Part shown: positions 1 to 64,000 of the stretch, piece after piece
Layout: each line of letters starts with the position of its first letter
Position numbering within the stretch: position 1 is the stretch's first letter
From: Nonomuraea sp. SYSU D8015
Lineage (GTDB): Bacteria > Actinomycetota > Actinomycetes > Streptosporangiales > Streptosporangiaceae
Length of the DNA stretch: 64,000 nucleotides
Reading direction: 5' to 3'
Assembly: GCF_008065375.1 (NCBI RefSeq)
Contig: NZ_VJYI01000001.1
Span: 620,001-684,000 of the forward strand
The notes under the pieces: generated by a model
What the model was told of the DNA's origin: nothing
Databases searched by the model: none
Seen by the model: the letters and a program-made list of their open reading frames with translations, nothing else
Program-made: the position numbers and the translations under genes

Positions 1-2
1 GC

Positions 3-971
3 GACCTGATGCCGATGCATCCCAAGCCCAAGGCCAGGCCCCACGTGTGGGAGTGGAAGACCCTTTACCCGCTGGCGGAGCGGGCCGGCGAGCTGGTGCC
101 CGTCGGGAGGGGCGGCGAGCGCCGGGCGATCGCGCTGGCCAACCCCGGCCTGGACGGGGTGCCGTACGCGACGCCGACCCTCTGGGCGGCCATCCAGTAC
201 CTGGGCCCGCGCGAGGTCGCCCCCGAGCACCGCCACACCCAGAACGCCTTCCGCTTCGTCGTCGAGGGCGAGGGCGTGTGGACCGTCGTGAACGGCGACC
301 CGGTGGCCATGCGGCGCGGCGACTTCCTGCTGACGCCCGGCTGGCACTTCCACGGCCACCACAACACCACCGACGCGCCCATGGCCTGGATCGACGGGCT
401 GGACATCCCGCTCGTGCACTACACCGACACCTCGTTCTTCGAGTTCGGCCCCGACCAGGTGACCGACAGCACGACGCCGAGCGTGTCGCGGTCGGAGCGG
501 CTGTGGGCGCACCCCGGGCTGCGGCCCGTGTCCGCCTTGGCCGCCACGCCCAGCTCGCCGATCGCCGCCTACCGCTGGGAGCACACGGACCGCGCGCTGG
601 AGGAGCAGCTCGCGCTGGAGGACGAGGGGCATCCGGGAGTCCTGGAGCCCGGTCACGCCGCCGTCCGCTACACCAACCCGACCACCGGCGGCGACGTGAT
701 GCCGACGATCAGGGCCGAGTTCCACCGGCTGCGGGCCGGCACCTCGACCGCCGCGCGGCGGGAGGTGGGCTCGTCGGTGTACCAGGTGTTCGACGGGGAG
801 GGATCGGTCACGCTCGACGGCGTGGAGCGGCGGCTGGGGCGGGGCGACCTCGTTGTGGTGCCGTCGTGGTGCGCGTGGTCGTTCCGCGCGGAGACCCGTT
901 TCGACCTGTTCCGATTCGCCGACACACCCGTTTTCGAGGGGCTGCGCCAATACCGGGAGGAGCTCGTATGA
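3..971 (+). CDS. Gentisate 1,2-dioxygenase (5' end outside window)
   Basis: Bicupin ring-cleavage enzyme that opens gentisate to maleylpyruvate with Fe(II) and O2. The reading frame is open to the window edge, and the first visible residues (PKPKARPHVWEW) match the segment that lies some way inside family members, so the true start is upstream. The first cupin carries the metal-binding pattern EHRHTQNAFRFVVEG followed by GWHFHGHHN. A second cupin occupies the C-terminal third (VFDGEGSVTLDGVERRLGRGD). It is the first visible gene of a gentisate catabolic cluster whose next three members cover the adjoining steps. Its stop overlaps an ATG that opens only an 11-codon frame. Confidence 0.9.
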   Translation, partial: DLMPMHPKPKARPHVWEWKTLYPLAERAGELVPVGRGGERRAIALANPGLDGVPYATPTLWAAIQYLGPREVAPEHRHTQNAFRFVVEGEGVWTVVNGDPVAMRRGDFLLTPGWHFHGHHNTTDAPMAWIDGLDIPLVHYTDTSFFEFGPDQVTDSTTPSVSRSERLWAHPGLRPVSALAATPSSPIAAYRWEHTDRALEEQLALEDEGHPGVLEPGHAAVRYTNPTTGGDVMPTIRAEFHRLRAGTSTAARREVGSSVYQVFDGEGSVTLDGVERRLGRGDLVVVPSWCAWSFRAETRFDLFRFADTPVFEGLRQYREELV

Positions 972-993
972 GCATCGCGACCAACGGAGAGGG

Positions 994-1824
994 ATGCGCG
1001 TGAAACTCGCGACGCTGCGGCTGCCGCGCCGCACGACGGCCGCCCGCATCGACGGCGACCATGCTGTGGAGATCGGCGCGCCCGACGTGGGGGCGCTGCT
1101 GGCCGATCCCCAGTGGCGGCGGATCGCGGCCGCCGCCGACGGGCCCAGGCATCCGCTGTCCACCGCCGATCTCGCGCCCGTGGTGCCCCGGCCGGGGAAG
1201 ATCATCTGCGTGGGGCTCAACTACCGCACCCACATCCTGGAGATGGGGCGTGAGCTGCCGGAGCATCCGACGGTGTTCGCGAAGTTCGCCGAGGCGCTGG
1301 TCGGCCCGTACGACGACATCGTGCTGCCCGCCGTGTCCGAGGCCGTGGACTGGGAGGCGGAGCTGGCCGTGATCATCGGTGAGACCGCACGGAACGTCCC
1401 CGCCGAGCGGGCGGCGGCGTGCATCGCGGGCTACTCGGTGCTCAACGACGTGACGGCCAGGGACTACCAGTACCGCACGCTGCAGTGGCTCCAGGGGAAG
1501 ACCTTCGAGGCCACCACGCCGTTCGGGCCCTTCCTCGTGACGCCCGACGAGGTGGACGTGGAGCAGACGACCCTGGCGTGCGAGGTGGACGGGGAGCTGG
1601 TGCAGCAGGCGGACGTCGGCGACCTGGTGTTCCCGCCCGCCGAGCTGATCGCGTACCTGTCCGAGATCCTCACGTTGCGGCCGGGGGACGTCATCGCCAC
1701 CGGCACGCCGGGGGGCGTCGGACACGCGCGCAAACCGCCCCGGTACCTGACGGACGGCAGCAAGGTCGTCACGCGCGTCTCCGGGGTCGGGGAGCTGGTG
1801 AACACGGCGCGCCGTCGTGGTTGA
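994..1824 (+). CDS. Fumarylpyruvate hydrolase (FAA hydrolase family)
   Basis: Member of the fumarylacetoacetate hydrolase fold, expected here to split fumarylpyruvate into fumarate and pyruvate as the last gentisate step. Visible signature: GKIICVGLNYRTH, then DWEAELAVIIG (metal-ligand acidic residues), NDVTARDYQ and the closing GDVIATGTPGGVG. About 276 residues, normal for the family. Start is ATG at 994 or GTG at 1000; the GTG has better spacing to the GGAGAGG sequence at 986-992. The 3' end overlaps the next gene by 8 bases, indicating translational coupling. Confidence 0.88.
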   Translation: MRVKLATLRLPRRTTAARIDGDHAVEIGAPDVGALLADPQWRRIAAAADGPRHPLSTADLAPVVPRPGKIICVGLNYRTHILEMGRELPEHPTVFAKFAEALVGPYDDIVLPAVSEAVDWEAELAVIIGETARNVPAERAAACIAGYSVLNDVTARDYQYRTLQWLQGKTFEATTPFGPFLVTPDEVDVEQTTLACEVDGELVQQADVGDLVFPPAELIAYLSEILTLRPGDVIATGTPGGVGHARKPPRYLTDGSKVVTRVSGVGELVNTARRRG

Positions 1825-2578
1825 CCTCGGCTGGATGGATGCGGGCACCGCGTACTTCGAGTCCTGGGTGGAGGCGGTCGACCTCGATCGGGGGAGCGCG
1901 CTGCCCGGGTGGACGGGACGGCACGTGGCGGCGCACGTGGCCGCCAACGCGCGGGCGCTGGGGCGGCTGGCGCACTGGGCGCGCACCGGTGAGGAGCGGC
2001 CCATGTACGCCTCGCCCCAGGCGCGGGACGCCGAGATCGAGGAGCTGGCCGGGCGGCTGTCCGGCGCCGAGCTCGCGGGCCTGGTGAAGGAGACCGCCGT
2101 GGAGTTGCGGGCGGACCTGTGGCGGCTGAGCGAGGCCCAGTGGGAGGCACGGGTGCGTACCGCCCAGGGACGGGTGGTGCCCGCCACCGAGATCGTCTGG
2201 ATGCGGACGCGCGAGGTGTGGGTGCACGGCGTCGACCTGGGCGGAAGGTTCGAGGATCTTCCCGGTGAGCTGGTGGACGCGCTGGTGGGCGACGTGGTCG
2301 GGCTGTGGCGGATGCGCGGCCAGGGGCCCGCGATGGTGCTCACGGCGACCGACAGAGCGACCGACAGAGCGACCGACAGCGAGGCCGGCGGGCAGGCGGT
2401 CTGGCGCGTCCCGGCCCCGGCCGAGGCGCCGCCGTCCGCGGGGTCCGGTCCCGTGCGGGCGCCCGAGGCCGATGCCGTACCGGAGGTGCGGGGCACCGCC
2501 GCCGAGCTGGCCGCCTGGCTCACGGGGCGCGGCTCTGCCCCTGCGCCCGGCGCCCCCGCCATCGGCCGCTGGTTGTGA
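1817..2578 (+). CDS. Mycothiol-dependent maleylpyruvate isomerase (DinB/MDMPI fold)
   Basis: Predicted to isomerise maleylpyruvate to fumarylpyruvate using mycothiol. The DinB-like four-helix domain has the expected metal-binding set: a His in GRHVAAHVAAN near residue 33 and the Glu and His in TREVWVHGVDL near residue 137. A C-terminal MDMPI-C-like domain follows. GTG start at 1817 overlaps the previous stop. Between the domains the protein has a short ATDR repeat encoded by a perfect 12-bp tandem DNA repeat (see separate entry), so linker length probably varies between strains. Presence of this enzyme implies a mycothiol-producing host. Confidence 0.85.
   Translation: MVDLGWMDAGTAYFESWVEAVDLDRGSALPGWTGRHVAAHVAANARALGRLAHWARTGEERPMYASPQARDAEIEELAGRLSGAELAGLVKETAVELRADLWRLSEAQWEARVRTAQGRVVPATEIVWMRTREVWVHGVDLGGRFEDLPGELVDALVGDVVGLWRMRGQGPAMVLTATDRATDRATDSEAGGQAVWRVPAPAEAPPSAGSGPVRAPEADAVPEVRGTAAELAAWLTGRGSAPAPGAPAIGRWL
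2345..2378 (+). repeat. 12-bp tandem repeat in maleylpyruvate isomerase gene
   Basis: The unit GCGACCGACAGA is repeated almost three times in frame and encodes repeated Ala-Thr-Asp-Arg in the inter-domain linker. In-frame copy-number change would alter only linker length. Confidence 0.8.
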
Positions 2579-2599
2579 GGGGCGAGGGAGCTCTTTTCG

Positions 2600-3700
2600 A
2601 TGAGTGAAGTGCTGGTCGTCGGTGGCGGCATCGGCGGGCTGGCGGCGGCCTTCGCACAGGCCGGGACCGGGCGGTCGGTGCGGGTGCTGGAGCGTTCGGC
2701 GGAGTTCGGCGAGGTCGGCGCGGGTCTGCAGCTCGGCCCGAACGCCACCCGCGTGCTCGCCGCATGGGGCCTGCTCGACCGGGTGGTCGCGGCGGGGGTG
2801 CTGCCGCGGCGGCTGGTCTTCCGCGACGCCCTGACCGGTGAGGAGCTGACGCACCTGGACCTGGGGGAGGGGTTCCGGGAGCGGTACGGGGCGCCGTACG
2901 TCGTGGTGCACCGCAGCGATCTGCACGCGATCCTGCTGGACGCGTGTGCCGGAGCCGGCGTGGAGCTGGTGAACGGACAGTACGTCGAACGGGTGACGAC
3001 CGAGGGCGGGCGGGCGCGGGCCCACTGCGCGGACGGGTCGGTGCACGAGGGCGACGTGGTGGTGGCGGCGGACGGGCTGCAGTCGGCGCTGCGGGCGCAG
3101 CTCGTGCCCGATCAACCCGAAGATTCCGGATATGTCGCCTATAGGGGGACGTGTTCGCTTCCTGGGGACTTCGACACCGCGGACGTGGTCGCCTACCTCG
3201 GCCCGGAGTGCCACTTCGTCCAGTACGCGCTGCGTGGCGGCGAGCTGCTCAACCAGGTGGCCGTCTTCCGCGGTCCCGGCGAGCTGGAAGCGGTCTTCGG
3301 CGGCTGCTGCGCCGACATCGGCAAGGGCCTGCCCTACCTGTGGCGGGACCGCCACTGGCCCATGCTCGACCGGCCGCCCGTCGGCACGTGGGTACAGGGC
3401 CGGATGGCGCTGCTCGGGGACGCGGCCCACCCGATGCTGCAGTACCTGGCCCAGGGCGCCTGCCAGGCGATCGAGGACGCCCACGTCCTGGCCGAGCAGT
3501 CGGCGGGCGGCGACTGGGACCGGGCGCTGGCCGCGTACCAGGAGATCCGCGTCCCGCGCACGGCCCGCGTCCAGACCACGGCCCGGCTGTGGGGCGACAT
3601 CTGGCACGTCGACGGGGTGGCGAGGGTGCTGCGCAACGAGCTGTTCCGCACCAGGGACCTGTCGAGCCACACCTACGTCGACTGGCTGTATGGGAGCTGA
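2600..3700 (+). CDS. 3-hydroxybenzoate 6-hydroxylase (FAD-dependent monooxygenase)
   Basis: Flavoprotein aromatic hydroxylase expected to convert 3-hydroxybenzoate to gentisate. It has the N-terminal Rossmann motif GGGIGGLAAAFAQAG (residues 7-21), the DG fingerprint (VVAADGLQSALR, near 160) and the GD motif ALLGDAAHPMLQYLAQGAC (near 270), which matches 3-hydroxybenzoate 6-hydroxylases closely. 366 residues, slightly short of the usual 390-400. ATG at 2600 follows a GAGGGAG ribosome binding site. With the three genes before it, it gives a full 3-hydroxybenzoate to fumarate plus pyruvate route. Its 3' end overlaps the convergent gene by 28 bases. Confidence 0.86.
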   Translation: MSEVLVVGGGIGGLAAAFAQAGTGRSVRVLERSAEFGEVGAGLQLGPNATRVLAAWGLLDRVVAAGVLPRRLVFRDALTGEELTHLDLGEGFRERYGAPYVVVHRSDLHAILLDACAGAGVELVNGQYVERVTTEGGRARAHCADGSVHEGDVVVAADGLQSALRAQLVPDQPEDSGYVAYRGTCSLPGDFDTADVVAYLGPECHFVQYALRGGELLNQVAVFRGPGELEAVFGGCCADIGKGLPYLWRDRHWPMLDRPPVGTWVQGRMALLGDAAHPMLQYLAQGACQAIEDAHVLAEQSAGGDWDRALAAYQEIRVPRTARVQTTARLWGDIWHVDGVARVLRNELFRTRDLSSHTYVDWLYGS

Positions 3701-5226
3701 ACGGGGCCGCCCGGCGTGTGGACGGTCATGACGTCTCCCGACACGGACACCCGGGGCGCGTCGGCGCCGGGCACGATCACCGTCAGCACGCCGGCCGCCT
3801 CGGGAGACAGCACGGTCACCGCCTCCGCGGTACGCAGGTACCCGGGACAGACCAGCCCGGGGCGCACCGCCTGCCCGGCCCCGGGAAAGTGCAGCAGCGT
3901 CACCCGCCAGTCCCCGTCGCCGAGCACCACCCTGCCGTCGCCCCGGGAGACCACCTCCAGCGCCGGGTCGAAGTGCCACAGGCTCCGCAACGTCCCGCGC
4001 GCGACGGAGTCGTGCACGGCCATCAGGTCGGGGCCGTGGCCGACCAGGACGCGCCGGGTCCGCGTCACCCCGTAGGCGTCGTCGGCCAGCTCGAAGGACT
4101 GCCGCGACGGGCCGATCGAGGAGCCGATCAGGCGGGTGGCCTTGCCGGGTTTGAAAACCCCCGTCACGACGGGCACGTTGTGGGCCTGCGGCGAGCGGGT
4201 CCACTCCACGAACCCGGTCCGCTCGTACGAATGGAACCCCGCCTCCACGAGGATGCGGCGGCCCTGAGCCATGTAGGTGACGCCCAGGTGGTCCTCGTGC
4301 CCGTGCAGCCGCCGCCCCGGGCCGAACCTGATCGAGTAGTAGGCGGAACGCGGATCGTCCCAGGCGGTCCGCCCGAAGACGTAGCCTCCCTCGAACACCC
4401 GCACCACGGGCCCTTCATGGCGGAACCCGTCCGCGCGGGCGTCGGCCGGGCTGTCGCCGATGGAGACGAGGCGGCCGTCGGGCTGGGTGGCGTGCGCGAT
4501 GTACGCCTCCAGCGCCGCCCGCCTGGCCACCAGCCGCTGCGGCGGCTCGGCGCCGCTCTCGCGGATCGCCCGGAGTGCCACGCCGAGCCGGCGGTGCACG
4601 TACAGGCCGTAGCGGGGGGCCTGCTCGTGCAGCACGCCCTGGGCGTCGATGGCCAGCTCGGCGGAGGCGGTCATCCTGCGGATCGCCAGGTCGCGCCAGC
4701 GTGCCCGGCCGAGCCGGCAGCCGACGACCAGCAGCGCGATGTCCTGGTCCAGGCCGTGGTTGTGGCCCTGGCGATAGAGCGAGGGGTCGGCGAGGATCTC
4801 GCCGTGCTCGGCCAGGCTGTCCCACAGGGCGGGGGTGCGTACGTGCTCGCTGAGGCACACCAGCGCGGGGGCGCGCAGCGCGACCGCGTGCTCGGCCCAC
4901 GCCCACGGGCTGACGCCGGGGCGGTCGCGCGGGTTCTCGCGGATCCAGTGGGCGATCAGGGCGGAGGCGCTGTCGAGGTACGCGGGCTCGCCGGTCCGCT
5001 CGTACTCGGCGACGAGGCGGCCCGCCCAGCGCAGCGCGTGCAGGTTGAGCGCCCACGAGCGGTTGCCGTGGGGGTTCGCGGTCCAGTCGACGTCCGTGCC
5101 CAGGTCGACCGGCGGCAGGCCGACGAACGTCACCCGGCCGCGCATCACCTCCTCCACCTTGATCCCGGGAAACTGGTCGCTCAGGCAGATGGCCCTGCCT
5201 GAGGTCGTGCGGGCACGCCAGAACAC
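3673..5226 (-). CDS. Heparinase II/III-like polysaccharide lyase
   Basis: 517-residue protein with an all-alpha N-terminal toroid region and a C-terminal beta-sandwich, the layout of heparinase II/III and alginate lyases. Visible landmarks: NHGLDQDIALL, the basic-aromatic stretch RRLHGHEDHLGVTY (candidate catalytic His/Tyr) and GFHSYERTGF. No signal peptide is apparent from this start, so it may act on oligosaccharides inside the cell or start further upstream. It is unrelated to the gentisate cluster it converges on. The substrate cannot be read from sequence. Confidence 0.72.
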   Translation of the reverse strand: MFWRARTTSGRAICLSDQFPGIKVEEVMRGRVTFVGLPPVDLGTDVDWTANPHGNRSWALNLHALRWAGRLVAEYERTGEPAYLDSASALIAHWIRENPRDRPGVSPWAWAEHAVALRAPALVCLSEHVRTPALWDSLAEHGEILADPSLYRQGHNHGLDQDIALLVVGCRLGRARWRDLAIRRMTASAELAIDAQGVLHEQAPRYGLYVHRRLGVALRAIRESGAEPPQRLVARRAALEAYIAHATQPDGRLVSIGDSPADARADGFRHEGPVVRVFEGGYVFGRTAWDDPRSAYYSIRFGPGRRLHGHEDHLGVTYMAQGRRILVEAGFHSYERTGFVEWTRSPQAHNVPVVTGVFKPGKATRLIGSSIGPSRQSFELADDAYGVTRTRRVLVGHGPDLMAVHDSVARGTLRSLWHFDPALEVVSRGDGRVVLGDGDWRVTLLHFPGAGQAVRPGLVCPGYLRTAEAVTVLSPEAAGVLTVIVPGADAPRVSVSGDVMTVHTPGGPVQLPYSQST

Positions 5227-5280
5227 GTCGCGGCTCCTGTTTCAGGGCGCGCGAGACCCACGCGCCGCGCTGCGGAAGGG

Positions 5281-6045
5281 CTACGGGAGGGCCGGACCCC
5301 GGTCGGTCCAGCCGGCGTCGAGGACGATCTCGGAGCGGCCACCGGCGTCCGTGCTGGACAGCACCTGCGAGGTGTCCGGGTCGATGATCAGGGTCCGCTG
5401 GACGCCGGAGGGCAGGTCGTAGGAGAACGCCTCGCCGGCACGGCCCCGCGCGTCCGTACGGGCGCCGAGGTAGCGGACCTCGGGGAGTTCGGCGATCGCG
5501 CGATAGGCGGCGGCGCGGACCGCCGGGGCCGACGGCTTGGTCCACAGCAGGCCGCTGAGCGCGTCGGCGAGCAGCCCCTCCGAGCCGGCGGGCAGCATCG
5601 CGGCCACCCGCTCACGCAGCGCGCCGGCCTCGGCGGGCAGGCTCTGGATCTGCTGGAACGTCAGGTCCCGCCCGGCCATGCTGAACGGCGACCGGCCCGT
5701 GACACGGCTCACCCGGCCCTGCTCGGCGGTCCACGCCTGGCCCTGCCTGGTCACCCAGAGCTCGGTCTCCCTGCCGCCGTCGTGCAGCTTCTTGACGTGC
5801 CAGTACGTCCCGGCCGGCCCGGAGGCGGCCGAACTGGCGGCCGCCAGGAGGATCGACTTCCCGGGCGCGGGAGGCTGAGTCATGGCGAAGACGAGCGCCA
5901 GCGTGGCCGCCACGGCAGGGATCATCAGCCATGACAGCCGCCGGCGCCGCCGCCGGGCCACCACGCGCCGCCACACCCGGTCCTGGGCGTGCGGACCGGG
6001 TCGCGGCCGGCCGTACAGGTCGCGGACGAGCTCCAGGTCATCCAC
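5281..6045 (-). CDS. CU044_5270-type membrane protein, partner of the ECF sigma factor
   Basis: 254 residues: basic N-terminus (RRVVARRRRRRL), one membrane helix (SWLMIPAVAATLALVFAMT, residues about 37-56) and an extracellular C-terminal domain with a W-V-K-x-L-H-D-G segment. This arrangement, directly after an ECF sigma gene and overlapping it by 8 bases, is the usual actinobacterial sigma-gene partner known as the CU044_5270 family. A role as anti-sigma-like sensor is an inference; no zinc-binding anti-sigma motif is present. Confidence 0.7.
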   Translation of the reverse strand: MDDLELVRDLYGRPRPGPHAQDRVWRRVVARRRRRRLSWLMIPAVAATLALVFAMTQPPAPGKSILLAAASSAASGPAGTYWHVKKLHDGGRETELWVTRQGQAWTAEQGRVSRVTGRSPFSMAGRDLTFQQIQSLPAEAGALRERVAAMLPAGSEGLLADALSGLLWTKPSAPAVRAAAYRAIAELPEVRYLGARTDARGRAGEAFSYDLPSGVQRTLIIDPDTSQVLSSTDAGGRSEIVLDAGWTDRGPALP

Positions 6046-6613
6046 GGACCAGCACCGCCTCGCCGAGCAGGGCGCGCAGCTTCTTCCTCGCGCGGTTCAG
6101 CCGCGAGCCGACGGTGCCGTACGGGATGCCGAGCGCGGTGGCGATCTCGTCGTGGCTGAGCCCGGCGAGCGCGACCAGCAGCAGGACGTCCCGGTCGCGC
6201 CGGTCAAGCCCGGCCAGGGCGGCGGCCAGCTCCGGGCGCAGGCTCTGGGCACTGACCCGGCCCGCCACCGTGTCCTCGTGGCCCGGGGCGTCCGCGTCGG
6301 GGCCGCAGCGGCCGAGCGCGCGCAGGGTGCGGGCCTCCAGGCGCCGGTGCTTGCCGATGAGGTTGGTGGCGATCCCGTAGAGCCAGGTGCGCACCGCCGC
6401 GCGGGACGGGTCGTAGGAGGCACGCTTGCGGAACGCGGTGAGGAACGTCTCGGCGACGATGTCCTCGGCGTTGTCGGGGCCGAGCCGCTGGGCGACGTAG
6501 GTGTGGATCTCGCCGAAGTAGGCGCCGAACACCTCGGCGAACCCCTCGGCGTCCAGGGCCCCCGGCGCGCGGGCGGCCCAGGGCACCGTGGTCGCGATGG
6601 TCTCCCCCGTCAT
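6038..6613 (-). CDS. ECF-type RNA polymerase sigma factor
   Basis: Sigma-70 family protein with region 2 (EDIVAETFLTAFRKRASYDP...VRTWLYGIATNLI) and region 4 HTH (LSHDEIATALGIPYGTVGSRL...). The start is taken at the ATG at 6613, 7 bases after GGAAGG, rather than the in-frame start 13 codons further up. Gives 191 residues, normal for ECF factors. Translationally coupled to the following membrane protein gene. No autoregulated promoter pair could be assigned in the 240 bases upstream. Confidence 0.85.
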   Translation of the reverse strand: MTGETIATTVPWAARAPGALDAEGFAEVFGAYFGEIHTYVAQRLGPDNAEDIVAETFLTAFRKRASYDPSRAAVRTWLYGIATNLIGKHRRLEARTLRALGRCGPDADAPGHEDTVAGRVSAQSLRPELAAALAGLDRRDRDVLLLVALAGLSHDEIATALGIPYGTVGSRLNRARKKLRALLGEAVLVRG

Positions 6614-6854
6614 GTGCTGCCTTCCGGTGTAGCAGTGGTCATTGGATATCACCCGATGCAGCGGTTTGCTTTCACGTGTTCCTTAGATCAGGAAACGGTG
6701 GGTCCGGTTCAGGAATCTGCGCGCCCCAGAGCAGCGGGCAGGCGCGTAACGCGGCTTGCCGGGCCGCGTCTGCCGGGGCGCGGTGAACAGACCGGGCCCC
6801 GGCGCATTGCGCCACCCGGCGATGACGAGTCCTGAACTGTTACATCCGGAGTCG

Positions 6855-7583
6855 TCAGGCGACCTTGGAAGAGGGCGCCGTCCACGTGTTGCACGCGCCC
6901 GGCTTGCCCGATTTGTATCCCTTCTCCATCCAGTACAGGCGGTTGGCCGGCTTGCCCTGGAACCTGTTCCGCCAGAAGTCGGGCACCTTGATCACCGGCT
7001 TCCAGTCCTTGACCACCCGCCCCAGGCTCTTCGCCGACACGCCCGTGAAGCAGTCGATCTGCAGGTCGTACCGGCGGTTGTGCTCCTCCATGACCGATTC
7101 CGACGCGCCGTTCTCAAGCCCCCACCAGGCTTGCACGATGCCGGTCTGCCCGGTGACGACCTCGCCCCATGTCCTGACGATGGACGTGAACACCTTGAGA
7201 TCGTCCTTGGCCTTGATCCAGTCATCGGCCACCCGCACGCGAATGACCGTGCCGCAGATCTCCGAGAAAGAGCCGGAGAACTCCATGCCGGTGGAGCAGT
7301 GCTCCTTGTCGGACGCGTCCTTGAACTTCATCTCCACAGGCTGGAAATCCTTGATGGCCGGTTTCCACGCCATGTTCAGGCAGCCGACGAGCTTGGTGAC
7401 GTATTTCCTGGTCGAGGCGCTGCTCGTGCCCTTGTTCAGCTTGCAGGCCACCTTGGCGAGCTTGGGGGCCTTGTAGAGCTCGTTGTGGGTCAGCTCAGGG
7501 GCGCCCTTGACCGGTTCGGCGTGGGCCGTGCCGGAGAGGAGGACGAGATCGGCGGCCGTCCCCGCTAATACGCGAATGATCAT
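6855..7583 (-). CDS. Secreted neutral zinc metallopeptidase-like protein lacking HExxH
   Basis: 242 residues with an N-terminal signal-like segment (VLAGTAADLVLLSGTAHA). The body follows the actinobacterial putative neutral zinc metallopeptidase family: CLNMAWKP, a paired-Cys region (EHCSTGM...SEICGTVI), GQTGIV, and DLQIDCFTGV where active members have ELQADC. At the place where active relatives carry HExGHH, this protein reads RTWGEVV, so both zinc-binding His residues are gone. It is probably a catalytically dead homologue. Lies downstream of corA with about 35 bases between. Confidence 0.66.
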   Translation of the reverse strand: MIIRVLAGTAADLVLLSGTAHAEPVKGAPELTHNELYKAPKLAKVACKLNKGTSSASTRKYVTKLVGCLNMAWKPAIKDFQPVEMKFKDASDKEHCSTGMEFSGSFSEICGTVIRVRVADDWIKAKDDLKVFTSIVRTWGEVVTGQTGIVQAWWGLENGASESVMEEHNRRYDLQIDCFTGVSAKSLGRVVKDWKPVIKVPDFWRNRFQGKPANRLYWMEKGYKSGKPGACNTWTAPSSKVA

Positions 7584-7618
7584 GGGGCTGGATCGTAGGG
7601 CCCGGCGAACGCCGGACG

Positions 7619-8737
7619 CTAGAGCCAGTCCCGGCGTTTGAACACCATGTAGAGGAGCGAGCAGACGGCGGCCATCAGGACGATGGCGAACGGATAGCCC
7701 AGCGCCCAGTGCGTTTCCGGCATGAAGTCGAAGTTCATCCCGTAAATGGTCCCCACCAGAGTGGGCGCGAAGAGGATGGCCGCCCAGGCGGAGATCTTCT
7801 TGACCTCCTCGCCCTGCCTGATGCTCGCCTCCGTCATCCTCGCCATCTCCGCGTTCTGCGCCTGCGTCACCAGCGTCGAGTTGACGACGAGGATGTCCTG
7901 CAGCATCTGGCGGAACGACGAGATCCGCTCGGTCACCGTGATCGCGTGGTCGGCCACGTCCCGCAGGTAGCTCTGCAGCTCGTCGTTCAGCCCGTACTTG
8001 GGAGCCCCCGCGATGAACGCGTTGATCATCCCCACGAGCGGCGCCGTGGCCCGCTGGAACTCGATGACCTCGCCGGACAGCTCGTACACCCGCCGCGACA
8101 CCGACGGGTCGCCGCCGAAGACCTGGACCTCGATCTCCTCGATGTCCTTCTGCAACCCGGCCACCACCGGCGCGTAGCCGTCGACCACGGCGTCGAGTAT
8201 CGCGTACAGCACGGCCTGCGGGCCCTGGCGCAGCAGCTCGGGGTCGGACTCCATCCGCTTGCGCACGGCCTGCAGGTCCGGCGCCTCGGCGTGCCGTACG
8301 GTGATCACGAAGTTGGCGCCGACGAAGACGTGCACCTCGCCGAACGCGACCTCCTCCACATCGTCCAGGTAGCGGGCGGCGCGCAGCACCACGAACAACG
8401 TGTCGCCGTACCGGTCGGCCTTGGGCCGCTGGGAGCCGACGATGGCGTCCTCCAGTGCCAGCTCGTGGAGCTCGAACTCCTCGCCGAGCTTGACCAACTC
8501 CCACTCCTTGGGCCGGTAGAGCCCGATCCACGCCATGCTGTCCGGCATCTGCTTGAGACGCTGGAAGGCGTCGGCCAGCGAGCCGGGGTTGTCGACGCGT
8601 TCGCCGTCCCGGTAGATCGCGTTGTCGATGACCGTCGGCCGGTACGGGGGCTCCTCCGTGGCACGCGGGTCCATCGAGTGTTCGGGCGCCTCCTCGCGTA
8701 CGTCGCGGCCGCGCCTGAAGCCCCTGACCCTGGCCAT
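7619..8737 (-). CDS. CorA-family Mg2+/Co2+ transporter
   Basis: 372-residue CorA channel: long cytoplasmic alpha/beta and helical domain, then two C-terminal membrane helices with the signature YGMNFDFMPE (GMN at residues 333-335) on the loop between them and a basic C-terminus (FKRRDWL). Start chosen at the ATG at 8737, which follows GGAGGG with good spacing; extending upstream adds low-complexity sequence not seen in the family. Confidence 0.93.
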   Translation of the reverse strand: MARVRGFRRGRDVREEAPEHSMDPRATEEPPYRPTVIDNAIYRDGERVDNPGSLADAFQRLKQMPDSMAWIGLYRPKEWELVKLGEEFELHELALEDAIVGSQRPKADRYGDTLFVVLRAARYLDDVEEVAFGEVHVFVGANFVITVRHAEAPDLQAVRKRMESDPELLRQGPQAVLYAILDAVVDGYAPVVAGLQKDIEEIEVQVFGGDPSVSRRVYELSGEVIEFQRATAPLVGMINAFIAGAPKYGLNDELQSYLRDVADHAITVTERISSFRQMLQDILVVNSTLVTQAQNAEMARMTEASIRQGEEVKKISAWAAILFAPTLVGTIYGMNFDFMPETHWALGYPFAIVLMAAVCSLLYMVFKRRDWL

Positions 8738-8753
8738 GCACCCTCCAGAACGA

Positions 8754-9065
8754 CTATGTCCGGCCGCGCGCCGTCGTCGACCAGTGCCGGAGATCGAACT
8801 CGTCGTGGTGGCGCACAATGCAATTGTCGTCAAATCCGAAGAATGCGTCGATTTCGGTGACGACCTCCCGCCGAGTGTTCGCGAAGGTGTCGCTGGTCGT
8901 CCAGTGCGCCGTTCCGGTGCGGTCGCCGAAGCGCGCATCGGGGCGGTCGCGGCTCCCCATGGCCGCGGGGTGCCCCTGCGCGCGAGCCCCTTCGAGAGCG
9001 CCCTCGACAGCCCTCGGGAGAGGGGCGCGGGGAGCGCTGATCAGCGCCACGTGCCGGTCATTCAC
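8754..9065 (-). CDS. Small hypothetical protein
   Basis: About 103 residues from a GTG start. The C-terminal half is protein-like (TRREVVTEIDAFFGFDDNCIVRHHDEFDLRHW), the N-terminal half is Ala/Arg/Gly-rich. No family recognised. It lies upstream of corA on the same strand, 16 bases away. The ribosome binding site is poor (GAGGGG abuts the start), so the start or the gene itself is uncertain. Confidence 0.4.
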   Translation of the reverse strand: MNDRHVALISAPRAPLPRAVEGALEGARAQGHPAAMGSRDRPDARFGDRTGTAHWTTSDTFANTRREVVTEIDAFFGFDDNCIVRHHDEFDLRHWSTTARGRT

Positions 9066-9170
9066 CCCTCTATCAGAGCATGGCCGCCTCATGGCCCGGG
9101 CACGTGGCCCGCGGCCGGGCCGATCGGCATGACCGCCGGACGGTCCCGGCGAGGCGGGGCGGGAATGCCG

Positions 9171-9199
9171 AAGGCCCGGGAGAACGACTCCCGGGCCTT
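9171..9199 (-). terminator. Intrinsic terminator-like hairpin
   Basis: Perfect 12-bp arms AAGGCCCGGGAG and CTCCCGGGCCTT with a 5-base loop, just after the stop of the secreted Ig-like protein gene. On the plus strand it is followed by GCGGTTTT, so it may work in both directions. Confidence 0.75.
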
Positions 9200-9220
9200 G
9201 CGGTTTTCACTTCATGGCGT

Positions 9221-10582
9221 TCAGCGCTTCACGCGGACATAGTCCTTGCGGCTGCTGGAGCCGTAGGTGTCCTCGTCGCCCTTGAACACGAACCGCCAAT
9301 GCCCGGAGTTCCAGGCCTTGACCTTGGTGTACAGCCGTCCGCTGTCGCCGGACCAGAACGACTTGACGTACTGCCACTTCTTCGACCCCACCGGCTTGAA
9401 GAACAGCGCCACCTTGCCGGAATAGCCCTCCCAGGTCCCCTCGTCGTCGGCCTGCAGCTTGCCCGTGAACTTCAGGAACCTGCCGCGCTTGATCGGCTCG
9501 GGGTAGGCGTTGAACTTGATCAGCCGCGTGTCCGCCTTCTCCGGCGGGGGCGGCGGGGCGGGCTCGTTCACCTTGACCCAGTCGGCGTCGCTGACCGAGC
9601 CGTTGACGCCGCGGTCGCCCGCGTACTCGGCGCGCCACCAGCCGGAGGCGACCGCCTCGGCGGAGGCCCAGAAGCGGCCGTGGCGGCCGGTCTCGGCGCT
9701 GGTGACGTACTCCCACCGGCCCGAGCCGGCTGCCTTGAAGAAGATCCCCACGCGCTCGCCGGCCACGCCGCCGCGGCCGTCGATCACCAGGGCGCCGGTG
9801 AAGGTGAGCTTGTCGCCCTTGTCCACGGGGTCGGGGCGGGCGCCGAAGCCGACGATCCGGCTGTCGAGCTTCCCGCGCTTGACGATGACCAGCTCGCCGT
9901 CGCTGACGGAGCCCTTGGCGGCGGCCGTGGCCGCGAACTCCGCCCGCCACCATCCGGTCACGTGGGGGCGCACGGTGGCGGCGAACCAGCCGCTGCCGCC
10001 GGTCGTCACCTTGGCGACCTCGCGGTAGGCGCCGGAGCCGCGCTCGCGGAAGGCGATCGAGACGGTCTGCCCAGCGTACCCCTTGCCGTCGGCGAGGAGC
10101 CGTCCCGAGACCCGGACCGGATCGCCCTTGTCGATCACGTTCGGCCGGGCGTCGAAGCGGACGACGGCGGTGTCGAGCTTCTTGACGACGTCGAACGTGC
10201 CGTTCGCCGACTTGTCGCCGCCGCTGCCGTGGGCGATGGCTAGCCAGCTCCATTTACCGACATCTGTGGACTTGAACTCTTTTGTCCCGGTCCATTTCGT
10301 CCAGCTGCCGAAGGTCCCGCCCTTGGTGATCGTGATCGGGGTGTGAACACTCACGTCGCCCGGGGCCTTGAGCTGGAATTCGGCCGTGTCCGCGTTCTTG
10401 GTGAAGAAGCTGAACGTGGCGGTGGCCGGGCCGTTGGTGACATCGATCGGGCTGGGACTGATGGTGACCCGAGCGATCTCAGGTGCTGGAGGTGCCGCCG
10501 TCGCGGCGGACGGAGCGAGGGCTACCAGGGCCCCCGCGCCGACCATGACGGCGAGGGCGGCGACACGGATGCGTTGTAACAT
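9221..10582 (-). CDS. Secreted protein with tandem Ig-like domains
   Basis: 453 residues. Signal peptide (VAALAVMVGAGALVALAPSAATA, cleavage near residue 31), then an N-terminal beta domain and three repeats of about 100 residues, each opening with a D-x-R-x-x-x-F-x-A-x-P-x-x-x-x-K-G segment (VRFDARPNVIDKGD, VGFGARPDPVDKGD, IKFNAYPEPIKRG) and ending with G-x-W-R-x-x-F/Y. A proline stretch separates repeats two and three. No enzymatic motif; likely a cell-surface or exported structural protein. ATG at 10582 follows AAAGGA. Confidence 0.75.
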   Translation of the reverse strand: MLQRIRVAALAVMVGAGALVALAPSAATAAPPAPEIARVTISPSPIDVTNGPATATFSFFTKNADTAEFQLKAPGDVSVHTPITITKGGTFGSWTKWTGTKEFKSTDVGKWSWLAIAHGSGGDKSANGTFDVVKKLDTAVVRFDARPNVIDKGDPVRVSGRLLADGKGYAGQTVSIAFRERGSGAYREVAKVTTGGSGWFAATVRPHVTGWWRAEFAATAAAKGSVSDGELVIVKRGKLDSRIVGFGARPDPVDKGDKLTFTGALVIDGRGGVAGERVGIFFKAAGSGRWEYVTSAETGRHGRFWASAEAVASGWWRAEYAGDRGVNGSVSDADWVKVNEPAPPPPPEKADTRLIKFNAYPEPIKRGRFLKFTGKLQADDEGTWEGYSGKVALFFKPVGSKKWQYVKSFWSGDSGRLYTKVKAWNSGHWRFVFKGDEDTYGSSSRKDYVRVKR

Positions 10583-10779
10583 GCGGGTTCCTTTCTGGAT
10601 ACCCAACGGTTCAACGCGGCATTGAGGGTGCCACGTGTGTCTATTCAGTAGACGTGCATGTGGCCGGGGAAGTTGCGGATTCTGACAAACCGTAATAGAT
10701 CAGCGTCAATGAGAGCGGTCCACAATATGTAACCGGTGTCCAGCAGACGGCGAGCCCGATCAAAGACATAATCGGTGGT

Positions 10780-12999
10780 GTGGCGCGCGACACTGTTGAG
10801 ACTCATTTCACCGAAGCGGTTGCTGCGCTGAAGGCGGGCCCCGCGCGAGATCCCGGCCGGCCGGTCCGCGAGGGCACGACGCTGACCGGCGACCAGTGCA
10901 GGACCCTCTTCCGGCGCCAGCTCGACAGCAGGCTGCTCGACATCGCGGCCCGCTGGCTGCGCGAGCAGAACGAGGGCTACTACACGATCGGCTCGGCCGG
11001 CCACGAGGGCAACGCGGCCGTCGCCGCCGCGCTGCGGCCCGGCGATCCCGCGCTGCTCCACTATCGTTCAGGTGCGTTTTACCTCACCCGGTCGGAGCAG
11101 GCGGGGCGGTTGCCCGAGCAGGGCATCAGAGACGTGCTGATGGGCCTGACGGCGGCGGCCGACGAGCCCATCGCGGGCGGCAGGCACAAGGTGTTCGGCC
11201 ATCCGGAGCTGGCCGTCATCCCGCAGACCTCCACGATCGCCAGCCACCTGCCCCGGGCGGTGGGGGTGGCCTTCGCCATCGAGCGGGCCGGGGCGCTCGG
11301 GACGCGTTCGCAGTGGGCGGAGGACGCGATCGCGGTGTGCAGCTTCGGCGACGCCTCGATCAACCACGCGAGCGCGCTGTCCGGCTTCAACACCGCCTCC
11401 TACGCGACCTACCAGGGTCAGCCCCTGCCGCTGTTGTTCGTGTGCGAGGACAACGGCCTCGGCATCAGCGTCCGCACGCCCAAGGGCTGGGTGGAGGCGG
11501 CCGCGCGGCGCCCGGGCATCGAATACTTCGCCGCCGACGGGTGCGACCTCGCCGACGTCTACGACGTCGCCGTACGCGCCGTCGAGCACGTACGCAGCCG
11601 CCGCTCCCCGGCGTTCCTGCACCTGTCCACCGTGCGGCTGATGGGCCACGCGGGCTCCGACGCCGAGGTGGCCTACCGCACCCAGCGCGAGATCCGCGCC
11701 GACCTCGAGCGCGACCCGCTGCTGCGCACGGCGGCCATGCTGGTCGAGGCGGGGCTGGAGACGCCGGAAGAGCTGCTCAAATGGTACGAGTCCACGCGCG
11801 AGCACGTGTTGCGCCTCGCGCTGGAGACCACCCGCAGCCCGCGGCTCGGCTCCGCCAAGGAGATCATGGAGCCGATCGCGCCGCGCCGGCCCGACCTGAT
11901 CGCCCGGATCAGCCCGATGGCGGCGTCCGGAACGGCCAGGGAGAAGGCGTTCGCCGGGTCGCTGCCGGAGAACGACAAGCCGATGACGCTCTCACTGGCG
12001 ATCAACCGCACGCTGGCCGACGCGCTCACCGTCTATCCCGAGATGATGGTGTTCGGCGAGGACGTCGCCAAGAAGGGCGGCGTGTACGGGGTGACCAGGG
12101 GGCTGCAGAAGCGGTTCGGCGCCAGCCGGGTGTTCGACACGCTGCTGGACGAGCAGGCCATCCTGGGGCTGGCGCTCGGCTCCGGGGTGTCGGGGCTGCT
12201 GCCGGTGCCGGAGATCCAATACCTGGCCTACCTCCACAACGCGCTCGACCAGATCCGCGGCGAGGGCGCCACACTGTCGTTCTTCTCGCGCGGCCAATAC
12301 CTCAACCCGATGGTGGTGCGGGTGGCCGGCTACGCCTACCAGAAGGGATTCGGCGGCCACTTCCACAACGACAACGCGGTGGCGGCGCTGCGCGACATCC
12401 CCGGGCTGGTCATCGCCTCGCCGGCGCGGCCCGACGACGCCGCCGCGATGCTGCGCACGTGCCTGGCGGCGGCCCGGACATGCGGGTCGGTGTGCGTGTT
12501 CCTGGAGCCGATCGCGCTCTACCACACGCGCGACCTGTTCGACGAGGGAGACGGGGGCTGGCTGGCGCCGTACGCGCCGCCCGCGCGCTGGGCGGAGACC
12601 CACGTGCCGATCGGCCGGGCGCGCTCCTACGGCGACGGGCGCGACCTGATGATCGTGACGTTCGGCAACGGGCTGCGGATGAGCCTGCGGGCCGCGGTGC
12701 GGCTGACCCAGGAGGGGTACGGCTGCCGCGTCCTCGACCTGCGCTGGCTGGCGCCGCTGCCGGTGGACGACCTGCTGCGGGCGGCCGAGCTGACCGGCAA
12801 GGTGCTGATCGCCGACGAGACCCGGCACACCGGGAGCGTGTCCGAGGGAATCATCGCCGAGCTGGCCGACGCCGGATACACCGGCACCGTGGCCCGGGTG
12901 ACCTCGGCCGACAGCTTCGTCCCGCTGGGTGCGGCGGCCGATCACGTGCTGCTGACGGAGGAGGAGATCGAGCAGGCGGCACGCAAGCTGCTGGGCTGA
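10780..12999 (+). CDS. Fused E1 alpha-beta thiamine-diphosphate dehydrogenase
   Basis: 739-residue fusion of the two E1 subunits of a 2-oxo acid dehydrogenase complex. The N-terminal half is E1-alpha-like with the ThDP motif GDASINHASALSGFN followed by EDNGLGIS. The C-terminal half (from about residue 400) is E1-beta-like: NRTLADALTVYP, GEDVAKKGGVYGVT, FDTLLDEQAILGLALG, and a transketolase C-terminal domain. Branched-chain 2-oxo acid substrate is the usual assignment for such fusions but is not proven here. GTG start; no lipoyl E2 gene is nearby. Confidence 0.82.
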   Translation: MARDTVETHFTEAVAALKAGPARDPGRPVREGTTLTGDQCRTLFRRQLDSRLLDIAARWLREQNEGYYTIGSAGHEGNAAVAAALRPGDPALLHYRSGAFYLTRSEQAGRLPEQGIRDVLMGLTAAADEPIAGGRHKVFGHPELAVIPQTSTIASHLPRAVGVAFAIERAGALGTRSQWAEDAIAVCSFGDASINHASALSGFNTASYATYQGQPLPLLFVCEDNGLGISVRTPKGWVEAAARRPGIEYFAADGCDLADVYDVAVRAVEHVRSRRSPAFLHLSTVRLMGHAGSDAEVAYRTQREIRADLERDPLLRTAAMLVEAGLETPEELLKWYESTREHVLRLALETTRSPRLGSAKEIMEPIAPRRPDLIARISPMAASGTAREKAFAGSLPENDKPMTLSLAINRTLADALTVYPEMMVFGEDVAKKGGVYGVTRGLQKRFGASRVFDTLLDEQAILGLALGSGVSGLLPVPEIQYLAYLHNALDQIRGEGATLSFFSRGQYLNPMVVRVAGYAYQKGFGGHFHNDNAVAALRDIPGLVIASPARPDDAAAMLRTCLAAARTCGSVCVFLEPIALYHTRDLFDEGDGGWLAPYAPPARWAETHVPIGRARSYGDGRDLMIVTFGNGLRMSLRAAVRLTQEGYGCRVLDLRWLAPLPVDDLLRAAELTGKVLIADETRHTGSVSEGIIAELADAGYTGTVARVTSADSFVPLGAAADHVLLTEEEIEQAARKLLG

Positions 13000-13064
13000 G
13001 CCGGCGGCGCGTGCCAACGGGCCATGACTTTGTCGGCGGATGACGGCTCGTCGGCGGGCGACGG

Positions 13065-15107
13065 CTATTGGCGGGCCACGGCGCCCCTGATGCAGGTCGG
13101 CTTGGACCAGGCGACCGTGGAGCGCTCCGAGATGCGCAGTGGCACGCCCACCACGAAGCAGTAGCCGGTGTCCGGGTCCAGGCCGGCGACGCGGGTCGAG
13201 GTGGTGCCCTGACCCAGGGCGGTGATGGGCTGCTCGCCTTTGTCCACCGGGGAGCGCTGCAGGACCACCGGATAGCGGCGGGCGGCGGCGGGGAGCGCCC
13301 AGCGCAGCTCCACCAGGGCGCCCTGGTCGGCGATCACCTTGACGTTCCTGGGGGCGAGGGCTGCTATGTCCTGCCGGTCGATCGCGGCGGTTTCCTGCGG
13401 TTGCTGCGTCTGGCTGGTCTGGCGGGCCGGGTCGCTGCTCTGGGGCGCCTCGGTCTGCTGGAGCGACAGGTACACGGCCGCCGCCGTGCCACCGGTGGCC
13501 ACCACGGCCACGGCACCCCCGATCAGGAGCCCCCGCGCCAGCCGTCCCTTGCCGGTCGACGCCGCGCCGTCGACGGGCGGGACCGTCGCGGCCGATTGCA
13601 CCGAAGGAACGGGCGGAGTCTGCCACAGCGACGCGGGCGCCCCCGCCTGGTGGCCACCGTGCGAGCCCGCGGGATACCCGCCGTGCTGCCCGCCAGGAAT
13701 GGCCACCGGGACTCCGAGCTGCGGGGAGGGTGTGCCGCCGGACGTCAGCCCTGTCCTGTGCGCCCCGGGCATGGAGGGCGCGTTCGGGTCCCTCGAAGAC
13801 CCGCTGCCGGCCCCCTGGCCCACGCCCGTGGCGGCGCCCGGCTGCGCTTCCGGTGCGAAGGGGGAGATCTGAGGGGCCGCGGACGGATGCCGGCCAGTGG
13901 ACGACGGCCGGCCGTCCCCGGGCGACAGGTGGTCGCCGCCGGAGGGAAGGTACCCGCCCGTGCGGGCCGGATGATCATCCGCGCCGTCCGTGGCGGGGAA
14001 GTGGTGACCGGTGGAAGGGAGGGAGCCGCCCGTGGCGGGCAGGTGGTGGCCGGTGGCGGGGATAGCGCTGCCCGTGGCGGGGAGAGGGCTGCCGGTCGAT
14101 GGGAAAGGGCCGCTCGTAGGGGGCAGGTGGTGGCCGGTGGACGGCAAAGGGCCGCCTGCGGGCGGGAACGGGGCGTCGGCGGGCGGGAGCGACGAGTCCG
14201 GGGCGTCGGGGCGGGGCCGGGGGACCGTGGACGTCGTCGGCCCGGGACCGGGATCCTGACCCACCAGGTCTGTCACCGGCAGGCCCAGCTCCGCCTGCAC
14301 CGCCTGCAGATGCCGGGCGAACTCCCGCGCGGACCCGTACCGCTGCTCCGGCTGCTTGGCCATGGCCCGCAGGACCGTCTCGAAGACCACCGGCGGCACG
14401 TCGGAGCGGTTGATGGGCGGCGGCTCGACACTGAGCACCCGGTACATCAGCGGCGCGATCGACGGATCCGTCGGGTTGTGGAAGGCGGGCTGCCCGGCCA
14501 GCAGGTGGTAGAGGGTCGAGCCGAGCGAGTAGATGTCGGTGGAGGCGCTGTGCGGGGCGCCGGTGAGCACCTCGGGCGCGGCGTGCAGCGGGGTGAACGC
14601 CTGCGAGGTGGCCGAGATCTCCGACGAGTCGACGACCCTGGCCACGCCGAAGTCGGCGATCGCGAGCTCGCCGTACCGGGAGATGAGGATGTTCTGCGGC
14701 TTGATGTCGCCGTGCAGGACCCCGGCCTCGTGTACGGCGGCCAGCGCCCCCGCCAGCTTCACCCCGGCCCTGAGCACGTCGGGCACCGGCAGCGGCCCCT
14801 CCTTGCGGATCTTGTCGCGCAGGGAGCCGTTCTCGAAGAAGTCCATCGCGATGTACGGCTTGCCGGAGCGCGTCACGCCGGTGTCGAAGACGGTGACCAC
14901 GTTCGGGTGGCCGGTGAGGCGGCCCGTGAGCTGCAGCTCGCGCTGGAACCTGCGCATGGTGCGCTGGTCGACCCGGTCGACGGACAGCACCTTCAGCGCC
15001 ACGACCCGGTCGAGGCGCTCCTGGTAGGCGCGGTACACGACGGCGAACCCGCCCTGGCCCGCCTGATCGAGTACCCGGTAGCCGGGTGCGTCCTCGACTG
15101 GCAGCAC
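13065..15107 (-). CDS. Membrane Ser/Thr protein kinase (HGD type)
   Basis: 680 residues. Kinase domain at 1-270: GQGGFAVVY loop, K39, catalytic HGDIKPQN (residues 132-139, HGD in place of HRD), DFG at 152-154. Residues about 285-520 are a Pro/Ser/Gly-rich linker containing a run of LP-[SA]-TG-like heptads. A single membrane helix lies near 525-547, followed by an extracellular domain of fibronectin-III-like character. This is the usual layout of actinobacterial sensor kinases with an outward C-terminus. ATG at 15107 follows GGGGGA. Confidence 0.88.
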   Translation of the reverse strand: MLPVEDAPGYRVLDQAGQGGFAVVYRAYQERLDRVVALKVLSVDRVDQRTMRRFQRELQLTGRLTGHPNVVTVFDTGVTRSGKPYIAMDFFENGSLRDKIRKEGPLPVPDVLRAGVKLAGALAAVHEAGVLHGDIKPQNILISRYGELAIADFGVARVVDSSEISATSQAFTPLHAAPEVLTGAPHSASTDIYSLGSTLYHLLAGQPAFHNPTDPSIAPLMYRVLSVEPPPINRSDVPPVVFETVLRAMAKQPEQRYGSAREFARHLQAVQAELGLPVTDLVGQDPGPGPTTSTVPRPRPDAPDSSLPPADAPFPPAGGPLPSTGHHLPPTSGPFPSTGSPLPATGSAIPATGHHLPATGGSLPSTGHHFPATDGADDHPARTGGYLPSGGDHLSPGDGRPSSTGRHPSAAPQISPFAPEAQPGAATGVGQGAGSGSSRDPNAPSMPGAHRTGLTSGGTPSPQLGVPVAIPGGQHGGYPAGSHGGHQAGAPASLWQTPPVPSVQSAATVPPVDGAASTGKGRLARGLLIGGAVAVVATGGTAAAVYLSLQQTEAPQSSDPARQTSQTQQPQETAAIDRQDIAALAPRNVKVIADQGALVELRWALPAAARRYPVVLQRSPVDKGEQPITALGQGTTSTRVAGLDPDTGYCFVVGVPLRISERSTVAWSKPTCIRGAVARQ
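13985..14175 (-). repeat. 21-bp degenerate tandem repeat encoding LPxTG-like heptads
   Basis: The kinase linker repeats units such as LPSTGHH, LPATGSA and LPATGGS about eight times. The DNA repeat is imperfect with a period of roughly 21 bases. Although the peptide resembles sortase signals, it lies between an intracellular kinase domain and the membrane helix, so a sortase role is unlikely. Confidence 0.7.
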
Positions 15108-15167
15108 AACACTCCCCCCTGCCCGTGTTGCGGAGCTTGCAGGCGAGTTTAGTGCGAAAAAGCGTGA

Positions 15168-15866
15168 CTAGAGCGGGTTCATGAGGTACCCGCCGAACAC
15201 CGCGGACGTGACGGACACCAGGAAGAAGAAGAACACGTAGAAGCCGCCGGGCAGGAACGTCAGCCGCGCCAGCTGGTCGGCGTCGGAGTCTCTGGCCTGC
15301 CGCCGGCGCCGCTTCTGCTGTAACTCGATGATCGGCCGGATCCCGCCGAACAGCAGGAACCAGACCGCCACCAGGGCGACGACCTGCTGGACCTCGGCGG
15401 GCGCGTACATGATCAGCGCGAAGACGGCACCGCCCGTCGCCAGCAGGATCAGCGCGCCGTACAGGTTGCGGATCAGCAGCAGCATGCAGACCAGGAACAG
15501 CAGCACGGTCCAGATCAGCAGCGTGATGCGCCCCTGCTCGGTGAGCCACGCGGCGGCCAGCCCGAGCAGCGGCGGCGCCAGGTAGCCGGCCATGGCGGTC
15601 AGCACCATGCCGGGCCCGGTGGGCCGGCCCCTGGTCAGCGTCACGCCCGAGGTGTCGGAGTGCAGGCGGATGCCTTCGAGCTTGCGCCGGGTGACCAGCG
15701 CCATCAGCGCGTGGCCGCCCTCATGGGCGATCGTGATCAGGCCTCTGGACAGCTGCCAGGGCATGCGGAAGCCGACGATCACGAGCGCGGCGAGAGCCGA
15801 GACCGCCACGACCCAGGGGTCGGGGTCAGGCTGAACCTTGATCAGGTGGGCCCAGAGCTTGTCCAT
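15168..15866 (-). CDS. M50-like membrane zinc metallopeptidase
   Basis: 232-residue multi-spanning protein with HEGGH at residues 48-52 in the first hydrophobic block, the HExxH zinc site of site-2-protease-like M50 enzymes, and a later LLIRNLYGAL segment where the third ligand is expected. Five to six membrane helices. The family is widespread in actinobacteria as M50 family metallopeptidase; the substrate is unknown. It sits directly upstream of the kinase gene on the same strand, with 60 bases between. Confidence 0.78.
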   Translation of the reverse strand: MDKLWAHLIKVQPDPDPWVVAVSALAALVIVGFRMPWQLSRGLITIAHEGGHALMALVTRRKLEGIRLHSDTSGVTLTRGRPTGPGMVLTAMAGYLAPPLLGLAAAWLTEQGRITLLIWTVLLFLVCMLLLIRNLYGALILLATGGAVFALIMYAPAEVQQVVALVAVWFLLFGGIRPIIELQQKRRRRQARDSDADQLARLTFLPGGFYVFFFFLVSVTSAVFGGYLMNPL

Positions 15867-15919
15867 CGAGGAGAAACCCTATCCGGTCGATCTGCTCGAC
15901 GGCGTAAGTCCGTACGTCC

Positions 15920-16255
15920 TCACTCCGCCCGCCGGAACTCCGCGATCCCCACGCCCAGCAGCACGGCGCCCAGCGCCGCCACGACCCCCAGCTCCAGCAG
16001 CACCGGCACCTGGAAGCCGAACCACTGAACCCCGGGGTTCAGCATGGCGTCGACCTGCGGCGGCACGTCCAGATGGGAGAACACCGCCTGCCGCATCGGA
16101 TCCACCGCGTACGTCATCGGATTGACCACCGTGAGCACGTGCAGCCACGACGGCAGGTTGGCCAGCGGGAACATCGCCCCGGACAGGAACATCATCGGCA
16201 TGATCGCCATCTGCATCAGCCCGAAGAACGTCTGCATGTTGAGTGTCCGTTTTGA
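15920..16255 (-). pseudogene. ABC-2 type transporter permease, C-terminal fragment cut by prophage
   Basis: About 105 residues (MQTFFGLMQMAIMPMMF...FPLANLP...NPMTYAVD...) match the C-terminal half of ABC-2/DrrB-type drug-efflux permeases, with the typical FLSGAMFP motif and last membrane helix. Reading upstream on the minus strand, family similarity stops at about 16,240 and sequence of different character begins. The missing N-terminal half should lie at the far end of the prophage, outside the window. The small frame starting with Met at 16237 is probably not a functional protein. Confidence 0.75.
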
Positions 16256-16300
16256 CCCACATTGCGCTGACCTCGGACGACCCGCAGAATCCCCAGCTCA
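16225..16300. other. Probable left attachment junction (attL)
   Basis: Position where the chromosomal permease gene loses its reading frame and phage-like sequence begins. The exact core cannot be set without the right end; the crossover should be a short identity shared between this interval and the distal junction. Confidence 0.55.
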
Positions 16301-16369
16301 GCCCCGATTTTGAGGGTTTTTGATCTTAGTCGTTGATGGCCGCTGGGATCACCCCTTGTATCGCCTTCT

Positions 16370-16440
16370 CATGGCCCGGTCATGGTCCGGCATGGTCCCG
16401 GACCCACGGATACTCATGGTCCCGCATGGTCCCGGCCCAT
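16370..16440 (+). repeat. CATGGTCC direct repeats, candidate integrase arm sites
   Basis: Five direct copies of CATGG(T/C)CC(C)G begin at 16370, 16381, 16391, 16415 and 16425, closed by an inverted CATGGG at the end. They sit 110-200 bases inside the probable attL and about 3.2 kb from the integrase gene. Clustered short repeats beside an attachment core are what arm-type integrase binding sites look like; binding is an inference. Confidence 0.5.
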
Positions 16441-16474
16441 GAAAATTGTCCCAGGTCGGGGTAGGGTGGGACCC

Positions 16475-16490
16475 GTCTACCAAACAGTGA
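16475..16490 (+). promoter_or_regulatory. Diverged copy of the 16-bp phage motif
   Basis: GTCTACCAAACAGTGA matches the family consensus GTYTMYCWAACCGGGA at 14 of 16 positions. It precedes a hairpin (AGCCCCGGCC/GGTCCGGGGCT, 16490-16520) and the first rightward phage gene, and points along transcription. Confidence 0.55.
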
Positions 16491-16548
16491 AGCCCCGGCC
16501 TGATGGGCAGGTCCGGGGCTTCTCCGACACCAGGAGGGCTTAGCTCCC

Positions 16549-17391
16549 GTGTCCCACGTTGACGATACCGAGGACGAGACCACCAGCCGCACCTATTACT
16601 TGATCCGGATCGGCATCATGGTCTCCACCATCTGCGCCGCCGGACTCTCCCTCGGAGACCAGAGCCAGCTCGCGGTGAAGGTCATGGGCTGGACCGGCTG
16701 GGGCGGCTTGCAGCCATACCTTCTTCCCGGCTCGGTGATCGCCCTGGAAGCCGTGTGCCTGATCATCTACAACGTCGTTCGTGACCACCGACGCAAGACG
16801 TTGATCTTCCGCTGGTCCATCCTGGCGACCTTCGTCTCCGCGAGCCTCAACATCATCTGGTCCAGGATCCACAACGGGTACGACTCTCCGGCCGAGTGGC
16901 TCGTGTGGTACATCGCCATGGTTCCCAACGCGATGCTTCTCGCTTCTCTGAAGGTCGGTACCTACCTCACGCCGCCCAGGAAGAAGAAGCCGCTTCCCGT
17001 CCCGCCGAATTCCGGGCCAGAGGATGAGAAGCAGCCGGTTCCCAAGCCGCCGGAGGACAAGAAGCCGGAGGAGAAGCCGGAGGAACTTCCTGCCCCGCCT
17101 CCTGAGAAGCCGGTACTTCCCAAGCCTCCTGTCCTCGTCCCGCTTCCCGCGTTCGGGAAGGAGGAGGAACTTCCTCGGAAGACGGTTCTCATCTGCCTCC
17201 AGGAGATCACCGAGCGGAAGTCAGCCAACCCGGAAGACGATCTGGCGGAGCTGTCTGGCGGCTTCCTGGAGAGGACCTACGGCCGGATCGGCAGGCGCGG
17301 CTGGACCAACGCCAAGAAGGAGGCGCTCCAGTTGTGGGAGAAGGATCCGGACAAGTGGCGGCAGCTTCTCAAGACGCGCGTGAGCGCCTGA
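16549..17391 (+). CDS. Four-helix membrane protein with charged C-terminal domain
   Basis: 280 residues from a GTG preceded by AGGAGG. Four membrane helices (about 16-36, 53-77, 84-104 and 118-138), then a Pro/Lys/Glu linker (about 143-215, repeated PPE-KKP-EEK units) and a basic C-terminal domain of about 65 residues. Similar DUF2637/Spd-like membrane proteins occur in actinobacterial phages and integrative elements. Function unknown; C-terminal DNA binding is possible but not shown. Confidence 0.6.
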   Translation: MSHVDDTEDETTSRTYYLIRIGIMVSTICAAGLSLGDQSQLAVKVMGWTGWGGLQPYLLPGSVIALEAVCLIIYNVVRDHRRKTLIFRWSILATFVSASLNIIWSRIHNGYDSPAEWLVWYIAMVPNAMLLASLKVGTYLTPPRKKKPLPVPPNSGPEDEKQPVPKPPEDKKPEEKPEELPAPPPEKPVLPKPPVLVPLPAFGKEEELPRKTVLICLQEITERKSANPEDDLAELSGGFLERTYGRIGRRGWTNAKKEALQLWEKDPDKWRQLLKTRVSA

Positions 17392-17399
17392 CGGCATAG

Positions 17400-17439
17400 C
17401 GAAGGCCCCCAGCTCCAGATCGGGAGTTGGGGGCCTTCG
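17400..17439. terminator. Strong bidirectional terminator
   Basis: CGAAGGCCCCCAGCTCC pairs with GGGAGTTGGGGGCCTTCG across a 5-base loop. It lies between the convergent membrane-protein gene and the MazG-like gene. Confidence 0.85.
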
Positions 17440-17453
17440 CGTTGGTCTGAAGT

Positions 17454-18041
17454 CTATGCGGCGAGAAGTGACAGCAGGTCTGGCGGCGTCCACGTCGGCG
17501 GCTTGAGGATCTTACCGTCCTCGCGCTTGTGGATCTTGCCGTCGGGCCACACCTTAGCGAGGTTGGCCGCGTGGACGGTGCGGATGGCCGCGTCCAGCGG
17601 GAAGCTGTGGACGAAGGCGGCACGGTTGACCGCGCGGTCGAGCAGATCGAGCGCGGCTGCCAGCTTCCGGCGCATACGCGCTTCGTCTTCGCCTCCGGCC
17701 GCCGTACCTTCGAGGTAGGCGAAGATGTCCAGGACGAGATCGTTAGCCTCGGCCATATCTGCGTCGTAGCTGAGTACGAGCTGCGCGGGCTCCAGCTCCA
17801 GCGCGTGGCGTGCGTAGGCGGTGACGTAGCGGACGTCGGCCAGCTCGCCCAGGAGGGCGGCATGTGTAGAGAGGACGTCCGGCCTGTATTCGTCGGCGGC
17901 CTGACGGACCTCTTCGACTTCCTCGGCGATGAGGTTCCGGCAGCGGGCGAGCAGGTCGTTGCGGGTCTGAGGGGTGACCCGCTGGATGGAGTAGGTGTCG
18001 AAGAACTCGGCGATAAGCTTCAGAATTTCGGGGGTTTGCAA
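17454..18041 (-). CDS. MazG-like nucleotide pyrophosphohydrolase
   Basis: 195 residues. N-terminal helices carry EEVEEVRQAADEY and ELADVRYVTAYA, the paired acidic motifs of all-alpha NTP pyrophosphatases. The C-terminus has HAANLAKVWPDGK...DGKILKPPTW, the segment found in phage MazG-like/HisE-type proteins. Predicted to hydrolyse (d)NTPs or related alarmones. TTG start at 18041 lies one base after the stop of the upstream gene and follows GAGGAAAAG, so the pair is coupled. Confidence 0.68.
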   Translation of the reverse strand: MQTPEILKLIAEFFDTYSIQRVTPQTRNDLLARCRNLIAEEVEEVRQAADEYRPDVLSTHAALLGELADVRYVTAYARHALELEPAQLVLSYDADMAEANDLVLDIFAYLEGTAAGGEDEARMRRKLAAALDLLDRAVNRAAFVHSFPLDAAIRTVHAANLAKVWPDGKIHKREDGKILKPPTWTPPDLLSLLAA

Positions 18042-18042
18042 A

Positions 18043-18513
18043 CTACTTTTCCTCGGCTGAAGGGGATGACTCCACCAGCCTAGCCAACTCCTCTGGGGAA
18101 AGTTCTTCCAATACACCCCGATTCTCAAGGAAGAGAGCTACCGCCTCATCGCCCACTTTGCCGCGCGTGCTGACCTTGAAGCCGGACGGCAGTTTGCCTA
18201 GCTTGCCCAGGACGCGAAGGCTCTGGCGGATGGTGGCGTCGTCCCACTTGTCCTCGGTCGTGGTGGCGGTGTGGATGGTCAATTCGACCTTCGCGGCGAG
18301 GTCGCGGGCTGAGCTTCCGGTGATCATCTCTCCGATGTGCGGCTCTATGATCTTGAGAAACGCCTGCTCATGCTCGTTACAGAAGTCCATCGTGGCGACC
18401 AGGCTGAGACGAGCCGACGTTAAACGTAGAGGGTCACGGGTCTTAGGTAGGAGTCGGCCACAGATACGGCCTTCCTTCTCGTCCAGGAACCGGCAGAAGC
18501 GGCGGCGGTCCAC
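18043..18513 (-). CDS. Hypothetical phage protein with Cys/His cluster
   Basis: 156 residues from a GTG preceded by GGAGAG. The N-terminus has C-x8-C (FCRFLDEKEGRIC) and a later DFCNEHE, which could bind zinc; the C-terminus is acidic helix (LSPEELARLVESSPSAEEK). No family recognised. First gene of a two-gene leftward operon with the MazG-like protein. Two TTGACA hexamers lie about 60 and 90 bases upstream of the start. Confidence 0.6.
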   Translation of the reverse strand: MDRRRFCRFLDEKEGRICGRLLPKTRDPLRLTSARLSLVATMDFCNEHEQAFLKIIEPHIGEMITGSSARDLAAKVELTIHTATTTEDKWDDATIRQSLRVLGKLGKLPSGFKVSTRGKVGDEAVALFLENRGVLEELSPEELARLVESSPSAEEK

Positions 18514-18641
18514 GTCACTCTCCGTAGCTAACGGTGTCTGACTGTATGGGCACATCGTGCAGTATTTGGATACCGACTGTCAAACTGCTGAGCCACCAAT
18601 CAGGTGTCAAATATGAGATTAGTAAACTTTCTATAAGACAA

Positions 18642-18673
18642 AGGCCCCGCACTGGTAGATCTGTACGGGGCCT
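18642..18673. terminator. Intrinsic terminator
   Basis: Arms AGGCCCCG and CGGGGCCT around a 16-base loop, just beyond the stop of the next leftward gene. Confidence 0.7.
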
Positions 18674-18699
18674 GGCCAGGGGTTTATGGTGCTATTCGA

Positions 18700-19275
18700 T
18701 CATTCGTTCGAGTCCGATTCGGACTGGTCAAGGGGGAACGGTCCTGTCGGCTTGGCTCTGAAGAACGCTTCAATAAGCTGCTTGGCCTGACGTCGCATGA
18801 TGACACGGTGCGCCTCGCTCAGGTCGCGCCTGTTGCCCACGATGAACGTGAAGCGGTCCAAGATCGCAGCGAGGTTCCCTTTCTTGACGAGCGGCGCGCA
18901 TCGGTCGCAGGCTCCCCATCGCTCGTCATACGCCTTGCCTTCAACCTGGGGGCTGTCTTCGTCCTGCCCCTCGTAAGGGACGAAGACCACGCCTTCGGTG
19001 ACGAAGTTCCAGGAGATCCCCGTGGTCCCGCAGAAGTCGCAGACCGTGGCGGCACGGCTGGGCTTGCCAATAGTCGGCTTCGGTTCGTGATCGTCGATGT
19101 CCTTGGTGCCGACGGCATGACTGAAGACGGTGGCTCCGGCGACGTCCGTCCAGTCGAGAGGCGCTCGGCAGACGGCGCAGATGAGCGTGCCTTCCTCTGC
19201 TAGTTTCGCCGCCTCAGCCCGCTTGGCGGGGTTGCCGCTCATGCCGCGTCTCTGCTTGGCCTTCTTCTTCGTCAC
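18700..19275 (-). CDS. Zinc-ribbon hypothetical protein
   Basis: 191 residues from a GTG preceded by AGGAG. A lysine-rich N-terminus (TKKKAKQRRG) is followed by three Cys pairs: CAVC, CDFC and CDRC, the last two about 45 residues apart, suggesting zinc ribbons. An acidic C-terminus follows. No named family recognised. Nucleic-acid binding is a reasonable guess only. Confidence 0.6.
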   Translation of the reverse strand: MTKKKAKQRRGMSGNPAKRAEAAKLAEEGTLICAVCRAPLDWTDVAGATVFSHAVGTKDIDDHEPKPTIGKPSRAATVCDFCGTTGISWNFVTEGVVFVPYEGQDEDSPQVEGKAYDERWGACDRCAPLVKKGNLAAILDRFTFIVGNRRDLSEAHRVIMRRQAKQLIEAFFRAKPTGPFPLDQSESDSNE

Positions 19276-19383
19276 GTCTCTACTCCTACACCCTTGTGTC
19301 CTTGTGTGGCCGCCAACGTTGCATAGAGTTCCCCAGTTGTGCAACATTGGTTTCTCACAAGTCAGAACCATCCGGAGCACCCC

Positions 19384-19668
19384 TTGACCCGCTACCTCGT
19401 AGACCTCGAAGCCGCCGCCCATTACTCAGCGATGCCTGCCGACGGCACGGCCATCAGCTCCCCGGATTTGGGCATCGTCTACATGAATCGCCCCCTGGGC
19501 CTCATCGCCACCCTGTTCAGGGGCGACTTCCAGGACATCAAGCAGGCCGCCGACGCTGCATACGACACCTTCGTCCGCGTCCTGGAAGAGCACCTCCAGC
19601 CCGGAACTTTCGAGATCACCACAGTCAACGCCCGCAAGGCCCCCGAAGCACCGAAGGAGAAGATCTGA
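19384..19668 (+). CDS. Small acidic protein upstream of and coupled to integrase
   Basis: 94 residues from a TTG start six bases after GGAG (an in-frame ATG at 19339 is the alternative). Contains MNRPLGLIATLFRGDF and an amphipathic helix (IKQAADAAYDTFVRVLEE). Its stop overlaps the integrase ATG, so both are read from one mRNA. It could modulate integration, but there is no recognised excisionase motif. Confidence 0.58.
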   Translation: MTRYLVDLEAAAHYSAMPADGTAISSPDLGIVYMNRPLGLIATLFRGDFQDIKQAADAAYDTFVRVLEEHLQPGTFEITTVNARKAPEAPKEKI

Positions 19669-20579
19669 TGCACAACCTGCCCGCCCGCGTCGGAGCGGCG
19701 GGACCGGCCGATCCGGTCGAGAGCTACATGCGCACGCTGGCCCCCGGCAGCCGCCGCACGCAGCGTGAGTGCCTGGATCACATCGCCTCCCTCATGAAAA
19801 ATGCGAAGACGTCGGCCGACGAGGTGTCCTGGCACCTGATGCGGTATGAGCACACCTCGGAAGTCCGGGAGAGGATGTGCAAGAAGGGCTGGTCGGCCTC
19901 ATACATCAACAAGCACTTGGCAGCGCTGCGCCGGGTACTCAAGGAAGCCTGGCTGCTGCGGCTCATGAGCGCGGAGGACTACCAGGCCGCGATCAACGTC
20001 CCGGCGGTCAAGGGCACGCGCGTGCCGCGTGGTAAGCACATTCCGGCCGACGTCGTCAGCACTGCTGTGGGGGAGCTGGAGAGCGATGGCACGCACCTGG
20101 CCACTAGGAACGCCGCAATCCTTGCCCTGTTCCGATACACCGGCATGCGGCGCGCGGAGCTGGGCTGGGCTCGCGTTGAGGACTACGACCGCGAAGCAGG
20201 CGAGATCAGGGTCATCGGCAAGGGCAACCGTGAGCGCAGGATCCCGCTCGATGGGCGAGCCGTGCGCCTGCTGGAGGCATGGCTGGCGGTACGTGGCGAT
20301 GCGTCAGGACCACTGTTCATTCCCCTTGGCGGGAAGTTCGTGAGGGAGTCCACCTCGCGCGAGCGCTACCTGTGCGGGCAGGCCATCGCCGACATCGTCA
20401 AGAAGATCGACGCTACGCCGCACGATTTCCGGCGGACGTTGGTGGGTGATCTCCTGGACGCCAATGTGGACCCGGCGACGATCATGGACATCACCGGGCA
20501 CGCGAGCTACCGCGTCATGCTCGGCTACGACCGGCGCAAGGGCGCTCGCGCACGGGACGCGCTGGCGAAGCTCGCCTGA
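19668..20579 (+). CDS. int: Tyrosine site-specific recombinase (phage integrase)
   Basis: 303 residues. SAM-like N-terminal core-binding domain, then a catalytic domain with the full tyrosine-recombinase set: Arg in TGMRRAELG (about 161), Lys in VIGKGNRER (185), HDFRR (His 252, Arg 255), TGH (His 278) and the nucleophile Tyr 287 in GYDRRKG. No long N-terminal arm-binding domain is obvious. It should catalyse integration at the permease-gene attB and, with a directionality factor, excision. Preceded by GAAGGAGA and coupled to the upstream small gene. Confidence 0.9.
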   Translation: MHNLPARVGAAGPADPVESYMRTLAPGSRRTQRECLDHIASLMKNAKTSADEVSWHLMRYEHTSEVRERMCKKGWSASYINKHLAALRRVLKEAWLLRLMSAEDYQAAINVPAVKGTRVPRGKHIPADVVSTAVGELESDGTHLATRNAAILALFRYTGMRRAELGWARVEDYDREAGEIRVIGKGNRERRIPLDGRAVRLLEAWLAVRGDASGPLFIPLGGKFVRESTSRERYLCGQAIADIVKKIDATPHDFRRTLVGDLLDANVDPATIMDITGHASYRVMLGYDRRKGARARDALAKLA

Positions 20580-20963
20580 TCAGGCGTCCTGCTGTGAGGG
20601 CTTGCGCGGTTTCTTCGGGGGACGGGTACGATCCATCGGCCGCTCGCCTGTCGTGATCTCCCGGTAGCGGGCATACACCCCAGCCTTGGACATTCCCACT
20701 TCCCTCGCGATATCCGCGAAGGACAGGTTGTGATCGTCGCGCAGTTCTAGGATGACCTCGTCCCGGACGTCTTCGTTTCTCGGAGCGCCTTGCGGGCGTA
20801 GGTCCTTGAATCCGGTGTTGACGAGGTAGTAGCGGACGGTGGACTCGTGGACGCCCATCGCCTCGGCGACGGCGTCGAGAGACTTCTTCTCCTTGTAGAT
20901 CTTGGCAGCCTCGCGTCCCTTGGCCGCTATGGGATCTTCGGCCGTCTCCTCTACCTCACTCAT
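20580..20963 (-). CDS. Double helix-turn-helix DNA-binding protein
   Basis: 127 residues with two HTH units: SLDAVAEAMGVHESTVRYYL (residues about 29-48) and LSFADIAREVGMSKAGVYARY (about 80-100), joined by a charged linker and ending in a Lys/Pro/Arg tail. Its stop abuts the integrase stop. Position beside int suggests a regulator or directionality factor for integration/excision; this is inference. ATG follows GGAGGCGCAGG. Confidence 0.65.
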   Translation of the reverse strand: MSEVEETAEDPIAAKGREAAKIYKEKKSLDAVAEAMGVHESTVRYYLVNTGFKDLRPQGAPRNEDVRDEVILELRDDHNLSFADIAREVGMSKAGVYARYREITTGERPMDRTRPPKKPRKPSQQDA

Positions 20964-21100
20964 CCTGCGCCTCCGGCCCGATTTTCGTTGGTCCTACTCT
21001 AGCTGGGAGCGCCGGATGCGTCAGTTTGTAGATCGCGGGTTCGGCGTGCGATAGTGGCTCCGGAAGGTGCCCGCTGCATCTTTCTGTGTGTTTGGCATAT

Positions 21101-21131
21101 GAAGCCTCGGTCTTGCACGGGCCGGGGCTTC
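21101..21131. terminator. Terminator-like hairpin
   Basis: GAAGCCTCGG pairs with CCGGGGCTTC (one G-T pair) just after the lipoprotein gene stop. About 10 bases further on the minus strand there is a stray copy of the phage start-associated motif (CACACAGAAAGA, 21080-21091). Confidence 0.65.
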
Positions 21132-21138
21132 TGCCATG

Positions 21139-21579
21139 TCAGGCCCCGATCTCTTTGGCGTCAGGGAACATGCGCAGGATCCCCACGCCGGTCGTCCGGT
21201 CGGCCGACGCATCGAGCACCCACGTGTCCTTGGTCAGGACGTAGGGCCACTTCGTCTCCTGGCGCAACTCCTCATACAGTCGCTCGGCCGCCGCTCGGGC
21301 CGCCGCCTCGTCGGCGTAGGCAGTGACGTACAGCGGATTGCCGAGAAGCTCGCAATGGGCCGCATCGAGCACCCCAGCTCCTTCCGGCTCGGCGGCCTCG
21401 CATCCGATACCGGCTGCTTCGAGCTTGCGGGCCAGGTCGCGGGCGGCGGTCGAGGTGGCAGCGGTCGCGCTGGCGGGATCTGAAGGAGCTGCCTGCGGGG
21501 ACGGCGATGAGGAGAAGATGCCGCAGCCTAGAACGGTCCAGAGAGGGACCAGGAGGGCGGCCAGTCGTAACGCTCGCAT
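21139..21579 (-). CDS. Prophage-encoded lipoprotein
   Basis: 146 residues with a type II signal peptide: MRALRLAALLVPLWTVLGC, lipobox LGC at residues 17-19, then an Ala/Ser/Thr-rich spacer and a small globular domain with two further Cys (GIGCEAAE, AAHCELLG). Surface lipoproteins expressed by prophages often block superinfection; that role is possible but not shown. Lone gene between int region and lsr2. Confidence 0.68.
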   Translation of the reverse strand: MRALRLAALLVPLWTVLGCGIFSSSPSPQAAPSDPASATAATSTAARDLARKLEAAGIGCEAAEPEGAGVLDAAHCELLGNPLYVTAYADEAAARAAAERLYEELRQETKWPYVLTKDTWVLDASADRTTGVGILRMFPDAKEIGA

Positions 21580-21727
21580 GCCCGGCAGGGTACCGCACAG
21601 CCAAATGCGTGAGAGATTCCCCGATTTTCTGCTACTCAGTGTGCCATTCCATTTGCATTATCGAATGCTAGTGACTAGGTTTGGACTTAGAAAGTCCGAA
21701 ACACACACAGAGTTCAGCGGAGTACCA

Positions 21728-22054
21728 GTGGCAAAGAGGATTGTAGAGACCCTGATCGACGACCTCGACGGAGGTGAGGCTTCGGAGAGCGTCGGCTTCG
21801 CTATTGACGGCGCGTCCTATGAGATGGACCTGTCCGACACCAACGCGAAGAAGCTGCGCGATGCGCTCGCGCCTTTCGTGGAGAACGCCCGCCGCGTCTC
21901 CGGTGCTCATGTGCGCCGCCGTCGCTCCAGCTCTGCCCTGAGCAGGGAGAAGTCCAGGGATATCCGGGAGTGGGCCAAGGCCCAGGGCATCCCCGTCAGC
22001 GAGCGCGGCCGGATCGCATCCACCATCGTGGAGAAGTACGAGGCCGCTCACTAA
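21728..22054 (+). CDS. lsr2: Lsr2-family nucleoid protein
   Basis: 108 residues: N-terminal dimerisation strand region (VETLIDDLDGGEASESVGFAIDGASYEMDLS) and C-terminal DNA-binding domain with the RGR-like loop as ERGRIASTIVEKYE. This is the actinobacterial H-NS analogue that silences AT-rich DNA through minor-groove binding. The host should have its own copy, so a phage Lsr2 may silence phage genes, antagonise host Lsr2 or control lysogeny. GTG start follows GCGGAGT; the leader has CACACACAGAG, close to the phage start-associated motif. Confidence 0.88.
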   Translation: MAKRIVETLIDDLDGGEASESVGFAIDGASYEMDLSDTNAKKLRDALAPFVENARRVSGAHVRRRRSSSALSREKSRDIREWAKAQGIPVSERGRIASTIVEKYEAAH

Positions 22055-22064
22055 GTAGCACGCC

Positions 22065-22098
22065 AAAGCCCCCGACTCTACAAAGGAGCGGGGGCTTT
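22065..22098. terminator. Strong terminator after lsr2
   Basis: AAAGCCCCCG and CGGGGGCTTT arms around a 14-base loop, between convergent genes. Confidence 0.85.
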
Positions 22099-22105
22099 AT
22101 GCGTT

Positions 22106-22609
22106 TCAAGCAGCGGTCGGATTTTCGCCAGCGGGACGGTCCATCCATTGAGCTGCCCAGCACTGCGAAAATGCGTCGTCGGCGGGCGCGGCTTGCGGAG
22201 GAACCGGCGTCAGGTCAGGGTGGACTGCTACTTCCGGCGCGGGGAGATCGCGTAGGCTGCCGAGAGCGACGCGCACGATGGACAGATGCATCGTCGGTGC
22301 GAATCTCGCCTCGTCGATGGTGTTCTTAACCACTTCGAGTACCTCTGCCGTCGAAACGTCCCCCGAATCCGTTCCCGGTGCCAGGACGACCGCCGGATTG
22401 CTCGCTGCCCAGTGGGCCAAGCTCTCACGGAGGCGGTCGAGTACCTGGAAGATCTCGCCCTTGCAGGCTTGCATGCCGGTAATCACGGAAAACCATTCAC
22501 GCGCTCGTGCCTGGCTGCTCTCCATCGCGTCCAGGAGCATGGCTGCCTGGCGCAGGGATCGAGTCGCATCTTCCAGCGACTCCACGACGCGCGATAGGTC
22601 GTTGATCAC
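22106..22609 (-). CDS. Hypothetical helical protein
   Basis: 167 residues from a GTG preceded by GGTGGAGA. The first 75 residues are predicted amphipathic helix (VVESLEDATRSLRQAAMLLDAMESS), the C-terminus is Pro/Ala-rich. No family recognised. Confidence 0.5.
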   Translation of the reverse strand: MINDLSRVVESLEDATRSLRQAAMLLDAMESSQARAREWFSVITGMQACKGEIFQVLDRLRESLAHWAASNPAVVLAPGTDSGDVSTAEVLEVVKNTIDEARFAPTMHLSIVRVALGSLRDLPAPEVAVHPDLTPVPPQAAPADDAFSQCWAAQWMDRPAGENPTAA

Positions 22610-22676
22610 TTATCTCCACCCTCTGATTGCTATGTGGGATTAGCGGCCCGCTCCCCACGGCGGTCCGCGTGGCGCA

Positions 22677-22699
22677 CGGCAGCATCCCCTTGGCTGCCG
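22677..22699. terminator. Terminator-like hairpin
   Basis: CGGCAGC and GCTGCCG arms around nine bases, 20 bases after the small secreted-protein gene on the minus strand. Confidence 0.55.
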
Positions 22700-22718
22700 C
22701 GCCTTTATGGCAACGGCG

Positions 22719-22901
22719 TCACCAGCCGATTGCGCCCATCTGCTGTGCGGAGACGGGCTCGCGAGACGGCGACGCGGAAGTGTCGGTGTCCGCAACTAGG
22801 GTCTGCTCCTGGGTAAGCGGCTCGTCCTCGGCCAGAGCGGCGGCCGGAGTGAGGAGGAACAGGATCGCTGCGGCAGCGGTGCCAGCGGCACGCTTGAACA
22901 T
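22719..22901 (-). CDS. Small secreted protein
   Basis: 60 residues. Signal peptide FKRAAGTAAAAILFLLTPAAALA cleaves before EDEP, leaving a mature acidic peptide of about 36 residues. ATG follows AGGATAA. No cysteines and no recognised motif. A prophage-made exported peptide could act at the envelope. Confidence 0.6.
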   Translation of the reverse strand: MFKRAAGTAAAAILFLLTPAAALAEDEPLTQEQTLVADTDTSASPSREPVSAQQMGAIGW

Positions 22902-23203
22902 GTGAGTTATCCTGGGGTTTCGTGTTTACCGTGTGGCAAACAGGGTGAAAGACCACCTGCGGGTGGTGCATGGAATATGTAACCGGTGGGCTGGTTGTGA
23001 CGTCTAGGGGTTTGGGTGTCGGAGGTGGACATTGTCCTAACTCCGCCACATCGCGCCGTTACGTACTTGAGACGTTCTTTGGATCGTTCTTAGACCCTTC
23101 GTCCACTGCACAACCATTTTTGACCTGATCTACCCATCAAGGAGATCTGGAGTTATGCTGCTTACCCGCGTGACATGACAAGGAGTAACGAAACGGGTGC
23201 AGA

Positions 23204-24178
23204 ATGCAGCAGGTTCTCGGCTTGTCTCCAGCGGAGCGGCAAGTCCTTACGTACCTCATCGCTCACGGCTACGACCGGGAGGAGCTGGAGACACAGTTCG
23301 GTGAAGACGTCCACAGGATCATCGAGTCCCTACGCGACCAACGCGCCGTTTACGGCGATCCCCCGACTCCCGTACAGCCATCGCTCGTGTTCGGGCGCAA
23401 GCTTCTGGAGGAAACCTCCGTCATCGTGCAAAGCCAGGAAATGCTGGCTGACCTGGAGCGGCTCTTCCAGCTCCACTCCTTCCAGCACCAGGCCACGCAA
23501 CCCTTCGAGCTGCTGTCCACCGCTGAGCAGGTGGGCACATACTTCGAGGCCGTCTACGACACGGCGCAGGTAGAGGTGGTCAACTTCTCCACCAGCCCGT
23601 ACATCGTCACGTCCCAACGGGACAACCCCAGCCAGCGCCGGGCGGCCAACCGTGGCGTCCGGACCCGCATCATTGCCGAAGCGGCGGTGCTCGCCGAAGA
23701 CAGCGGGCAATACGGCCTGCGGCATGCCCTCACGACCGGAGACGAAGTGCGTGCGGTGGACTCACTTCCCATGAAGCTCCTGGTCGCTGACCGATCTATC
23801 GGCATGATCCCGCTTCACCAGCCGGGACACCCTGACGTCGGCGCTGTGCTTCTCCTGCGCGGGAGTAACCTCCTCGAAGCAGTGGTATGCATGTTCGAGT
23901 ACTACTGGGAACGCGCGATACCCCTCTATGTGGGCGAAGATGAAGTCGTCATCCGCTCCAGCAGCAGATATCGGCTGTCCCAACGGGATCGGGTCATCCT
24001 CGGGGCACTCCTGCGCGGCGCGTCTGATCAGACCATCGCCACCACCCTGGGCGTCAGCGTGCGGACCGTCCAGCGCGACATATCCGATCTGATGTCCATG
24101 GCCGGTGTCACGACGCGCATGCAGCTCGGCTACCTGGCACACATGCACGGGTGGGTGAACGATGTCCCACTTCGCTAA
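23204..24178 (+). CDS. TrmB/LuxR-like transcriptional regulator
   Basis: 324 residues: N-terminal winged-helix-like segment (LSPAERQVLTYLIAHGYDREELETQFG), a central TrmB/PLD-like sensor domain (TYFEAVYDTAQVEVVNFSTSP...RGVRTRIIAE), and a C-terminal LuxR-type HTH (LSQRDRVILGALLRGASDQTIATTLGVSVRTVQRDISDLM). Only the ATG at 23204 is possible because a stop lies 15 bases upstream in frame. Such regulators are common in Streptomyces relatives. Ligand unknown. A 6-bp palindrome CCGTAA-N4-TTACGG follows the gene at 24195-24210. Confidence 0.72.
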   Translation: MQQVLGLSPAERQVLTYLIAHGYDREELETQFGEDVHRIIESLRDQRAVYGDPPTPVQPSLVFGRKLLEETSVIVQSQEMLADLERLFQLHSFQHQATQPFELLSTAEQVGTYFEAVYDTAQVEVVNFSTSPYIVTSQRDNPSQRRAANRGVRTRIIAEAAVLAEDSGQYGLRHALTTGDEVRAVDSLPMKLLVADRSIGMIPLHQPGHPDVGAVLLLRGSNLLEAVVCMFEYYWERAIPLYVGEDEVVIRSSSRYRLSQRDRVILGALLRGASDQTIATTLGVSVRTVQRDISDLMSMAGVTTRMQLGYLAHMHGWVNDVPLR

Positions 24179-24179
24179 G

Positions 24180-24790
24180 TTCTTTCGCATTTGTCCGTAA
24201 ACGCTTACGGTGTCTGGATCGGCTCCGGTGCCGAGGGAGGGAGCCGGAGGGAGGGGAGGCCCCGCCCCTGCTCGGGAGACACAATGATCCACCAGGTGGG
24301 AGGTGGACCGTCTCACGAGCAGAGGGGGCTTTCCGTCTCCGTACGCCGTCGGTCGGTCGCGTCGGTCAGGTATGGCTAGCCAGGACGGGCGTTACTCCGT
24401 CCCCAGGGCGGGATGTGCTACGAGGTCTAGCTTCCGGCCCGAATCCCCGTAGGGTCGGTCGTCGTCCGAGAAGTGGCGCTCTGCGCGCCCCAGCCTGAGC
24501 CTGCCGTGTTCCGATCCCCACCTCACGGAGTACGCCACACGCTGGGTCCGTGCCGGAACGGTGGCCTTCGTCGCGTGACGCGTTGGGGACCAATGACTGG
24601 TCGCCTGTAGCTTCAATCCCCTCTGGCCTGCTCGGCCTCTCACTACAACCGGTGGGTGAGCCGGTGGGAGGTACTCTTTCCGCCTCGTGCCTCCATGGCG
24701 GGCCGCCTGCCCTTGGGCAGCGCGGAGCGGGGGCTTCTGGTGCCCGCTGAACCTTGGGGGTTGTTCGACAGGCAAGATCCTAGACCCATC
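24180..24790. ncRNA. Highly structured non-coding region, candidate large RNA
   Basis: A 610-base gap without a convincing gene. It folds locally many times: a long helix formed by GCCCCTGCTCGGGAGAC (24262-) with GTCTCACGAGCAGAGGGGGC (to about 24330) capped by TCCACC/GGTGGA; GGACGG-N8-CCGTCC near 24384-24403; GGCGC/CGCGCC near 24475; GACCA/TGGTC near 24590; CTGCCC/GGGCAG near 24708; and a repeated CCGGTGGG near 24649. Strand and ends are not defined. It ends at the double operator. A giant phage-associated RNA such as the GOLLD or ROOL type is one possibility to test. Confidence 0.4.
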
Positions 24791-24826
24791 CATCCCGGTT
24801 CGGTAGACGTCTACCAAACTGGGATG
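24791..24826. promoter_or_regulatory. Face-to-face double copy of the 16-bp phage motif
   Basis: A 36-bp palindrome: minus-strand copy at 24791-24808 (GTCTACCGAACCGGGATG read on minus) and plus-strand copy at 24809-24826 (GTCTACCAAACTGGGATG). This is the only place where two copies are joined back to back, which suggests a dimeric or cooperative binding site. Confidence 0.72.
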
Positions 24827-24843
24827 AAAAGATTTCGCGATCG

Positions 24844-25047
24844 TCAGCCGCTCTCGCCCGCGCGCTGCGCGTCCAGCTCGGCCTGCTTCTGGCGGCGCGA
24901 GGGGTGGATCTTCTCCCGGATCACCACGCGGTAGCGCGTACGCTGCTTGCACGGCTGGTCCTTGACGGCCCCGCACTTGGGCTCAGGGCACATGACCTCG
25001 GCGCGCTCGTATCGAGCCGCCTGGTTCTTGACCCTGATCGTTCCCAT
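24844..25047 (-). CDS. Small zinc-finger phage protein
   Basis: 67 residues. Motif C-P-x-x-x-C-x6-PC followed by R-x-x-I-R-E-K-x-HPSR gives a CCCH-type zinc finger seen in many actinophage small proteins. Function unknown, nucleic-acid binding likely. Confidence 0.62.
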   Translation of the reverse strand: MGTIRVKNQAARYERAEVMCPEPKCGAVKDQPCKQRTRYRVVIREKIHPSRRQKQAELDAQRAGESG

Positions 25048-25097
25048 GCGGGCCAGTCTACCGTCACTGGCGACGATCAGTCAGCGCCGATTTTCCT

Positions 25098-25445
25098 TCA
25101 TGCCGAGATCGCCTTGCCGTCGATCAGGATGGGCTTGCGGTCGGCCAGCATGCCGATCAGCCGGTCCACCCGGCCGCGCTCGGCCTCGTAGTCCTTGCGG
25201 AGCTGGCGGGCGTCGCTCGTGCCGCCGTAGACCTCGTACAGGGCGTCCAGAAGAGAGTGCGCGGCCTGGACCGGAAGAGCGAACGACGGGTACGACTCCG
25301 CCGCCTCATCGATGTCTTCCCAGCGGTACACGTCCGGCGGTTCGACCATTCGGAGAATCTTGGTCGGGCCGTTGTCGTCCTGCTGGACGATGTAGAACCG
25401 CGTCTCGCGACCAAAGTCGTGATCCCGTACATACGCCTTAATCAT
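25098..25445 (-). CDS. Hypothetical phage protein
   Basis: 115 residues from the ATG at 25445. N-terminal beta-rich part (MIKAYVRDHDFGRETRFYIVQQDDNGPTKIL in pattern) and a C-terminal helix pair (LRKDYEAERGRVDRLIGMLADRK). No family recognised. Confidence 0.58.
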   Translation of the reverse strand: MIKAYVRDHDFGRETRFYIVQQDDNGPTKILRMVEPPDVYRWEDIDEAAESYPSFALPVQAAHSLLDALYEVYGGTSDARQLRKDYEAERGRVDRLIGMLADRKPILIDGKAISA

Positions 25446-25512
25446 GCCGAATCCGTTCAAAAGGGGACGAATAGCTCGACCCTATACATGATCCGGCTGG
25501 CGTTTGTAATGC

Positions 25513-25785
25513 CTACTTGGCGGCGTCCTTCTCGGCCCGCCTCTTGGCCAGCTCCTCCTCAGTCATCACGAAAGATCCCAAATTCGGCACGGTGTAGATG
25601 AGATCCCGCCGCTGCAACAAGGCGATCGTCTTGTAGACGGTGTTCTTGGCGATCCCGAATTCCTGCTGCATCTGGGTGACGCTGGGGATCGGCTGCCCCG
25701 GCTGGTAGGTGCCCTTCTTGATGCGCTCCTCCAGGATGACAGCCACCTGCTCATAGCGCGTCTGATCCGGCCGAAATTCGATCAC
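25513..25785 (-). CDS. GntR-family winged-helix protein (DNA-binding domain only)
   Basis: 90 residues comprising just a GntR HTH: YEQVAVILEERIKKGTYQPGQPIPSV...EFGIAKNTVYKTIALLQRRDLI, then a charged tail (EEELAKRRAEKDAAK). It lacks an effector domain. GTG start. A 10-bp-arm palindrome 48 bases upstream (25833-25860) is a likely operator. Confidence 0.7.
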   Translation of the reverse strand: MIEFRPDQTRYEQVAVILEERIKKGTYQPGQPIPSVTQMQQEFGIAKNTVYKTIALLQRRDLIYTVPNLGSFVMTEEELAKRRAEKDAAK

Positions 25786-25832
25786 GAGCCCGACGATAGG
25801 AGCCTCCGCCAGCGCTCCGGCGCGCGAGAGCG

Positions 25833-25860
25833 CCTATGCCAGCCCATGAGCTGGCATAGG
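25833..25860. promoter_or_regulatory. Palindromic operator between divergent genes
   Basis: CCTATGCCAG and CTGGCATAGG separated by eight bases, between the leftward GntR-like gene and the next rightward gene. The half-site contains CTGGCA, also the core of the repeats upstream of the XRE regulator at 28 kb. Confidence 0.65.
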
Positions 25861-25901
25861 TTGCACTAGTACGGTGTAGGCCGGTGACTATGCTGAGCAA
25901 C

Positions 25902-26201
25902 ATGAGCGCTGCTTCCGTACCTCTGCCCGAGATTCAGAGCTACACCGTTGAAGTCGATGGAGACGAGCTGGTTGCTCGCTACCGGGGCAACCCCCCGGTG
26001 CGCAGATGGATGATCGACATGGGGTGCCGAAGAACCGTCCGAGCCAAGACGCCGACAGAACTCATGGCTGATGCCGTGCGCAACCGCATCAAGATTTGGC
26101 GCGTGAGCACGTCCGCCGCCTATAGGCGAGTCTGCACTGTCAAGCACGCGAAGCGCGGTTGGAAGGCAGAGTGGTCCTGGGTGCCGGGGCGTGCGACATG
26201 A
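25902..26201 (+). CDS. Hypothetical phage protein
   Basis: 99 residues (upstream in-frame starts at 25884 and 25890 are alternatives). Beta-rich start (YTVEVDGDELVARYRGN), basic C-terminus with RVSTSAAYRRVCTVKHAKRGW. Overlaps the next gene by four bases. Confidence 0.52.
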   Translation: MSAASVPLPEIQSYTVEVDGDELVARYRGNPPVRRWMIDMGCRRTVRAKTPTELMADAVRNRIKIWRVSTSAAYRRVCTVKHAKRGWKAEWSWVPGRAT

Positions 26202-26512
26202 GTCCCCTGCGCAGCCCCGTGGATGAGCCGTACTGGGGATGTCCTGGGCAGTCCCCGCACCCCAAGCCGCCCCAGGAGGGTCACACCGTACTGGATTGGC
26301 GTGAGGACGTACCTCTTGGGAAGCAGTTCGAGGTCTGCCACTCGTGCGCCTGCCAGCGCATCTGGTATGAGGTGGTCCAGATCTACGGAACGCACTACAT
26401 CCGCCGCGTCCACCGCGACGGCCAAGCACCCGATGCTTACTGCGGACCTTGGATGAGACAGACGCAAGCCCTGAGCCTCTTTGAGCACATCCTGGAAGGC
26501 CGAGCCTTCTAA
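26198..26512 (+). CDS. Hypothetical protein with CxxCxC motif
   Basis: 104 residues; ATG overlaps the upstream TGA. Contains CHSCACQRIWYEV and further Cys/His residues that could bind a metal. Function unknown. Confidence 0.55.
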   Translation: MSPLRSPVDEPYWGCPGQSPHPKPPQEGHTVLDWREDVPLGKQFEVCHSCACQRIWYEVVQIYGTHYIRRVHRDGQAPDAYCGPWMRQTQALSLFEHILEGRAF

Positions 26513-26520
26513 TGAGGTGC

Positions 26521-26680
26521 CCCTGCCCGAGGGCGGCTACATCGGGCAGGGACAGGGTCCCCCGGCTGGTCGTGCGCCCGTCCAACGGTGACCAGCCGGG
26601 GAACGTGTACCTGGAGGCACGCCTGGACCAGCAACACAGACGCCGGAAGCCGTATCCGACGGACACCCGTTGCCTCCAGG
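26521..26680. ncRNA. Three perfect hairpins, candidate structured RNA or compound terminator
   Basis: Three separate perfect stems in 160 bases between convergent genes: CCCTGCCCGA/TCGGGCAGGG (26521-26551), CCCCGGCTGGTC/GACCAGCCGGGG (26560-26601) and CCTGGAGGCA/TGCCTCCAGG (26610-26680, enclosing 51 bases). No U-run follows any of them, so a simple terminator explanation is incomplete. Confidence 0.5.
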
Positions 26681-26685
26681 AGCTT

Positions 26686-27156
26686 TCATGACTTGACGGT
26701 GATCAAAGATCCCTGCTCAACCATCACCCAATCGCCATAGGCCAGCCCGAACTCCACGGGCGGCAGAAAGGTGACGATGTCGAGAGGTGCGATGTATTGG
26801 AAAACCTCCCAATTCACCGATGACGTGATCATCGGCTTGAGGGGCTTGTCCGGCTCCAGCGGCTCACCTATCTGGAACACGACAATGTTGCCGTACCTCA
26901 ACGGCTCGTACGTACCGGCCTGGACGGACTTGCGGAACGACTCGAAGGCGTTATGAGTCACGCGGATGATGTGCGTAGGGTTACTCATCTCGCAGATTTC
27001 CACGTCCGACGTTCGACCGCCGCGACGGAACGCAAGGCCGGATCTCCCGGCCGCCGGAACAGCCTGGCGACGGCGAATCTCGGGCAGGCCGGATGGCCGG
27101 GCCGGAGCCGCTGGAGCACCCTGATAGCGGGTCTCAGGCAGGTTGTGCGTGGTCAT
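26686..27156 (-). CDS. Hypothetical protein with Arg/Pro-rich N-terminus
   Basis: 156 residues from the ATG at 27156, which follows GAGGATT. Residues 1-55 are Pro/Ala/Arg-rich and probably disordered; the rest is beta-rich (IIRVTHNAFESFRKSVQAGTY..., VVFQIGEPLEPDKP). No family recognised. Its 5' leader (27157-27405) is densely structured. Confidence 0.52.
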   Translation of the reverse strand: MTTHNLPETRYQGAPAAPARPSGLPEIRRRQAVPAAGRSGLAFRRGGRTSDVEICEMSNPTHIIRVTHNAFESFRKSVQAGTYEPLRYGNIVVFQIGEPLEPDKPLKPMITSSVNWEVFQYIAPLDIVTFLPPVEFGLAYGDWVMVEQGSLITVKS

Positions 27157-27183
27157 GAGAAATCCTCTGGTAAGGCAACTGAT

Positions 27184-27399
27184 CGCGCTGGTGGCCTTGC
27201 GGGAATGAACGATGGATAGCGCATGTTCTGGAGGTCTCCCGCAAGGCCCGGCATATGGCACCACCTCCTATCAGCGCGTTTTGATGGAGCGAAGAGCGGC
27301 TCGGCCTCCACACCCTCGGGCCTGCTGCACCCCTTCTGGAGACCCGGACTCACAGCGGGGACCACGATTCCGGGCCTCCGAGCAGCAACCGCTCTTCGC
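27184..27399 (-). ncRNA. Structured leader or small RNA
   Basis: On the minus strand, between the anti-sigma-like gene and the next gene's start. Outer 11-bp stem GCGAAGAGCGG (27289-27299) with CCGCTCTTCGC (27389-27399), enclosing CCCGGA/TCCGGG and TGCTGC/GCAGCA stems. Then CAGCGCG (27272-27278) with CGCGCTG (27184-27190) closes a second domain that contains a perfect 11-bp stem CCCGCAAGGCC/GGCCTTGCGGG (27193-27248). The ribosome binding site of the downstream gene comes about 20 bases later, the layout of a riboswitch-like leader. Confidence 0.5.
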
Positions 27400-27405
27400 A
27401 AGGTT

Positions 27406-27858
27406 CTAGGCACGTCCGGTCCGGCGCGGATTAGGGTCTATGGCCAGCTCGAACCAGACGGCCACGCCGCTGTCTTCCTCACGCGTGCCCCATGCCTTGG
27501 CTATGTGCCGAATCAGGAGTAGCCCACGCCCGTTCTCAGCCATGGGGGCCGCGCGCTGTTCCGGAATCTTCCAGATCGGCCCCTCATCGACCACCTCCAC
27601 GCGGTAGAGGTCGTCGGCGAGCAGTCCCCGTATGTGGACATGTCCACCAAGGCCGGACGATGAGTGCCGGACGGCGTTGGTCACGACTTCGGAAGTCAGC
27701 AGGCGCAGGTCTTCATGCAGGTCCGAGGCTCTGTCGAGATCCCGGCGAAGGGCCAATAGCCAGAAACCCGGAAACATTCGGGCAGTGGCCACCATCTCGG
27801 CCTCTCCTGGAAGCTTGACCTCGCCGATAAGCCGCATTTCCTGCGCTGTCACTGTCAC
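27406..27858 (-). CDS. Anti-sigma-like ATPase (HATPase, RsbW/SpoIIAB type)
   Basis: 150 residues from the GTG at 27858 (an ATG at 27879 is the alternative). GHKL-type kinase domain: N-box LLTSEVVTNAVRHS, G1 box VVDEGP, G2 box ENGRGLLLIRHIAKAWG. In actinobacteria these proteins usually stand beside an XRE(DUF5753)/DUF397 pair, as here, where they are divergent. It may phosphorylate or sequester a partner protein. Confidence 0.75.
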   Translation of the reverse strand: MTVTAQEMRLIGEVKLPGEAEMVATARMFPGFWLLALRRDLDRASDLHEDLRLLTSEVVTNAVRHSSSGLGGHVHIRGLLADDLYRVEVVDEGPIWKIPEQRAAPMAENGRGLLLIRHIAKAWGTREEDSGVAVWFELAIDPNPRRTGRA

Positions 27859-28025
27859 CTCGCCACGTCCTCTTCTCATCGGTTCCGATGTGCCAGGATC
27901 GATAGCGCAGGCTCCTGCAACTCCGGAACATCTCCTCTGCGAATTCCCCGACTGTCACTGTCAACCATGCCGCTCACGAGCTACGTTGTCTCCAGAACCG
28001 ATGTCAGGGCTATCCCAGACTTTTC

Positions 28026-28064
28026 CTGGCACCTGCCAGGTATTTCTGGCACCTCTCTGGCACC
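28026..28064 (+). promoter_or_regulatory. Triple CTGGCACC operator upstream of XRE regulator
   Basis: Three direct copies of CTGGCACC at 28026, 28046 and 28057; the first is also half of the palindrome CCTGGCA-CC-TGCCAGG (28025-28040). A related CTGGCACA lies on the minus strand near 27890, in front of the divergent anti-sigma-like gene. Likely autoregulatory sites for the XRE protein. Confidence 0.62.
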
Positions 28065-28083
28065 GACGCTTTGGAGGGATGCG

Positions 28084-28905
28084 ATGCCTGCCGCCAAGGA
28101 GCTTGACCCGGATGCCAGTCCAGCGGCGCGCTTCGGCGCAGATCTTCGCAAATACCGCCTTGAGGCTGGTTTAAGTCAAACGCGGCTAGGCAAGGACGCG
28201 GGGTACAGTAAGTCGCGAATCGGAAATGTCGAGCGCGGGGACGAAGCACCCACCCGTGAGATGATCGTGAAGCTTGAGGAGGTACTTGGACTTGATGGGG
28301 AGCTGCTCCAGCACTGGCCCGCCATCAGCGGCGGCGCTGGCCCTGACTGGTTCCGTCCCTGGCCTCCTATCGAACGCCGAGCGCACTCCATCCTGACCTA
28401 CGCGGCGATGGCCTTCCCCGGCCTCGTGCAGACTGAGGATTACGCGCGTGCCCTGTTCGCAGGAGAGCCGAACACCACGCCCAAGCAGGTAGAGGATGCG
28501 CTTACGGCACGCCTGGAGCGGCAGACGATCTTCAAGCGCGCCAAGCCCCCTGGATACCTGGCTGTGCTAGACGAAGGACTCCTGTATCGTCCAATCGGGG
28601 ACGGTGACGTGGTTCGCCGTCAACTGGACCATGTGATCAAGATGGTTGAGCAACGTCTGATAGCCGTACAGATCTTGCCCTACGATGCCAGGTGCACGGC
28701 TGCGACAACAGGCCCCATCGTCTTGGCGCTGGAAGACGGAGTGCCAATCGCGGGACTTCTCGAAAACGCCCTTCAGGGGCGGGTCATCACCGACGCTGAC
28801 GAGATAGCTCGGCTGATAGACCGACTCGACACCATACGGCGATCGGCACTTCCCCAACATCTGTCGGTGAAGCTCATCAAGGAGAGAGTGGACAAGTGGA
28901 ATTGA
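28084..28905 (+). CDS. XRE-family regulator with DUF5753
   Basis: 273 residues; ATG at 28084 six bases after GGAGGG. N-terminal HTH (FGADLRKYRLEAGLSQTRLGKDAGYSKSRIGNVERG) and a C-terminal DUF5753 domain with the hallmark IPGLVQT-like FPGLVQTEDYARAL and a long beta/helix region. Such genes are paired with DUF397 genes in actinobacteria and several control development or act with toxin-like partners. Here the pair is inside a prophage. Confidence 0.8.
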   Translation: MPAAKELDPDASPAARFGADLRKYRLEAGLSQTRLGKDAGYSKSRIGNVERGDEAPTREMIVKLEEVLGLDGELLQHWPAISGGAGPDWFRPWPPIERRAHSILTYAAMAFPGLVQTEDYARALFAGEPNTTPKQVEDALTARLERQTIFKRAKPPGYLAVLDEGLLYRPIGDGDVVRRQLDHVIKMVEQRLIAVQILPYDARCTAATTGPIVLALEDGVPIAGLLENALQGRVITDADEIARLIDRLDTIRRSALPQHLSVKLIKERVDKWN

Positions 28906-29117
28906 GCAAGGAACTGCTGGCTGAGGTTGACGACCTCAACGGTTACGTCACCGCATCAGGAGGCACGGGCGGCGACTGCATCTATGCCAAGCCGCTGTCC
29001 AACGGCATGGTCGCCTTCTTCGACAGCGAGGCGGATGGGCAGCCCAAGACCATCGTGCGCGGTGCCGTTTGGAACAAGTTCATAGAGGGAGCCAAGTCGG
29101 GGACCTTCGACTTTTAG
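28896..29117 (+). CDS. DUF397 protein
   Basis: 73 residues; GTG start overlaps the XRE gene by 10 bases. Small beta-rich DUF397 domain with FIEGAKSGTFDF at the end, the usual conserved tail. Believed to be a partner of the upstream regulator. Confidence 0.78.
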   Translation: MELSKELLAEVDDLNGYVTASGGTGGDCIYAKPLSNGMVAFFDSEADGQPKTIVRGAVWNKFIEGAKSGTFDF

Positions 29118-29130
29118 GCCCCACCCAGAA

Positions 29131-29162
29131 GGAAGCCCCTGGCATAGCGCCGGGGGCTTTCC
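29131..29162. terminator. Terminator after DUF397 gene
   Basis: GGAAGCCCCTGGC and GCCGGGGGCTTTCC arms around five bases; lies between convergent genes. Confidence 0.85.
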
Positions 29163-29170
29163 TATGTCGA

Positions 29171-29926
29171 TCATGAGCTGGGATGGGCGCTCTGGTGTCG
29201 CTCCAGTTGATAGCCGATCTCCCACAGCTCGCCGGACATTCTGGTGTCATTGACTTCGACCACCTGGCCATCGGAGGCGCGAGTCACGCGGACGATGCGG
29301 AGCAGCGCGACGCCCGGCGGAAGGTGGAGAGCCTCCTGCTCGGGCTCCGTGGGGATTGCTGCCACGACAGATTCGGACCACGCGAGAGGGCCGCGCCCCA
29401 TCTCCTCCAGGCGGTCATAGATGCCGCCAGGCCCAGTGTCCGGCTCAGCCAGCACCGTCCCTCTTGCCACGCTGGCGGGGAGGTAACTGGTGGCGAGCTG
29501 CGTTGGCGTCTTGGTATCCGGATGGCCCATGACTCGGGATCGAATCACGACCTCTTCGCCGGGCTCGACGCCCAGAATCCGGGCGATGTCGTATGGCACA
29601 GGCCCCAATGAGACCGTCGGCGTCTCGACAGCAGCCCAGGGTTGTGCGGTGGGGTCGAAGTAGTAGCCGCGCTCATCTCGGTAGACCTGTCGAGCGCGGG
29701 TGAGTCGCTGGCGAGGGGGGTGTTCTCGGACGGTAGTGCCGCCCTTTCGGACGGGCTGGAGGAGCCCTTCAGCAGTGAGCTGGGCGACGGCGCGGCGTAC
29801 GGTCGTCCTGCTACAGCCGAACTGTCTTTCCAGCTCCTCTTCTTTTGGGATCTTGGTTCCAGGGGGATACGCCCCACTCCTGATGGCCTCGCGAAGCTCG
29901 GCGGCGATGGCGTGCCAGCGTGCCAT
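29171..29926 (-). CDS. GntR/HutC-family regulator with UTRA domain
   Basis: 251 residues. N-terminal GntR HTH (AIRSGAYPPGTKIPKEEELERQFGCSRTTVRRAVAQLTAEGLL) followed by a UTRA ligand-binding domain (VVIRSRVMGHPDTKTPTQLATSYLP..., LLRIVRVTRASDGQVVEVNDTRM). Divergent from the adenosylhomocysteinase-like gene; the palindrome AATAGGTA-GT-TACCTATT between them is the probable operator. Confidence 0.82.
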   Translation of the reverse strand: MARWHAIAAELREAIRSGAYPPGTKIPKEEELERQFGCSRTTVRRAVAQLTAEGLLQPVRKGGTTVREHPPRQRLTRARQVYRDERGYYFDPTAQPWAAVETPTVSLGPVPYDIARILGVEPGEEVVIRSRVMGHPDTKTPTQLATSYLPASVARGTVLAEPDTGPGGIYDRLEEMGRGPLAWSESVVAAIPTEPEQEALHLPPGVALLRIVRVTRASDGQVVEVNDTRMSGELWEIGYQLERHQSAHPSS

Positions 29927-30001
29927 TAGGTCCTCCTTTGCCTCTCCCTGAGATTACATCACTATCTATTGACGGACAGGTGACGCAAGCCCACACTCCG
30001 G

Positions 30002-30019
30002 AATAGGTAGTTACCTATT
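30002..30019. promoter_or_regulatory. GntR-type palindromic operator
   Basis: Perfect palindrome AATAGGTA-GT-TACCTATT, 22 bases before the start of the adenosylhomocysteinase-like gene and 76 bases before the divergent GntR gene. Confidence 0.7.
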
Positions 30020-30040
30020 TGTAGAGAGGAGGCGTACCAG

Positions 30041-31171
30041 GTGCAAGAGGACTTCGAGCGCGGGCGGATCACAGCCTTTTTCCGCCGAGTAGCCGACAGG
30101 ATCCCTGTCGCCGACAGACCCTCGACCCTGGTAATTACCCACCTGCTGCAAGGGAGGCCACCCTTCCTGCACGCTGTGGCGCGTCTCTCCAACGTCGCGG
30201 CTGTACTGCCCAAGCCACGATCCATCGATCAAGACGCCTTGCGAGAGATCAAGGCAACGATGCAGGTAGACGACCTCAACCGGGCCAGATTCGGAGACCC
30301 CGGTCAGGTCCTTGCCTACCTCGAATCCCGCGTTCCGAGGCAGCGCGTCGCCATGCTCGACATCGGCGGCTACTTCGCTCCCGCACTCGACCATCTGGCC
30401 GCCCAGTTCTCGGGCGAGATCGTCGGCGTGGTCGAGGACACCGAGAACGGCCACCAGCGGTACGCGGAGCTGGACAAGCCTCCATGTCCGATCTTCAGCG
30501 TCGCGCGCTCGCCCCTCAAGGATCCGGAGGATTACTTGGTCGGCCAGAGCGTCGTCTTCTCCACCGAGGCCCTGGTACGTACTCGCGACGACATCCTGCA
30601 CGGACGACCGGCCTGCGTGATCGGCTACGGCAAACTCGGCCGCAGCATCGCCGCCATGCTCCACGCCAAGCACATCGGCGTCACGGTCTACGACACCAAC
30701 CCCATCCGGCGCTTGCAGGCGTTGTCCCAGGGGTTCCGCACCGCGCAAACGCTCGCCGACGGCCTGGCCGGTGCCGGGATCGTTGTCTGCGCCACAGGCA
30801 ATCTCGCGCTGAAGGAGGACGACTTCGCCTGCATACCCAACGGCGCGTACATCGCCTCCGTGACCAGCTCTGACGACGAGCTGGAGCTGTCGGCCCTGCA
30901 CGACCTCTACACCCGAGCACAGGTTTCCGATCACGTGACCCGCTACTCCACGACCGGCCACTACTTCTACATGCTCGCCGACGGCAACGCGGTGAACTTC
31001 CTCCACGGGGCGAGCGTCGGCAACTTCATCCTCCTCGTCCAGGCCGAGATTCTCGCGGCGCTGGCGCTGCTCGGATCCCGAGAATTCGAGCCCGGCATGT
31101 GGGAAGTTCCGGGAGACATCCGCAAGTGGATTGCGGCCGAGTGGCTGCGCTACTTCGATGGGGTGGCATGA
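30041..31171 (+). CDS. Adenosylhomocysteinase-like NAD-binding protein
   Basis: 376 residues from a GTG after GAGAGGAGG. The central Rossmann segment (ACVIGYGKLGRSIAAMLHAKHIGVTVYDTNPIRRLQA) and following VVCATGNLALKEDDF match the NAD domain of S-adenosylhomocysteine hydrolases. The N-terminal substrate domain is divergent and the protein is about 60-100 residues shorter than true SahH, so catalytic activity is doubtful. Coupled to a NUDIX gene and controlled by a GntR regulator: a self-contained cargo set. Confidence 0.68.
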   Translation: MQEDFERGRITAFFRRVADRIPVADRPSTLVITHLLQGRPPFLHAVARLSNVAAVLPKPRSIDQDALREIKATMQVDDLNRARFGDPGQVLAYLESRVPRQRVAMLDIGGYFAPALDHLAAQFSGEIVGVVEDTENGHQRYAELDKPPCPIFSVARSPLKDPEDYLVGQSVVFSTEALVRTRDDILHGRPACVIGYGKLGRSIAAMLHAKHIGVTVYDTNPIRRLQALSQGFRTAQTLADGLAGAGIVVCATGNLALKEDDFACIPNGAYIASVTSSDDELELSALHDLYTRAQVSDHVTRYSTTGHYFYMLADGNAVNFLHGASVGNFILLVQAEILAALALLGSREFEPGMWEVPGDIRKWIAAEWLRYFDGVA

Positions 31172-31704
31172 CCGACCAAATCCGCGAGGTACTCACCCCG
31201 TACCTCGCCGCCAATCCGGAGCGCGCCCCTGACGTCGTGGAGCTGATGGCCGCCCTCGCTGCGGGAGGCGATCTCACCTCGCGCAAGACCTTCCCGCTCC
31301 ACGTCACCGCGAGCGCCGCCGCGATCAACGACAGGGGCAAGGTACTCATGATCCATCATCGCGGCCTGGATCGCTGGCTGCTGCCCGGCGGCCACGTCGA
31401 GCCCACGGACATCAGCCTCTACGGCGCGGCGCTGCGCGAGCTGGAGGAGGAGACCGGCATCCCCTGGCAGCACGCCGTCTCGCCTCCCACGCACGATGTC
31501 ATTCCACTGGACATCGACGTCCACGTGATCCCTGCCAATGCGGCTAAGGGCGAGCCGGAGCACTTCCACGCGGACTTCAGATTCGCGTTCTGGGCCAAGG
31601 ACTCCGACATCCGGCTTCAGTTGGAGGAGGTAAGCGACTACGCCTGGCGCGAGCTGAGCGACCTGCCTACCCCACGTCTGGTGGAAGCGGCCAGCCGCAT
31701 CTGA
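31168..31704 (+). CDS. NUDIX hydrolase
   Basis: 178 residues; ATG overlaps the upstream TGA. Nudix box GGHVEPTDISLYGAALRELEEETG, with Asp in place of the first Glu and one extra residue before RE. Predicted pyrophosphohydrolase of a nucleoside-diphosphate-linked substrate. Operon partner of the adenosylhomocysteinase-like gene. Confidence 0.8.
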   Translation: MTDQIREVLTPYLAANPERAPDVVELMAALAAGGDLTSRKTFPLHVTASAAAINDRGKVLMIHHRGLDRWLLPGGHVEPTDISLYGAALRELEEETGIPWQHAVSPPTHDVIPLDIDVHVIPANAAKGEPEHFHADFRFAFWAKDSDIRLQLEEVSDYAWRELSDLPTPRLVEAASRI

Positions 31705-31714
31705 TCAACAGCGA

Positions 31715-31745
31715 AAGGCCCCAGAGCTATGGACTCTGGGGCCTT
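31715..31745. terminator. Strong terminator
   Basis: AAGGCCCCAGAG and CTCTGGGGCCTT arms around seven bases, between convergent genes. Confidence 0.87.
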
Positions 31746-31750
31746 CACTC

Positions 31751-32143
31751 TCACACCCGTTTCCTGTAGATCTGCTCCAACTCGGCGTAGATGATCTCGT
31801 CGTCGAAGTCCGCCGCCTGCCAGCGGTACTTCAGCTCCACAGCCGACTCGTCAGCGTGGGCAACCCAGCAGTCCACCTCCAGGATCGGGCACCGCTTGTC
31901 CGGCTGGCCCCCGAGCAGATCCCAACCCTCAAGCATCTGCTCACGTGGCATATGCGTCCGCAGGAAGGCGTCGCCCCACTGCTTGACCTTCCGACCGTCG
32001 ATCTCGGCCTCGAACATCATCGCCGTCTCGAAGGTGACCGCGCCCAGCTCCCCAGCCACGGCCCAGATGTGATTGGTCTCCAGGAGGAGGTCTGGCACCG
32101 GCCGGATCTCGCGTGTGCGGAAGACTCGACGAACAAGCGTCAT
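31751..32143 (-). CDS. Hypothetical protein
   Basis: 130 residues, last gene of a four-gene leftward operon. Mixed alpha/beta composition with a tryptophan-rich middle (NHIWAVAGEL, WGDAFLR, EGWDLLGG). Start overlaps the upstream stop. No family recognised. Confidence 0.52.
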   Translation of the reverse strand: MTLVRRVFRTREIRPVPDLLLETNHIWAVAGELGAVTFETAMMFEAEIDGRKVKQWGDAFLRTHMPREQMLEGWDLLGGQPDKRCPILEVDCWVAHADESAVELKYRWQAADFDDEIIYAELEQIYRKRV

Positions 32144-32556
32144 CAGTCATCGTCCGGCGATATCAGGAGGGCTGCTGCCTCTTCCTTCGATCCCTCGGAG
32201 GCACCCTCCTGGGTCAGCTCCGCGTACCTCACAAGATCCTCACGGCGCAGGCGGTACCCGTTCTCGATGTTCACCCATGGACGGTCCCACCGGCTCCGCC
32301 CGCGCATGCTGGATGAGCCGTGCTCGTCAGCCGTGGCCAGCGACCGTGCCACCAGCTCGGCGTAACGCTCGGGCTCGTAGTCGGCCGTGGGGCGTAGACC
32401 AAGCTCCTTGTACTCGCGCCTACGCTCGGCCGCGAACTCCACCTCGTACTCGGCCAGCTCCTCAGCCGTCCCGGCGAACACCCAGTTCTCGATCTCGGTC
32501 TCCATGACCACGTAGAAGTCCTGGTCCCGGTCTGGCTTGATGTAGTAGTGGCTCAC
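32143..32556 (-). CDS. Hypothetical acidic protein
   Basis: 137 residues from a GTG (GTGA overlap with the upstream stop) after GAGGAAG. Very acidic and helix-rich (GTAEELAEYEVEFAAERRREYKEL). Function unknown. Confidence 0.55.
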   Translation of the reverse strand: MSHYYIKPDRDQDFYVVMETEIENWVFAGTAEELAEYEVEFAAERRREYKELGLRPTADYEPERYAELVARSLATADEHGSSSMRGRSRWDRPWVNIENGYRLRREDLVRYAELTQEGASEGSKEEAAALLISPDDD

Positions 32557-33599
32557 TGCTTCCTCTCGGGCTTCTGACCAAGTGGTTTGGGCGGCAGGAA
32601 CACGCGCTCTCCGCCGACGATCGGCGCACCCTCCGGGCCGATCAACTTCTTGGTGATGATGAGCTTGGGCTTGTTCTCGCCCGTGCTTGGGAAGTACTGC
32701 CAGCGCCAATACGGCCTGCGGTAGAAGCGGACCGTGTACTCCCGGCCGGACGGCGACCTCGTCTCCTTGGTCTGATCCCCGCTGCCGGTCTGCATCCGGA
32801 AGCGCGTCACCTGAGTCTTGCCATTCAGGTTCGGGTGGATGCGCCGGGCCGACTGGAGCCGCGTCCGCGTCTTCTTGTCCCGCTCTTTTGGCTCCACAAC
32901 TTCAAGAAGCTCCTGGGCGATGATCCGCCACCAGACCAGGAAGATCTGTACATACGGAGACCACTCGCGCTTCTTGGCGAAGTCGGGGTCCAGGCCCTCC
33001 TTCCACAGCTCCATGGAACCCTTGTCGCCGATCGTCCACACACACGAAGCAATCGGAAAGACGCGGGGATTGGCGTCCGGGGGGCCGTTCAGGTCGCTGA
33101 TGCGTGTATAGATCAAGAGCATCAGCATGTGCGCGCCCGGTAGGTGGGCGTCATCGTAGAACGGAATCCGCTCGTCGTCTGCGGGGATCACGATCCACGA
33201 CATCGCGGCCACCGGCATGGGCAGCTCGTCCGGGTCAGTCGGCGGCATGGGGTCAGGCAGCGGTTCCTCAAAGTACAGGAAGCCCGTGGGAGCAAGGATG
33301 TCCGTGGCGTAGGCCGTCTTCGACGGGTAACTCTCCCACGTCTGCTCAATGAGCTGACACACATCCTTGGGGGCCACGAAGGTCGGCCCACTCACCAGCT
33401 CGTCACGATTCAGCAGGCGCAATCCGTTTGCGGTACGGAGCTGGGCAGGACTAATCGGCCCGAGTGGTCTACCAGTCATGTCGGTCAGCAGCATTACCGA
33501 CAGCATCATTCGCAGCCCGGCCTTATCGTCGCCGAAATATCGGATGAGGGAGAGGCGGCTCTTCACCGCCTCCTCCACAGCCGCTTTCTCGTCCATCAC
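32553..33599 (-). CDS. Large hypothetical protein, distant AcrVA2-like resemblance
   Basis: 348 residues. Segments APTGFLYFEEPLPDP, MSWIVIP and a C-terminal YRRPYWRWQYFP...KLIGPEGAPIVGGERVF recall a family of phage and plasmid proteins ending in an aromatic/basic block, to which the anti-Cas12a protein AcrVA2 is distantly similar. The similarity is from memory and weak; treat the function as unknown. Second gene of the operon led by a GntR-like regulator, and overlaps both neighbours by four bases. Confidence 0.5.
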   Translation of the reverse strand: MMDEKAAVEEAVKSRLSLIRYFGDDKAGLRMMLSVMLLTDMTGRPLGPISPAQLRTANGLRLLNRDELVSGPTFVAPKDVCQLIEQTWESYPSKTAYATDILAPTGFLYFEEPLPDPMPPTDPDELPMPVAAMSWIVIPADDERIPFYDDAHLPGAHMLMLLIYTRISDLNGPPDANPRVFPIASCVWTIGDKGSMELWKEGLDPDFAKKREWSPYVQIFLVWWRIIAQELLEVVEPKERDKKTRTRLQSARRIHPNLNGKTQVTRFRMQTGSGDQTKETRSPSGREYTVRFYRRPYWRWQYFPSTGENKPKLIITKKLIGPEGAPIVGGERVFLPPKPLGQKPERKQ

Positions 33600-34204
33600 T
33601 CGTACCCTATTCCGCCGAATACTTCCCGGTCGGCCTCGTGGTGGTTCCTCACGATCTGCGCCCGCTCTTCAGGCGTGACGTCGAGTCCGCCGTTCTCCAG
33701 GATCCGGCGCACGTATCGGATGACGTCCTGCTCCTCATTGAACATCGCCAGGTCTACGTTGACGCCGAACGGCCCCTCCGGGAGGTGGTAGGTGATGTTG
33801 TAGTACCAGTCCTCCGGCGCGTCAGGACGGGAGATCTCAAGCTCATCGTCGCCGACGGTGAAGGTGATGGACTCGTTCGGCGTGTCCATCACGAGCACCG
33901 GACTGTAGTCCTTGAGCGCCTCCACGATGATGGCGGCGTCCTCGGGGTCCCAGGCGTTCCGGCGGACTTCGCTGACGTAGAGGCCCTTGCCCTGGTGGCC
34001 GTGGATGAGGTTCGCGTTCCGCAGGAGAGCGAGCGCATTCTTCATAGTGCTGACAGAGACGCCGTTCTTCTCCGCCATTTCCTTGATTGAGTGGAGCTGC
34101 TGCCCCGGCTCCAGGACGCCTCGGAGGATAAGGCGGCGCATGCTGTCCGCGATCTCCGTGTACGTCTGTGAAGGTCGGCTACCCTGGCTAGCTTGGTTAC
34201 CCAT
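33596..34204 (-). CDS. GntR-like winged-helix regulator with novel C-terminal domain
   Basis: 202 residues. N-terminal GntR HTH (YTEIADSMRRLILRGVLEPGQQLHSIKEMAEKNGVSVSTMKNALALL) joined to a C-terminal acidic beta domain (LVMDTPNESITFTVGDDELEISRPDAPEDW) that is not UTRA, FCD or MocR. Leads a leftward operon; a minus-strand copy of the 16-bp phage motif lies 32-50 bases upstream of its ATG. Confidence 0.68.
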   Translation of the reverse strand: MGNQASQGSRPSQTYTEIADSMRRLILRGVLEPGQQLHSIKEMAEKNGVSVSTMKNALALLRNANLIHGHQGKGLYVSEVRRNAWDPEDAAIIVEALKDYSPVLVMDTPNESITFTVGDDELEISRPDAPEDWYYNITYHLPEGPFGVNVDLAMFNEEQDVIRYVRRILENGGLDVTPEERAQIVRNHHEADREVFGGIGYE

Positions 34205-34235
34205 GTCGAGGACTCTAGTGCACGGTCGATCACCT

Positions 34236-34254
34236 GTCTACCGGTTAGAGAAAC
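34236..34254 (-). promoter_or_regulatory. 16-bp phage motif upstream of leftward operon
   Basis: On the minus strand GTTTCTCTAACCGGTA (34239-34254), 14 of 16 matches to the consensus, oriented with transcription of the 34.2-31.75 kb operon. Confidence 0.65.
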
Positions 34255-34336
34255 GGCCCCAAGATGGCGTTGCAGTTTCTTGCACTACTCGCTTGCCGCT
34301 GGCTTGCCGCCCCTCCGGCCGCCTAGCGTGCTGGTC

Positions 34337-34714
34337 ATGCCCAAATCGATCTACGACGAACTGTCCGACGTCTGCGCCGCCGTCATGGTCTGCGTCGAGT
34401 CCGACTTTCGGACCGACTGGCCCACCGAGGCGATTGACGCCATACTCGCGCGCCACGGCGAGAGCGCCGCCATCGCCAGCACCGCCACCCTCGTCAGGAC
34501 CTTCTCCGAGAACTGGAAGGGAGTCGAGGGCGAGGCCATCGTGCAGGGGATCCTGGACAAGCTCATCAAGGAGACCGAAGTGCCCGGCGACTTCGAGGCT
34601 GCACGCGAAGCCATCGCCGCCGCAGTTCGCGGGGAGCCCTTCGTGCCAGATCCGAGCCTGGCCAGCTCCAGGGACGTCGTCTCCGCACTGCTCTGGGTAA
34701 TCGTGCAGATGTAG
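34337..34714 (+). CDS. Hypothetical protein
   Basis: 125 residues, mostly helical (SIYDELSDVCAAVMVCVESDFRTDW, EAAREAIAAAVRGE). It is the only rightward gene among leftward ones here, and faces a terminator. Ribosome binding site is weak. Function unknown. Confidence 0.52.
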   Translation: MPKSIYDELSDVCAAVMVCVESDFRTDWPTEAIDAILARHGESAAIASTATLVRTFSENWKGVEGEAIVQGILDKLIKETEVPGDFEAAREAIAAAVRGEPFVPDPSLASSRDVVSALLWVIVQM

Positions 34715-34727
34715 TCATGAATGACGA

Positions 34728-34753
34728 AAGCCCCCGGATCTCTCCAGGGGCTT
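34728..34753. terminator. Terminator between convergent genes
   Basis: AAGCCCC and GGGGCTT arms around a 12-base loop, flanked by A- and T-rich ends. Confidence 0.72.
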
Positions 34754-34758
34754 GTCTT

Positions 34759-34953
34759 CTAGCCGATCTTCCTAATCGCCGCTTTTCCCTCGGGGTGAAT
34801 CTTGTCCGTGTAGAGGAATCCGGACTCGCTCGGCACGTTGGCCTTGACCTCGTCCTCGGGGAACCATCCCGCGCCCATGGACTCCACCGAGTAGACCTGG
34901 TCGTTCCGCCACTCGGTGACGCGGAACTTCTCCTTGTAGACCTCGAACTTCAC
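34759..34953 (-). CDS. Small hypothetical protein
   Basis: 64 residues from a GTG preceded by GGGAG; overlaps the upstream gene by four bases. Beta-rich with an aromatic patch (AGWFPEDEV). Last gene of the 37.25-34.76 kb leftward operon. Confidence 0.55.
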   Translation of the reverse strand: MKFEVYKEKFRVTEWRNDQVYSVESMGAGWFPEDEVKANVPSESGFLYTDKIHPEGKAAIRKIG

Positions 34954-35489
34954 CCGTTCTCCCTATCAGGCTCGTAGGTGTCGCCGTCGAACTCCTGCTC
35001 CGCCAGCCAGGCCAGCACCCGGCCCATCCCAATGTCGTCCAGGCCCTTGTACGGGCGCGGATCCTCCAGCAACGTCGGGATGCCGGACGCGGTCCGATCC
35101 TCGGCCCAGATGTAGTCCTTGCCGCCGAAGACGTCATCGATCCATATGGTCGGCCGGTCGCCAATGAACTTGGTCACCGGCCCGAACTTCGCCGTATAGC
35201 CGAATCCTGTGCCGCCGTACCGGCCGACCTCGATCTGCGGGAGGTCCTCCGGCAACCCGAGTTGCCTGGCCATCCATGCCAGTGCGGACGGCTCCGTCCT
35301 CCAGCTCGTCGCCCAGACGGCCTCCACGCGCGGCAGCACCTCGGCCAGCCAATCGGCGTGCGCCGGATTCACCCAGGCGAACCCAGACCGTTCCGGCCCG
35401 GAGTACATCCTGCGCTCGTAGCCGTCTGGCGCATCATCAGAAATCGGGTTGAAGACGCCGTCCACATCCATCACCAGATAGGGCTTCAC
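34950..35489 (-). CDS. HAD-superfamily hydrolase
   Basis: 179 residues with the HAD motifs: I, DVDGVFNP (nucleophile and general acid Asp); II, WATSWRTEP (Ser/Thr); a Lys region (YTAKFGPVTKF); and IV, IWIDDVFGG. Such HAD proteins are common in actinophages; phosphatase or nucleotidase activity is likely, substrate unknown. Confidence 0.75.
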   Translation of the reverse strand: MKPYLVMDVDGVFNPISDDAPDGYERRMYSGPERSGFAWVNPAHADWLAEVLPRVEAVWATSWRTEPSALAWMARQLGLPEDLPQIEVGRYGGTGFGYTAKFGPVTKFIGDRPTIWIDDVFGGKDYIWAEDRTASGIPTLLEDPRPYKGLDDIGMGRVLAWLAEQEFDGDTYEPDRENG

Positions 35490-35734
35490 AGCGAGCCCCC
35501 GTTCTTGAGCGGGTCGTCCTTCAGAGCTTCCGCAATCATCTGGTCCATCAGCATCTTGGCTTCGTCGGCCAGCCCCGACATGATGCGCTGGTACTCATGC
35601 AGCGCCGCCGTCTGCTCGGCCTGGTTTGCTCCCTGGGCCTTGCCGACGAACAGGTACACCTTCTTCTGATTCTCCTTGAGTACGTTCCAGGCCGCCTGGA
35701 CCGCGCGCAGCCGCGCCATCTGCTCGTCGCTCAC
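35486..35734 (-). CDS. Small helical hypothetical protein
   Basis: 82 residues from a GTG; almost wholly helical (MARLRAVQAAWNVLKENQKK, EYQRIMSGLADEAKMLMDQMI). Overlaps both neighbours by four bases. Confidence 0.52.
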   Translation of the reverse strand: MSDEQMARLRAVQAAWNVLKENQKKVYLFVGKAQGANQAEQTAALHEYQRIMSGLADEAKMLMDQMIAEALKDDPLKNGGSL

Positions 35735-36312
35735 TCGTCATCCACCACTTCATTCAGCGGGAACTCCTCGGCGCTGGCCATCCAGTCCGTGGTCCAGGCC
35801 ATTGTCCCGTTCTGCGTTATCCAGACCGTTCCGTCCAGGATCTTCTCGTTCGCGTAGACGGTCACGGCGTTGGACAGTCGCCGCACCGTGAGCTGCTCGC
35901 GCTCCTCCCGGCCGCACAGGACCTTGACCACGGCCTTGCGCATCTCCTCCTCTGTCGTGCACACAGCGACCTGAGTGGGGGCGAACGGCTCCAGTCCGTT
36001 CCGCCTGCGGTCGAGCGTCACCACCCACGCCTTCTCCAGCTCTGGCCGCTTCGCAGGCTCGGGCGTCACCGTCGGCGGCATGCACAACAGCGCGGCGGCC
36101 ACGTCGTGCAGCGCCTCCATCTCGGCTTCGCGGTACTTGCGCATGTCCTTGTCGTTGAAGGTGTAGTTGTGCCCACCCCAGAACCAGAGCCGCTCGTACC
36201 GCTCGGCGAGTTCCTGCTGGACCGTCTCCATGTAGGCCAGCGCCACGGCGCTACCGGCCACGAGCGGGCGCAGGTGCCGGAAGATGTCCTTCTCCAGCGT
36301 CGGCTTGCTCAC
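35731..36312 (-). CDS. Hypothetical protein
   Basis: 193 residues; GTG at 36312 sits in a GTGA overlap and follows GGAGGAGG. Helical N-terminal half with WGGHNYTFNDKDMRKYREAEMEAL; beta-rich C-terminal half. Family not recognised. Confidence 0.55.
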   Translation of the reverse strand: MSKPTLEKDIFRHLRPLVAGSAVALAYMETVQQELAERYERLWFWGGHNYTFNDKDMRKYREAEMEALHDVAAALLCMPPTVTPEPAKRPELEKAWVVTLDRRRNGLEPFAPTQVAVCTTEEEMRKAVVKVLCGREEREQLTVRRLSNAVTVYANEKILDGTVWITQNGTMAWTTDWMASAEEFPLNEVVDDE

Positions 36313-36575
36313 GCCGCATCCTCCTCCCACGTAAAGACGGTCTGGTCGGCCAGCCGCGCGACCTTCCATGTCTCGACCCAGACCTTGCTCCTGTCCTCGT
36401 CGGGCCAGCCGCCGTGCTCTGCGTACATTCGCCGGAGCGTCCGGAACACGCAAACCTTGTCCTCCGCCAGCTCCAGAACCTCACCGAAATTGATCGTCGG
36501 CTTGCCGTAGTGCTGGCCCACGAAGACGACCTTGTCTCCCAGCTCCAGCTCTTGGCCGATTGCGTCGCGGGTCAC
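36309..36575 (-). CDS. Small beta-barrel-like hypothetical protein
   Basis: 88 residues from a GTG in a GTGA overlap, after AAAGGGAGG. LGDKVVFVGQHYGKPTINFGEVLELAEDKV is typical of an SH3-like small barrel. Function unknown; the next gene upstream has a similar fold signature. Confidence 0.55.
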   Translation of the reverse strand: MTRDAIGQELELGDKVVFVGQHYGKPTINFGEVLELAEDKVCVFRTLRRMYAEHGGWPDEDRSKVWVETWKVARLADQTVFTWEEDAA

Positions 36576-36937
36576 TTCGCCTCCCTTTCGGCCGCCCACT
36601 TGTCGAGCAGCTCGGCCAGCTCTTCGAGCTGCTCCAGGTTGAGCTTGGCCCCGAAGCGGATGTCGATGTGACGCTCGCGGATGCGCGTCATGGCGTCGGC
36701 GTAGCGCACGTCCCGCTCCGCCTGGGCGACCGTCTTGACGTGCGTCCAGGACTCCTTTTCGTTCTTGTTGCCGGTGTCCAGGCGGAACGTCGCCACGTGC
36801 TGGTTGTGGGAACCCCACTCGACGTCAAACAGAGCCCGGCGCACAGACGTCACCCTGCCCGGCCGTCCACCAGGAGGCTGGCTCTTGTCATAGCGCTGGA
36901 AGACGCGGACCTCGTCTCCCTCCTTGACCTCGATCAC
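36572..36937 (-). CDS. Hypothetical protein with SH3-like start and helical tail
   Basis: 121 residues from a GTG after AGGAGG. Starts IEVKEGDEVRVFQRYDK...GRVTSVRRALFDVEWG (SH3-like barrel) and ends in a long amphipathic helix with LEQLEELAELLDKWAAEREAK. Function unknown. Confidence 0.55.
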   Translation of the reverse strand: MIEVKEGDEVRVFQRYDKSQPPGGRPGRVTSVRRALFDVEWGSHNQHVATFRLDTGNKNEKESWTHVKTVAQAERDVRYADAMTRIRERHIDIRFGAKLNLEQLEELAELLDKWAAEREAK

Positions 36938-37254
36938 GACGCCTCCTGGCGGGCGAGCTGGAGGAAGGAGCAGGCGTGCTCCGGAAGCGATTCGAGAGAC
37001 CTCGGTCGCAGGCGAAGACCGCAGTCGTCGCACAGGACACTGCCGGACATGGCGAAGTCCCTCTCAGCATCGTAGGAGATGGCCTCCGAGACCATGTCCC
37101 GGCTGAGCGTCCACTGGACGTGCCGGGAGTCGTTAGGCGAGATCGGCAAGAGCGACTCGGCGACGAGTCCCTCATCCCGGTAGTGGATGATGTCGGCCTG
37201 CTTGCCTTCGATGATGACGGGCATCCCGGCGTACAAATCAGCATGCGTGAGCAT
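36934..37254 (-). CDS. Hypothetical protein with CxxC
   Basis: 106 residues, first gene of the leftward operon. Contains CDDCGLRLRP and a second Cys near the end, possible zinc site. Its AGGAG ribosome binding site lies inside one arm of a perfect 11-bp hairpin (see 37255-37289), so translation may be regulated. Confidence 0.56.
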   Translation of the reverse strand: MLTHADLYAGMPVIIEGKQADIIHYRDEGLVAESLLPISPNDSRHVQWTLSRDMVSEAISYDAERDFAMSGSVLCDDCGLRLRPRSLESLPEHACSFLQLARQEAS

Positions 37255-37289
37255 GGGTCTCCTGAGGGGTGGGGGATTTCAGGAGACCC
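37255..37289 (-). promoter_or_regulatory. Leader hairpin hiding a ribosome binding site
   Basis: GGGTCTCCTGA pairs perfectly with TCAGGAGACCC across 13 bases. On the minus-strand mRNA the second arm contains the AGGAG of the operon's first gene and ends at its ATG, so the folded form would block initiation. Confidence 0.65.
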
Positions 37290-37298
37290 ATCTTCCTC

Positions 37299-37316
37299 TC
37301 CCGGTTTGGTAAACGC
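37299..37316 (-). promoter_or_regulatory. 16-bp phage motif in leader of leftward operon
   Basis: Minus strand GCGTTTACCAAACCGGGA, one mismatch-class change from the consensus, just upstream of the hidden-RBS hairpin and oriented with transcription. Confidence 0.7.
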
Positions 37317-37340
37317 AAGCGGGCGCGGAGCGCCCGAAAA

Positions 37341-37799
37341 CTACGCCTCCACCGTGACGTCCAGGCCCAGCTCCTTCAGCTCAGCCTGGAGGTCGTGCAG
37401 AGTGCTCGCCAGGCCCTCCATCTCGTCCTTGGCCTCGGCGAGGGTCTCGCGGTCGCCCTCCTTGTCAATCCAGGTCGTGGCGTACCCGACGAAGTTCTCC
37501 GTCGTCTCGATGTACTCGCCCAGCTTCTCCTCGATCGTTTCGAGGTCGGCCGTCAGGTTGGCCAGGGCAGTGAGGTGCTCGGCGATCTGCGGGAAGATGC
37601 CGCCCAGCTCCTCCAGCGCCTCGGCGTGCTCCACGAGGCTCGGCAGCTCCGTCTCCGTGAGCGACTGGACCTGAGTACGGCGGATCTCGGCATAGCCGGA
37701 CAGGGTCTCGAACTCCGCTACGACCTCGGCCGCGTGGTCGCGGTTGTACGGCTTGCCCTGGAGCATCTTCTCCAGCGGGGTCAGTTTGGGCATAGGCAT
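37341..37799 (-). CDS. Coiled-coil hypothetical protein
   Basis: 152 residues from the ATG at 37799 (AGGAG eight bases before; a second ATG at 37793 is possible). Long heptad-rich stretch (ETELPSLVEHAEALEELGGIF..., LAEAKDEMEGLASTLHDLQAEL) predicts a dimeric coiled coil. Acidic. Function unknown. Confidence 0.58.
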   Translation of the reverse strand: MPMPKLTPLEKMLQGKPYNRDHAAEVVAEFETLSGYAEIRRTQVQSLTETELPSLVEHAEALEELGGIFPQIAEHLTALANLTADLETIEEKLGEYIETTENFVGYATTWIDKEGDRETLAEAKDEMEGLASTLHDLQAELKELGLDVTVEA

Positions 37800-38080
37800 G
37801 CCAAGGGCTCCTGTCGCCAGGTGTGTGTTTGGGATGGCTCCACTCTTGCAGCCCCCGGCCGCCCGCCGCAACTGACGTCTGCGCAGGTCAAGATGCGTTT
37901 CAGAGGCCGTTTTTAAGGCTCGCGCACGCGTAATTAAGCGTTTCCCCAGCCCGCGAGGACCTCTCCGGCCCGCACTACGCGGGATTCTGGACGTAAACCT
38001 CGCCCGCAGCCGCGTAGAGCCACAATGTCACGGTTGCATAACACTGAGGTCCTGTCCGAGGAGCCGGTTAGGCTCCGGTT

Positions 38081-38251
38081 ATGAACCTGCAAGAGATCAT
38101 CGCAGCGAAGCGCCGAGAGTACGGAGCGGCCGAGTGGCGGCGCATGGAGCTGGAGGCCGAGCAGGCGACCGGCACGTGGATCGACTACCGGCGCGGTGTT
38201 GAGTGCTGGCGCTGCGGTCACACCAGCCGCCCCTGTGCCTGCCCCGAGTAG
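38081..38251 (+). CDS. 56-residue zinc-binding mini-protein
   Basis: Short gene: basic helix (MNLQEIIAAKRREYGAAEWRRMELEAE) then CWRCGHTSRPCACPE, a compact C-x2-C-x-H...C-x-C zinc cluster. Composition and codon use are gene-like. It follows a small hairpin GAGCC-GGTTA-GGCTC at 38061-38075. Confidence 0.55.
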   Translation: MNLQEIIAAKRREYGAAEWRRMELEAEQATGTWIDYRRGVECWRCGHTSRPCACPE

Positions 38252-38264
38252 TCGCAAACGCGAA

Positions 38265-38345
38265 GGCGGACCTCCCGGCGACGTCTTGCTGTTCTTACGG
38301 GGAAAGCGCGACGGCAATCCTCGATGAAGGGCCGGGAGGCCCGCC
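38265..38345. ncRNA. Long-stem structured region
   Basis: GGCGGACCTCCCGGC (38265-38279) pairs with GCCGGGAGGCCCGCC (38331-38345), 14 of 15 pairs, enclosing about 50 bases, immediately after the zinc mini-protein gene. No U-run, so it is not a plain terminator. Confidence 0.42.
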
Positions 38346-38476
38346 ACGTGCGCGGGAGGTGTTCATGTGGCCATAACCACCGTAAGGCTCTCTCGGGCCT
38401 CAATGGAGCCCGCGCACGCAACGAAGATACGCCTGCGCCCATGCTCCGGCAAGGCAATCACCAGAACTTGACGCCC

Positions 38477-38707
38477 TCACTCTGATTCGACCCAGAAGGT
38501 GGACGAGGCTCTGCCCGTGGCGTCGTACGTCAGCTTGACGATCTGCTCCGAGTCCGGCTGACCCAGGCACAGGCCGAACTCCTCCGCCAGCAGGCCCCGG
38601 TACTCCTCGTCCGAGATTGGCTCTCTGTGCCACGTCGAGACCGTGGCTGTTCCGTCTCCGTGATCACGCAGCACCGTGATCATCGTCTGCGGGTTCCCTC
38701 TGGACAC
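38477..38707 (-). CDS. Small hypothetical protein
   Basis: 76 residues from a GTG after AAAGG (or 68 from the ATG at 38683). Beta-rich (ITVLRDHGDGTATVSTWHREP, VKLTYDATGRASSTFWVE) with an acidic helix between. No family recognised. Confidence 0.5.
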   Translation of the reverse strand: MSRGNPQTMITVLRDHGDGTATVSTWHREPISDEEYRGLLAEEFGLCLGQPDSEQIVKLTYDATGRASSTFWVESE

Positions 38708-39442
38708 GGGTTCGACCTTTCGCCGAATTAGCCCTAATTAATTGCTAATTAGCTCGAAGCGAATTAAATCTATTGCACGTGCAATTAAGGGACTGGCTCC
38801 TCGCGGTGTTAGGCGCACAGCAAGGAGCCAGCCGATGCTCCATCCTGCCAGCTCGACCAGCTCGACGGTCACCGAATCCCCGCAATTCCCCCGATTCGCC
38901 GCTTGTGACGTTACGTTAGCTAGCAGGTGCCGCACGTACAGGCCACTGTCTTCACTCTCTGTACTCCCGCCGCGTGGCTGGTCGGGCCGCTAGGAGGGAC
39001 CCGCAAGATCATTTAAGGGTGGGGGGTGCCTGTCAAGCGCGAGCGGCTGTCACAGCGCGTTCTAGACCTGTTGCAGAACGCTAGAGAGACTTGTGAGAAT
39101 GGCACTACTCACACATAGGACGTGACCAGGCACGATGTCACACAGTGATTTCTATACCATACGTGTCAAGCTCACGCTGTGTATCTAGACCAATCTCGGG
39201 GAAGCCCTACCGGCCACTGTCAGGAAATGATCTTCGGAGTCTGACAGTGCTGCCCGACCAACGGGAAACGGGAACGAATCCCCACTACTCTGGTTGGTTA
39301 ACTGACAGCTATGTAAGGACATAAGCACAAAAGCGCTTGCAAGCCGCTTGCTCCAGCAATCACGGAATGCGCTTATATAAGTCAATTCGCATAGTTCCGA
39401 CGGCGCGCGTGGCGCGCACGGAACGGGGGCACGCCGGGAAAT

Positions 39443-39608
39443 CCATAGATGCCTCTATGCGTCTCTGTAGTACATCTAGGAGGCTCTATGGGCCTTGTTT
39501 GGTAGTCATTCCCCGAGCCCGATTTTCTCGCCTCTATGGTGCCTTGTAGGCCCGTAAATTCGTTCTCGGAAACCTATTGACTCTCTACTCGGATCGAGTA
39601 GTCTATGG
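39443..39608 (+). repeat. TCTATG iteron-like repeats
   Basis: CATAGATGCCTCTATG (39443-39458, inverted pair) then GGCTCTATGG (39482-), GCCTCTATGG (39530-) and AGTCTATGG (39600-). Five TCTATG units in 165 bases, spaced about 32-70 apart. Confidence 0.45.
39577..39606 (+). promoter_or_regulatory. Promoter candidate with embedded palindromic operator
   Basis: TTGACT (-35) at 39577-39582 and AGTCTA/GTCTAT (-10) at 39600-39606 with 17-18 bp spacing. The spacer is filled by the perfect palindrome CTACTCG-GAT-CGAGTAG (39585-39601), so a bound repressor would block RNA polymerase. ATCGAGTAG recurs in the hairpin at 51362-51402. Confidence 0.6.
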
Positions 39609-40189
39609 ATTGTTCGGCCAGCGGGAACGGCCGGACCGGTCGCCCCACGAGCCACGATCCCCGCAAGGGATACGGGCACGGAAGCGGGTATGAGGGCCGA
39701 CAATTGCATATGACTATGAGCGTGGAGAGGGCTTGCCCTTCCGTGCCCCGACTTTTCCAGGATGCTCGCGTTTCAGCCTGCGCATTGCGCGGCGCGCTTG
39801 AGCGGTCGGTGACACGCACGGACGGCAAGGGTCTAGCTAGGTCTTATTTAGTCATGCGCGGGAGTCGGTCAGATTCTTGAGTATTCAATAGTGGATTTGG
39901 GAGCACTGGACTTGTACCAATGCCCTGATGTGCCTATCTCGCAGTGTGGCAAGCGCACTGTGAGACTTGCGCGATGATCTCTCGCCGAGATACGCGGACC
40001 GTTGTCTCGCCCCGAAAATTTGGGCTGGTTGACCGGGAGCCGCTGGGTCAAGTTGTGGGAGCGTAGGCACATGTGGTTAGCCACCACGAAGGGAGCGCGT
40101 AAGCGCACGTCGCAAGCCGTAAGTAGGTCTTGGACCGGTGCCCCGGCGCGGACAGCAACGCACGAACCTTATTCACCGCGCCACACGCT

Positions 40190-40216
40190 AGAGATTGGCC
40201 TAGCGAACCAATCTCT
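40190..40216 (+). terminator. Terminator closing the control region
   Basis: Perfect 9-bp arms AGAGATTGG and CCAATCTCT, nine-base loop, followed by TTGTGTGTTCT. Because no gene lies upstream, it implies a non-coding transcript from the control region or an attenuator before the rightward operon. Confidence 0.62.
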
Positions 40217-40288
40217 TGTGTGTTCTCTGTACGGGCAGACGCGCGTACCGGGAATATGCACAAAGGCGAATCGTAGAGAGGTAAGAGA

Positions 40289-40468
40289 ATGATCACTCTC
40301 GAATACAACCCGTTCGCGAAGCAATTCGACGTCAAGCGGGATGGCGAATACATCGGTTTGATAGAGGAGAACCACGAGACTTACCGGGCGCGTAAGATCG
40401 GCTCAAGTTTCGCGAACACAACACAGAGCATGTGTGACGCAATCGACTTCATCACTGAGGGGAAGTAG
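40289..40468 (+). CDS. 59-residue phage protein, first gene of rightward operon
   Basis: ATG after AGAGAGGTAAGAGA. Sequence MITLEYNPFAKQFDVKRDGE... is compact alpha/beta with YRARKIGSSFANTTQSMCDAIDF. No family recognised. First of about 37 genes read rightward to 56.5 kb. Confidence 0.58.
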   Translation: MITLEYNPFAKQFDVKRDGEYIGLIEENHETYRARKIGSSFANTTQSMCDAIDFITEGK

Positions 40469-40476
40469 GTAGAGGC

Positions 40477-40620
40477 ATGGCAGACAACATCGCTCGGCAA
40501 GCGCTTATCAATCGGGCGCGGAAGAACAACCACTACTTGCGGCGCGGGCTCATCTCATGGGCGGATTGGGCCGAAGAGGTGCGCCATATCCAGGCGTACG
40601 CATGGCACGTGGTCGGCTAG
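40477..40620 (+). CDS. 47-residue basic protein
   Basis: ATG eight bases after the previous stop, preceded by GTAGAGG. Basic helix (ARQALINRARKNNHYLRRGLI) then a Trp-rich end (SWADWAEEVRHIQAYAWHVVG). A hammerhead ribozyme starts three bases after its stop. Confidence 0.52.
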   Translation: MADNIARQALINRARKNNHYLRRGLISWADWAEEVRHIQAYAWHVVG

Positions 40621-40623
40621 TGA

Positions 40624-40695
40624 TGGCGAAACGCTCGTCTCCCTAACCGGGAACGTGCGTCGTGCGTAGTTGGTCACTGCGCACCTGATGAGCCA
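40624..40695 (+). ncRNA. Type II hammerhead ribozyme 1
   Basis: Order: stem II 3' strand TGGC (40624-40627), GAAA (40628-40631), stem III CGCTCGT...ACGTGCG (40632-40659, one U-U mismatch, apical CTAACCGG), U-C (40660-40661), stem I GTGCGTAGT/ACTGCGCAC (40662-40684), CTGATGA (40685-40691), stem II 5' strand GCCA (40692-40695). All invariant core bases are present, with the canonical G10.1-C11.1 pair. Predicted cleavage between 40661 and 40662. It lies between two genes and carries one copy of the 16-bp phage motif (40637-40652). Confidence 0.88.
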
Positions 40696-40737
40696 AACCC
40701 AGCTCACAGCACCAACACACAGAAAGGCGGTAGACCC

Positions 40738-40971
40738 ATGGCACAGGGACACATGGCGAACGTGCGGGCCGACGGGTACATGGCGCTCGTGATCGGAGCC
40801 GCGTTTTCGGACGGCTGGCATGTGGAGCAGACGGAAGAGGCTACCTACATCTTCACCAGAGGTGACGAGACGGTCACACTGCCGTTCGTGGAGAACATGC
40901 GCGACGCGTTCGATGTCCTGCACTTCGCCGAGCGCTACGGGCTCATGAGCAAGATCACTGGCAAGCGCTGA
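40738..40971 (+). CDS. Small phage protein
   Basis: 77 residues, start-associated motif ACACACAGAAAGGCGGTAG directly upstream. Pattern GYMALVIGAAFSDGWHVEQTEE...YIFTRGDETVTLPF suggests a small alpha/beta fold. Function unknown. Confidence 0.6.
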   Translation: MAQGHMANVRADGYMALVIGAAFSDGWHVEQTEEATYIFTRGDETVTLPFVENMRDAFDVLHFAERYGLMSKITGKR

Positions 40972-40993
40972 CCTTACTTCCGTGTTTCCCTAT

Positions 40994-41028
40994 GTGCTAG
41001 CGTCTACCAAACCGGGAGGCGCTAGCAC
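40994..41028 (+). promoter_or_regulatory. Intercistronic hairpin with 16-bp motif in the loop
   Basis: GTGCTAGCGTCT and AGGCGCTAGCAC form 12 pairs (one G-U); the loop is ACCAAACCGGG. The motif GTCTACCAAACCGGGA spans 41002-41017. A second small hairpin GCCC/GGGC follows at about 41039-41052. Confidence 0.72.
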
Positions 41029-41088
41029 ACAGCTCACACGCCCTCACCAGGGCATCTCTGTGCCCACACCCCAGAAAGGCGGCAAATC

Positions 41089-41403
41089 ATGGTCTCGTTC
41101 CTTCCGGATGGCGCGTACGACCGCGACCGTACCCAGACTCCCTACACGTGCCGAATCTGCGGAAAGGATAGCTGGGTATACAACCCAACCAACCCGAGCA
41201 TGTTCCGGAGCACGCCGACGGCACACAGCTCATGTGAGAACGCGATCGGCTACACCAACGCTGACATGCGGCGTGCCACGCTGGCGGGCGATGAGCTGGG
41301 CGCGTTGCACCACTACGGCCGGTACCTCCGTGCATGCGCTGGTAACCCGGATCCCGACTCATGGGACCTGCCGTCGCTCCAGCAGTATCCCCACATTCGC
41401 TAG
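41089..41403 (+). CDS. Phage protein with CxxC zinc motif
   Basis: 104 residues; ATG preceded by CCAGAAAGGCGG. Contains TCRICGKDSW and a later SSCENA, possible zinc ribbon; C-terminal half helical. Its TAG stop is part of the next hammerhead. Confidence 0.58.
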   Translation: MVSFLPDGAYDRDRTQTPYTCRICGKDSWVYNPTNPSMFRSTPTAHSSCENAIGYTNADMRRATLAGDELGALHHYGRYLRACAGNPDPDSWDLPSLQQYPHIR

Positions 41404-41472
41404 GCGAAACGTGCGTCTACCTAACCGGGACGCGCGTCATGCCGGGATTGGTTACCCGGCGTCTGACGAGCC
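41403..41472 (+). ncRNA. Type II hammerhead ribozyme 2
   Basis: GGC (41403-41405; the first G is the last base of the upstream stop), GAAA (41406-41409), stem III CGTGCGTC/GACGCGCG (41410-41436, eight pairs), U-C (41437-41438), stem I ATGCCGGG/CCCGGCGT (41439-41462, eight pairs, loop ATTGGTTA), CTGACGA (41463-41469), GCC (41470-41472). All core bases match. Predicted cleavage between 41438 and 41439. Stem I and III sequences differ from ribozymes 1 and 3 while pairing is kept. Confidence 0.92.
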
Positions 41473-41521
41473 AGACCGCGCACGGCAGAACCCCAACCAT
41501 CACACAGAAAGAGGGACACCT

Positions 41522-42667
41522 ATGTCTCGCGAGTCCATGACCTGGCTGAACACTCAGACTCTCATCGGCTTCGCCGCGAAGCGTGGGAAGGCGTGGCACT
41601 ACCGGTCGGAGGAGCAGGGCGCGGAGTCGAACCACTACGACGGCGCTATCCCGCTGGAGGACGTCAAGCGGCGGCTGTTCCACTGGGAGCCGCTGGAGAT
41701 GCCCATTTTCACCATCATCCCCGCACAGATCACGGCGGACGGCGTCCAGCCTGCCCGCATCGTGCGCTTCAAGGACCGTAAGTCCATCCTTCGCTCTGAC
41801 GAGATGGAGACGGTCGGTATCGACGTCGCCCACATCAGCGCGCTTGCGGCTAACCCGCATGTGGAGCTGGAAGACCTGGCGGACAAGGGCGTCCTTGCTG
41901 GCTTGGACGGCAACGCGCTGGGTGTGTTCATGGACAGCTACCAGCCGCACCCGTACGCGCAATGGCTGCTCATGAACGTTGAGCGCATCCTTGACGGCAA
42001 CCTCTCCATCGGCTCGGCCGGTCTGCTCAAGGGCGGAGCCCAGGCTTGGGTGTCCGTCGAAGTTCCCGAGAACATCAAGACGCCGGAAGGTGTGGACTTC
42101 CGCCCGAATCTGCTGGCCACCACGAGCTTTGACGGCTCGCTCGCCACCACATACAAGAACGTGGTCACGGTGGTTGTCTGTGACAACACGCATGCGGTTG
42201 CCATGCGAGAGAAGGGGCAGGCGTTCAAGGTTCGGCACAGTTCCAAGAGTCTGAACAAGATTCAGGACGCGCGGGCCGCGCTGAACATCGTCTACGACAC
42301 GGCCGACGCGTTCCAGCAGGAGGTTAAGCGGCTGTGCGAGACAACGGTCACTGACAAGCAGTGGGCCGCGTTCATGAATGAGCTGGTGCCCGTTCCGACC
42401 GACCCGAAGAAGAAGCAGGGCATCACCATGGCGGAGAACAAGCGCGCCGAGTACGCCCAGCTCTGGAACTGGGATGAGCGTGTCAGCCCGTGGAAGAACA
42501 CCGCATGGGGCGTTCTCCAGGCGGTCAACACCTACGACCACCACAAGGGCATCGTGAAGGGTGCCACGCGGGCCGAGCGCAACATGTCCAAGATGGTCAA
42601 GAACCACTTTGAAACCCTGCGTACCGACACGCTGGACACGCTGAACAAGGTTCTCGCGACGGTGTAG
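41522..42667 (+). CDS. DUF932 phage/plasmid-like protein
   Basis: 381 residues; ATG after CACACAGAAAGAGGG. Matches the DUF932 family found in phages and plasmids: N-terminal AWHYR..., central AWVSVEVPENIKTPEGVDFRP and VVVCDNTHAVAMREKGQAFKVRHSS, and a C-terminal NKRAEYAQLWNWDERVSPWKNTAWGVLQAVNTYDHH block. Largest gene of the operon. Biochemical role unknown; possibly DNA binding or repair. Confidence 0.82.
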   Translation: MSRESMTWLNTQTLIGFAAKRGKAWHYRSEEQGAESNHYDGAIPLEDVKRRLFHWEPLEMPIFTIIPAQITADGVQPARIVRFKDRKSILRSDEMETVGIDVAHISALAANPHVELEDLADKGVLAGLDGNALGVFMDSYQPHPYAQWLLMNVERILDGNLSIGSAGLLKGGAQAWVSVEVPENIKTPEGVDFRPNLLATTSFDGSLATTYKNVVTVVVCDNTHAVAMREKGQAFKVRHSSKSLNKIQDARAALNIVYDTADAFQQEVKRLCETTVTDKQWAAFMNELVPVPTDPKKKQGITMAENKRAEYAQLWNWDERVSPWKNTAWGVLQAVNTYDHHKGIVKGATRAERNMSKMVKNHFETLRTDTLDTLNKVLATV

Positions 42668-42675
42668 GCCGCTCA

Positions 42676-42708
42676 TGGGAGCGTCTCTCTAACCGGGAGA
42701 TGCTCCCA
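42676..42708 (+). promoter_or_regulatory. Intercistronic hairpin with 16-bp motif in the loop
   Basis: TGGGAGCGTCTC and GAGATGCTCCCA, 12 pairs, loop TCTAACCGG; motif GTCTCTCTAACCGGGA at 42683-42698. Lies nine bases after the DUF932 stop and could also act as a terminator, though no U-run follows. Confidence 0.72.
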
Positions 42709-42712
42709 CCCC

Positions 42713-42800
42713 TTCCCCGATTTCTAGGCGAGCTAGGGGGACGCACGGGCCGCGTGTCCGTGCCTCCCTCAGTTCGATGTGACGTCGGACTCCCCACACA
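42713..42800 (+). ncRNA. Intercistronic structured cassette, family 2 (copy 1)
   Basis: About 75-85% similar to the cassette at 44490-44575. Hairpin a: GGGACGCACGG/CCGTGCCTCCC (one mismatch); hairpin b: AGTTCGA/TCGGACT with loop TGTGACG. Shared TTTCTAGGCG start and CCCCACAC end. Ends in the start-associated motif. Confidence 0.5.
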
Positions 42801-42816
42801 GAAAGGCGGTAGATCC

Positions 42817-43107
42817 GTGCTGCTCAACAAGCTCCGCACGTCCGATGCGGTCGCTAAGTTCCTCCGGCAGGCCGGTTGTCTGGGTGTGCAGATGGACAGT
42901 AGGACATGCCCGGTCGCGCAGTACATGCGGCGGTGCTATCCGCAGGCAAAGAACATCTCTGTCGGATTGCGTTTCTCGCACATCAACCTCCGTTCTGGTC
43001 TGCTCGTGATCAGGCACTCAGATGCGGTCAAGCTGTTCGTTGAGAGTTTCGACAGCGGGTATTACCACGACCTGATTAGCAAGCGTAACGACGCCGACCA
43101 GCGTTAG
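42817..43107 (+). CDS. Hypothetical phage protein
   Basis: 96 residues from a GTG after CACACAGAAAGGCGGTAG. Three Cys in the first half (AGCLGV, TCPVAQYMRRC). Mixed alpha/beta; no family recognised. Confidence 0.57.
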   Translation: MLLNKLRTSDAVAKFLRQAGCLGVQMDSRTCPVAQYMRRCYPQAKNISVGLRFSHINLRSGLLVIRHSDAVKLFVESFDSGYYHDLISKRNDADQR

Positions 43108-43109
43108 CC

Positions 43110-43358
43110 ATGCCTGCATATCCGCTCGGATTCATAGAGGCGCTCTCTGATGACTCGCCCGAAATCCGAGAGGATGCGGCGCGCTGCATCATCGAAGAAC
43201 GCGAGGTAGAGCTAGCGGGCCTTCAAGCACGCCTAGCAGTCGCGAACACCGCAACCCGACGCCGGAATCTCCAGACGCGTCGCAAAGCCCTTAGAAACAA
43301 CATCAGCGCTTGGCAGGCGTACATAGATGACGGCTGCCCGCGCTACGCACCTTCATAG
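43110..43358 (+). CDS. Small coiled-coil protein
   Basis: 82 residues, two bases after the previous stop, no start-associated motif (coupled translation). Helical, with REVELAGLQARLAVANTATRRR giving a short coiled coil. Confidence 0.55.
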   Translation: MPAYPLGFIEALSDDSPEIREDAARCIIEEREVELAGLQARLAVANTATRRRNLQTRRKALRNNISAWQAYIDDGCPRYAPS

Positions 43359-43366
43359 GAGTGAGT

Positions 43367-43660
43367 GTGTCTGAGATCCACGAGAGCACGCCCGAGCAGC
43401 CTGTTTATCTGCGGTTCCTGGTCGGCCGAATGGAGTTGCTGCATCAGGTCACCATTCCGAGCGACAACGCGGGCCGCGTGGAAATGGCGCTGGTTGTTCT
43501 GCGACGGGAGCACGACACCACGCCTTACATCGTGTGCTACGTCAGCGAGCATTCCGCGAAGTTCGGGGAGTGGTTTGAAGGTTTCTACACCTCCGATCAC
43601 GTCACCGCATACGTGGAAATGGCGCGACGGGCAAAGCTCTACGGCATCGAAGTCAAGTAG
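43367..43660 (+). CDS. Hypothetical phage protein
   Basis: 97 residues from the GTG at 43367, seven bases after AGGAG (GTG at 43361 also possible). Beta-rich (YLRFLVGRMELLHQVTIPSDNAGRVEMALVVLRRE). Hammerhead 3 begins at the last base of its stop codon. Confidence 0.56.
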   Translation: MSEIHESTPEQPVYLRFLVGRMELLHQVTIPSDNAGRVEMALVVLRREHDTTPYIVCYVSEHSAKFGEWFEGFYTSDHVTAYVEMARRAKLYGIEVK

Positions 43661-43720
43661 GCGAAACGCGCGCTACGGCGCGTGTCGTGTCGGGAGTCGT
43701 TACCCGATGCCTGATGAGCC
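43660..43720 (+). ncRNA. Type II hammerhead ribozyme 3
   Basis: GGC (43660-43662), GAAA (43663-43666), stem III CGCGCGC/GCGCGTG with tetraloop TACG (43667-43684), U-C (43685-43686), stem I GTGTCGGG/CCCGATGC with loop AGTCGTTA (43687-43710), CTGATGA (43711-43717), GCC (43718-43720). All invariant bases present. Predicted cleavage between 43686 and 43687. It lacks the 16-bp motif in stem III, showing that the motif is an optional insert. The start-associated motif follows at 43724. Confidence 0.92.
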
Positions 43721-43744
43721 AGACCACACAGAAAGGCGGGAGAA

Positions 43745-44263
43745 ATGGCACCTCGCATTGACAAGAACCTGGTGATCGTTCTGGACCACACGCGATTTCA
43801 GGGGTTCGGTCACATCTACGCCAAGCCGTTCGTAGAGAACAACGGGTTCGAGCCGACCGGTAAGGGTGATCTCCTAGCCCCCGGACTTGGTAGCCGGTGG
43901 GGCTGGGAGCGTAATTACAACTGGCTGCGTGATCTCCGAACGTCAGCGCAATACACCATTGGGCACGCGGACGGAGGCTTGTACGGCTACGACATCCACT
44001 ATTCACAGCCGTTCAGTGTCCAGCTCTACCAGGCGGAGGCGATGGTTAAGGCACTCCGCAAGATCCATCGAGAGATGGACAAGCTGAAGAGCACTCACGG
44101 CTACCCCGATTCCTATGGGGAGTACGTCGCGCACTTCGCTATAGCTATCGGCTGCAACCGCTTCGCCACCTGGCAGAACGGCACGCGTAGCTACATGTGG
44201 ATGAACACAGCCGAGATGCGTACTTGGGTGGAAGGCGTCTTTCGCGAGGCGGTGGCGGCCTGA
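43745..44263 (+). CDS. Hypothetical phage protein
   Basis: 172 residues after CCACACAGAAAGGCGGG. Aromatic-rich (GWERNYNWLRDLRTSAQYTIGHADGGLYGYDIHYSQPF) with a C-terminal helix pair. No family recognised. Confidence 0.6.
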   Translation: MAPRIDKNLVIVLDHTRFQGFGHIYAKPFVENNGFEPTGKGDLLAPGLGSRWGWERNYNWLRDLRTSAQYTIGHADGGLYGYDIHYSQPFSVQLYQAEAMVKALRKIHREMDKLKSTHGYPDSYGEYVAHFAIAIGCNRFATWQNGTRSYMWMNTAEMRTWVEGVFREAVAA

Positions 44264-44264
44264 C

Positions 44265-44498
44265 ATGGAAGACGTACGCGAGGCTGACAGGCCCATGGTG
44301 GGCATTGTGGCCTGGTCCAATCAGGTCTGTGTCTACCGTCTCCCCGATTACGCCGATTGTTTCCAGTCGATTGCCGTTCTCTGGGGTGAATACCTCTCGG
44401 GAACGGTAGTGCTGGAAGTGACGCCGGACGCATGGGAAGCCGAGCGAGACGAGCTGCTTTCCGCGCCGGATATCACGGTAGCGACCTTCGGTTTCTAG
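44265..44498 (+). CDS. Small hypothetical protein
   Basis: 77 residues, one base after the previous stop; acidic alpha/beta. Its stop TAG begins the second family-2 structured cassette. Confidence 0.55.
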   Translation: MEDVREADRPMVGIVAWSNQVCVYRLPDYADCFQSIAVLWGEYLSGTVVLEVTPDAWEAERDELLSAPDITVATFGF

Positions 44499-44575
44499 GC
44501 GGTCTAGGGGGATGCGCGGACACGCGCCGCGCGTCCCTCAGTCCGATGTGACTCCGGACTATTCCCCACTGCTAG
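44490..44575 (+). ncRNA. Intercistronic structured cassette, family 2 (copy 2)
   Basis: Homologue of 42713-42800. Hairpin a: GGGATGCGCGG/CCGCGCGTCCC, 11 pairs; hairpin b: AGTCCG/CGGACT with loop ATGTGACTC. Several base changes relative to copy 1 are compensatory, which supports a functional RNA fold. Confidence 0.52.
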
Positions 44576-44579
44576 AAAA

Positions 44580-44672
44580 CCGTGCGTCTCTCAAACCGGG
44601 AGGCGTGCGGCGCAACGCCCAAAGGATGAGCCGTGACACCTATTCCCCTCCCGGTTTCTGACGAGACGCACG
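44580..44672 (+). promoter_or_regulatory. Nested inverted repeat around a start codon, with 16-bp motif
   Basis: Inner hairpin CCGTGCGTCTC/GAGGCGTGCGG (44580-44610) with motif GTCTCTCAAACCGGGA at 44586-44601. The same arm can instead pair with CCTCCCGGTTT...GAGACGCACG inside the next gene (44647-44672), enclosing that gene's ribosome binding site and GTG. The two folds are mutually exclusive, as in an attenuator or translational switch. Confidence 0.6.
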
Positions 44673-45217
44673 AGCGTTTCGTGGCCAACATCATCTACAC
44701 GTACGGCCACGCGACACAGGACCAGTGGGAGCGCGGTAAGACCTGGTATCACCAGGCTAACCAGCTCGCCGCGATGATCTCGGGTGGCGACGTAGTGACC
44801 GGTGCAGGCGTCATCGCTGCCCTGTCGAGTAACAAGCGGTGGAGCGATAACACGAAGCTGGCTGCTCGCGCGTTCCTGCGTGGCGAACCGTCGGGGCACG
44901 TCGGTGATGCCCTGACGAAAGCGGCTCGGATCATGGCGGGCGAGCGGCCTACTGATGTTCTCCCCATGTCCAGCAAAACGGGCCAGTTCTTTCTGTGCAT
45001 CGCCAATCCGGCCGATCCTCAGGCGGTCTGTGTGGACCGGCACGCGCACGACGTAGCCGTTGGCGTGAGGTACGGCAGCGAGAATCGCGGCCTTAGCTCT
45101 AAGGCGCGCTACCAGGCCATCGCGGACGCGTACAGAGATGCCGCGCGGCGGCTTGATGTCCTTCCCCTGACGGTTCAAGCCGTCTGCTGGGTTGTCCAGA
45201 TCGAAAGCAGCAACTAA
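44633..45217 (+). CDS. Phage protein with HhH-GPD-like DNA glycosylase pattern
   Basis: 194 residues from a GTG after AAAGGATGAG. Pattern: WYHQANQLAAMIS...GVIAALSSNKRWSDN, LTKAARIM, SSKTGQFFLCIANP, and VDRHAHDVAVG. The last resembles the VDxHVxRV catalytic-Asp segment of helix-hairpin-helix base-excision glycosylases. The assignment is from motif memory; a role in removing or sensing modified bases would fit the DpdA-like genes of this phage. Confidence 0.5.
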   Translation: MTPIPLPVSDETHERFVANIIYTYGHATQDQWERGKTWYHQANQLAAMISGGDVVTGAGVIAALSSNKRWSDNTKLAARAFLRGEPSGHVGDALTKAARIMAGERPTDVLPMSSKTGQFFLCIANPADPQAVCVDRHAHDVAVGVRYGSENRGLSSKARYQAIADAYRDAARRLDVLPLTVQAVCWVVQIESSN

Positions 45218-45235
45218 CACAGAAAGGCGGAAGTT

Positions 45236-45805
45236 ATGTCCACAGAGTTTCTGACCATGGCTCGCGACGTGGCCCGTGAAATGGGCGGCTGGGATGTGCG
45301 GGGCGGTCCCTGGCCGAATCAGTTCTACATCTACGACGGCGACCAAAAGCTGTGCCTGACGTTCGACGACCTTGACGACACAGGCCGGGTCAACATCAGC
45401 ACCAGCTACCCGGAACGGTCGGGCGAGGTATACGGCGTGAGGCAGTACAACATCGGCGTGTCCTTCAAGCGCGGGGCGGCGGTGATCGCCCGCGAGATCA
45501 AGCGGCGGCTTCTGCCTAACTACCTGGCGGAGTTGGAGCGCGTGAAAAAGGAAATCGCCGAATTCGTAGAGGCGGAGCGCCGACAGGTGGCCAACGCTAA
45601 GGCGATAGCTGGCGCTCTCGGCGTGGAGTGTGCGGCGGTTGTTCACCCCTCCGGCATCTACGTGCGTACCGGATACAGCGGCGACTACCAGGACGTTGGT
45701 CGCCCCGAATTCCGCGTGTTGGGAAGCGGAAATGTTGAAATCAAGATCCATGCGCGGGCCGACGTCGCGCTGAAGCTCGCCGAATTCATGGCGACAATCA
45801 AGTAA
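45236..45805 (+). CDS. Hypothetical phage protein
   Basis: 189 residues after AACACAGAAAGGCGG. N-terminal beta domain (WDVRGGPWPNQFYIYDGDQKLCLTFDD), central long helix (LAELERVKKEIAEFVEAERRQVANAKAIAGAL) and a small C-terminal domain. No family recognised. Confidence 0.6.
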   Translation: MSTEFLTMARDVAREMGGWDVRGGPWPNQFYIYDGDQKLCLTFDDLDDTGRVNISTSYPERSGEVYGVRQYNIGVSFKRGAAVIAREIKRRLLPNYLAELERVKKEIAEFVEAERRQVANAKAIAGALGVECAAVVHPSGIYVRTGYSGDYQDVGRPEFRVLGSGNVEIKIHARADVALKLAEFMATIK

Positions 45806-45895
45806 CAACGGTCGCGAGCGCTTCTGGCATCGCCCGGATTTCCGGGCGGTGTCAGTGGCACGGCGAACGTGTCAGCCACACACAGAAAGGCGGTA
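45806..45895 (+). ncRNA. Intercistronic hairpins and start-associated motif
   Basis: CTGGCATCGCCCGG pairs with CCGGGCGGTGTCAG (about 45825-45856, 14 pairs, loop ATTT), followed by GGCACG/CGTGTC and then CACACACAGAAAGGCGGTA. Structure unlike the hammerheads. Confidence 0.42.
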
Positions 45896-46240
45896 ATGAT
45901 GAAGCTGCTCAGTCTGTTCAAGCGCACGCCGCGCTACATCGTCGAGATCGCGCACGACGAGCTTTATGCCACATGCCTTAACCCCGACTGCCCGATGGAC
46001 CTGGAGCAGATCAAGCTCCTAGACAACGGGGATGAGGCGGCCTATCACATCGCGGTCTATCAGGTGTGCCCCGATGGCCACGGTAGCGAGTGCCCGCATG
46101 CCAATTTGATCGCCGACACCACCTGTATCGCGGACTACGGCCTTCCTACGGGGCGATACAGCACCCCGGACGACATCGGCGGATCTGACTATCTACGCGA
46201 TGTCGCTAGCGGCATCTGGCCTGGAAAGGTGGCGGCGTAA
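45896..46240 (+). CDS. Phage protein with Cys-rich segment
   Basis: 114 residues; ATG (followed by a second ATG) after the start-associated motif. Contains CLNPDCPMD, CPDGHGSECPH: possible zinc site. Overlaps the next gene by one base. Confidence 0.58.
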   Translation: MMKLLSLFKRTPRYIVEIAHDELYATCLNPDCPMDLEQIKLLDNGDEAAYHIAVYQVCPDGHGSECPHANLIADTTCIADYGLPTGRYSTPDDIGGSDYLRDVASGIWPGKVAA

Positions 46241-46491
46241 TGAATGAGCGGTCGCGACTCTGCGTGCCCATCGAGCGGGAGATTTACCGGCTGCTGCTGG
46301 AGCGCGTCCCGAACAATGCAGACCGGCTCCCCACGTTCGAGACCATCAACGATATGGACGAGCAGGTAGCCCATGCGGCTATGAACTGCATAGAGAACTA
46401 TCTGGCGGACAACGGAAGCCTGTGGCACTTCACCAGGCGGAGGCGCGTACGCGAGTGGGCCGAGAACACCCTTAAGCGATTCGGTCTCTAA
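46240..46491 (+). CDS. Small helical protein
   Basis: 83 residues, ATG overlapping the previous TAA. Helical with basic C-terminus (FTRRRRVREWAENTLKRFGL). Unknown function. Confidence 0.56.
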   Translation: MNERSRLCVPIEREIYRLLLERVPNNADRLPTFETINDMDEQVAHAAMNCIENYLADNGSLWHFTRRRRVREWAENTLKRFGL

Positions 46492-46507
46492 GAGAAAGGC
46501 GGATGTA

Positions 46508-46771
46508 ATGAACGTTGCCCAAATCATCTGGTCTATGTCGCGGAGCCTCTCCCGATATGAGAATGCCCGCACGATCCTCGGAGAGACGTACGCGAAGCTC
46601 AGCCGTACCGATGTGCCCCCGCTAGACAGCGCACGGGAAGCGCTCGCGTACGTGACAGACCACATCGGTTATGCACCCGGTCAGTCGCCAGACACCACGC
46701 TCAATGACGCGGTGGCTGTGCTGTCCATGTACGTGGCGATTCTCACTTTGGCCGACAAGTACGAGAGCTAA
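46508..46771 (+). CDS. Small helical protein
   Basis: 87 residues after AGAGAAAGGCGG. Helical bundle pattern (IIWSMSRSLSRYENARTILGETYAKL). Unknown function. Confidence 0.56.
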   Translation: MNVAQIIWSMSRSLSRYENARTILGETYAKLSRTDVPPLDSAREALAYVTDHIGYAPGQSPDTTLNDAVAVLSMYVAILTLADKYES

Positions 46772-46787
46772 GGGAAAGGCGGAAGTA

Positions 46788-47090
46788 ATGGCACGCAAGG
46801 TAAAGCCGATGTGGACTCTCGTGCAGCACAGCGCTTATGGATGGGACCGCAAGGAGGGGTTCCGGCACATGGTAGAGACCAGGTCTGTTCTCGATCGTGT
46901 CCAGCAGCGGGAGATTGAGCGCCTGGGCGGCCTGCTCTTCGAGAGCTACACCGACGCCGATGAGGCGGAGTACCGGGAGAACTACCCCGAAGGTGCCGAT
47001 CTCCTCGCCGGGAAGGTACGCGGCACCTTCGCCGAGTACAACCTTGACGGACTGAAGCTCTACATTCCCGCGAAAGACGACACGGCCTAA
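46788..47090 (+). CDS. Hypothetical phage protein
   Basis: 100 residues after AGGGAAAGGCGG. Contains ESYTDADEAEYRENYPEGADLLAGKVRGTF. Its TAA is followed directly by a structured cassette. Confidence 0.56.
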   Translation: MARKVKPMWTLVQHSAYGWDRKEGFRHMVETRSVLDRVQQREIERLGGLLFESYTDADEAEYRENYPEGADLLAGKVRGTFAEYNLDGLKLYIPAKDDTA

Positions 47091-47168
47091 CGGGTCCTCT
47101 GGTCACCATGCCTGCCCCGAATTCTGCGGTGGGCATGGGCGGCTGGGGCGTCCGCTAGGGCGATCACA
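47091..47168 (+). ncRNA. Intercistronic structured cassette, family 1 (copy 1)
   Basis: Homologous to 49010-49087. Opens CGGGTCCTCT right after the stop; closing stem TGGTC/GATCA; hairpin CCATGCCTGCC/GGTGGGCATGG; hairpin GCGG-CTGGGGCGT-CCGC; then CACACAGAAAGGCGG. A three-way junction. Confidence 0.5.
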
Positions 47169-47182
47169 CAGAAAGGCGGGAG

Positions 47183-47440
47183 ATGGGAAAGCACCGCAAG
47201 ACCAGCATGCCGAATCCGACCAGCAACGTGGCCAACGAGCACGGCGCGATGCTGGCGAGGTTCGGAACGACGGCACCCGAGGCCGAAACTCTCCTCCGTT
47301 TCGGCTCTTTGGTCCTGTCCAACATCGCTACTGGCTTCGCTCCTGATCGGGCAACGGCGGCGGCGCTGCGCTCCTTCAGCGATCCGGAAAACGTGGTCGA
47401 ACTGGGGGCGTCGGTCTGGGAACGCATCGAAACCGAATAA
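47183..47440 (+). CDS. Hypothetical phage protein
   Basis: 85 residues after CACACAGAAAGGCGGGAG. Basic N-terminus (MGKHRKTSMPNPTS) then helices. Unknown function. Confidence 0.56.
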   Translation: MGKHRKTSMPNPTSNVANEHGAMLARFGTTAPEAETLLRFGSLVLSNIATGFAPDRATAAALRSFSDPENVVELGASVWERIETE

Positions 47441-47460
47441 CACAGAAAGGCGGTAGAACA

Positions 47461-47841
47461 ATGCGAGACGTTCACCTGGAATTCCGGGACAGCGTCGGCT
47501 GGTGCGGGACGGCACCAGAGGATGAGAACAAGATCACGGATGACCGGCAGCTCGCCACTTGCGACGACTGCCGTACGGCATGGGAGAACTTCGACGCCTC
47601 CCACGATGCCGAGCTGCCGGAGGACTACGACGGGTCCGAGCCGGAGCTACTGGCCAAGATGCGCAGGATCCAGGCCGGTGTGGCGGGCCGCATCGGAAAC
47701 ACCCTGATCGACATGCAGAGCGCGAACCTCTGGGTGCAGGCATACGAGAAGGGCAACGACAACACCAAGGCCAAGCTACTGGAGATGGATCCGGGAACGG
47801 CGTGCCTTGCGCTCTGGCGCATTGTTGGGCGGTCGAAGTGA
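47461..47841 (+). CDS. Phage protein with CxxC motif
   Basis: 126 residues after AACACAGAAAGGCGGTAG. N-terminal GWCGT...ATCDDCRTAW may bind zinc; C-terminal helices. Overlaps the next gene by four bases. Confidence 0.57.
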   Translation: MRDVHLEFRDSVGWCGTAPEDENKITDDRQLATCDDCRTAWENFDASHDAELPEDYDGSEPELLAKMRRIQAGVAGRIGNTLIDMQSANLWVQAYEKGNDNTKAKLLEMDPGTACLALWRIVGRSK

Positions 47842-48014
47842 CCGCCCTTGAGATTGCTGCTCGGGCCGCGTTCTACGCCCGGCAGCGAGAGGCACAGGCG
47901 GTCGTGACGGACCTGAGTCGGCGGGAGCGCGCGGCGCGGCGCTCGGGTGACCGGGCGCACGTACGAGCCATCCGGCGCGAGGTGCGGCGCATCCGCTCCG
48001 AGGCATCGGCCTAA
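47838..48014 (+). CDS. 58-residue Arg-rich helical protein
   Basis: GTG start in a GTGA overlap. Single amphipathic basic helix (ARQREAQAVVTDLSRRERAARR...RAIRREVRRIRSEA), probably nucleic-acid binding. Confidence 0.55.
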   Translation: MTALEIAARAAFYARQREAQAVVTDLSRRERAARRSGDRAHVRAIRREVRRIRSEASA

Positions 48015-48040
48015 ACACCACACACAGAAAGGCGGTAGTA

Positions 48041-49009
48041 ATGGCAGAGATCGAACAGCGGGAGATCCTCCTCCCCGAAGGCAATGTGTTCGTGTCCATC
48101 GAAGAGGCTCGGGGTGAGCGCGGGGAGCTGCCCACGTTGCGCGTGGCGACGTCAACCCACACAGGCACCGACGCCGTAGAGACCACGGTCAAGATCAAGG
48201 CGCACGAGTACACCTTCCTCATGCGGGTCATGCACGGGACGAAGAAAACGTGGTTGTACTCCCGCCAGGAGTGGCAGGAGGAGCACGGATGGCACACGGC
48301 AGACAACGAGCACATTCGAACGGCGGGCGGTAACGAGCTGGGCCGGTACTCTCCTACCGGCGAGCGGCTGGCCAACGTCGCCGTCATCGCAGCACAGGAG
48401 TACGAGAAGCTCGTACCTGACTGGCGCGTGCGCAGCAAGATCGCGGCCATGCACAAGGCCATGAGAGCCGATTGGCACAGCTACTACCTGAACACGCGCG
48501 AGGCGGTAGGGCTGCGGCTGCACTGCGCGGAGTTGGAAGAGGGTATTCGCGCGCTGCTGCCTGACCTCACTGAGGACCTGCCTCTGCCCGATTTCGCTCT
48601 CGACCTCAACCAGCCCCACTTCCGCGAGATCTACGGCGAACACGAGTGGTGGCACACAGAGGGCGACGTCTACGGAAACCCCGGCATGTGGCACGTGCCT
48701 GGCTGCCCGGTGACGTGGCGGGCCGGTGCGGTCCGCAAGGAAACCGCGCCCATCATGCGACTCCTGGTGAAGGGCGGCGCGCTGTGCGGCTGCGTGCCTG
48801 ACAAGACCACGGCTGTGGAGATGCCCGACGGCAGCCTGCGATGGCGGCCAAGCGGCCTGGCCTGGCACCGCTGGGCGGTGGTTGAGAAGGTCGCCGAGGA
48901 GTCACGGCTGGTGAGCTGGCACCTGACAGAGGACGACGTCATAGCCGCTGTCGGGCGAAGCCAGAACCCCACGGCGTGGGCCGCTCGCGCATACCTCACG
49001 CAGCCCTAG
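48041..49009 (+). CDS. Large hypothetical phage protein
   Basis: 322 residues after CACACACAGAAAGGCGGTAG. Segments: YTFLMRVMHGTKKTWLYSRQEWQEE, a helical middle, EHEWWHTEGDVYGNPGMWHVPGCPVTW with clustered His/Trp/Cys, and LRWRPSGLAWHRWAVV. No family recognised. Confidence 0.6.
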   Translation: MAEIEQREILLPEGNVFVSIEEARGERGELPTLRVATSTHTGTDAVETTVKIKAHEYTFLMRVMHGTKKTWLYSRQEWQEEHGWHTADNEHIRTAGGNELGRYSPTGERLANVAVIAAQEYEKLVPDWRVRSKIAAMHKAMRADWHSYYLNTREAVGLRLHCAELEEGIRALLPDLTEDLPLPDFALDLNQPHFREIYGEHEWWHTEGDVYGNPGMWHVPGCPVTWRAGAVRKETAPIMRLLVKGGALCGCVPDKTTAVEMPDGSLRWRPSGLAWHRWAVVEKVAEESRLVSWHLTEDDVIAAVGRSQNPTAWAARAYLTQP

Positions 49010-49087
49010 CGGGTCCTCTGATCACCGCGCGTCTACCTAACCGGGACAGGCGCGCGGCCGGTCGGGGCGTCCGCTCGGGCGATCACC
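49010..49087 (+). ncRNA. Intercistronic structured cassette, family 1 (copy 2), with 16-bp motif
   Basis: Closing stem TGATC/GATCA, hairpin CCGCGCGTCT/AGGCGCGCGG (49025-49057) and a CGG/CCG hairpin with loop TCGGGGCGT. Compared with copy 1 the middle hairpin has a wholly different sequence but still pairs, and its loop holds the motif GTCTACCTAACCGGGA (49031-49046). Confidence 0.55.
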
Positions 49088-49116
49088 AACACACAGAGAA
49101 AGGCGGTAGATCCGTC

Positions 49117-49386
49117 ATGCCCAAAGTCCTGATCTTCCCTTACCAGCGTCCCCAGAGCCGAGTTCCCGACGTGCGCGGCCTGGGCTGGGTGGCCCGTCGC
49201 GCCCTCATGATGCGGGCGTCATTCAAGCTGGAACGCCTGGAGAAGGGCACGAGCATCCTCATCGGCCAGACCTTCGACGGCGACGAGCGGACCAAGCTCA
49301 AGGCGCAGCTCCAGCAGATCAAGGCGGATCTCCGCGCTATCCGGAAGTACGCCAGCGATGGTTTCCCGGCTATCCGGGAGGTCTGA
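49117..49386 (+). CDS. Small basic phage protein
   Basis: 89 residues after ACACACAGAGAAAGGCGGTAG. Basic helices (RALMMRASFKLERLEKG, KLKAQLQQIKADLRAIRKYA). Directly precedes and is coupled to the DpdA-like gene. Confidence 0.58.
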   Translation: MPKVLIFPYQRPQSRVPDVRGLGWVARRALMMRASFKLERLEKGTSILIGQTFDGDERTKLKAQLQQIKADLRAIRKYASDGFPAIREV

Positions 49387-50160
49387 GTGCTCGCCCGATT
49401 TTTCTGCGGTGCCCCTGAGCTGAGCTGGGCAGAAGAGCACGGCGACATAGGGCCGTTGTTCATCAGCTTCAACCGCATTTCCCGGTTAAAGTTTCGGCCG
49501 ATCATCATCACCACGGATTTCGCTATCGACTCAGGCGGCTTCACACAGCTTTCCAAGGGCGGTTGGCCTGATGGCTGCGAAGAGCCCTACATCGCCGCGA
49601 TTCGCAGGCTCAAGCGGCACATCTGGAAGGGTGCGCAGCACCTTCAGTGGATTGCCCCGCAAGACTGGATGTGCGAGGAAGAGCAGCTAGCCAACACCGG
49701 CCTTACGGTGCTCGAACACCAGCAGCGCACCGTACAGAACTTCGTTCGCCTCACCGAACTTGCCCCCGATCTTCCATGGGCCATGGCGGTGCAGGGCACG
49801 AAACCGTCTGAGTATCTCCGCATTCTCGACATGTACGCGGATGCGGGAGTGGATCCCCACGCGCAGAAGATCGTCGGTGTCGGTTCGATCTGTCGTATTC
49901 AGCACACAGACCTGGCCGTAGAGATCATCGAGTCCTTGCACAATGCCGGGCTGCGGAAGCTGCACGGATTCGGGCTGAAGACTGAGGGGCTCGCAAAGGT
50001 CGGGCACCTTCTTACCTCCGCCGATTCGATGGCCTGGAGTGAGCACGCCCGGAAACAAAAGATCCGTCTCGACGGGTGTCCACACAAGCGGTGCGTCTCT
50101 TGCCCGAAGTACGCCAAGCAATGGCGGAACAGGCTCATCCAGCGCGGCCTAGCCGCTTAA
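49387..50160 (+). CDS. dpdA: DpdA-like tRNA-guanine transglycosylase-family DNA modification protein
   Basis: 257 residues from a GTG adjoining the previous stop, with CGGGAGGTCT upstream. Shows the TGT-superfamily motif AIDSGGFTQLSKGGW (DSGGF at 48-52), a second active-site candidate in IAPQDWMCEE, VGVGSICR, KLHGFGLKTEGLA and a closing Cys cluster (DGCPHKRCVSCPKY) for zinc. In phages with DpdA, guanine in DNA is exchanged for a 7-deazaguanine that blocks restriction enzymes. No preQ0 synthesis genes (folE, queC, queD, queE) are seen in this window, so the base would come from the host or from genes further right. Confidence 0.75.
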   Translation: MLARFFCGAPELSWAEEHGDIGPLFISFNRISRLKFRPIIITTDFAIDSGGFTQLSKGGWPDGCEEPYIAAIRRLKRHIWKGAQHLQWIAPQDWMCEEEQLANTGLTVLEHQQRTVQNFVRLTELAPDLPWAMAVQGTKPSEYLRILDMYADAGVDPHAQKIVGVGSICRIQHTDLAVEIIESLHNAGLRKLHGFGLKTEGLAKVGHLLTSADSMAWSEHARKQKIRLDGCPHKRCVSCPKYAKQWRNRLIQRGLAA

Positions 50161-50178
50161 CACAGAAAGGGGAAAGAA

Positions 50179-50424
50179 ATGACGGATCTCAAAGCCTGGC
50201 ATATGAACGTGCCGGAGCTGGGCGCGTGGAACGAGGTCGCGACCGGTGCATGGCAGCTACACAACTTCGGCAAGCAGCTCGACGACATCGCCTTTCAGGT
50301 GCTCAAGCAGGCGCGGCACTACCCGAAAGCCGCTGAGCAGGTGATCACTGGGCTGAACGAGCAGATTGCCCACCTGGTCAAGCTTCGTGACGACCTGACC
50401 GCGTTCAACCAGAACCAGCGCTAG
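50179..50424 (+). CDS. Small helical protein
   Basis: 81 residues after CACAGAAAGGGGAAAG. Helical (LDDIAFQVLKQARHYPKAAEQVI). Unknown function. Confidence 0.56.
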   Translation: MTDLKAWHMNVPELGAWNEVATGAWQLHNFGKQLDDIAFQVLKQARHYPKAAEQVITGLNEQIAHLVKLRDDLTAFNQNQR

Positions 50425-50456
50425 CCCCTACCCAATCACACAGAAAGAGGGAAGTA

Positions 50457-50975
50457 ATGCCCTTCGACAACCCCTCCCTTCTCGTCACCTTCGTTGGTGA
50501 GGGTGAGCACCGGCACGAAGAGCTGGAGTTCGACCTGCTTGACGTCGAGCTGGCGGAGCTGCAAGACGAGATCCGGAAGGCCATTGGGCCGTGCTACACG
50601 ATCGAGACGGACGACGACGACTGGGAAGGCGTTGCCGTCGCAGAGGCGGCGTCGGCGCACGACCTGTGGCAGCTCGCCCGGACGGCTCACAAGCTGGACT
50701 ATTCGGAGGCGTTCTTGGCCTGGGTGGCGCACGTCCGGCCCTACAGCATCCGCAGCCTAAACCTGGAGGAGGCGGTTGAGGATTTCGGCAAGGAGTTCGT
50801 CGGAGCTTTCGAGAACTTCGAGGCGTACGGGCGTGACTCGCTGGCGGATGAGATCTTGCGCTTCCCGGCGCTGGATACGTTCTTCGACTTCGAGGGGTAC
50901 GGCGAATGGCTGGCTTCCGACTACACATCGGTTGACCTGAACGCGGGCGGCTTCGCGCTGTTCAGGAAGGTCTGA
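50457..50975 (+). CDS. ArdA-like antirestriction protein
   Basis: 172 residues, strongly acidic. The C-terminal domain (AFENFEAYGRDSLADEILRF..., FFDFEGYGEWLASDYTSVDLNAGGFALFR) follows ArdA-type DNA mimics, and the middle has YTIETDDDDWEG and HDLWQLARTAHKL. ArdA proteins imitate B-form DNA and block type I restriction enzymes. Similar length to known members. It sits two genes from the DpdA-like gene, giving the phage two anti-restriction strategies. Confidence 0.66.
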   Translation: MPFDNPSLLVTFVGEGEHRHEELEFDLLDVELAELQDEIRKAIGPCYTIETDDDDWEGVAVAEAASAHDLWQLARTAHKLDYSEAFLAWVAHVRPYSIRSLNLEEAVEDFGKEFVGAFENFEAYGRDSLADEILRFPALDTFFDFEGYGEWLASDYTSVDLNAGGFALFRKV

Positions 50976-50979
50976 GGCC

Positions 50980-51351
50980 ATGGCCAACAAGGTCATTCGC
51001 AAGTCTGACGGTGCGCGCGGCCAGTGGGTCTTGCGGGCTCAGCCGCAGAATCACTCCATCTACGAGTGGCACGACACTCAGCCGATGTTCGCCCAAGAGA
51101 TCCTTCCTCATAGCGATGTGGCCGACCCGCACGACCGCGAGGGCGGGCGCTGGGGGCAGGTGGCGGAGCTGGCGCAGGCTGCTTCTGGCGCGGCCGGAGT
51201 GCTGGGCGAGATCGCCGCACACTGCATGAACGGCGGTTGGTACAACGAGACGGAGCGGGACGCCAAGCGGCAGCTTGAGCGGCTGGAGCACATCACGGCT
51301 CTGATGCGCGAGCGCGTAGAGGCTGCGTGCTGTACCGGGCGCAATCGCTGA
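50980..51351 (+). CDS. Hypothetical phage protein
   Basis: 123 residues, four bases after the previous stop. C-terminal helices (WGQVAELAQAASGAAGVLGEIAAHC). Function unknown. Confidence 0.57.
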   Translation: MANKVIRKSDGARGQWVLRAQPQNHSIYEWHDTQPMFAQEILPHSDVADPHDREGGRWGQVAELAQAASGAAGVLGEIAAHCMNGGWYNETERDAKRQLERLEHITALMRERVEAACCTGRNR

Positions 51352-51361
51352 AGGTCTGACC

Positions 51362-51402
51362 GGGGTTGACTCCTAGAATCGAGTAGAGCTGGAGTCAACC
51401 CC
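51362..51402 (+). promoter_or_regulatory. Perfect 12-bp inverted repeat, operator or terminator
   Basis: GGGGTTGACTCC and GGAGTCAACCCC with a 17-base spacer containing ATCGAGTAG, also present in the promoter operator at 39577-39606. It lies 14 bases before a gene that looks like a ribbon-helix-helix regulator. No U-run follows. Confidence 0.62.
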
Positions 51403-51416
51403 GATCGGAGTACACC

Positions 51417-51752
51417 ATGGCGTATTCAACGAGCATGTACCTGCCCGTCACAGTCATCAAAGCAATGAACGAGAAAGCGGAGAAGAGCGGCCTTACCCTA
51501 TCCGCTGTTGCGGCGGCTCTCGTAACGAGAGCACGGAGGGGCGAACTTCCCGCCGAGTTTCTCATTCCCCCGAAATTCGAGCGGGGCGAGACCAAGAAAA
51601 CCCAGAACGTCTACCTTTCAGACGATGTCTGGACGGAGGGCGAAGGCGCTGCAATAATTCCTGAAAAGGACCGCCCGCGATTCGTTACGGCGCTGATGTA
51701 CGCCTACTCGCGGTGCCTGGTAGACGTGCAGCTAACCGTCACCATTACCTAA
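51417..51752 (+). CDS. Putative duplicated ribbon-helix-helix protein
   Basis: 111 residues. Two similar halves, each a short strand followed by two helices: MYLPVTVIKAMNEKAEKSGLTLSAVAAALV and VYLSDDVWTEGEGAAIIPEKDRPRFVTALMYAY. This is the pattern of fused Arc/MetJ-like DNA-binding domains. The inverted repeat just upstream could be its operator. Confidence 0.52.
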   Translation: MAYSTSMYLPVTVIKAMNEKAEKSGLTLSAVAAALVTRARRGELPAEFLIPPKFERGETKKTQNVYLSDDVWTEGEGAAIIPEKDRPRFVTALMYAYSRCLVDVQLTVTIT

Positions 51753-51778
51753 CACACACAGAAAGAGTAGCGGAGCAT

Positions 51779-52576
51779 ATGAAGGACCGGGAAAGCATCG
51801 AGAAGCGGGCACAGGCCATCCTTGCCAAGGCCGAATCCGCAGCCAAGCTCGGCAACCATGAGGAGGCGCAGACATATTTCGCTGCCCTCTCTGAGATGTT
51901 CCACAAGTACGACCTTGACGCGGCAGCGCTGAAGCCGGAGACGGAGGCGGGCCGCAAGGCAATCAACATCGTCACGTACTCCTTCCAGGTGTCCAACCAA
52001 GGCCAGCACGGGCGCGAGCGCGTTGAGGCTCTGTACGAATTCATCTGGGCCATGGGCTGCGCCGCCTCCGTGTGGGGCTGCAAGCGCAACACCTACGGTG
52101 CGCCGATCCGCTTCGAGGTGCTCGGGCCGGATGACGTTATGGAGCGGCTCAAGGTCCTGATCCCGGCTCTTCTGCTCCAGATGGACGCAGCGGCCAGCCA
52201 GTCGGCGAAGGCGTACCGGGAGCGCGAGCGGAAGGGGATGGAGTGGTTCTACCGCGACTATCCAGGCGAGCTGGCGTACAAGGTCAAGATCTGGTACCGG
52301 TCCGTCATCGTCGGCTACGGCAAGGGCGTAGCGCAGAAGGTATACGAGCGCATGCAGGTCATCCAGGAGGAGGCGGCAGGCACCGGCAAGGACCTGGTCT
52401 TGCTGGACCGCAGGACCGCCGTTGAGAAGGCGTACGAGGAACTCTGGCCGGACCTCAAGCAGATGCGCGAGATCAAGACTCGTGCTGACGCCGTGGAGGA
52501 AGGGCGCAAGCTCGGGCGAGCGGCCGACCTGGGAGACCAGCGTCTCGGTAACGAGCGCACGAGCATCACTGCTTAG
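51779..52576 (+). CDS. DUF2786 phage protein
   Basis: 265 residues after ACACACACAGAAAGAG. N-terminal DUF2786 helices (KRAQAILAKAESAAKLGNHEEAQTYFAALSEMFHKYDLD), then an alpha/beta domain with IWAMGCAASVWGCKRN and a long helical C-terminus. Widespread in actinophages, role unknown. Confidence 0.75.
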   Translation: MKDRESIEKRAQAILAKAESAAKLGNHEEAQTYFAALSEMFHKYDLDAAALKPETEAGRKAINIVTYSFQVSNQGQHGRERVEALYEFIWAMGCAASVWGCKRNTYGAPIRFEVLGPDDVMERLKVLIPALLLQMDAAASQSAKAYRERERKGMEWFYRDYPGELAYKVKIWYRSVIVGYGKGVAQKVYERMQVIQEEAAGTGKDLVLLDRRTAVEKAYEELWPDLKQMREIKTRADAVEEGRKLGRAADLGDQRLGNERTSITA

Positions 52577-52656
52577 CCGGATTCGTGTCGGGGCGGCGTC
52601 CTACGATGGGGCGTCGCCTCTCTTCTTCCCCGAAATGCAGCAGATCAGGAGCAGAT

Positions 52657-53166
52657 ATGAGCACCCCCGACGAGGGCTACGACGAGCCGCGCGAGCCGAT
52701 CGCCTGGAGCACTTACCACATCCACGGCACCGATGACGCAGCCGAGATGCACTGGGCCACGAACGACGATGAGGACACCGGATACCCCGGCGTTCACGCG
52801 CAGGACACCTACCGCTTCCAGCGGAACGAGCGCGGCACCGCGATTCAGCAAGCCGTCCGGCAGGCGGGCGGCGGCTCACGTCAGGGTGTCGGCCACAAGG
52901 TGTCGGTCTTCATCAACGGCGAGGAGTACAAGGGCGGCAAGGATTACCAGCCGACTCCGCCCCCGAAAACCTCTGTGCCGCTGGCGTCGGCGGAGATCGA
53001 CAAGGATGCGTACTCCGGTTCTCCCGCAATTCGCTTCATGGTCCGCGACATGATCGGCAACGCTCACGGCCAGCTCGTCAGCCTGGAAGTGGCGATGAAG
53101 TTGCACGAGGAGCTGGGCCGCGCGATCCAGGAGGCGCAGCGGCAGCAGCGGGAGAGTGGCGAATGA
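52657..53166 (+). CDS. Hypothetical phage protein
   Basis: 169 residues; ATG after CAGGAGCAGAT (no start-associated motif from here to 54.5 kb). Acidic N-terminus, central beta strands, helical C-terminus (MKLHEELGRAIQEAQRQQRE). Confidence 0.57.
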   Translation: MSTPDEGYDEPREPIAWSTYHIHGTDDAAEMHWATNDDEDTGYPGVHAQDTYRFQRNERGTAIQQAVRQAGGGSRQGVGHKVSVFINGEEYKGGKDYQPTPPPKTSVPLASAEIDKDAYSGSPAIRFMVRDMIGNAHGQLVSLEVAMKLHEELGRAIQEAQRQQRESGE

Positions 53167-53354
53167 GCTACAGCAGCGCAGGACCGAATTACACCCCCTA
53201 CCTTGAGGCCAACGCGATTCTCGCAGCGCAGGAAAACGACCGTGAAGAGGTGCGCCGGATACTGCGGGAGATGCTGCCCGGCGAGCGCGAGCGGCTCGCG
53301 GATGCATGCGATGTGCTGAGAAACCAGATCGAATACATGAGGGGCGAAGAGTGA
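53163..53354 (+). CDS. 63-residue helical protein
   Basis: Overlaps both neighbours by four bases. Acidic/basic helix (NDREEVRRILREMLPGERERLADACDVLR). Confidence 0.55.
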   Translation: MSYSSAGPNYTPYLEANAILAAQENDREEVRRILREMLPGERERLADACDVLRNQIEYMRGEE

Positions 53355-53635
53355 ACAAGATTCACCGAAGTGTCATCACGTCGGCTCTGGATAATGCGGG
53401 CGTCGATACGACCGCCGAAATTCTCGACACCTACGAGACGCCTACCGAGCGGAGCGGATTCGGGATCGAATTTAAGTCGCACGGAGACGCCGCCAAGTTC
53501 TTCGTCGGCCTCGGAATGTACCTCTACAACGGGGAGGACGAGGACCGCGCTTACGAGCTGGCGGAGGCTATGGCCACCGGCTACACGGCCCGAAGCCAGG
53601 TCTACTTCTTCCCCGGCTGGGAGCTGGAGGACTGA
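53351..53635 (+). CDS. Hypothetical phage protein
   Basis: 94 residues from a GTG in a GTGA overlap. Contains GIEFKSHGDAAKFFVGLGMYLYNGEDEDRAYELAEA. Unknown function. Confidence 0.55.
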   Translation: MNKIHRSVITSALDNAGVDTTAEILDTYETPTERSGFGIEFKSHGDAAKFFVGLGMYLYNGEDEDRAYELAEAMATGYTARSQVYFFPGWELED

Positions 53636-54232
53636 ATGAGCGGACATGGAGAGCACCAAATCTGGGCAGCCGAGACGGTCACCAACTGCCCGAAGTGCGA
53701 CACCAAGGACATTCGGTCCGGCCCTGATCCCGAGATCTTGGGATGCCCGGCGTGCAACATAGCCTGGCGAAAGGGCACAGAGCTGTTCGTCTGCACCTGC
53801 GGCGGCTTCCTCGGTGACAACGACCAGGCCATCATGCACGCCCGCGAAAACGGCGTCTGCGAGACGTGCCTGGGCACGGGCGAGGCAACGCCGATGGGCG
53901 GGCCGCACGGCACTTGCACCTCGTGCGCCGGTAGTGGCGTTGGGTACTACGGAATCGAGGAGACGGTGACGCTCCAGGTCGTTCTCAAGGTCCGGAGAAG
54001 CGACATCAGGCCGAACAGCGACACCAACCAGCCCGCCGAATTCATCCGCAACGAATTCGCGACGCGAGCGCGGCGGATCCTCAGCGGGCAGTACCCGCCT
54101 GGTGATCCATGGGACGGCGTAGTCGTCGGCACCATTGGTCCGGCTGGTCGTTCGCTCACGATCTACACGGGCCGCGTGGCTGACGTGAAGGTGATGACTA
54201 ACGAGATCAAGGCGGAGGACGCGGCGAAGTGA
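53636..54232 (+). CDS. DnaJ-like zinc-finger phage protein
   Basis: 198 residues. Cys pairs CPKC, CPAC and CTCG, then CETCLGTG and CTSCAGSG, close to the CxxCxGxG repeats of DnaJ zinc fingers. C-terminal beta domain. Lacks a J domain. Could bind unfolded protein or nucleic acid. Confidence 0.65.
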   Translation: MSGHGEHQIWAAETVTNCPKCDTKDIRSGPDPEILGCPACNIAWRKGTELFVCTCGGFLGDNDQAIMHARENGVCETCLGTGEATPMGGPHGTCTSCAGSGVGYYGIEETVTLQVVLKVRRSDIRPNSDTNQPAEFIRNEFATRARRILSGQYPPGDPWDGVVVGTIGPAGRSLTIYTGRVADVKVMTNEIKAEDAAK

Positions 54233-54480
54233 CGTACTACGGATTCCCCGAAATCCTGGAGAAGGCGGCGGCCGACAAGGGCGTGACGACGGATGACCTC
54301 AAGGGGCAGCACGTCAGGGTGACGGTGGAGCTGGCGGAAGGCGACACGGCGGTGATCACCGGCAGTACGAAGAAGGAGTGGGTCGGGCCGGGCAAGGTCA
54401 CCTACGTGTTCTGGCCGGATGGTGGAGTCGGTGAGGACGTCATCGAAGGCGCAACCTACAGGCGGAAGCCGGGTTACTGA
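54229..54480 (+). CDS. Small hypothetical protein
   Basis: 83 residues from a GTG overlapping the previous stop. Beta-rich (HVRVTVELAEGDTAVITGSTKKEWVG). Unknown function. Confidence 0.55.
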   Translation: MTYYGFPEILEKAAADKGVTTDDLKGQHVRVTVELAEGDTAVITGSTKKEWVGPGKVTYVFWPDGGVGEDVIEGATYRRKPGY

Positions 54481-54558
54481 GCACTCGCCTTTGTCGCCCG
54501 AATTCGGGGCGGGCGGCATTGGGGTCTGCTCAGGACACACAGAGACGGGAGAAAGAAC

Positions 54559-54948
54559 GTGGCGATACACGGTAACTACGGCCAGCGCGGTGACGCTATG
54601 GACTGGGCCTTCGCTCAGATCCGGGCGGGCAAGGGAATGCGCCCGAATGAGCGGCTCGTGCTGCTCACCATGACGGCACACGCCGTGCGGGCGACCTTCG
54701 ACGGTGACGGCTACAACTGGATAGAGGTGCCGGAGCTGGTGGAGCTGACGGGCCTGACGGAGCTGTTCCTGTCCATGGTGTTCAGGGACCTCACACAGCG
54801 CGGCCTGGTGGAGTGGGGCCTGCCCAGCACGCCGTACAAGTATCGCACGGACCAAATGCTCGGCATCCCGGAAGGAGTGCGGCTGCGGATATCTCGGGCT
54901 GCCTTCGAGACGATCAACGTGCCTGAGGAGGCTCTGCGCTATGCGTGA
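54559..54948 (+). CDS. Winged-helix-like phage protein
   Basis: 129 residues from a GTG after ACACACAGAGACGGGAG. RPNERLVLLTMTAHAVRATFDGDGYNWIEVPELVELTGLTELFLSMVFRDLTQRGLVEW is a winged-helix pattern of the kind found in replication-initiator N-domains. DNA-binding role likely. Confidence 0.58.
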   Translation: MAIHGNYGQRGDAMDWAFAQIRAGKGMRPNERLVLLTMTAHAVRATFDGDGYNWIEVPELVELTGLTELFLSMVFRDLTQRGLVEWGLPSTPYKYRTDQMLGIPEGVRLRISRAAFETINVPEEALRYA

Positions 54949-55462
54949 GCGCAAAATCATCGAGCTGTTCGATGACGGTACACAGATTTATGACTGGGAC
55001 TGGTGGAAGCGGAATTACATCGCAAATCAGAGCCGAGTTTTCCGGGGCGACGCAACGGAGTACGAGCGGGAGTTCTGGGGTAAGGCCGTCTACTACGTTC
55101 GCGAGGTCGGTTCCCCGGTACTCTCTCCGGCGCTGAAGCTTCGCTGGAAGGCGATTCTGAAGACACCGTCTGAGCCGTGGAACAACGATTACGCCTGGTT
55201 CGAGGACGAGAACGGGAACAACTACGCATATAACGGCGAGGTTCTGAGCTTCTCCTACAACCCCGAATTCGAGTGCGAGGTGCCTCCGGTCGCGGTCCTG
55301 GACGGTCCCCTGACGCGCGAGATCCTGCGGGCGTGGTCGAAATGGTTCTTCGGTCCGGCCTACCACGTGACCAGAGCCACGCAGTGCGATCACGGATACA
55401 GGCTGAGCGACTCGTGCCCTGGCTGCGATGCCGACGAGGAGAGGATGAGGAAGAGCGCATGA
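54941..55462 (+). CDS. Hypothetical phage protein with zinc-like tail
   Basis: 173 residues. Aromatic-rich body (YDWDWWKRNYIANQ, EFWGKAVYYVREVG) and C-terminal QCDHGYRLSDSCPGCDADEE zinc cluster. Unknown function. Confidence 0.57.
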   Translation: MRERKIIELFDDGTQIYDWDWWKRNYIANQSRVFRGDATEYEREFWGKAVYYVREVGSPVLSPALKLRWKAILKTPSEPWNNDYAWFEDENGNNYAYNGEVLSFSYNPEFECEVPPVAVLDGPLTREILRAWSKWFFGPAYHVTRATQCDHGYRLSDSCPGCDADEERMRKSA

Positions 55463-55872
55463 GCGAGAACCTCAAGCAGAAGATCGTGTACGCCTACGTG
55501 GAGCATGGGGACTTCGAGCCTCACGGGCTGCTGGTGCGTGCGTCGCTGGGCGGCGTGACGACCATGACGGTGGCCGCGTACCTGGACGAGCTGACCGACG
55601 GCGACATCTACGTTCGGGACGGCAAGCCCATGGGGAACGCCCAGTACTGGTACAAGGGCATCGGCGATCTGGACCTCATCCCGGTTACTTTCGAGGCGGA
55701 GAACGCACTCCACGAGGGCGGCGACACGGGGGCGAAGATCACCATGAAGACCGCCGACGGCATGGTGGTTCAGCACTGGTACGCGTGGGGCATGGCCGTC
55801 ATGACGCGGGGGCCGCTCGGTCAGGCGATCCCGGACCCTAGGCCGATCGTAGTTGTGAAGGAGAGCGAATGA
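55459..55872 (+). CDS. Hypothetical phage protein
   Basis: 137 residues, ATGA overlap with the previous gene. Beta-rich with paired Trp (QYWYKGIGDLDL, QHWYAWGMAV). Unknown function. Confidence 0.56.
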   Translation: MSENLKQKIVYAYVEHGDFEPHGLLVRASLGGVTTMTVAAYLDELTDGDIYVRDGKPMGNAQYWYKGIGDLDLIPVTFEAENALHEGGDTGAKITMKTADGMVVQHWYAWGMAVMTRGPLGQAIPDPRPIVVVKESE

Positions 55873-56189
55873 ATCCGCGCGGGTACGAGAGCACCGACGC
55901 CGTCAGGGACGCCCGGCACATCCGGGATTATCTGGGAGCGGAGTGGGACGTCACGGTAGACGCCTTGACCCTCCTCCCGAAAATTCCGGAAGGGGAGACG
56001 GCCGAGCACCTCTACGCCCTGGCGTTCTGCTACGAGGCGGGCGAGAACGTCTACCAGGTCAGGTACGGCCCCTTGGAGCGGCCAAGAGACCACATGCTGC
56101 TCTACAGCAAGTCGGGCCAGGCGGATGTGATGGCTCACTATCTCGAACGCATGGAGAGCTACGTTAACAGCCCTGAAGGCGGCATCTGA
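55869..56189 (+). CDS. Hypothetical phage protein
   Basis: 106 residues, overlaps the previous gene by four bases. Alpha/beta (HLYALAFCYEAGENVYQVRYGPLER). Unknown function. Confidence 0.56.
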   Translation: MNPRGYESTDAVRDARHIRDYLGAEWDVTVDALTLLPKIPEGETAEHLYALAFCYEAGENVYQVRYGPLERPRDHMLLYSKSGQADVMAHYLERMESYVNSPEGGI

Positions 56190-56210
56190 GCAAGTGATGG
56201 ACGGCGGGTA

Positions 56211-56243
56211 AGATCCTTGCGAGAGTCGGACGAACGAGGATCT
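56211..56243 (+). promoter_or_regulatory. Hairpin overlapping a ribosome binding site
   Basis: AGATCCT and AGGATCT around 19 bases; the second arm holds the GAGGAT of the next gene, five bases before its ATG. Similar in layout to the leader at 37255-37289. Confidence 0.5.
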
Positions 56244-56248
56244 ACCGC

Positions 56249-56503
56249 ATGCCTACTCGCAGGGTCGTACATTCCACCACGACGGGCGACCGGCCAGCCG
56301 ACGAGGGCCGGGACGTCGTACCTACCTGGGACGAGTACAGGCGTCCGTACTCGCTCGACTGGGTGAAGTCGCGAGGCAAACTGGACAGCCACATCAAGAT
56401 CTCTCCCGAACTTCGGCAACGTGCCCAGGAGGAGTGTGCGAGCAGGGGGTTACGGCTGATCGACTATGTGATCATCGACGAGCACACGGTCTACATCCCT
56501 TAA
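56249..56503 (+). CDS. Small hypothetical protein, last gene of rightward operon
   Basis: 84 residues. Basic N-terminus, DSHIKISPELRQRAQEECASRGLRLIDYVIIDE in the C-terminal half. Followed by a strong terminator. Confidence 0.56.
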   Translation: MPTRRVVHSTTTGDRPADEGRDVVPTWDEYRRPYSLDWVKSRGKLDSHIKISPELRQRAQEECASRGLRLIDYVIIDEHTVYIP

Positions 56504-56506
56504 CTC

Positions 56507-56538
56507 AAAAGCCCTCGGCTGACGCCGGGGGCTTTTTT
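56507..56538. terminator. Strong terminator of the rightward operon
   Basis: AAAAGCCCTCGGC and GCCGGGGGCTTTT arms, four-base loop, six T residues at the end. Confidence 0.92.
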
Positions 56539-56583
56539 GTTGCTCAAACGCGGTTCCACCGCATTTCCCTATGATCCCAGTTA

Positions 56584-58056
56584 CTAACTTTCCCTGATAA
56601 TTTCGCCAGGGATCACGCCCATCTGCTTCAGCACGTCGTCTGCGGGCACGGCCTCGGGGAGCGCCTGCGCCTTCTCGGCGGCCTTGTCTCCGAAGAGCTG
56701 GCCAACGAGACCAGTCCCGGCCGCCGCGCGTCCGCTGGCCTTGATGGTCATGCTGAAGCCCTCGGCGTCCTGGGACATGACAGTGCTCAGCATCTTGTGC
56801 AGGACCTCCACCTCGCGCGTGAGGTTGGGGTCAGCGTAGCCGCCTTCCTGCTGCTCAGCGGCATACATGGCGGCTACGCGCTGGCTCTGGATCTCGATAT
56901 ACATATCCTGAATGCGGCGCTTCTGCTCGACTGTACGAGCCTCCACCGGCAGCTTGTAGACGCACGTTGCGCCGGGCTCGAACTCCTGGCATGAGGGGTT
57001 CAGGAAGCACGTATCGCAGAGCCGCTGGCTCTCTCCGCTGACATTGATCAGATTGAGCTTGCGTGTGGTGAAGTTCCCGTCTTCGCCGACAACGCGCTCT
57101 TCCACCTCTTCGACCCCGAATCCAGGGGCGATTTTCGCGGCTTCACGACGCCTGGGAGTTGCTAGCCTTTTCCGCTTCTCGGAGGGGTCGTTGGCAACTG
57201 TTTCGTCGCCTTCTTCCGCAAAACTCCATCTACGGTTTTCAGTGTCCACAGTAACTAGCCTTTTCTCATTCAGATGGTCGATGTACCGCTGCCAGCTCCA
57301 CAGGGAAAGGCGCAACAGCTCGTTGGAGTCGCCGGACTCGATCAGCTCAGCATCGAACCCGTTCTTGACAAAGAGCTGCCGGTGACGCTTGCGCGCCTGC
57401 TCCGCGTATTTCTTGGGATACCTCTTCAGCTCATTTCCGGTCCAGACGATCGTGTCGTTGTACTGGCTGGGGGATAGCCACGAGGTACTCGCGGCCGAGT
57501 CCCACGGAAGAGCCTCAAGGATGTCCGGCTTCGTCATGGCAACGCCGTGTAGCTTGATTCCAGAGCGAGCCAGGGTACGGAGTACCGGCATGATGTCCCG
57601 GCCGCCCACGCTCGTCTGGGGGACGCCTACGCGCCCGTACGTGTCGGCCAGTTCCCGCAGGCGCGGCAGGCCGTCCTCTGCGTGCCAGATGGGCAGGTAC
57701 TTGTCTCCGGCCATCTCGGCGACTTCGAGGTCTGTGAGCGGGTAGCAAGGGACGTCCCAGCCGCCGATGAGCGAGGCGCGCTCTACGTTGGCGGCGACGA
57801 ATGCCTTGTACTTCTTCGCGAAGTCCATTAGCTGGTGTTCGCGATACTTCTCCGGATTGGCCCGTAGGCTGTACCCGCCTGAGTCGAGCAGGATTTCCGT
57901 ATCATCCCGGAATTTCGTGGATAGGAGCCACGGGCGGACGAATTTGACGCGTCTGGAGAGTCCGATGAAGGAGAGCGAGACGTGGCGCACTCCCTGCGAG
58001 TGCAGGAAGGTACGCCACGATGGAATCTCAGCTCCCGCGTAGTAGAGGCGGGTCAT
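56584..58056 (-). CDS. Second TGT/DpdA-like protein with C-terminal Cys cluster
   Basis: 490 residues. N-terminal 250 residues share the TGT-superfamily layout of the 49.4-kb protein: LLDSGGYSLRANPE (DSGGY at 58-62), VGVPQTSVGG, and KLHGVAMTKPDILEALPWDSAASTSW, which lines up with that protein's KLHGFGLKTEGLAKVGHLL. The C-terminal half has CDTCFLNPSCQEFEPGATC, possibly zinc or Fe-S, then a helical tail. Likely a diverged DpdA paralogue or a fusion of TGT-like and unknown domains. It lies at the start of the right leftward gene block. Confidence 0.6.
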   Translation of the reverse strand: MTRLYYAGAEIPSWRTFLHSQGVRHVSLSFIGLSRRVKFVRPWLLSTKFRDDTEILLDSGGYSLRANPEKYREHQLMDFAKKYKAFVAANVERASLIGGWDVPCYPLTDLEVAEMAGDKYLPIWHAEDGLPRLRELADTYGRVGVPQTSVGGRDIMPVLRTLARSGIKLHGVAMTKPDILEALPWDSAASTSWLSPSQYNDTIVWTGNELKRYPKKYAEQARKRHRQLFVKNGFDAELIESGDSNELLRLSLWSWQRYIDHLNEKRLVTVDTENRRWSFAEEGDETVANDPSEKRKRLATPRRREAAKIAPGFGVEEVEERVVGEDGNFTTRKLNLINVSGESQRLCDTCFLNPSCQEFEPGATCVYKLPVEARTVEQKRRIQDMYIEIQSQRVAAMYAAEQQEGGYADPNLTREVEVLHKMLSTVMSQDAEGFSMTIKASGRAAAGTGLVGQLFGDKAAEKAQALPEAVPADDVLKQMGVIPGEIIRES

Positions 58057-58061
58057 CGTGG

Positions 58062-59747
58062 TTAGTCGGCGCTCCGGCCCAGGCGCTTGCTCCGGGTCTC
58101 GACCTCTTCAACGCTGGGGGAGCGGTAGCCCGGTGTCTTGGCGGCAGCCATGCGGGTTTCCCTGGGGATGCCGGGAACGAGGGCATCGACGTGGGTCCCG
58201 TATTCCTTGGCGTCCGGTGTGTCCTGATGGGACCAGGACGCCTTGACGCCGCTGCGGCCGGACGCGTCGATCCGCTGTGTTCCCCCGATCTGACGGGTCT
58301 GAACGGGGCGCTGGTGGAGCTGGGACACGGGGGTGCCTCCTCTTGGAGCCGGATTCTTGGTGGGGGTAGTGGACGGGCGGACGTCAAGGGCCTGCTGACC
58401 CGCGCCGACGGCGGGCTTTCTGGTCCTGCTGGACTTCGGCCTGGGAGCCTTGGGCGCGGCGGGCTCTGGCTCGCGGGTCGGTGCCGGGATCTGCTGCTGA
58501 TTGACGGGGGAGGGCTGTACGGCGGCAGACTTGGGCGAGCTGAGGGGGCCGTAGCTGCGGGTAGAGCCGCCGGTCACCGGCTTGGGCTCGGCCGCTACCT
58601 TGGTGGCCTTTGGCTTGGGCTCAGCAGGCAGCGCACCGCCCAGCCTCCTGCCCGGCGTGATGGTGGGCTCGGTTGCCCGGATCTGACGAGCGTTGACGTT
58701 GCCCTGGGCGCGGATCTGTGCGGCACGAGCGTCTCCCTCTGCCCGGATTCGCGCTGCTGCCGCCTCGTGGTCAGCGATGCCGGGGGCAGCGGAGGCAGCG
58801 TCGAGCTTGCCACGCGCGATCTTGCGGGTAGCGTCGGCGCGGCCCTGGCCGACCTTGCGGGCGGCGTCGGCGGTGCCCTGTGCACGAATTAGGGTGGCCT
58901 CGGCCTGGTGGCCAGCGGCGGTGACGTCGTCGCGGGCGGCTCCGATGCGGGCGCGGGACTTGATCCGCTCGGCGTCGGCGGTGCCTCGGGCACGCAGGCG
59001 GGTTGCCTCGGCCTCGTGGTCGGCGGTGGTGAGTCCGATCTTCGCGGAGGCGGCCTTGCCCCGTGCCTTGATCTTGTCCGCGTCGGCAATGCCCGTGGCC
59101 CTGGTGCGGCTCGCGTCGGCATCTGCCGCTGCGTGCATGCGGATGTTGTCGGCCCTGACCTGGCCCTGCATCTGCGCGCCGTCGGCGACGCCCTTTCCCT
59201 TGCCGTAGGTGGTGGAGTAGGAGACGTTGAAAGCCGTCTCCGCCTTGGCTTCGCCCACCTTCCGGACAGCCTCGGCGTTGATGTCGCCCATGGTCGCTGC
59301 GTGGCTCTGGGCGGTGCGGTTCATCGCGTCCTCGTGGGACACGCGCTGCGACTGGAAATCCCCGGTGTGGCGGAGCTTCTGAGCGTGCTGGAATTCCGCA
59401 CGGCGACCACCGGTAACCGTCGAAATATCCGCCTGTGCTTCGGAGTCGCGGAATGCTGCCCAGCGCTCGCGTGAGCGCGCCTGCGCCTTGGCCGCGTCGT
59501 GCGCCCGTGCGGCATCCCAGCGGATTCGCTGGATGTGCTGCTCCTTCTCGATGTCCTTGCCAACGCTGTAATCGCGCCTGTCGTAGAAGTCCTGCTGCCT
59601 GGTGCGGCGGACTTCCTCGCGGTATCGCTTCTCCCGCCTTTCCTTGAATGTGGTGAAGCCCCACTTCTGGGAACTCTTGGTTGCGGTGTTCTTGGCGTTC
59701 GTGCCCGGCGAAGACACCGTCGAGTAGTTAAAAGGGGATGCGGACAC
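58062..59747 (-). CDS. Repeat-rich coiled-coil phage protein
   Basis: 561 residues. Basic N-terminal 120 residues, then about 200 residues of imperfect 11-residue repeats around A-x-R-I-R-A-x-G-T-A-D-A (e.g. RARGTADAERIKSRAR), predicted as long helix, then a Pro/Lys-rich tail. Could be a virion-associated or scaffold-like protein; no family recognised. The DNA repeats produce long open frames on other strands. Confidence 0.58.
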   Translation of the reverse strand: MSASPFNYSTVSSPGTNAKNTATKSSQKWGFTTFKERREKRYREEVRRTRQQDFYDRRDYSVGKDIEKEQHIQRIRWDAARAHDAAKAQARSRERWAAFRDSEAQADISTVTGGRRAEFQHAQKLRHTGDFQSQRVSHEDAMNRTAQSHAATMGDINAEAVRKVGEAKAETAFNVSYSTTYGKGKGVADGAQMQGQVRADNIRMHAAADADASRTRATGIADADKIKARGKAASAKIGLTTADHEAEATRLRARGTADAERIKSRARIGAARDDVTAAGHQAEATLIRAQGTADAARKVGQGRADATRKIARGKLDAASAAPGIADHEAAAARIRAEGDARAAQIRAQGNVNARQIRATEPTITPGRRLGGALPAEPKPKATKVAAEPKPVTGGSTRSYGPLSSPKSAAVQPSPVNQQQIPAPTREPEPAAPKAPRPKSSRTRKPAVGAGQQALDVRPSTTPTKNPAPRGGTPVSQLHQRPVQTRQIGGTQRIDASGRSGVKASWSHQDTPDAKEYGTHVDALVPGIPRETRMAAAKTPGYRSPSVEEVETRSKRLGRSAD

Positions 59748-59755
59748 TTTCTCTC

Positions 59756-60196
59756 CTAGGCGGCATTCGCTTCGAGCTGGCGCGTGGTGTCGATGACGTG
59801 CTCCAGGTCGGCCCAGGCTCGAAGTCCGGGGCGGTGCCGCAGGTGGGTGTACCGGGGATGGCTGTAGAGCAGGGTTGCCTGGCCGACGTTGAACAGGTCA
59901 GCGCAGACGCGGGGATCGGGATCCACAACGAGGTCGAGAGGTCCGCCCGCGCGGAGCTGGGCGACCTGATAGAGGCGCTCGTCATGCATCGGGTGTCCGG
60001 GGCGGGGGAGGCTGAGCGATACGTAGCCGGTGAACTTCTCCAGGCGCAGCCACTCTTCGTCGGCCGGTTCGTCGGCGAGCAGGTGTACGCGGTAGCCCTG
60101 CATGAGGGAAGCAAGCAGGGTGCGGCCATGGTCGCTTGGCTGGCGGCTGATGGGGTCGCGGAGGATGCCCCAGATGGTGAGGGCGCAGGAGATCAC
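59756..60196 (-). CDS. HAD-like phage protein (tentative)
   Basis: 146 residues. Segments YRVHLLADEPADEEW, PLDLVVDPDPRVCADLFNVGQATLLYSHPRYTH and ADLEHVIDTTRQLE resemble the later half of HAD-type proteins, but the catalytic DxD at the N-terminus is not evident. Overlaps the next gene by four bases. Confidence 0.5.
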   Translation of the reverse strand: MISCALTIWGILRDPISRQPSDHGRTLLASLMQGYRVHLLADEPADEEWLRLEKFTGYVSLSLPRPGHPMHDERLYQVAQLRAGGPLDLVVDPDPRVCADLFNVGQATLLYSHPRYTHLRHRPGLRAWADLEHVIDTTRQLEANAA

Positions 60197-61143
60197 AGGC
60201 GTACTCCGGGAATGGATGCGAGTTGGGACTTGAGCAGCTCGTTGTGGATGTCCTCGATCGACATGCTGGGCCGGTCGCGGAGCTGGGAGATTGCGCGGAG
60301 CGCGTTGACGACGCCGTTCTTCTTGTGGCTCTGCCAGCGGAAGTTGGCCCAGTCCGAATAGCCCGCTCCCTGGTCGGAGAAGGCAGCTCGACGGCCGGTG
60401 TGGATGTCCTCGAATAGGGCGGCGGCCTGAGCCTCAGCGAGGTTCATGACGGCTCGGGCGTTCGTCCAGGCCCCCGAATTCGGCTGCGCCTGCTCGGCGT
60501 CTACGGCGGCCTTGTGGAAGCGCTTGACGATCTGGGCAGCCTGGCGAGCCTCCGTGGCGATGGCGGACTTCCATGCAGGCGGGAACAAGCTGGCCGGGTC
60601 GCTGGGAAGCTTCGGCGGCCGGACGCTCCACGTGTCGGTGGTCAGGTCATACGCCGCATAGGGCCTGATGCTCCTGATGTCCAGGCCCGTGTTGACGTTG
60701 ACGTAGAAGGTCAGCTCGTAGAACTGCTTCCCGAAACGCGTATGAGCGGTGCGCGGCCACAGGTGGTCACGGAGCAGGGTGTTGATGAGCGTGGCCGCTT
60801 CGCTATTGCCCAATCCCGCGTAGTTCGGGTTGTGCTTGCGGAAGGCTATCCAGTCCACGCCGAAAAGGCAGTCGAGGTCACCATTTCCGCGCCCGGCTGC
60901 CCACTGATAGGAGACGCCGGAACCGGCAATCCAGACCTTGCTCCATGCCTGTGGCCGGTGGAAGTGCTGGGACAGAAATCCGTACAGGGTATTGAGGACG
61001 TGAGTCCTTACCTCGGGCCGGATTTTCTGGCCCTGGAAGATGTTCGGGTCGAGATCGTTTCGTGGCGTCGAGAAGTAGCCGGATTCGCCTTGTGTGATAG
61101 CTATTCCGGCTGCTTGGCGGAGGTATTTGTTCTCGATGGCCAC
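60193..61143 (-). CDS. Nucleotidyltransferase-like phage protein
   Basis: 316 residues from a GTG. GSGVSYQWAAGRGNGDLDCLFGVDW contains a GS...D-x-D pattern (GDLDCLFGVD) of the DNA polymerase beta-like nucleotidyltransferase superfamily, followed by a helical C-terminal domain. Substrate unknown. Small hairpin AAGCCT/AGGCTT lies in its leader. Confidence 0.58.
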   Translation of the reverse strand: MAIENKYLRQAAGIAITQGESGYFSTPRNDLDPNIFQGQKIRPEVRTHVLNTLYGFLSQHFHRPQAWSKVWIAGSGVSYQWAAGRGNGDLDCLFGVDWIAFRKHNPNYAGLGNSEAATLINTLLRDHLWPRTAHTRFGKQFYELTFYVNVNTGLDIRSIRPYAAYDLTTDTWSVRPPKLPSDPASLFPPAWKSAIATEARQAAQIVKRFHKAAVDAEQAQPNSGAWTNARAVMNLAEAQAAALFEDIHTGRRAAFSDQGAGYSDWANFRWQSHKKNGVVNALRAISQLRDRPSMSIEDIHNELLKSQLASIPGVRL

Positions 61144-61184
61144 ATTCCAAGCCTACCTTTTTAGGCTTTTAGCTCGTTAGTGCA

Positions 61185-61210
61185 GAAAGCGCCGGTCGCC
61201 CGGCGCTTTC
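61185..61210. terminator. Terminator between leftward transcription units
   Basis: GAAAGCGCCGG and CCGGCGCTTTC, perfect 11-bp arms with a 4-base loop, at the stop of the next gene. Confidence 0.82.
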
Positions 61211-61458
61211 TATATGGCAGCGTGGCTGATGACCTTCAATCCCATGAGTTTCAGTGACGCAACATATGCGAGCAGTTCGGTCATGTCGCGTCTGTCGTAG
61301 AAGCCTGGTCCGATCACGATGATCGCGTCTTGCCCCACGCCCTGAAGCCGGGTCAAATCATGCGCGTAATCAGCGTGGTGGCCCAGCTCCTTGAGCTTCC
61401 TTATGGTGGGCTCGGCGTAGCGGTAACTGCCTGCGATTATGACGAAGCGTTTGATCAC
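61210..61458 (-). CDS. Small Rossmann-like protein
   Basis: 82 residues from a GTG in a GTGA overlap. KRFVIIAGSYRYAEPTIRKLKELGHHADYAHDLTRL...AIIVIGPGFYDRRDMTELLAY looks like a minimal nucleotide-binding fold (DUF4406-like). Function unknown. Confidence 0.58.
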   Translation of the reverse strand: MIKRFVIIAGSYRYAEPTIRKLKELGHHADYAHDLTRLQGVGQDAIIVIGPGFYDRRDMTELLAYVASLKLMGLKVISHAAI

Positions 61459-61781
61459 TGGCCGGGCATCCGCATGTTCTGCATGATCTGCTGCGTCATG
61501 GCCTGCTCCTGAGAAGCTCGCGCAGCGGCCATCATGCCGTGGTGGACCTGCGCCGCCGTCTTCTGGGCCGCGATATCCGTGCGGGTGGTCGCGCACGCGC
61601 CGTCGATCTCATCAGCCGTCGGCTGGCGAACGGGCTTGATCTTGTCAGCCAGCATCGACGGGTCATCCGTCGTGACCACCATGCCCTGCGGCGTCATTAG
61701 GGTGACGTACGCCCAGGTGACCTGAAGCTCCTCGGTCTCCGGCCTCGTCTCGCCGATATTCGCAGCACCGCCAGTGTTCAT
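61455..61781 (-). CDS. Hypothetical phage protein
   Basis: 108 residues. N-terminal beta strands (VTWAYVTLMTPQGMVVTTDDP) and a Met/Gln-rich helical tail (MTQQIMQNMRMPGQ). ATG in a TGATG overlap. Confidence 0.56.
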   Translation of the reverse strand: MNTGGAANIGETRPETEELQVTWAYVTLMTPQGMVVTTDDPSMLADKIKPVRQPTADEIDGACATTRTDIAAQKTAAQVHHGMMAAARASQEQAMTQQIMQNMRMPGQ

Positions 61782-62131
61782 CAGGCGTCACCTCCGGCGC
61801 TCGTGACGAGCTTGGTGTCCACCGGGAGACCCCACTCGGCGGCGACCAGCTCCCGAGCAGCAGCGTCGGAGAAGTCGGTCAGACGGCGGCGCAAACCGGC
61901 AGACTCACCACGGAGGTACGCGGCCTCCGCGTCGGCCTTGTACTCCGGAGTCATCTGGAGCTGCTCAGCTCGTGCCCGCCAGCGACCGGTCTCCCTCTTG
62001 GCGGCCTCAGCCTCGCGGTAGGCGTTGTCACGATCGCGGTAGGCGGTGTCGCGAGCACCCTGAGCAATGGCCAGGTCGTAGCGCAGATCATCCACGATCC
62101 GTTCGTGCTTCGATTTCCTAATGAACCACAT
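61781..62131 (-). CDS. Coiled-coil phage protein
   Basis: 116 residues, mostly charged helix (HERIVDDLRYDLAIAQGARDTAYRDRDNAYREAEAAKRE). Possibly virion- or lysis-associated. Unknown function. Confidence 0.57.
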   Translation of the reverse strand: MWFIRKSKHERIVDDLRYDLAIAQGARDTAYRDRDNAYREAEAAKRETGRWRARAEQLQMTPEYKADAEAAYLRGESAGLRRRLTDFSDAAARELVAAEWGLPVDTKLVTSAGGDA

Positions 62132-62140
62132 ATCTTGCTC

Positions 62141-62632
62141 CTATTCGTTGTAGTCGTAATACTTGGCCTTGTTGCGCCGCTGCTCGACGATCTGGTGGTA
62201 AGGGCAGAAATTGCAGAGGAAGGTGTTGGGCCGGTTCTTGTAGTCGAGCCCGGCTTCCTTGCGCTCAGCTCGGGTGTCCGGCAGAAGGCGCTTGCGGTCT
62301 GACATGTAGTCGCCGCAGTTCTTCGTCCTGTTGTGCTCTTTCCAGCACTTGCCAGCGTCTTCCTGGAAGGTGTTCTTCGAGTCGTAGAAGTGGTTGCCGA
62401 GACCCTCAGCGGTCCGGGCGTCGATTTGCTGGATGATCTGCTGGCGGATCTGCGGATCGGCCCAGTGCTCCTCCTTGATGTCCCGAATCAGCAGCCCGCC
62501 ACCGTGCTCAGCACCCGACGGGAAACGGTGGCGGGAAACGAGGACATCAAGGAGATGGTCACCCTCAACGGGGCCTTCGTAGTCCGGCAGCTCCTCCATG
62601 GAGCCGCATGTGCCGCAAAGCAGTAGACGCAT
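62141..62632 (-). CDS. Cys/His-rich phage protein
   Basis: 163 residues. Cys sites CGTCG, CWKEHNRTKNCGDY and CNFCPYH, seven Cys and several His in all: zinc or Fe-S binding likely. Contains an acidic helical middle. No family recognised. Confidence 0.57.
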   Translation of the reverse strand: MRLLLCGTCGSMEELPDYEGPVEGDHLLDVLVSRHRFPSGAEHGGGLLIRDIKEEHWADPQIRQQIIQQIDARTAEGLGNHFYDSKNTFQEDAGKCWKEHNRTKNCGDYMSDRKRLLPDTRAERKEAGLDYKNRPNTFLCNFCPYHQIVEQRRNKAKYYDYNE

Positions 62633-62652
62633 AGTGGTTCGGGTATTCCTTC

Positions 62653-63471
62653 TCAGGTGATGGGGGCGGTCCAGAAGAGGGGCCAGGTACGGGCACCAAC
62701 GAGGCCGTCTGCCTTGACGCCCTTATCCGCCTGGAAGTCCATGACGATGGCCTTGGTCTGGGGGCCGAATTCGCCGTCAACGGTGATCTTCCAGCCGCGT
62801 TCCTTCAGCCGGGACTGGAGAAGCCGGATGTTCTTCTTGTCCACGGGCGTGGTGCCAGCGTGACATTCCGGAATGGCGGACTTGATGCCGAAATAGTGGC
62901 CGGAGGGAAGCGGAAACTTTGGCGCGGTCTTGACGCTCGGCTTGTCATCCTTCGCAGGCTCGGGCTCGACCTGGCCGGGCTCCGCGTACGAGGGGTAGCC
63001 GAAGCCAACGATGTTTCGGTAGCTGCGGTAGAGCTTCCTGAAGCCGTTGCTGACGTTGCCCTCATAGGTGATGAGCAGGCCGTCAGAGGTCCTACCGGCG
63101 ACGACGCCGACGTGGTCAATGGCGGAGATGCCCTTGCTCGCGCCCCAGTCGAAATAGACGAAGGCACCCTTCCGGGCCTGGGTGCCGAAACGGCCCTTCT
63201 TGGCGAACCACTGGGCATGCCACACGGTGTAGGCGAAACATCCGGCCTGCTTGAGGGCGTTCTCTGCGACCTGCTCGCCGCCCTTACGCCTGCCCGCCTC
63301 GTAGGCGATCCACGCGAGGCTCATGTCACACCAGGCGGCGGCGTCGAAGGCAGCGTTCGCGACGCGGTCCCCGTACCACTTGCCGTACTTAGTGACGCCG
63401 CCCTTACCTTCGGTCGTGCCGATCTGCTCCTTGGCCACGGCCAGGAATTCGGCGGAGCTGATGCCGATCAA
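62653..63471 (-). CDS. Endolysin: CHAP amidase/peptidase plus peptidoglycan-binding domain
   Basis: 272 residues. N-terminal CHAP domain with the catalytic set Cys 48 (AAWCDM), His 120 (IDHVGVV) and Glu 137 (YEGNV); C-terminal PG_binding_1 domain (about 205-268: LQSRLKERGWKITVDGEFGPQTKAIVMDFQADKGVKADGLVG). Cuts the host cell wall at lysis. TTG start at 63471 overlaps the upstream mini-gene stop and follows GAGGAG by eight bases. The adjoining genes give no clear holin. Confidence 0.88.
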   Translation of the reverse strand: MIGISSAEFLAVAKEQIGTTEGKGGVTKYGKWYGDRVANAAFDAAAWCDMSLAWIAYEAGRRKGGEQVAENALKQAGCFAYTVWHAQWFAKKGRFGTQARKGAFVYFDWGASKGISAIDHVGVVAGRTSDGLLITYEGNVSNGFRKLYRSYRNIVGFGYPSYAEPGQVEPEPAKDDKPSVKTAPKFPLPSGHYFGIKSAIPECHAGTTPVDKKNIRLLQSRLKERGWKITVDGEFGPQTKAIVMDFQADKGVKADGLVGARTWPLFWTAPIT

Positions 63472-63590
63472 TGCCGGTACTCCTCAACCCACTCAGGAAG
63501 CTCCAGCTCGTCCACGATGTGGATGGCCGGGTCGCGGTCGTGCTCGGTCAGGCCAGCGCCGTGCTTCGGCCGGACGGGGACGGGTTCCAT
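63468..63590 (-). CDS. 40-residue acidic protein upstream of endolysin
   Basis: ATG after TAAGGAG. Sequence ends HIVDELELPEWVEEYRH. Overlaps the endolysin start (TTGA), so it probably couples endolysin translation. No membrane segment, so not a holin. Confidence 0.5.
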   Translation of the reverse strand: MEPVPVRPKHGAGLTEHDRDPAIHIVDELELPEWVEEYRH

Positions 63591-63602
63591 GGGTGCTCCT
63601 TA

Positions 63603-63618
63603 TCCCGGTTAGATAGAC
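63603..63618 (-). promoter_or_regulatory. 16-bp phage motif upstream of lysis genes
   Basis: Minus strand GTCTATCTAACCGGGA, a full consensus match, between two leftward genes and immediately before the TAAGGAG of the mini-gene. Oriented with transcription. Confidence 0.75.
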
Positions 63619-63620
63619 GG

Positions 63621-63776
63621 TCAGCGGACGCCGTAGCTGCGCCGGTAAGCGCGGAACTCGATGGCAGTGGGCGCGGAAACGGCACCATCGCGATTCGGCG
63701 TCGGGTCGTACTCAGCGCCCTCGCGCACGCCCTTAGCGAGGCTGGCGTTCATGGATCGCGGCTGCGGATAAGCCAT
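63621..63776 (-). CDS. 51-residue basic phage protein
   Basis: ATG at 63776 after GAAGAGGA. MAYPQPRSMNASLAKGVREG... is basic and probably extended. Unknown function. Confidence 0.48.
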   Translation of the reverse strand: MAYPQPRSMNASLAKGVREGAEYDPTPNRDGAVSAPTAIEFRAYRRSYGVR

Positions 63777-63851
63777 GTCCGGTCCTCTTCCATTGCTGAC
63801 GATGAAACGTACAAGCAATAGGTTATGGGGAGGAACCGGACTTTTTATAAT

Positions 63852-64000
63852 TCAGCCGAGACGCCAGCTCGGGAGAAACTCGGCCAGCCGGTGAGAGGTG
63901 TACTGACTGGTCGAGAACTTGTCTTCCTTCTTGCGCATTTCCACGGGGCCGAGAACTTCCGTCTTCCCGTTATTCACGAGGTGCTCTTCCGGTGCTCCCT
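63852..64000 (-). CDS. C-terminal part of a phage protein (runs off the window)
   Basis: Open to the window end on the minus strand; the visible C-terminus is LGPVEMRKKEDKFSTSQYTS then HRLAEFLPSWRLG. Only about 48 residues are visible, so no family can be assigned. Confidence 0.5.
   Translation of the reverse strand, partial: GAPEEHLVNNGKTEVLGPVEMRKKEDKFSTSQYTSHRLAEFLPSWRLG

Follow-up and report, generated by a model that had tools for sequence, protein, structure and literature searches.

Three type II hammerhead ribozymes at or next to stop codons between early genes of a Nonomuraea prophage

We found three complete type II hammerhead ribozymes between genes of one prophage operon in Nonomuraea sp. 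SYSU D8015, all in the sense of the genes, in agreement with an observation that an earlier note had made from the letters alone. The window, by which we mean the whole stretch of DNA analysed, is 64,000 nucleotides (64 kb) long. Very probably the three are working ribozymes that lie between cistrons of the early operon and cut the polycistronic prophage mRNA after C17, and the long prophage mRNA is probably chopped into shorter pieces in this way. The elements are as follows.

40624..40695, + strand: type II hammerhead 1 (GAAA at 40628, C17 at 40661, CUGAUGA at 40685; predicted cut 40661/40662)
41403..41472, + strand: type II hammerhead 2 (GAAA at 41406, C17 at 41438, CUGACGA at 41463; predicted cut 41438/41439)
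43660..43720, + strand: type II hammerhead 3 (GAAA at 43663, C17 at 43686, CUGAUGA at 43711; predicted cut 43686/43687)

On inspection GAAA, U16.1, C17, CUGANGA and C11.1/G10.1 are all intact in each element, in hammerhead position numbering. Both the coordinates and the unbroken set of invariant core bases given in the earlier note thus hold, and C17 falls exactly where it had placed the cuts. A motif-plus-stems scan of both strands of the 64 kb, which asked for the core and at least 2, 4 and 4 pairs in stems II, III and I, returned exactly these three elements; the same scan of 300 order-1 Markov sequences returned no hammerhead. The whole window was also searched with Rfam at E<=1, as the earlier note had proposed. 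This gave four matches, three of them to RF02276, one at each element. The gathering score of this family (37 bits) is reached by two of the three, element 3 (43659-43728, 42.8 bits, E 2.1e-5) and element 2 (41402-41480, 37.1 bits, E 6.6e-4), but not by element 1 (40624-40698, 27.9 bits, E 0.17). The fourth Rfam match was to IRES_n-myc, scoring 18 against its own gathering score of 40.

In all three elements stems I and III are closed by loops while stem II is open, which is the type II layout, and C17 is followed by a paired base. Stems II, III and I contain 4, 4 and 9 pairs in element 1, 3, 10 and 8 in element 2, and 3, 8 and 8 in element 3, whose stem III is closed by UACG. The covariation claimed for stems I and III is borne out in stem I, where five of eight pairs differ on both sides among the elements with pairing kept; it is thin in stem III, with a two-sided change in one of eight pairs and a U-U mismatch in element 1. 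The hammerhead is the minimum-energy fold of elements 1 and 2 as isolated RNAs; in element 3 it is less stable than the minimum by 1.4 kcal/mol. Once 8-15 nt of flanking sequence are added, it stays the minimum for element 1 only, and elements 2 and 3 prefer other folds. Loop I is complementary to the 3' tail over 5 pairs in element 2 but over just 3 in each of the other two. When hammerheads from this and other genomes were pooled, 135 of 218 distinct elements had at least 4 such pairs, compared with a fraction of 0.35 after tail shuffling. Passages of PMC3088659 describe this contact for type II hammerheads, with at least 4 pairs in the majority.

The sequences of elements 2 and 3 agree to 79% over a 52-nt stretch, so the two are not independent of each other. 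This likeness, the low score and mismatched stem III of element 1, and a hairpin at 44574-44601 that agrees to 71% with the initial 28 nt of hammerhead 1, with no hammerhead around it in the motif-plus-stems scan, could also reflect decaying ribozyme copies spread by recombination between intergenic repeats, of which at least one no longer cuts and the processing role is lost. We consider this unlikely, since every element has kept an unbroken core even though stem I has diverged at five of eight pairs with its pairing kept, a combination that drift alone would not produce.

The hammerheads belong to the early operon, which runs rightward, of a prophage about 90 kb long with a contractile tail; the prophage genes, a tail sheath among them, were recognised by PHROGs and Pfam. 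The fetched part of a 90,284-bp IMG/VR record is identical to the window, and at E<=0.001 that record contains only elements 1-3. The genes next to the hammerheads, and two more distant ones, are these.

33596-34204: GntR-type gene
40477..40620, + strand: 47-codon ORF upstream of hammerhead 1
40738..40971, + strand: 77-codon ORF downstream of hammerhead 1
41089..41403, + strand: 104-codon ORF upstream of hammerhead 2
41522..42667, + strand: DUF932 gene (Pfam PF06067; phrog_1221) downstream of hammerhead 2
43361..43660, + strand: 99-codon ORF upstream of hammerhead 3
43745..44263, + strand: 172-codon ORF downstream of hammerhead 3
50457-50975: ArdA-family gene (PF07275), further right in the prophage and away from the hammerheads

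Relative to the upstream stop codon, the 5' ends of elements 1, 2 and 3 lie at offsets of +3, -1 and -1, as the earlier note had described; the first base of elements 2 and 3 is the final base of the upstream TAG. Its setting of the elements between genes of one phage operon is likewise supported by context and relatives. A scan of 38500-45300 for sigma-70 promoters and terminators found sites no more numerous than in shuffled sequence. The repeated elements 42718-42791 and 44489-44560 gave no Rfam match at E<=1; of two copies compared with other loci, just one matched there, at two short stretches of 23-24 nt.

This placement at stop codons is general among the pooled hammerheads. In 138 of the 218 distinct elements the 5' end is no more than 5 nt from an ORF stop, compared with 1081 of 10900 random positions (9.9%). 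Our analysis thus contributes a sharp regularity, that most hammerheads begin at the stop of the upstream ORF or at most 5 nt from it. We found 207 hammerheads in 102 of 120 IMG/VR loci, loci that had been picked with a hammerhead pattern. Six named Streptomyces phages of the Arquatrovirinae (R4, Hank144, Pablito, Amethyst, Spernnie and Alvy) carry 54 hammerheads, 8-11 per genome, all on the strand of the adjoining genes. In the fetched regions of these six, all 47 Rfam matches at the gathering score were type II. These arrays are unannotated in the fetched annotation tables, and 10 of the 47 hammerheads fall within annotated genes, which flags those gene calls as doubtful. Among titles and the beginnings of abstracts we found no literature on hammerheads in R4-type Streptomyces phages; the supplementary data set of PMC3088659 may include such elements.

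Of 14 fetched loci with a DUF7178 relative, 12 carry a hammerhead no more than 50 nt upstream of the matching stretch, and the DUF7178 genes of Spernnie, Alvy and Amethyst are 53-55% identical to that of the prophage. DUF932 was rejected as a link, since hammerheads do not accompany that gene. Of the records that share it, none of five related actinophages and not the one related IMG/VR record gave a hammerhead at E<=0.001, so this position is not conserved with DUF932. The related Rhodococcus and Microbacterium records searched gave none, and neither did the stretches that surround related genes of five congeners and of one further contig of the same genome. Elsewhere in the host genome, RF02276 at E<=10 gave four further weak sites (at most 25.8 bits), which we treat as noise because the same search gives matches in 10 of 14 control genomes. 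At E<=0.01 none of 53 other congener genomes matched, and at E<=0.001 two of 396 genomes of the phylum did, namely the genome itself and one weak match (29.3 bits); both searches ran under stricter filters that lose weak matches. The type III hammerhead model (RF00008) matched none of 17 records, and no control matched it either, which makes this negative uninformative.

From the sequence, fold, position and family of the elements we infer how they would act. In each element the 5' strand of stem II sits on the upstream stop codon or no more than 3 nt away from it; a cut after C17 would split the polycistronic mRNA between cistrons. Each product would gain an end hairpin, because in the type II form stems I and III are both closed by loops: the upstream mRNA would keep stem III and one 3' overhanging base, and the downstream mRNA would begin flush with stem I at a 5'-OH. 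The upstream product of a hammerhead ends in a 2',3'-cyclic phosphate. The likely outcome would be shorter mRNAs with hairpin-capped and perhaps protected ends, whose lifetimes could be tuned separately. This offers a simple physical idea of why the type II layout suits operons, namely a hairpin at both cut ends. While it terminates at the overlapping stop codon, a ribosome would sit over the GGC-GAAA strand, and cleavage may therefore wait until the ribosome has left. The mRNA cutting between cistrons predicted in the earlier note gains support from the covariance model, the context and the relatives. It is highly improbable that adjacent hammerheads instead cleave and re-ligate to give circular or spliced RNAs rather than separate mRNAs, a possibility raised for clustered hammerheads in PMC3088659, whose text also states that such products were sought and not detected.

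We also found a 17-bp motif, CGTYTNYCWAACCGGGA, within stem III of both element 1 and element 2. The host genome contains 12 exact copies of it, none outside the prophage. Judged by ORFs and third-position GC, every copy points the way the local genes run; eight lie in gaps and four inside ORFs, with gene prediction beyond the early operon only approximate. The six early copies are as follows.

40636..40652, + strand: in stem III of hammerhead 1
41001..41017, + strand: free-standing intercistronic hairpin (41-nt fold, -24.9 kcal/mol)
41414..41430, + strand: in stem III of hammerhead 2
42682..42698, + strand: free-standing intercistronic hairpin (41-nt fold, -25.7 kcal/mol)
44585..44601, + strand: hairpin before the DUF7178 gene
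49030..49046, + strand: free-standing hairpin after the ORF at 48041-49009

The gaps at 40972-41088, 42668-42816 and 44499-44632 and that after 49009 thus each hold a motif-bearing hairpin and no hammerhead, which tells against the earlier description of the ribozymes as regular intercistronic units. Such hairpins, together with the orientation of the 12 copies along transcription, would fit a chief role as control sites in DNA or RNA, such as repressor roadblocks or processing hairpins, with the hammerhead core as a minor passenger. We regard this as quite unlikely, given the full catalytic core in all three elements and the lack of a motif copy in element 3.

The loop of the early motif hairpins is CUAACC in four of six copies and CAAACC in two, and a CWAACC stem III loop is absent from all 215 other distinct pooled hammerheads. 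Outside the early operon, four of six copies fold more weakly than any early copy and four copies lie in ORFs, which makes a purely RNA role of the motif less likely. The motif hairpin was rejected as a widespread RNA family. Across 257 Gb of genomes an 18-nt form has matches in 51 scattered places, and in viral sequence it has 9, two of which come from this prophage; with about 100 chance matches expected in the genome collection by our own estimate, we judge this to be chance level. The building of stem III on a repeated prophage motif looks new, and the copies of the motif, all oriented with transcription, resemble stoperator sites. Tentatively, the same 17 bp could serve in DNA as the stoperator-like site of an elongation-controlling phage protein and in RNA as the apical half of stem III, so that one intergenic cassette would combine silencing in the lysogen with mRNA cutting in the lytic phase, the ribozyme being gated also by the ribosome at the overlapping stop; we consider this conjecture less probable than its opposite.

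Hammerheads arranged between prophage genes are already known and not new. Clustered examples were reported in 2011 with cleavage demonstrated, in vitro for three arrays and in E. coli for one, and were proposed to divide long transcripts of the phage into mRNAs the length of an operon or a gene (PMC3088659). The same paper regards the exact biological roles of bacterial hammerheads as unclear. With that report and the further arrays found here, the view in the earlier note that such a set would be unusual does not stand. Like the triple array around ardA in Agrobacterium tumefaciens described there, the present set places several hammerheads between prophage genes, and it shares with the arrays of that paper the type II form with complementarity between loop I and the 3' tail, of 5 pairs in element 2 and 3 pairs in the other two. 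An ArdA-family gene is present in this prophage as well, but it is not adjacent to any hammerhead. Compared with the arrays as that text presents them, all three are type II and start at a stop codon, words that do not occur in the main text of PMC3088659, and two stem IIIs are built on a repeated prophage motif.

The CUAACC loop of four of six early motif hairpins is the hexaloop named in a passage of PMC12550061 for boxB of phage phi21 (PDB 1NYB). Unlike that boxB, two of six early copies have CAAACC, and the weaker folding of four of six later copies is a further difference. As a short asymmetric repeat in one phage genome the motif resembles the stoperators of mycobacteriophage L5 and its relatives, which the relevant part of PMC9283540 places in promoters and short intergenic gaps, oriented with transcription. 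It differs from them in being 17 bp rather than a 13-mer and in having 4 of 12 copies inside ORFs. In their type II form and in sharing the strand of the adjoining genes, the three ribozymes are like those of the Arquatrovirinae Streptomyces phages.

The earlier note had described three type II hammerhead ribozymes here, and we confirmed its coordinates, core bases and predicted cleavage sites for all three elements, which lie in the sense of the rightward early genes of a prophage.

40624-40695, plus strand: element 1, predicted cut at 40661/40662; between an ORF at 40477-40620 and an ORF at 40738-40971
41403-41472, plus strand: element 2, predicted cut at 41438/41439; between an ORF at 41089-41403 and a DUF932 gene at 41522-42667
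43660-43720, plus strand: element 3, predicted cut at 43686/43687; between an ORF at 43361-43660 and an ORF at 43745-44263

The Hammerhead_II model of Rfam (release 15) matched the window at the same three places, scoring 42.8 (element 3), 37.1 (element 2) and 27.9 bits (element 1); the first two scores reach the gathering score of 37, but element 1 falls below it. Searching both strands of the 64 kb for the core together with its three stems gave exactly these three elements, and no hammerheads came up in 300 order-1 Markov sequences. Covariation, as previously claimed, holds for stem I, where sequence varies among copies, both sides are changed at 5 of 8 pairs and pairing is kept in all three elements; it is thin in stem III (1 of 8 only), which carries a U-U mismatch in element 1. 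Elements 2 and 3 probably have a common origin, since they are 79% alike over 52 nt. In isolation the minimum-energy fold of elements 1 and 2 is the hammerhead; in element 3 the hammerhead lies 1.4 kcal/mol above the minimum. With 8-15 nt of flank it stays the minimum in element 1 only.

The surrounding DNA corresponds to an IMG/VR viral contig of 90,284 bp; the 13,143 bp fetched from it match the window without a difference from 35522 onward. No hammerheads beyond elements 1-3 were found in this whole record at E<=0.001. The region encodes a tail sheath, a large terminase, a DnaB-type helicase and a phage-integrase-family protein (~124.1-125.3 kb, window numbering continued rightward), and therefore, judged by gene content, is a contractile-tailed prophage. 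All four are oriented leftward, the early genes rightward from ~40.3 kb. Ahead of the early operon, no convincing gene was seen in ~1.6 kb (38710-40288), where the early promoter and control sites may lie. The rightward region also contains a queuine tRNA-ribosyltransferase family gene (phrog_1279, 49387-50160) and an ArdA antirestriction gene (50457-50975). A start-associated repeat like ACACAGAAAGGCGGTAG precedes several early genes (40713-50461), and another repeat near gene starts (47137-47167 and 49056-49086) is 87% alike over 31 nt. A structured segment of ~75 nt occurs twice, at 42718-42791 and 44489-44560, and contains TTTCTAGGCG and CTAGGGGGA followed by a hairpin with an ATGTGAC loop. 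The repeated parts of the two copies show 84-85% likeness, and Rfam gave no match at E<=1; they might be another structured RNA.

Relatives were sought in IMG/VR with the pattern GGCGAAAC, a gap of 33-62 and CTGATGAGCC, which matched at least 120 loci. Among the matches listed, a stem-checking scan found 207 hammerheads (190 distinct) in 102 of 120 loci, with nine at most per locus and a single one in 61 of the 102; because the loci were chosen by pattern, these counts give no measure of how common such phages are. Three Markov simulations per locus for the first 80 listed gave no hammerheads. One locus listed was Streptomyces phage Hank144. Six Arquatrovirinae phages carry 47 elements above Rfam gathering in the fetched regions and 54 in their whole genomes at E<=0.001 (Hank144 8, R4 9, Pablito 9, Amethyst 8, Spernnie 9, Alvy 11). 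All 54 lie on the minus strand at ~40.4-51.6 kb, with adjoining annotated genes on the same strand, and the fetched annotation tables contain no RNA annotation for them. Ten of the 47 fall inside annotated genes, several of these being very short ORFs or gene starts, which suggests misplaced gene starts or short ORFs that are spurious.

The earlier note had also placed the elements at upstream stop codons, and the offsets in the window are indeed +3, -1 and -1 for elements 1, 2 and 3. We pooled 218 distinct elements, many of them related, from the IMG/VR matches listed, the six phages and the window, and treated random same-strand positions identically. An ORF stop (open for at least 30 codons) lies within 5 nt of the 5' end in 138/218 elements versus 1081/10900 random positions. 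At offset -1 the final base of the stop codon doubles as the first base of stem II; this was found in 30/218 versus 88/10900. An upstream stop between -60 and +10 together with a downstream ORF start bearing a ribosome-binding-like stretch was seen in 177/218 versus 984/4360. The overlap of stop codon and stem II suggests that a ribosome sitting at the stop would block hammerhead folding; it could also come from simple compactness. Owing to the type II layout, cleavage after C17, the base before the cut, would leave hairpins at both new ends, the upstream mRNA now ending (3') in stem III and the downstream mRNA beginning (5') with stem I, and we infer that these hairpins would stabilise the mRNAs.

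A contact between loop I and the 3' tail is described for type II hammerheads in PMC3088659. At least four such pairs can form in 135/218 pooled elements, versus a fraction of 0.35 when the tails are shuffled and 0.38 when partners are swapped; element 2 has five pairs and elements 1 and 3 have three. Stem III loops have four bases in 126/218, most commonly UUCG (20) and GCAA (15).

The prophage's DUF7178 gene has a counterpart at 53-55% identity in Spernnie, Alvy and Amethyst; at E<=1e-10 no match appeared in the fetched regions of Hank144, R4 and Pablito. In 12 of the 14 fetched loci with a DUF7178-gene match, the end of a hammerhead lies no more than 50 nt ahead of that match; 11 of the 14 were preselected by the hammerhead pattern. 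Of the two remaining loci, one has a hammerhead 311 nt off, and the other, a partial match at a locus end, has none. Spernnie, Alvy and Amethyst were found through DUF7178, not the hammerhead pattern, and all three have the hammerhead. In the prophage, a motif hairpin occupies this place ahead of the gene. Within 44592-44654, its stretch AAACCGGGAGG is an exact 11-nt complement of CCTCCCGGTTT, which follows closely on the GTG start, so the ribosome-binding site and start codon could be enclosed by an alternative stem.

In elements 1 and 2 the hairpin loop forms part of a 17-bp motif, CGTYTNYCWAACCGGGA. This motif matches the host genome (12.4 Mb) exactly at 12 places, every one of them within the prophage region (37.3-98.9 kb, continued coordinates). 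With one mismatch permitted there are four further sites, three in the window and one on another contig. The reversed-pattern control had no match.

40636, 41001, 41414, 42682, 44585 and 49030, plus strand: exact copies, window
37315 and 63619, minus strand: exact copies, window
70507, 84817, 87851 and 98871, minus strand: exact copies, continued coordinates
24793-24809, 24808-24824 and 34239-34255: one-mismatch near-copies, window

The six plus-strand copies lie in early-operon gaps and fold at -16.6 to -25.7 kcal/mol. The six minus-strand copies lie among leftward genes, two in gaps and four within ORFs, and fold at -4.7 to -19.8 kcal/mol, four of them more weakly than any early copy. Because copies occur within ORFs, we favor the motif as a putative DNA site. 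Its orientation follows local transcription in 12/12 copies, as judged by ORFs and third-position GC with rough gene calls outside the early operon. To the left of the IMG/VR contig, the near-copies at 24793-24824 are arranged as an inverted repeat; GntR-type genes lie at 25513-25785 and at 33596-34204, the near-copy 34239-34255 being just upstream of the latter.

In the literature searched we found no report of hammerhead arrays in R4-type phages, of a stop-codon rule for hammerheads, or of a repeated prophage motif inside hammerhead stem III. The earlier note, while calling phage hammerheads known, regarded a set used as regular intercistronic units as unusual, a view that does not stand, as clustered hammerheads around prophage genes were already published. 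PMC3088659 describes such clusters, the type II form and the loop I/3' tail contact, with cleavage shown for three arrays in vitro and for one in E. coli, and a 2017 review (PMC6155905) again describes hammerheads close together flanking small-protein ORFs. By these precedents, the prophage trio belongs to an already known class of clustered phage hammerheads. The 17-bp motif appears stoperator-like by analogy: stoperators, as described in PMC9283540, are likewise asymmetric repeated sites whose orientation follows transcription. A CUAACC loop, known from phi21 boxB (PMC12550061), is also present in four of the six early copies.
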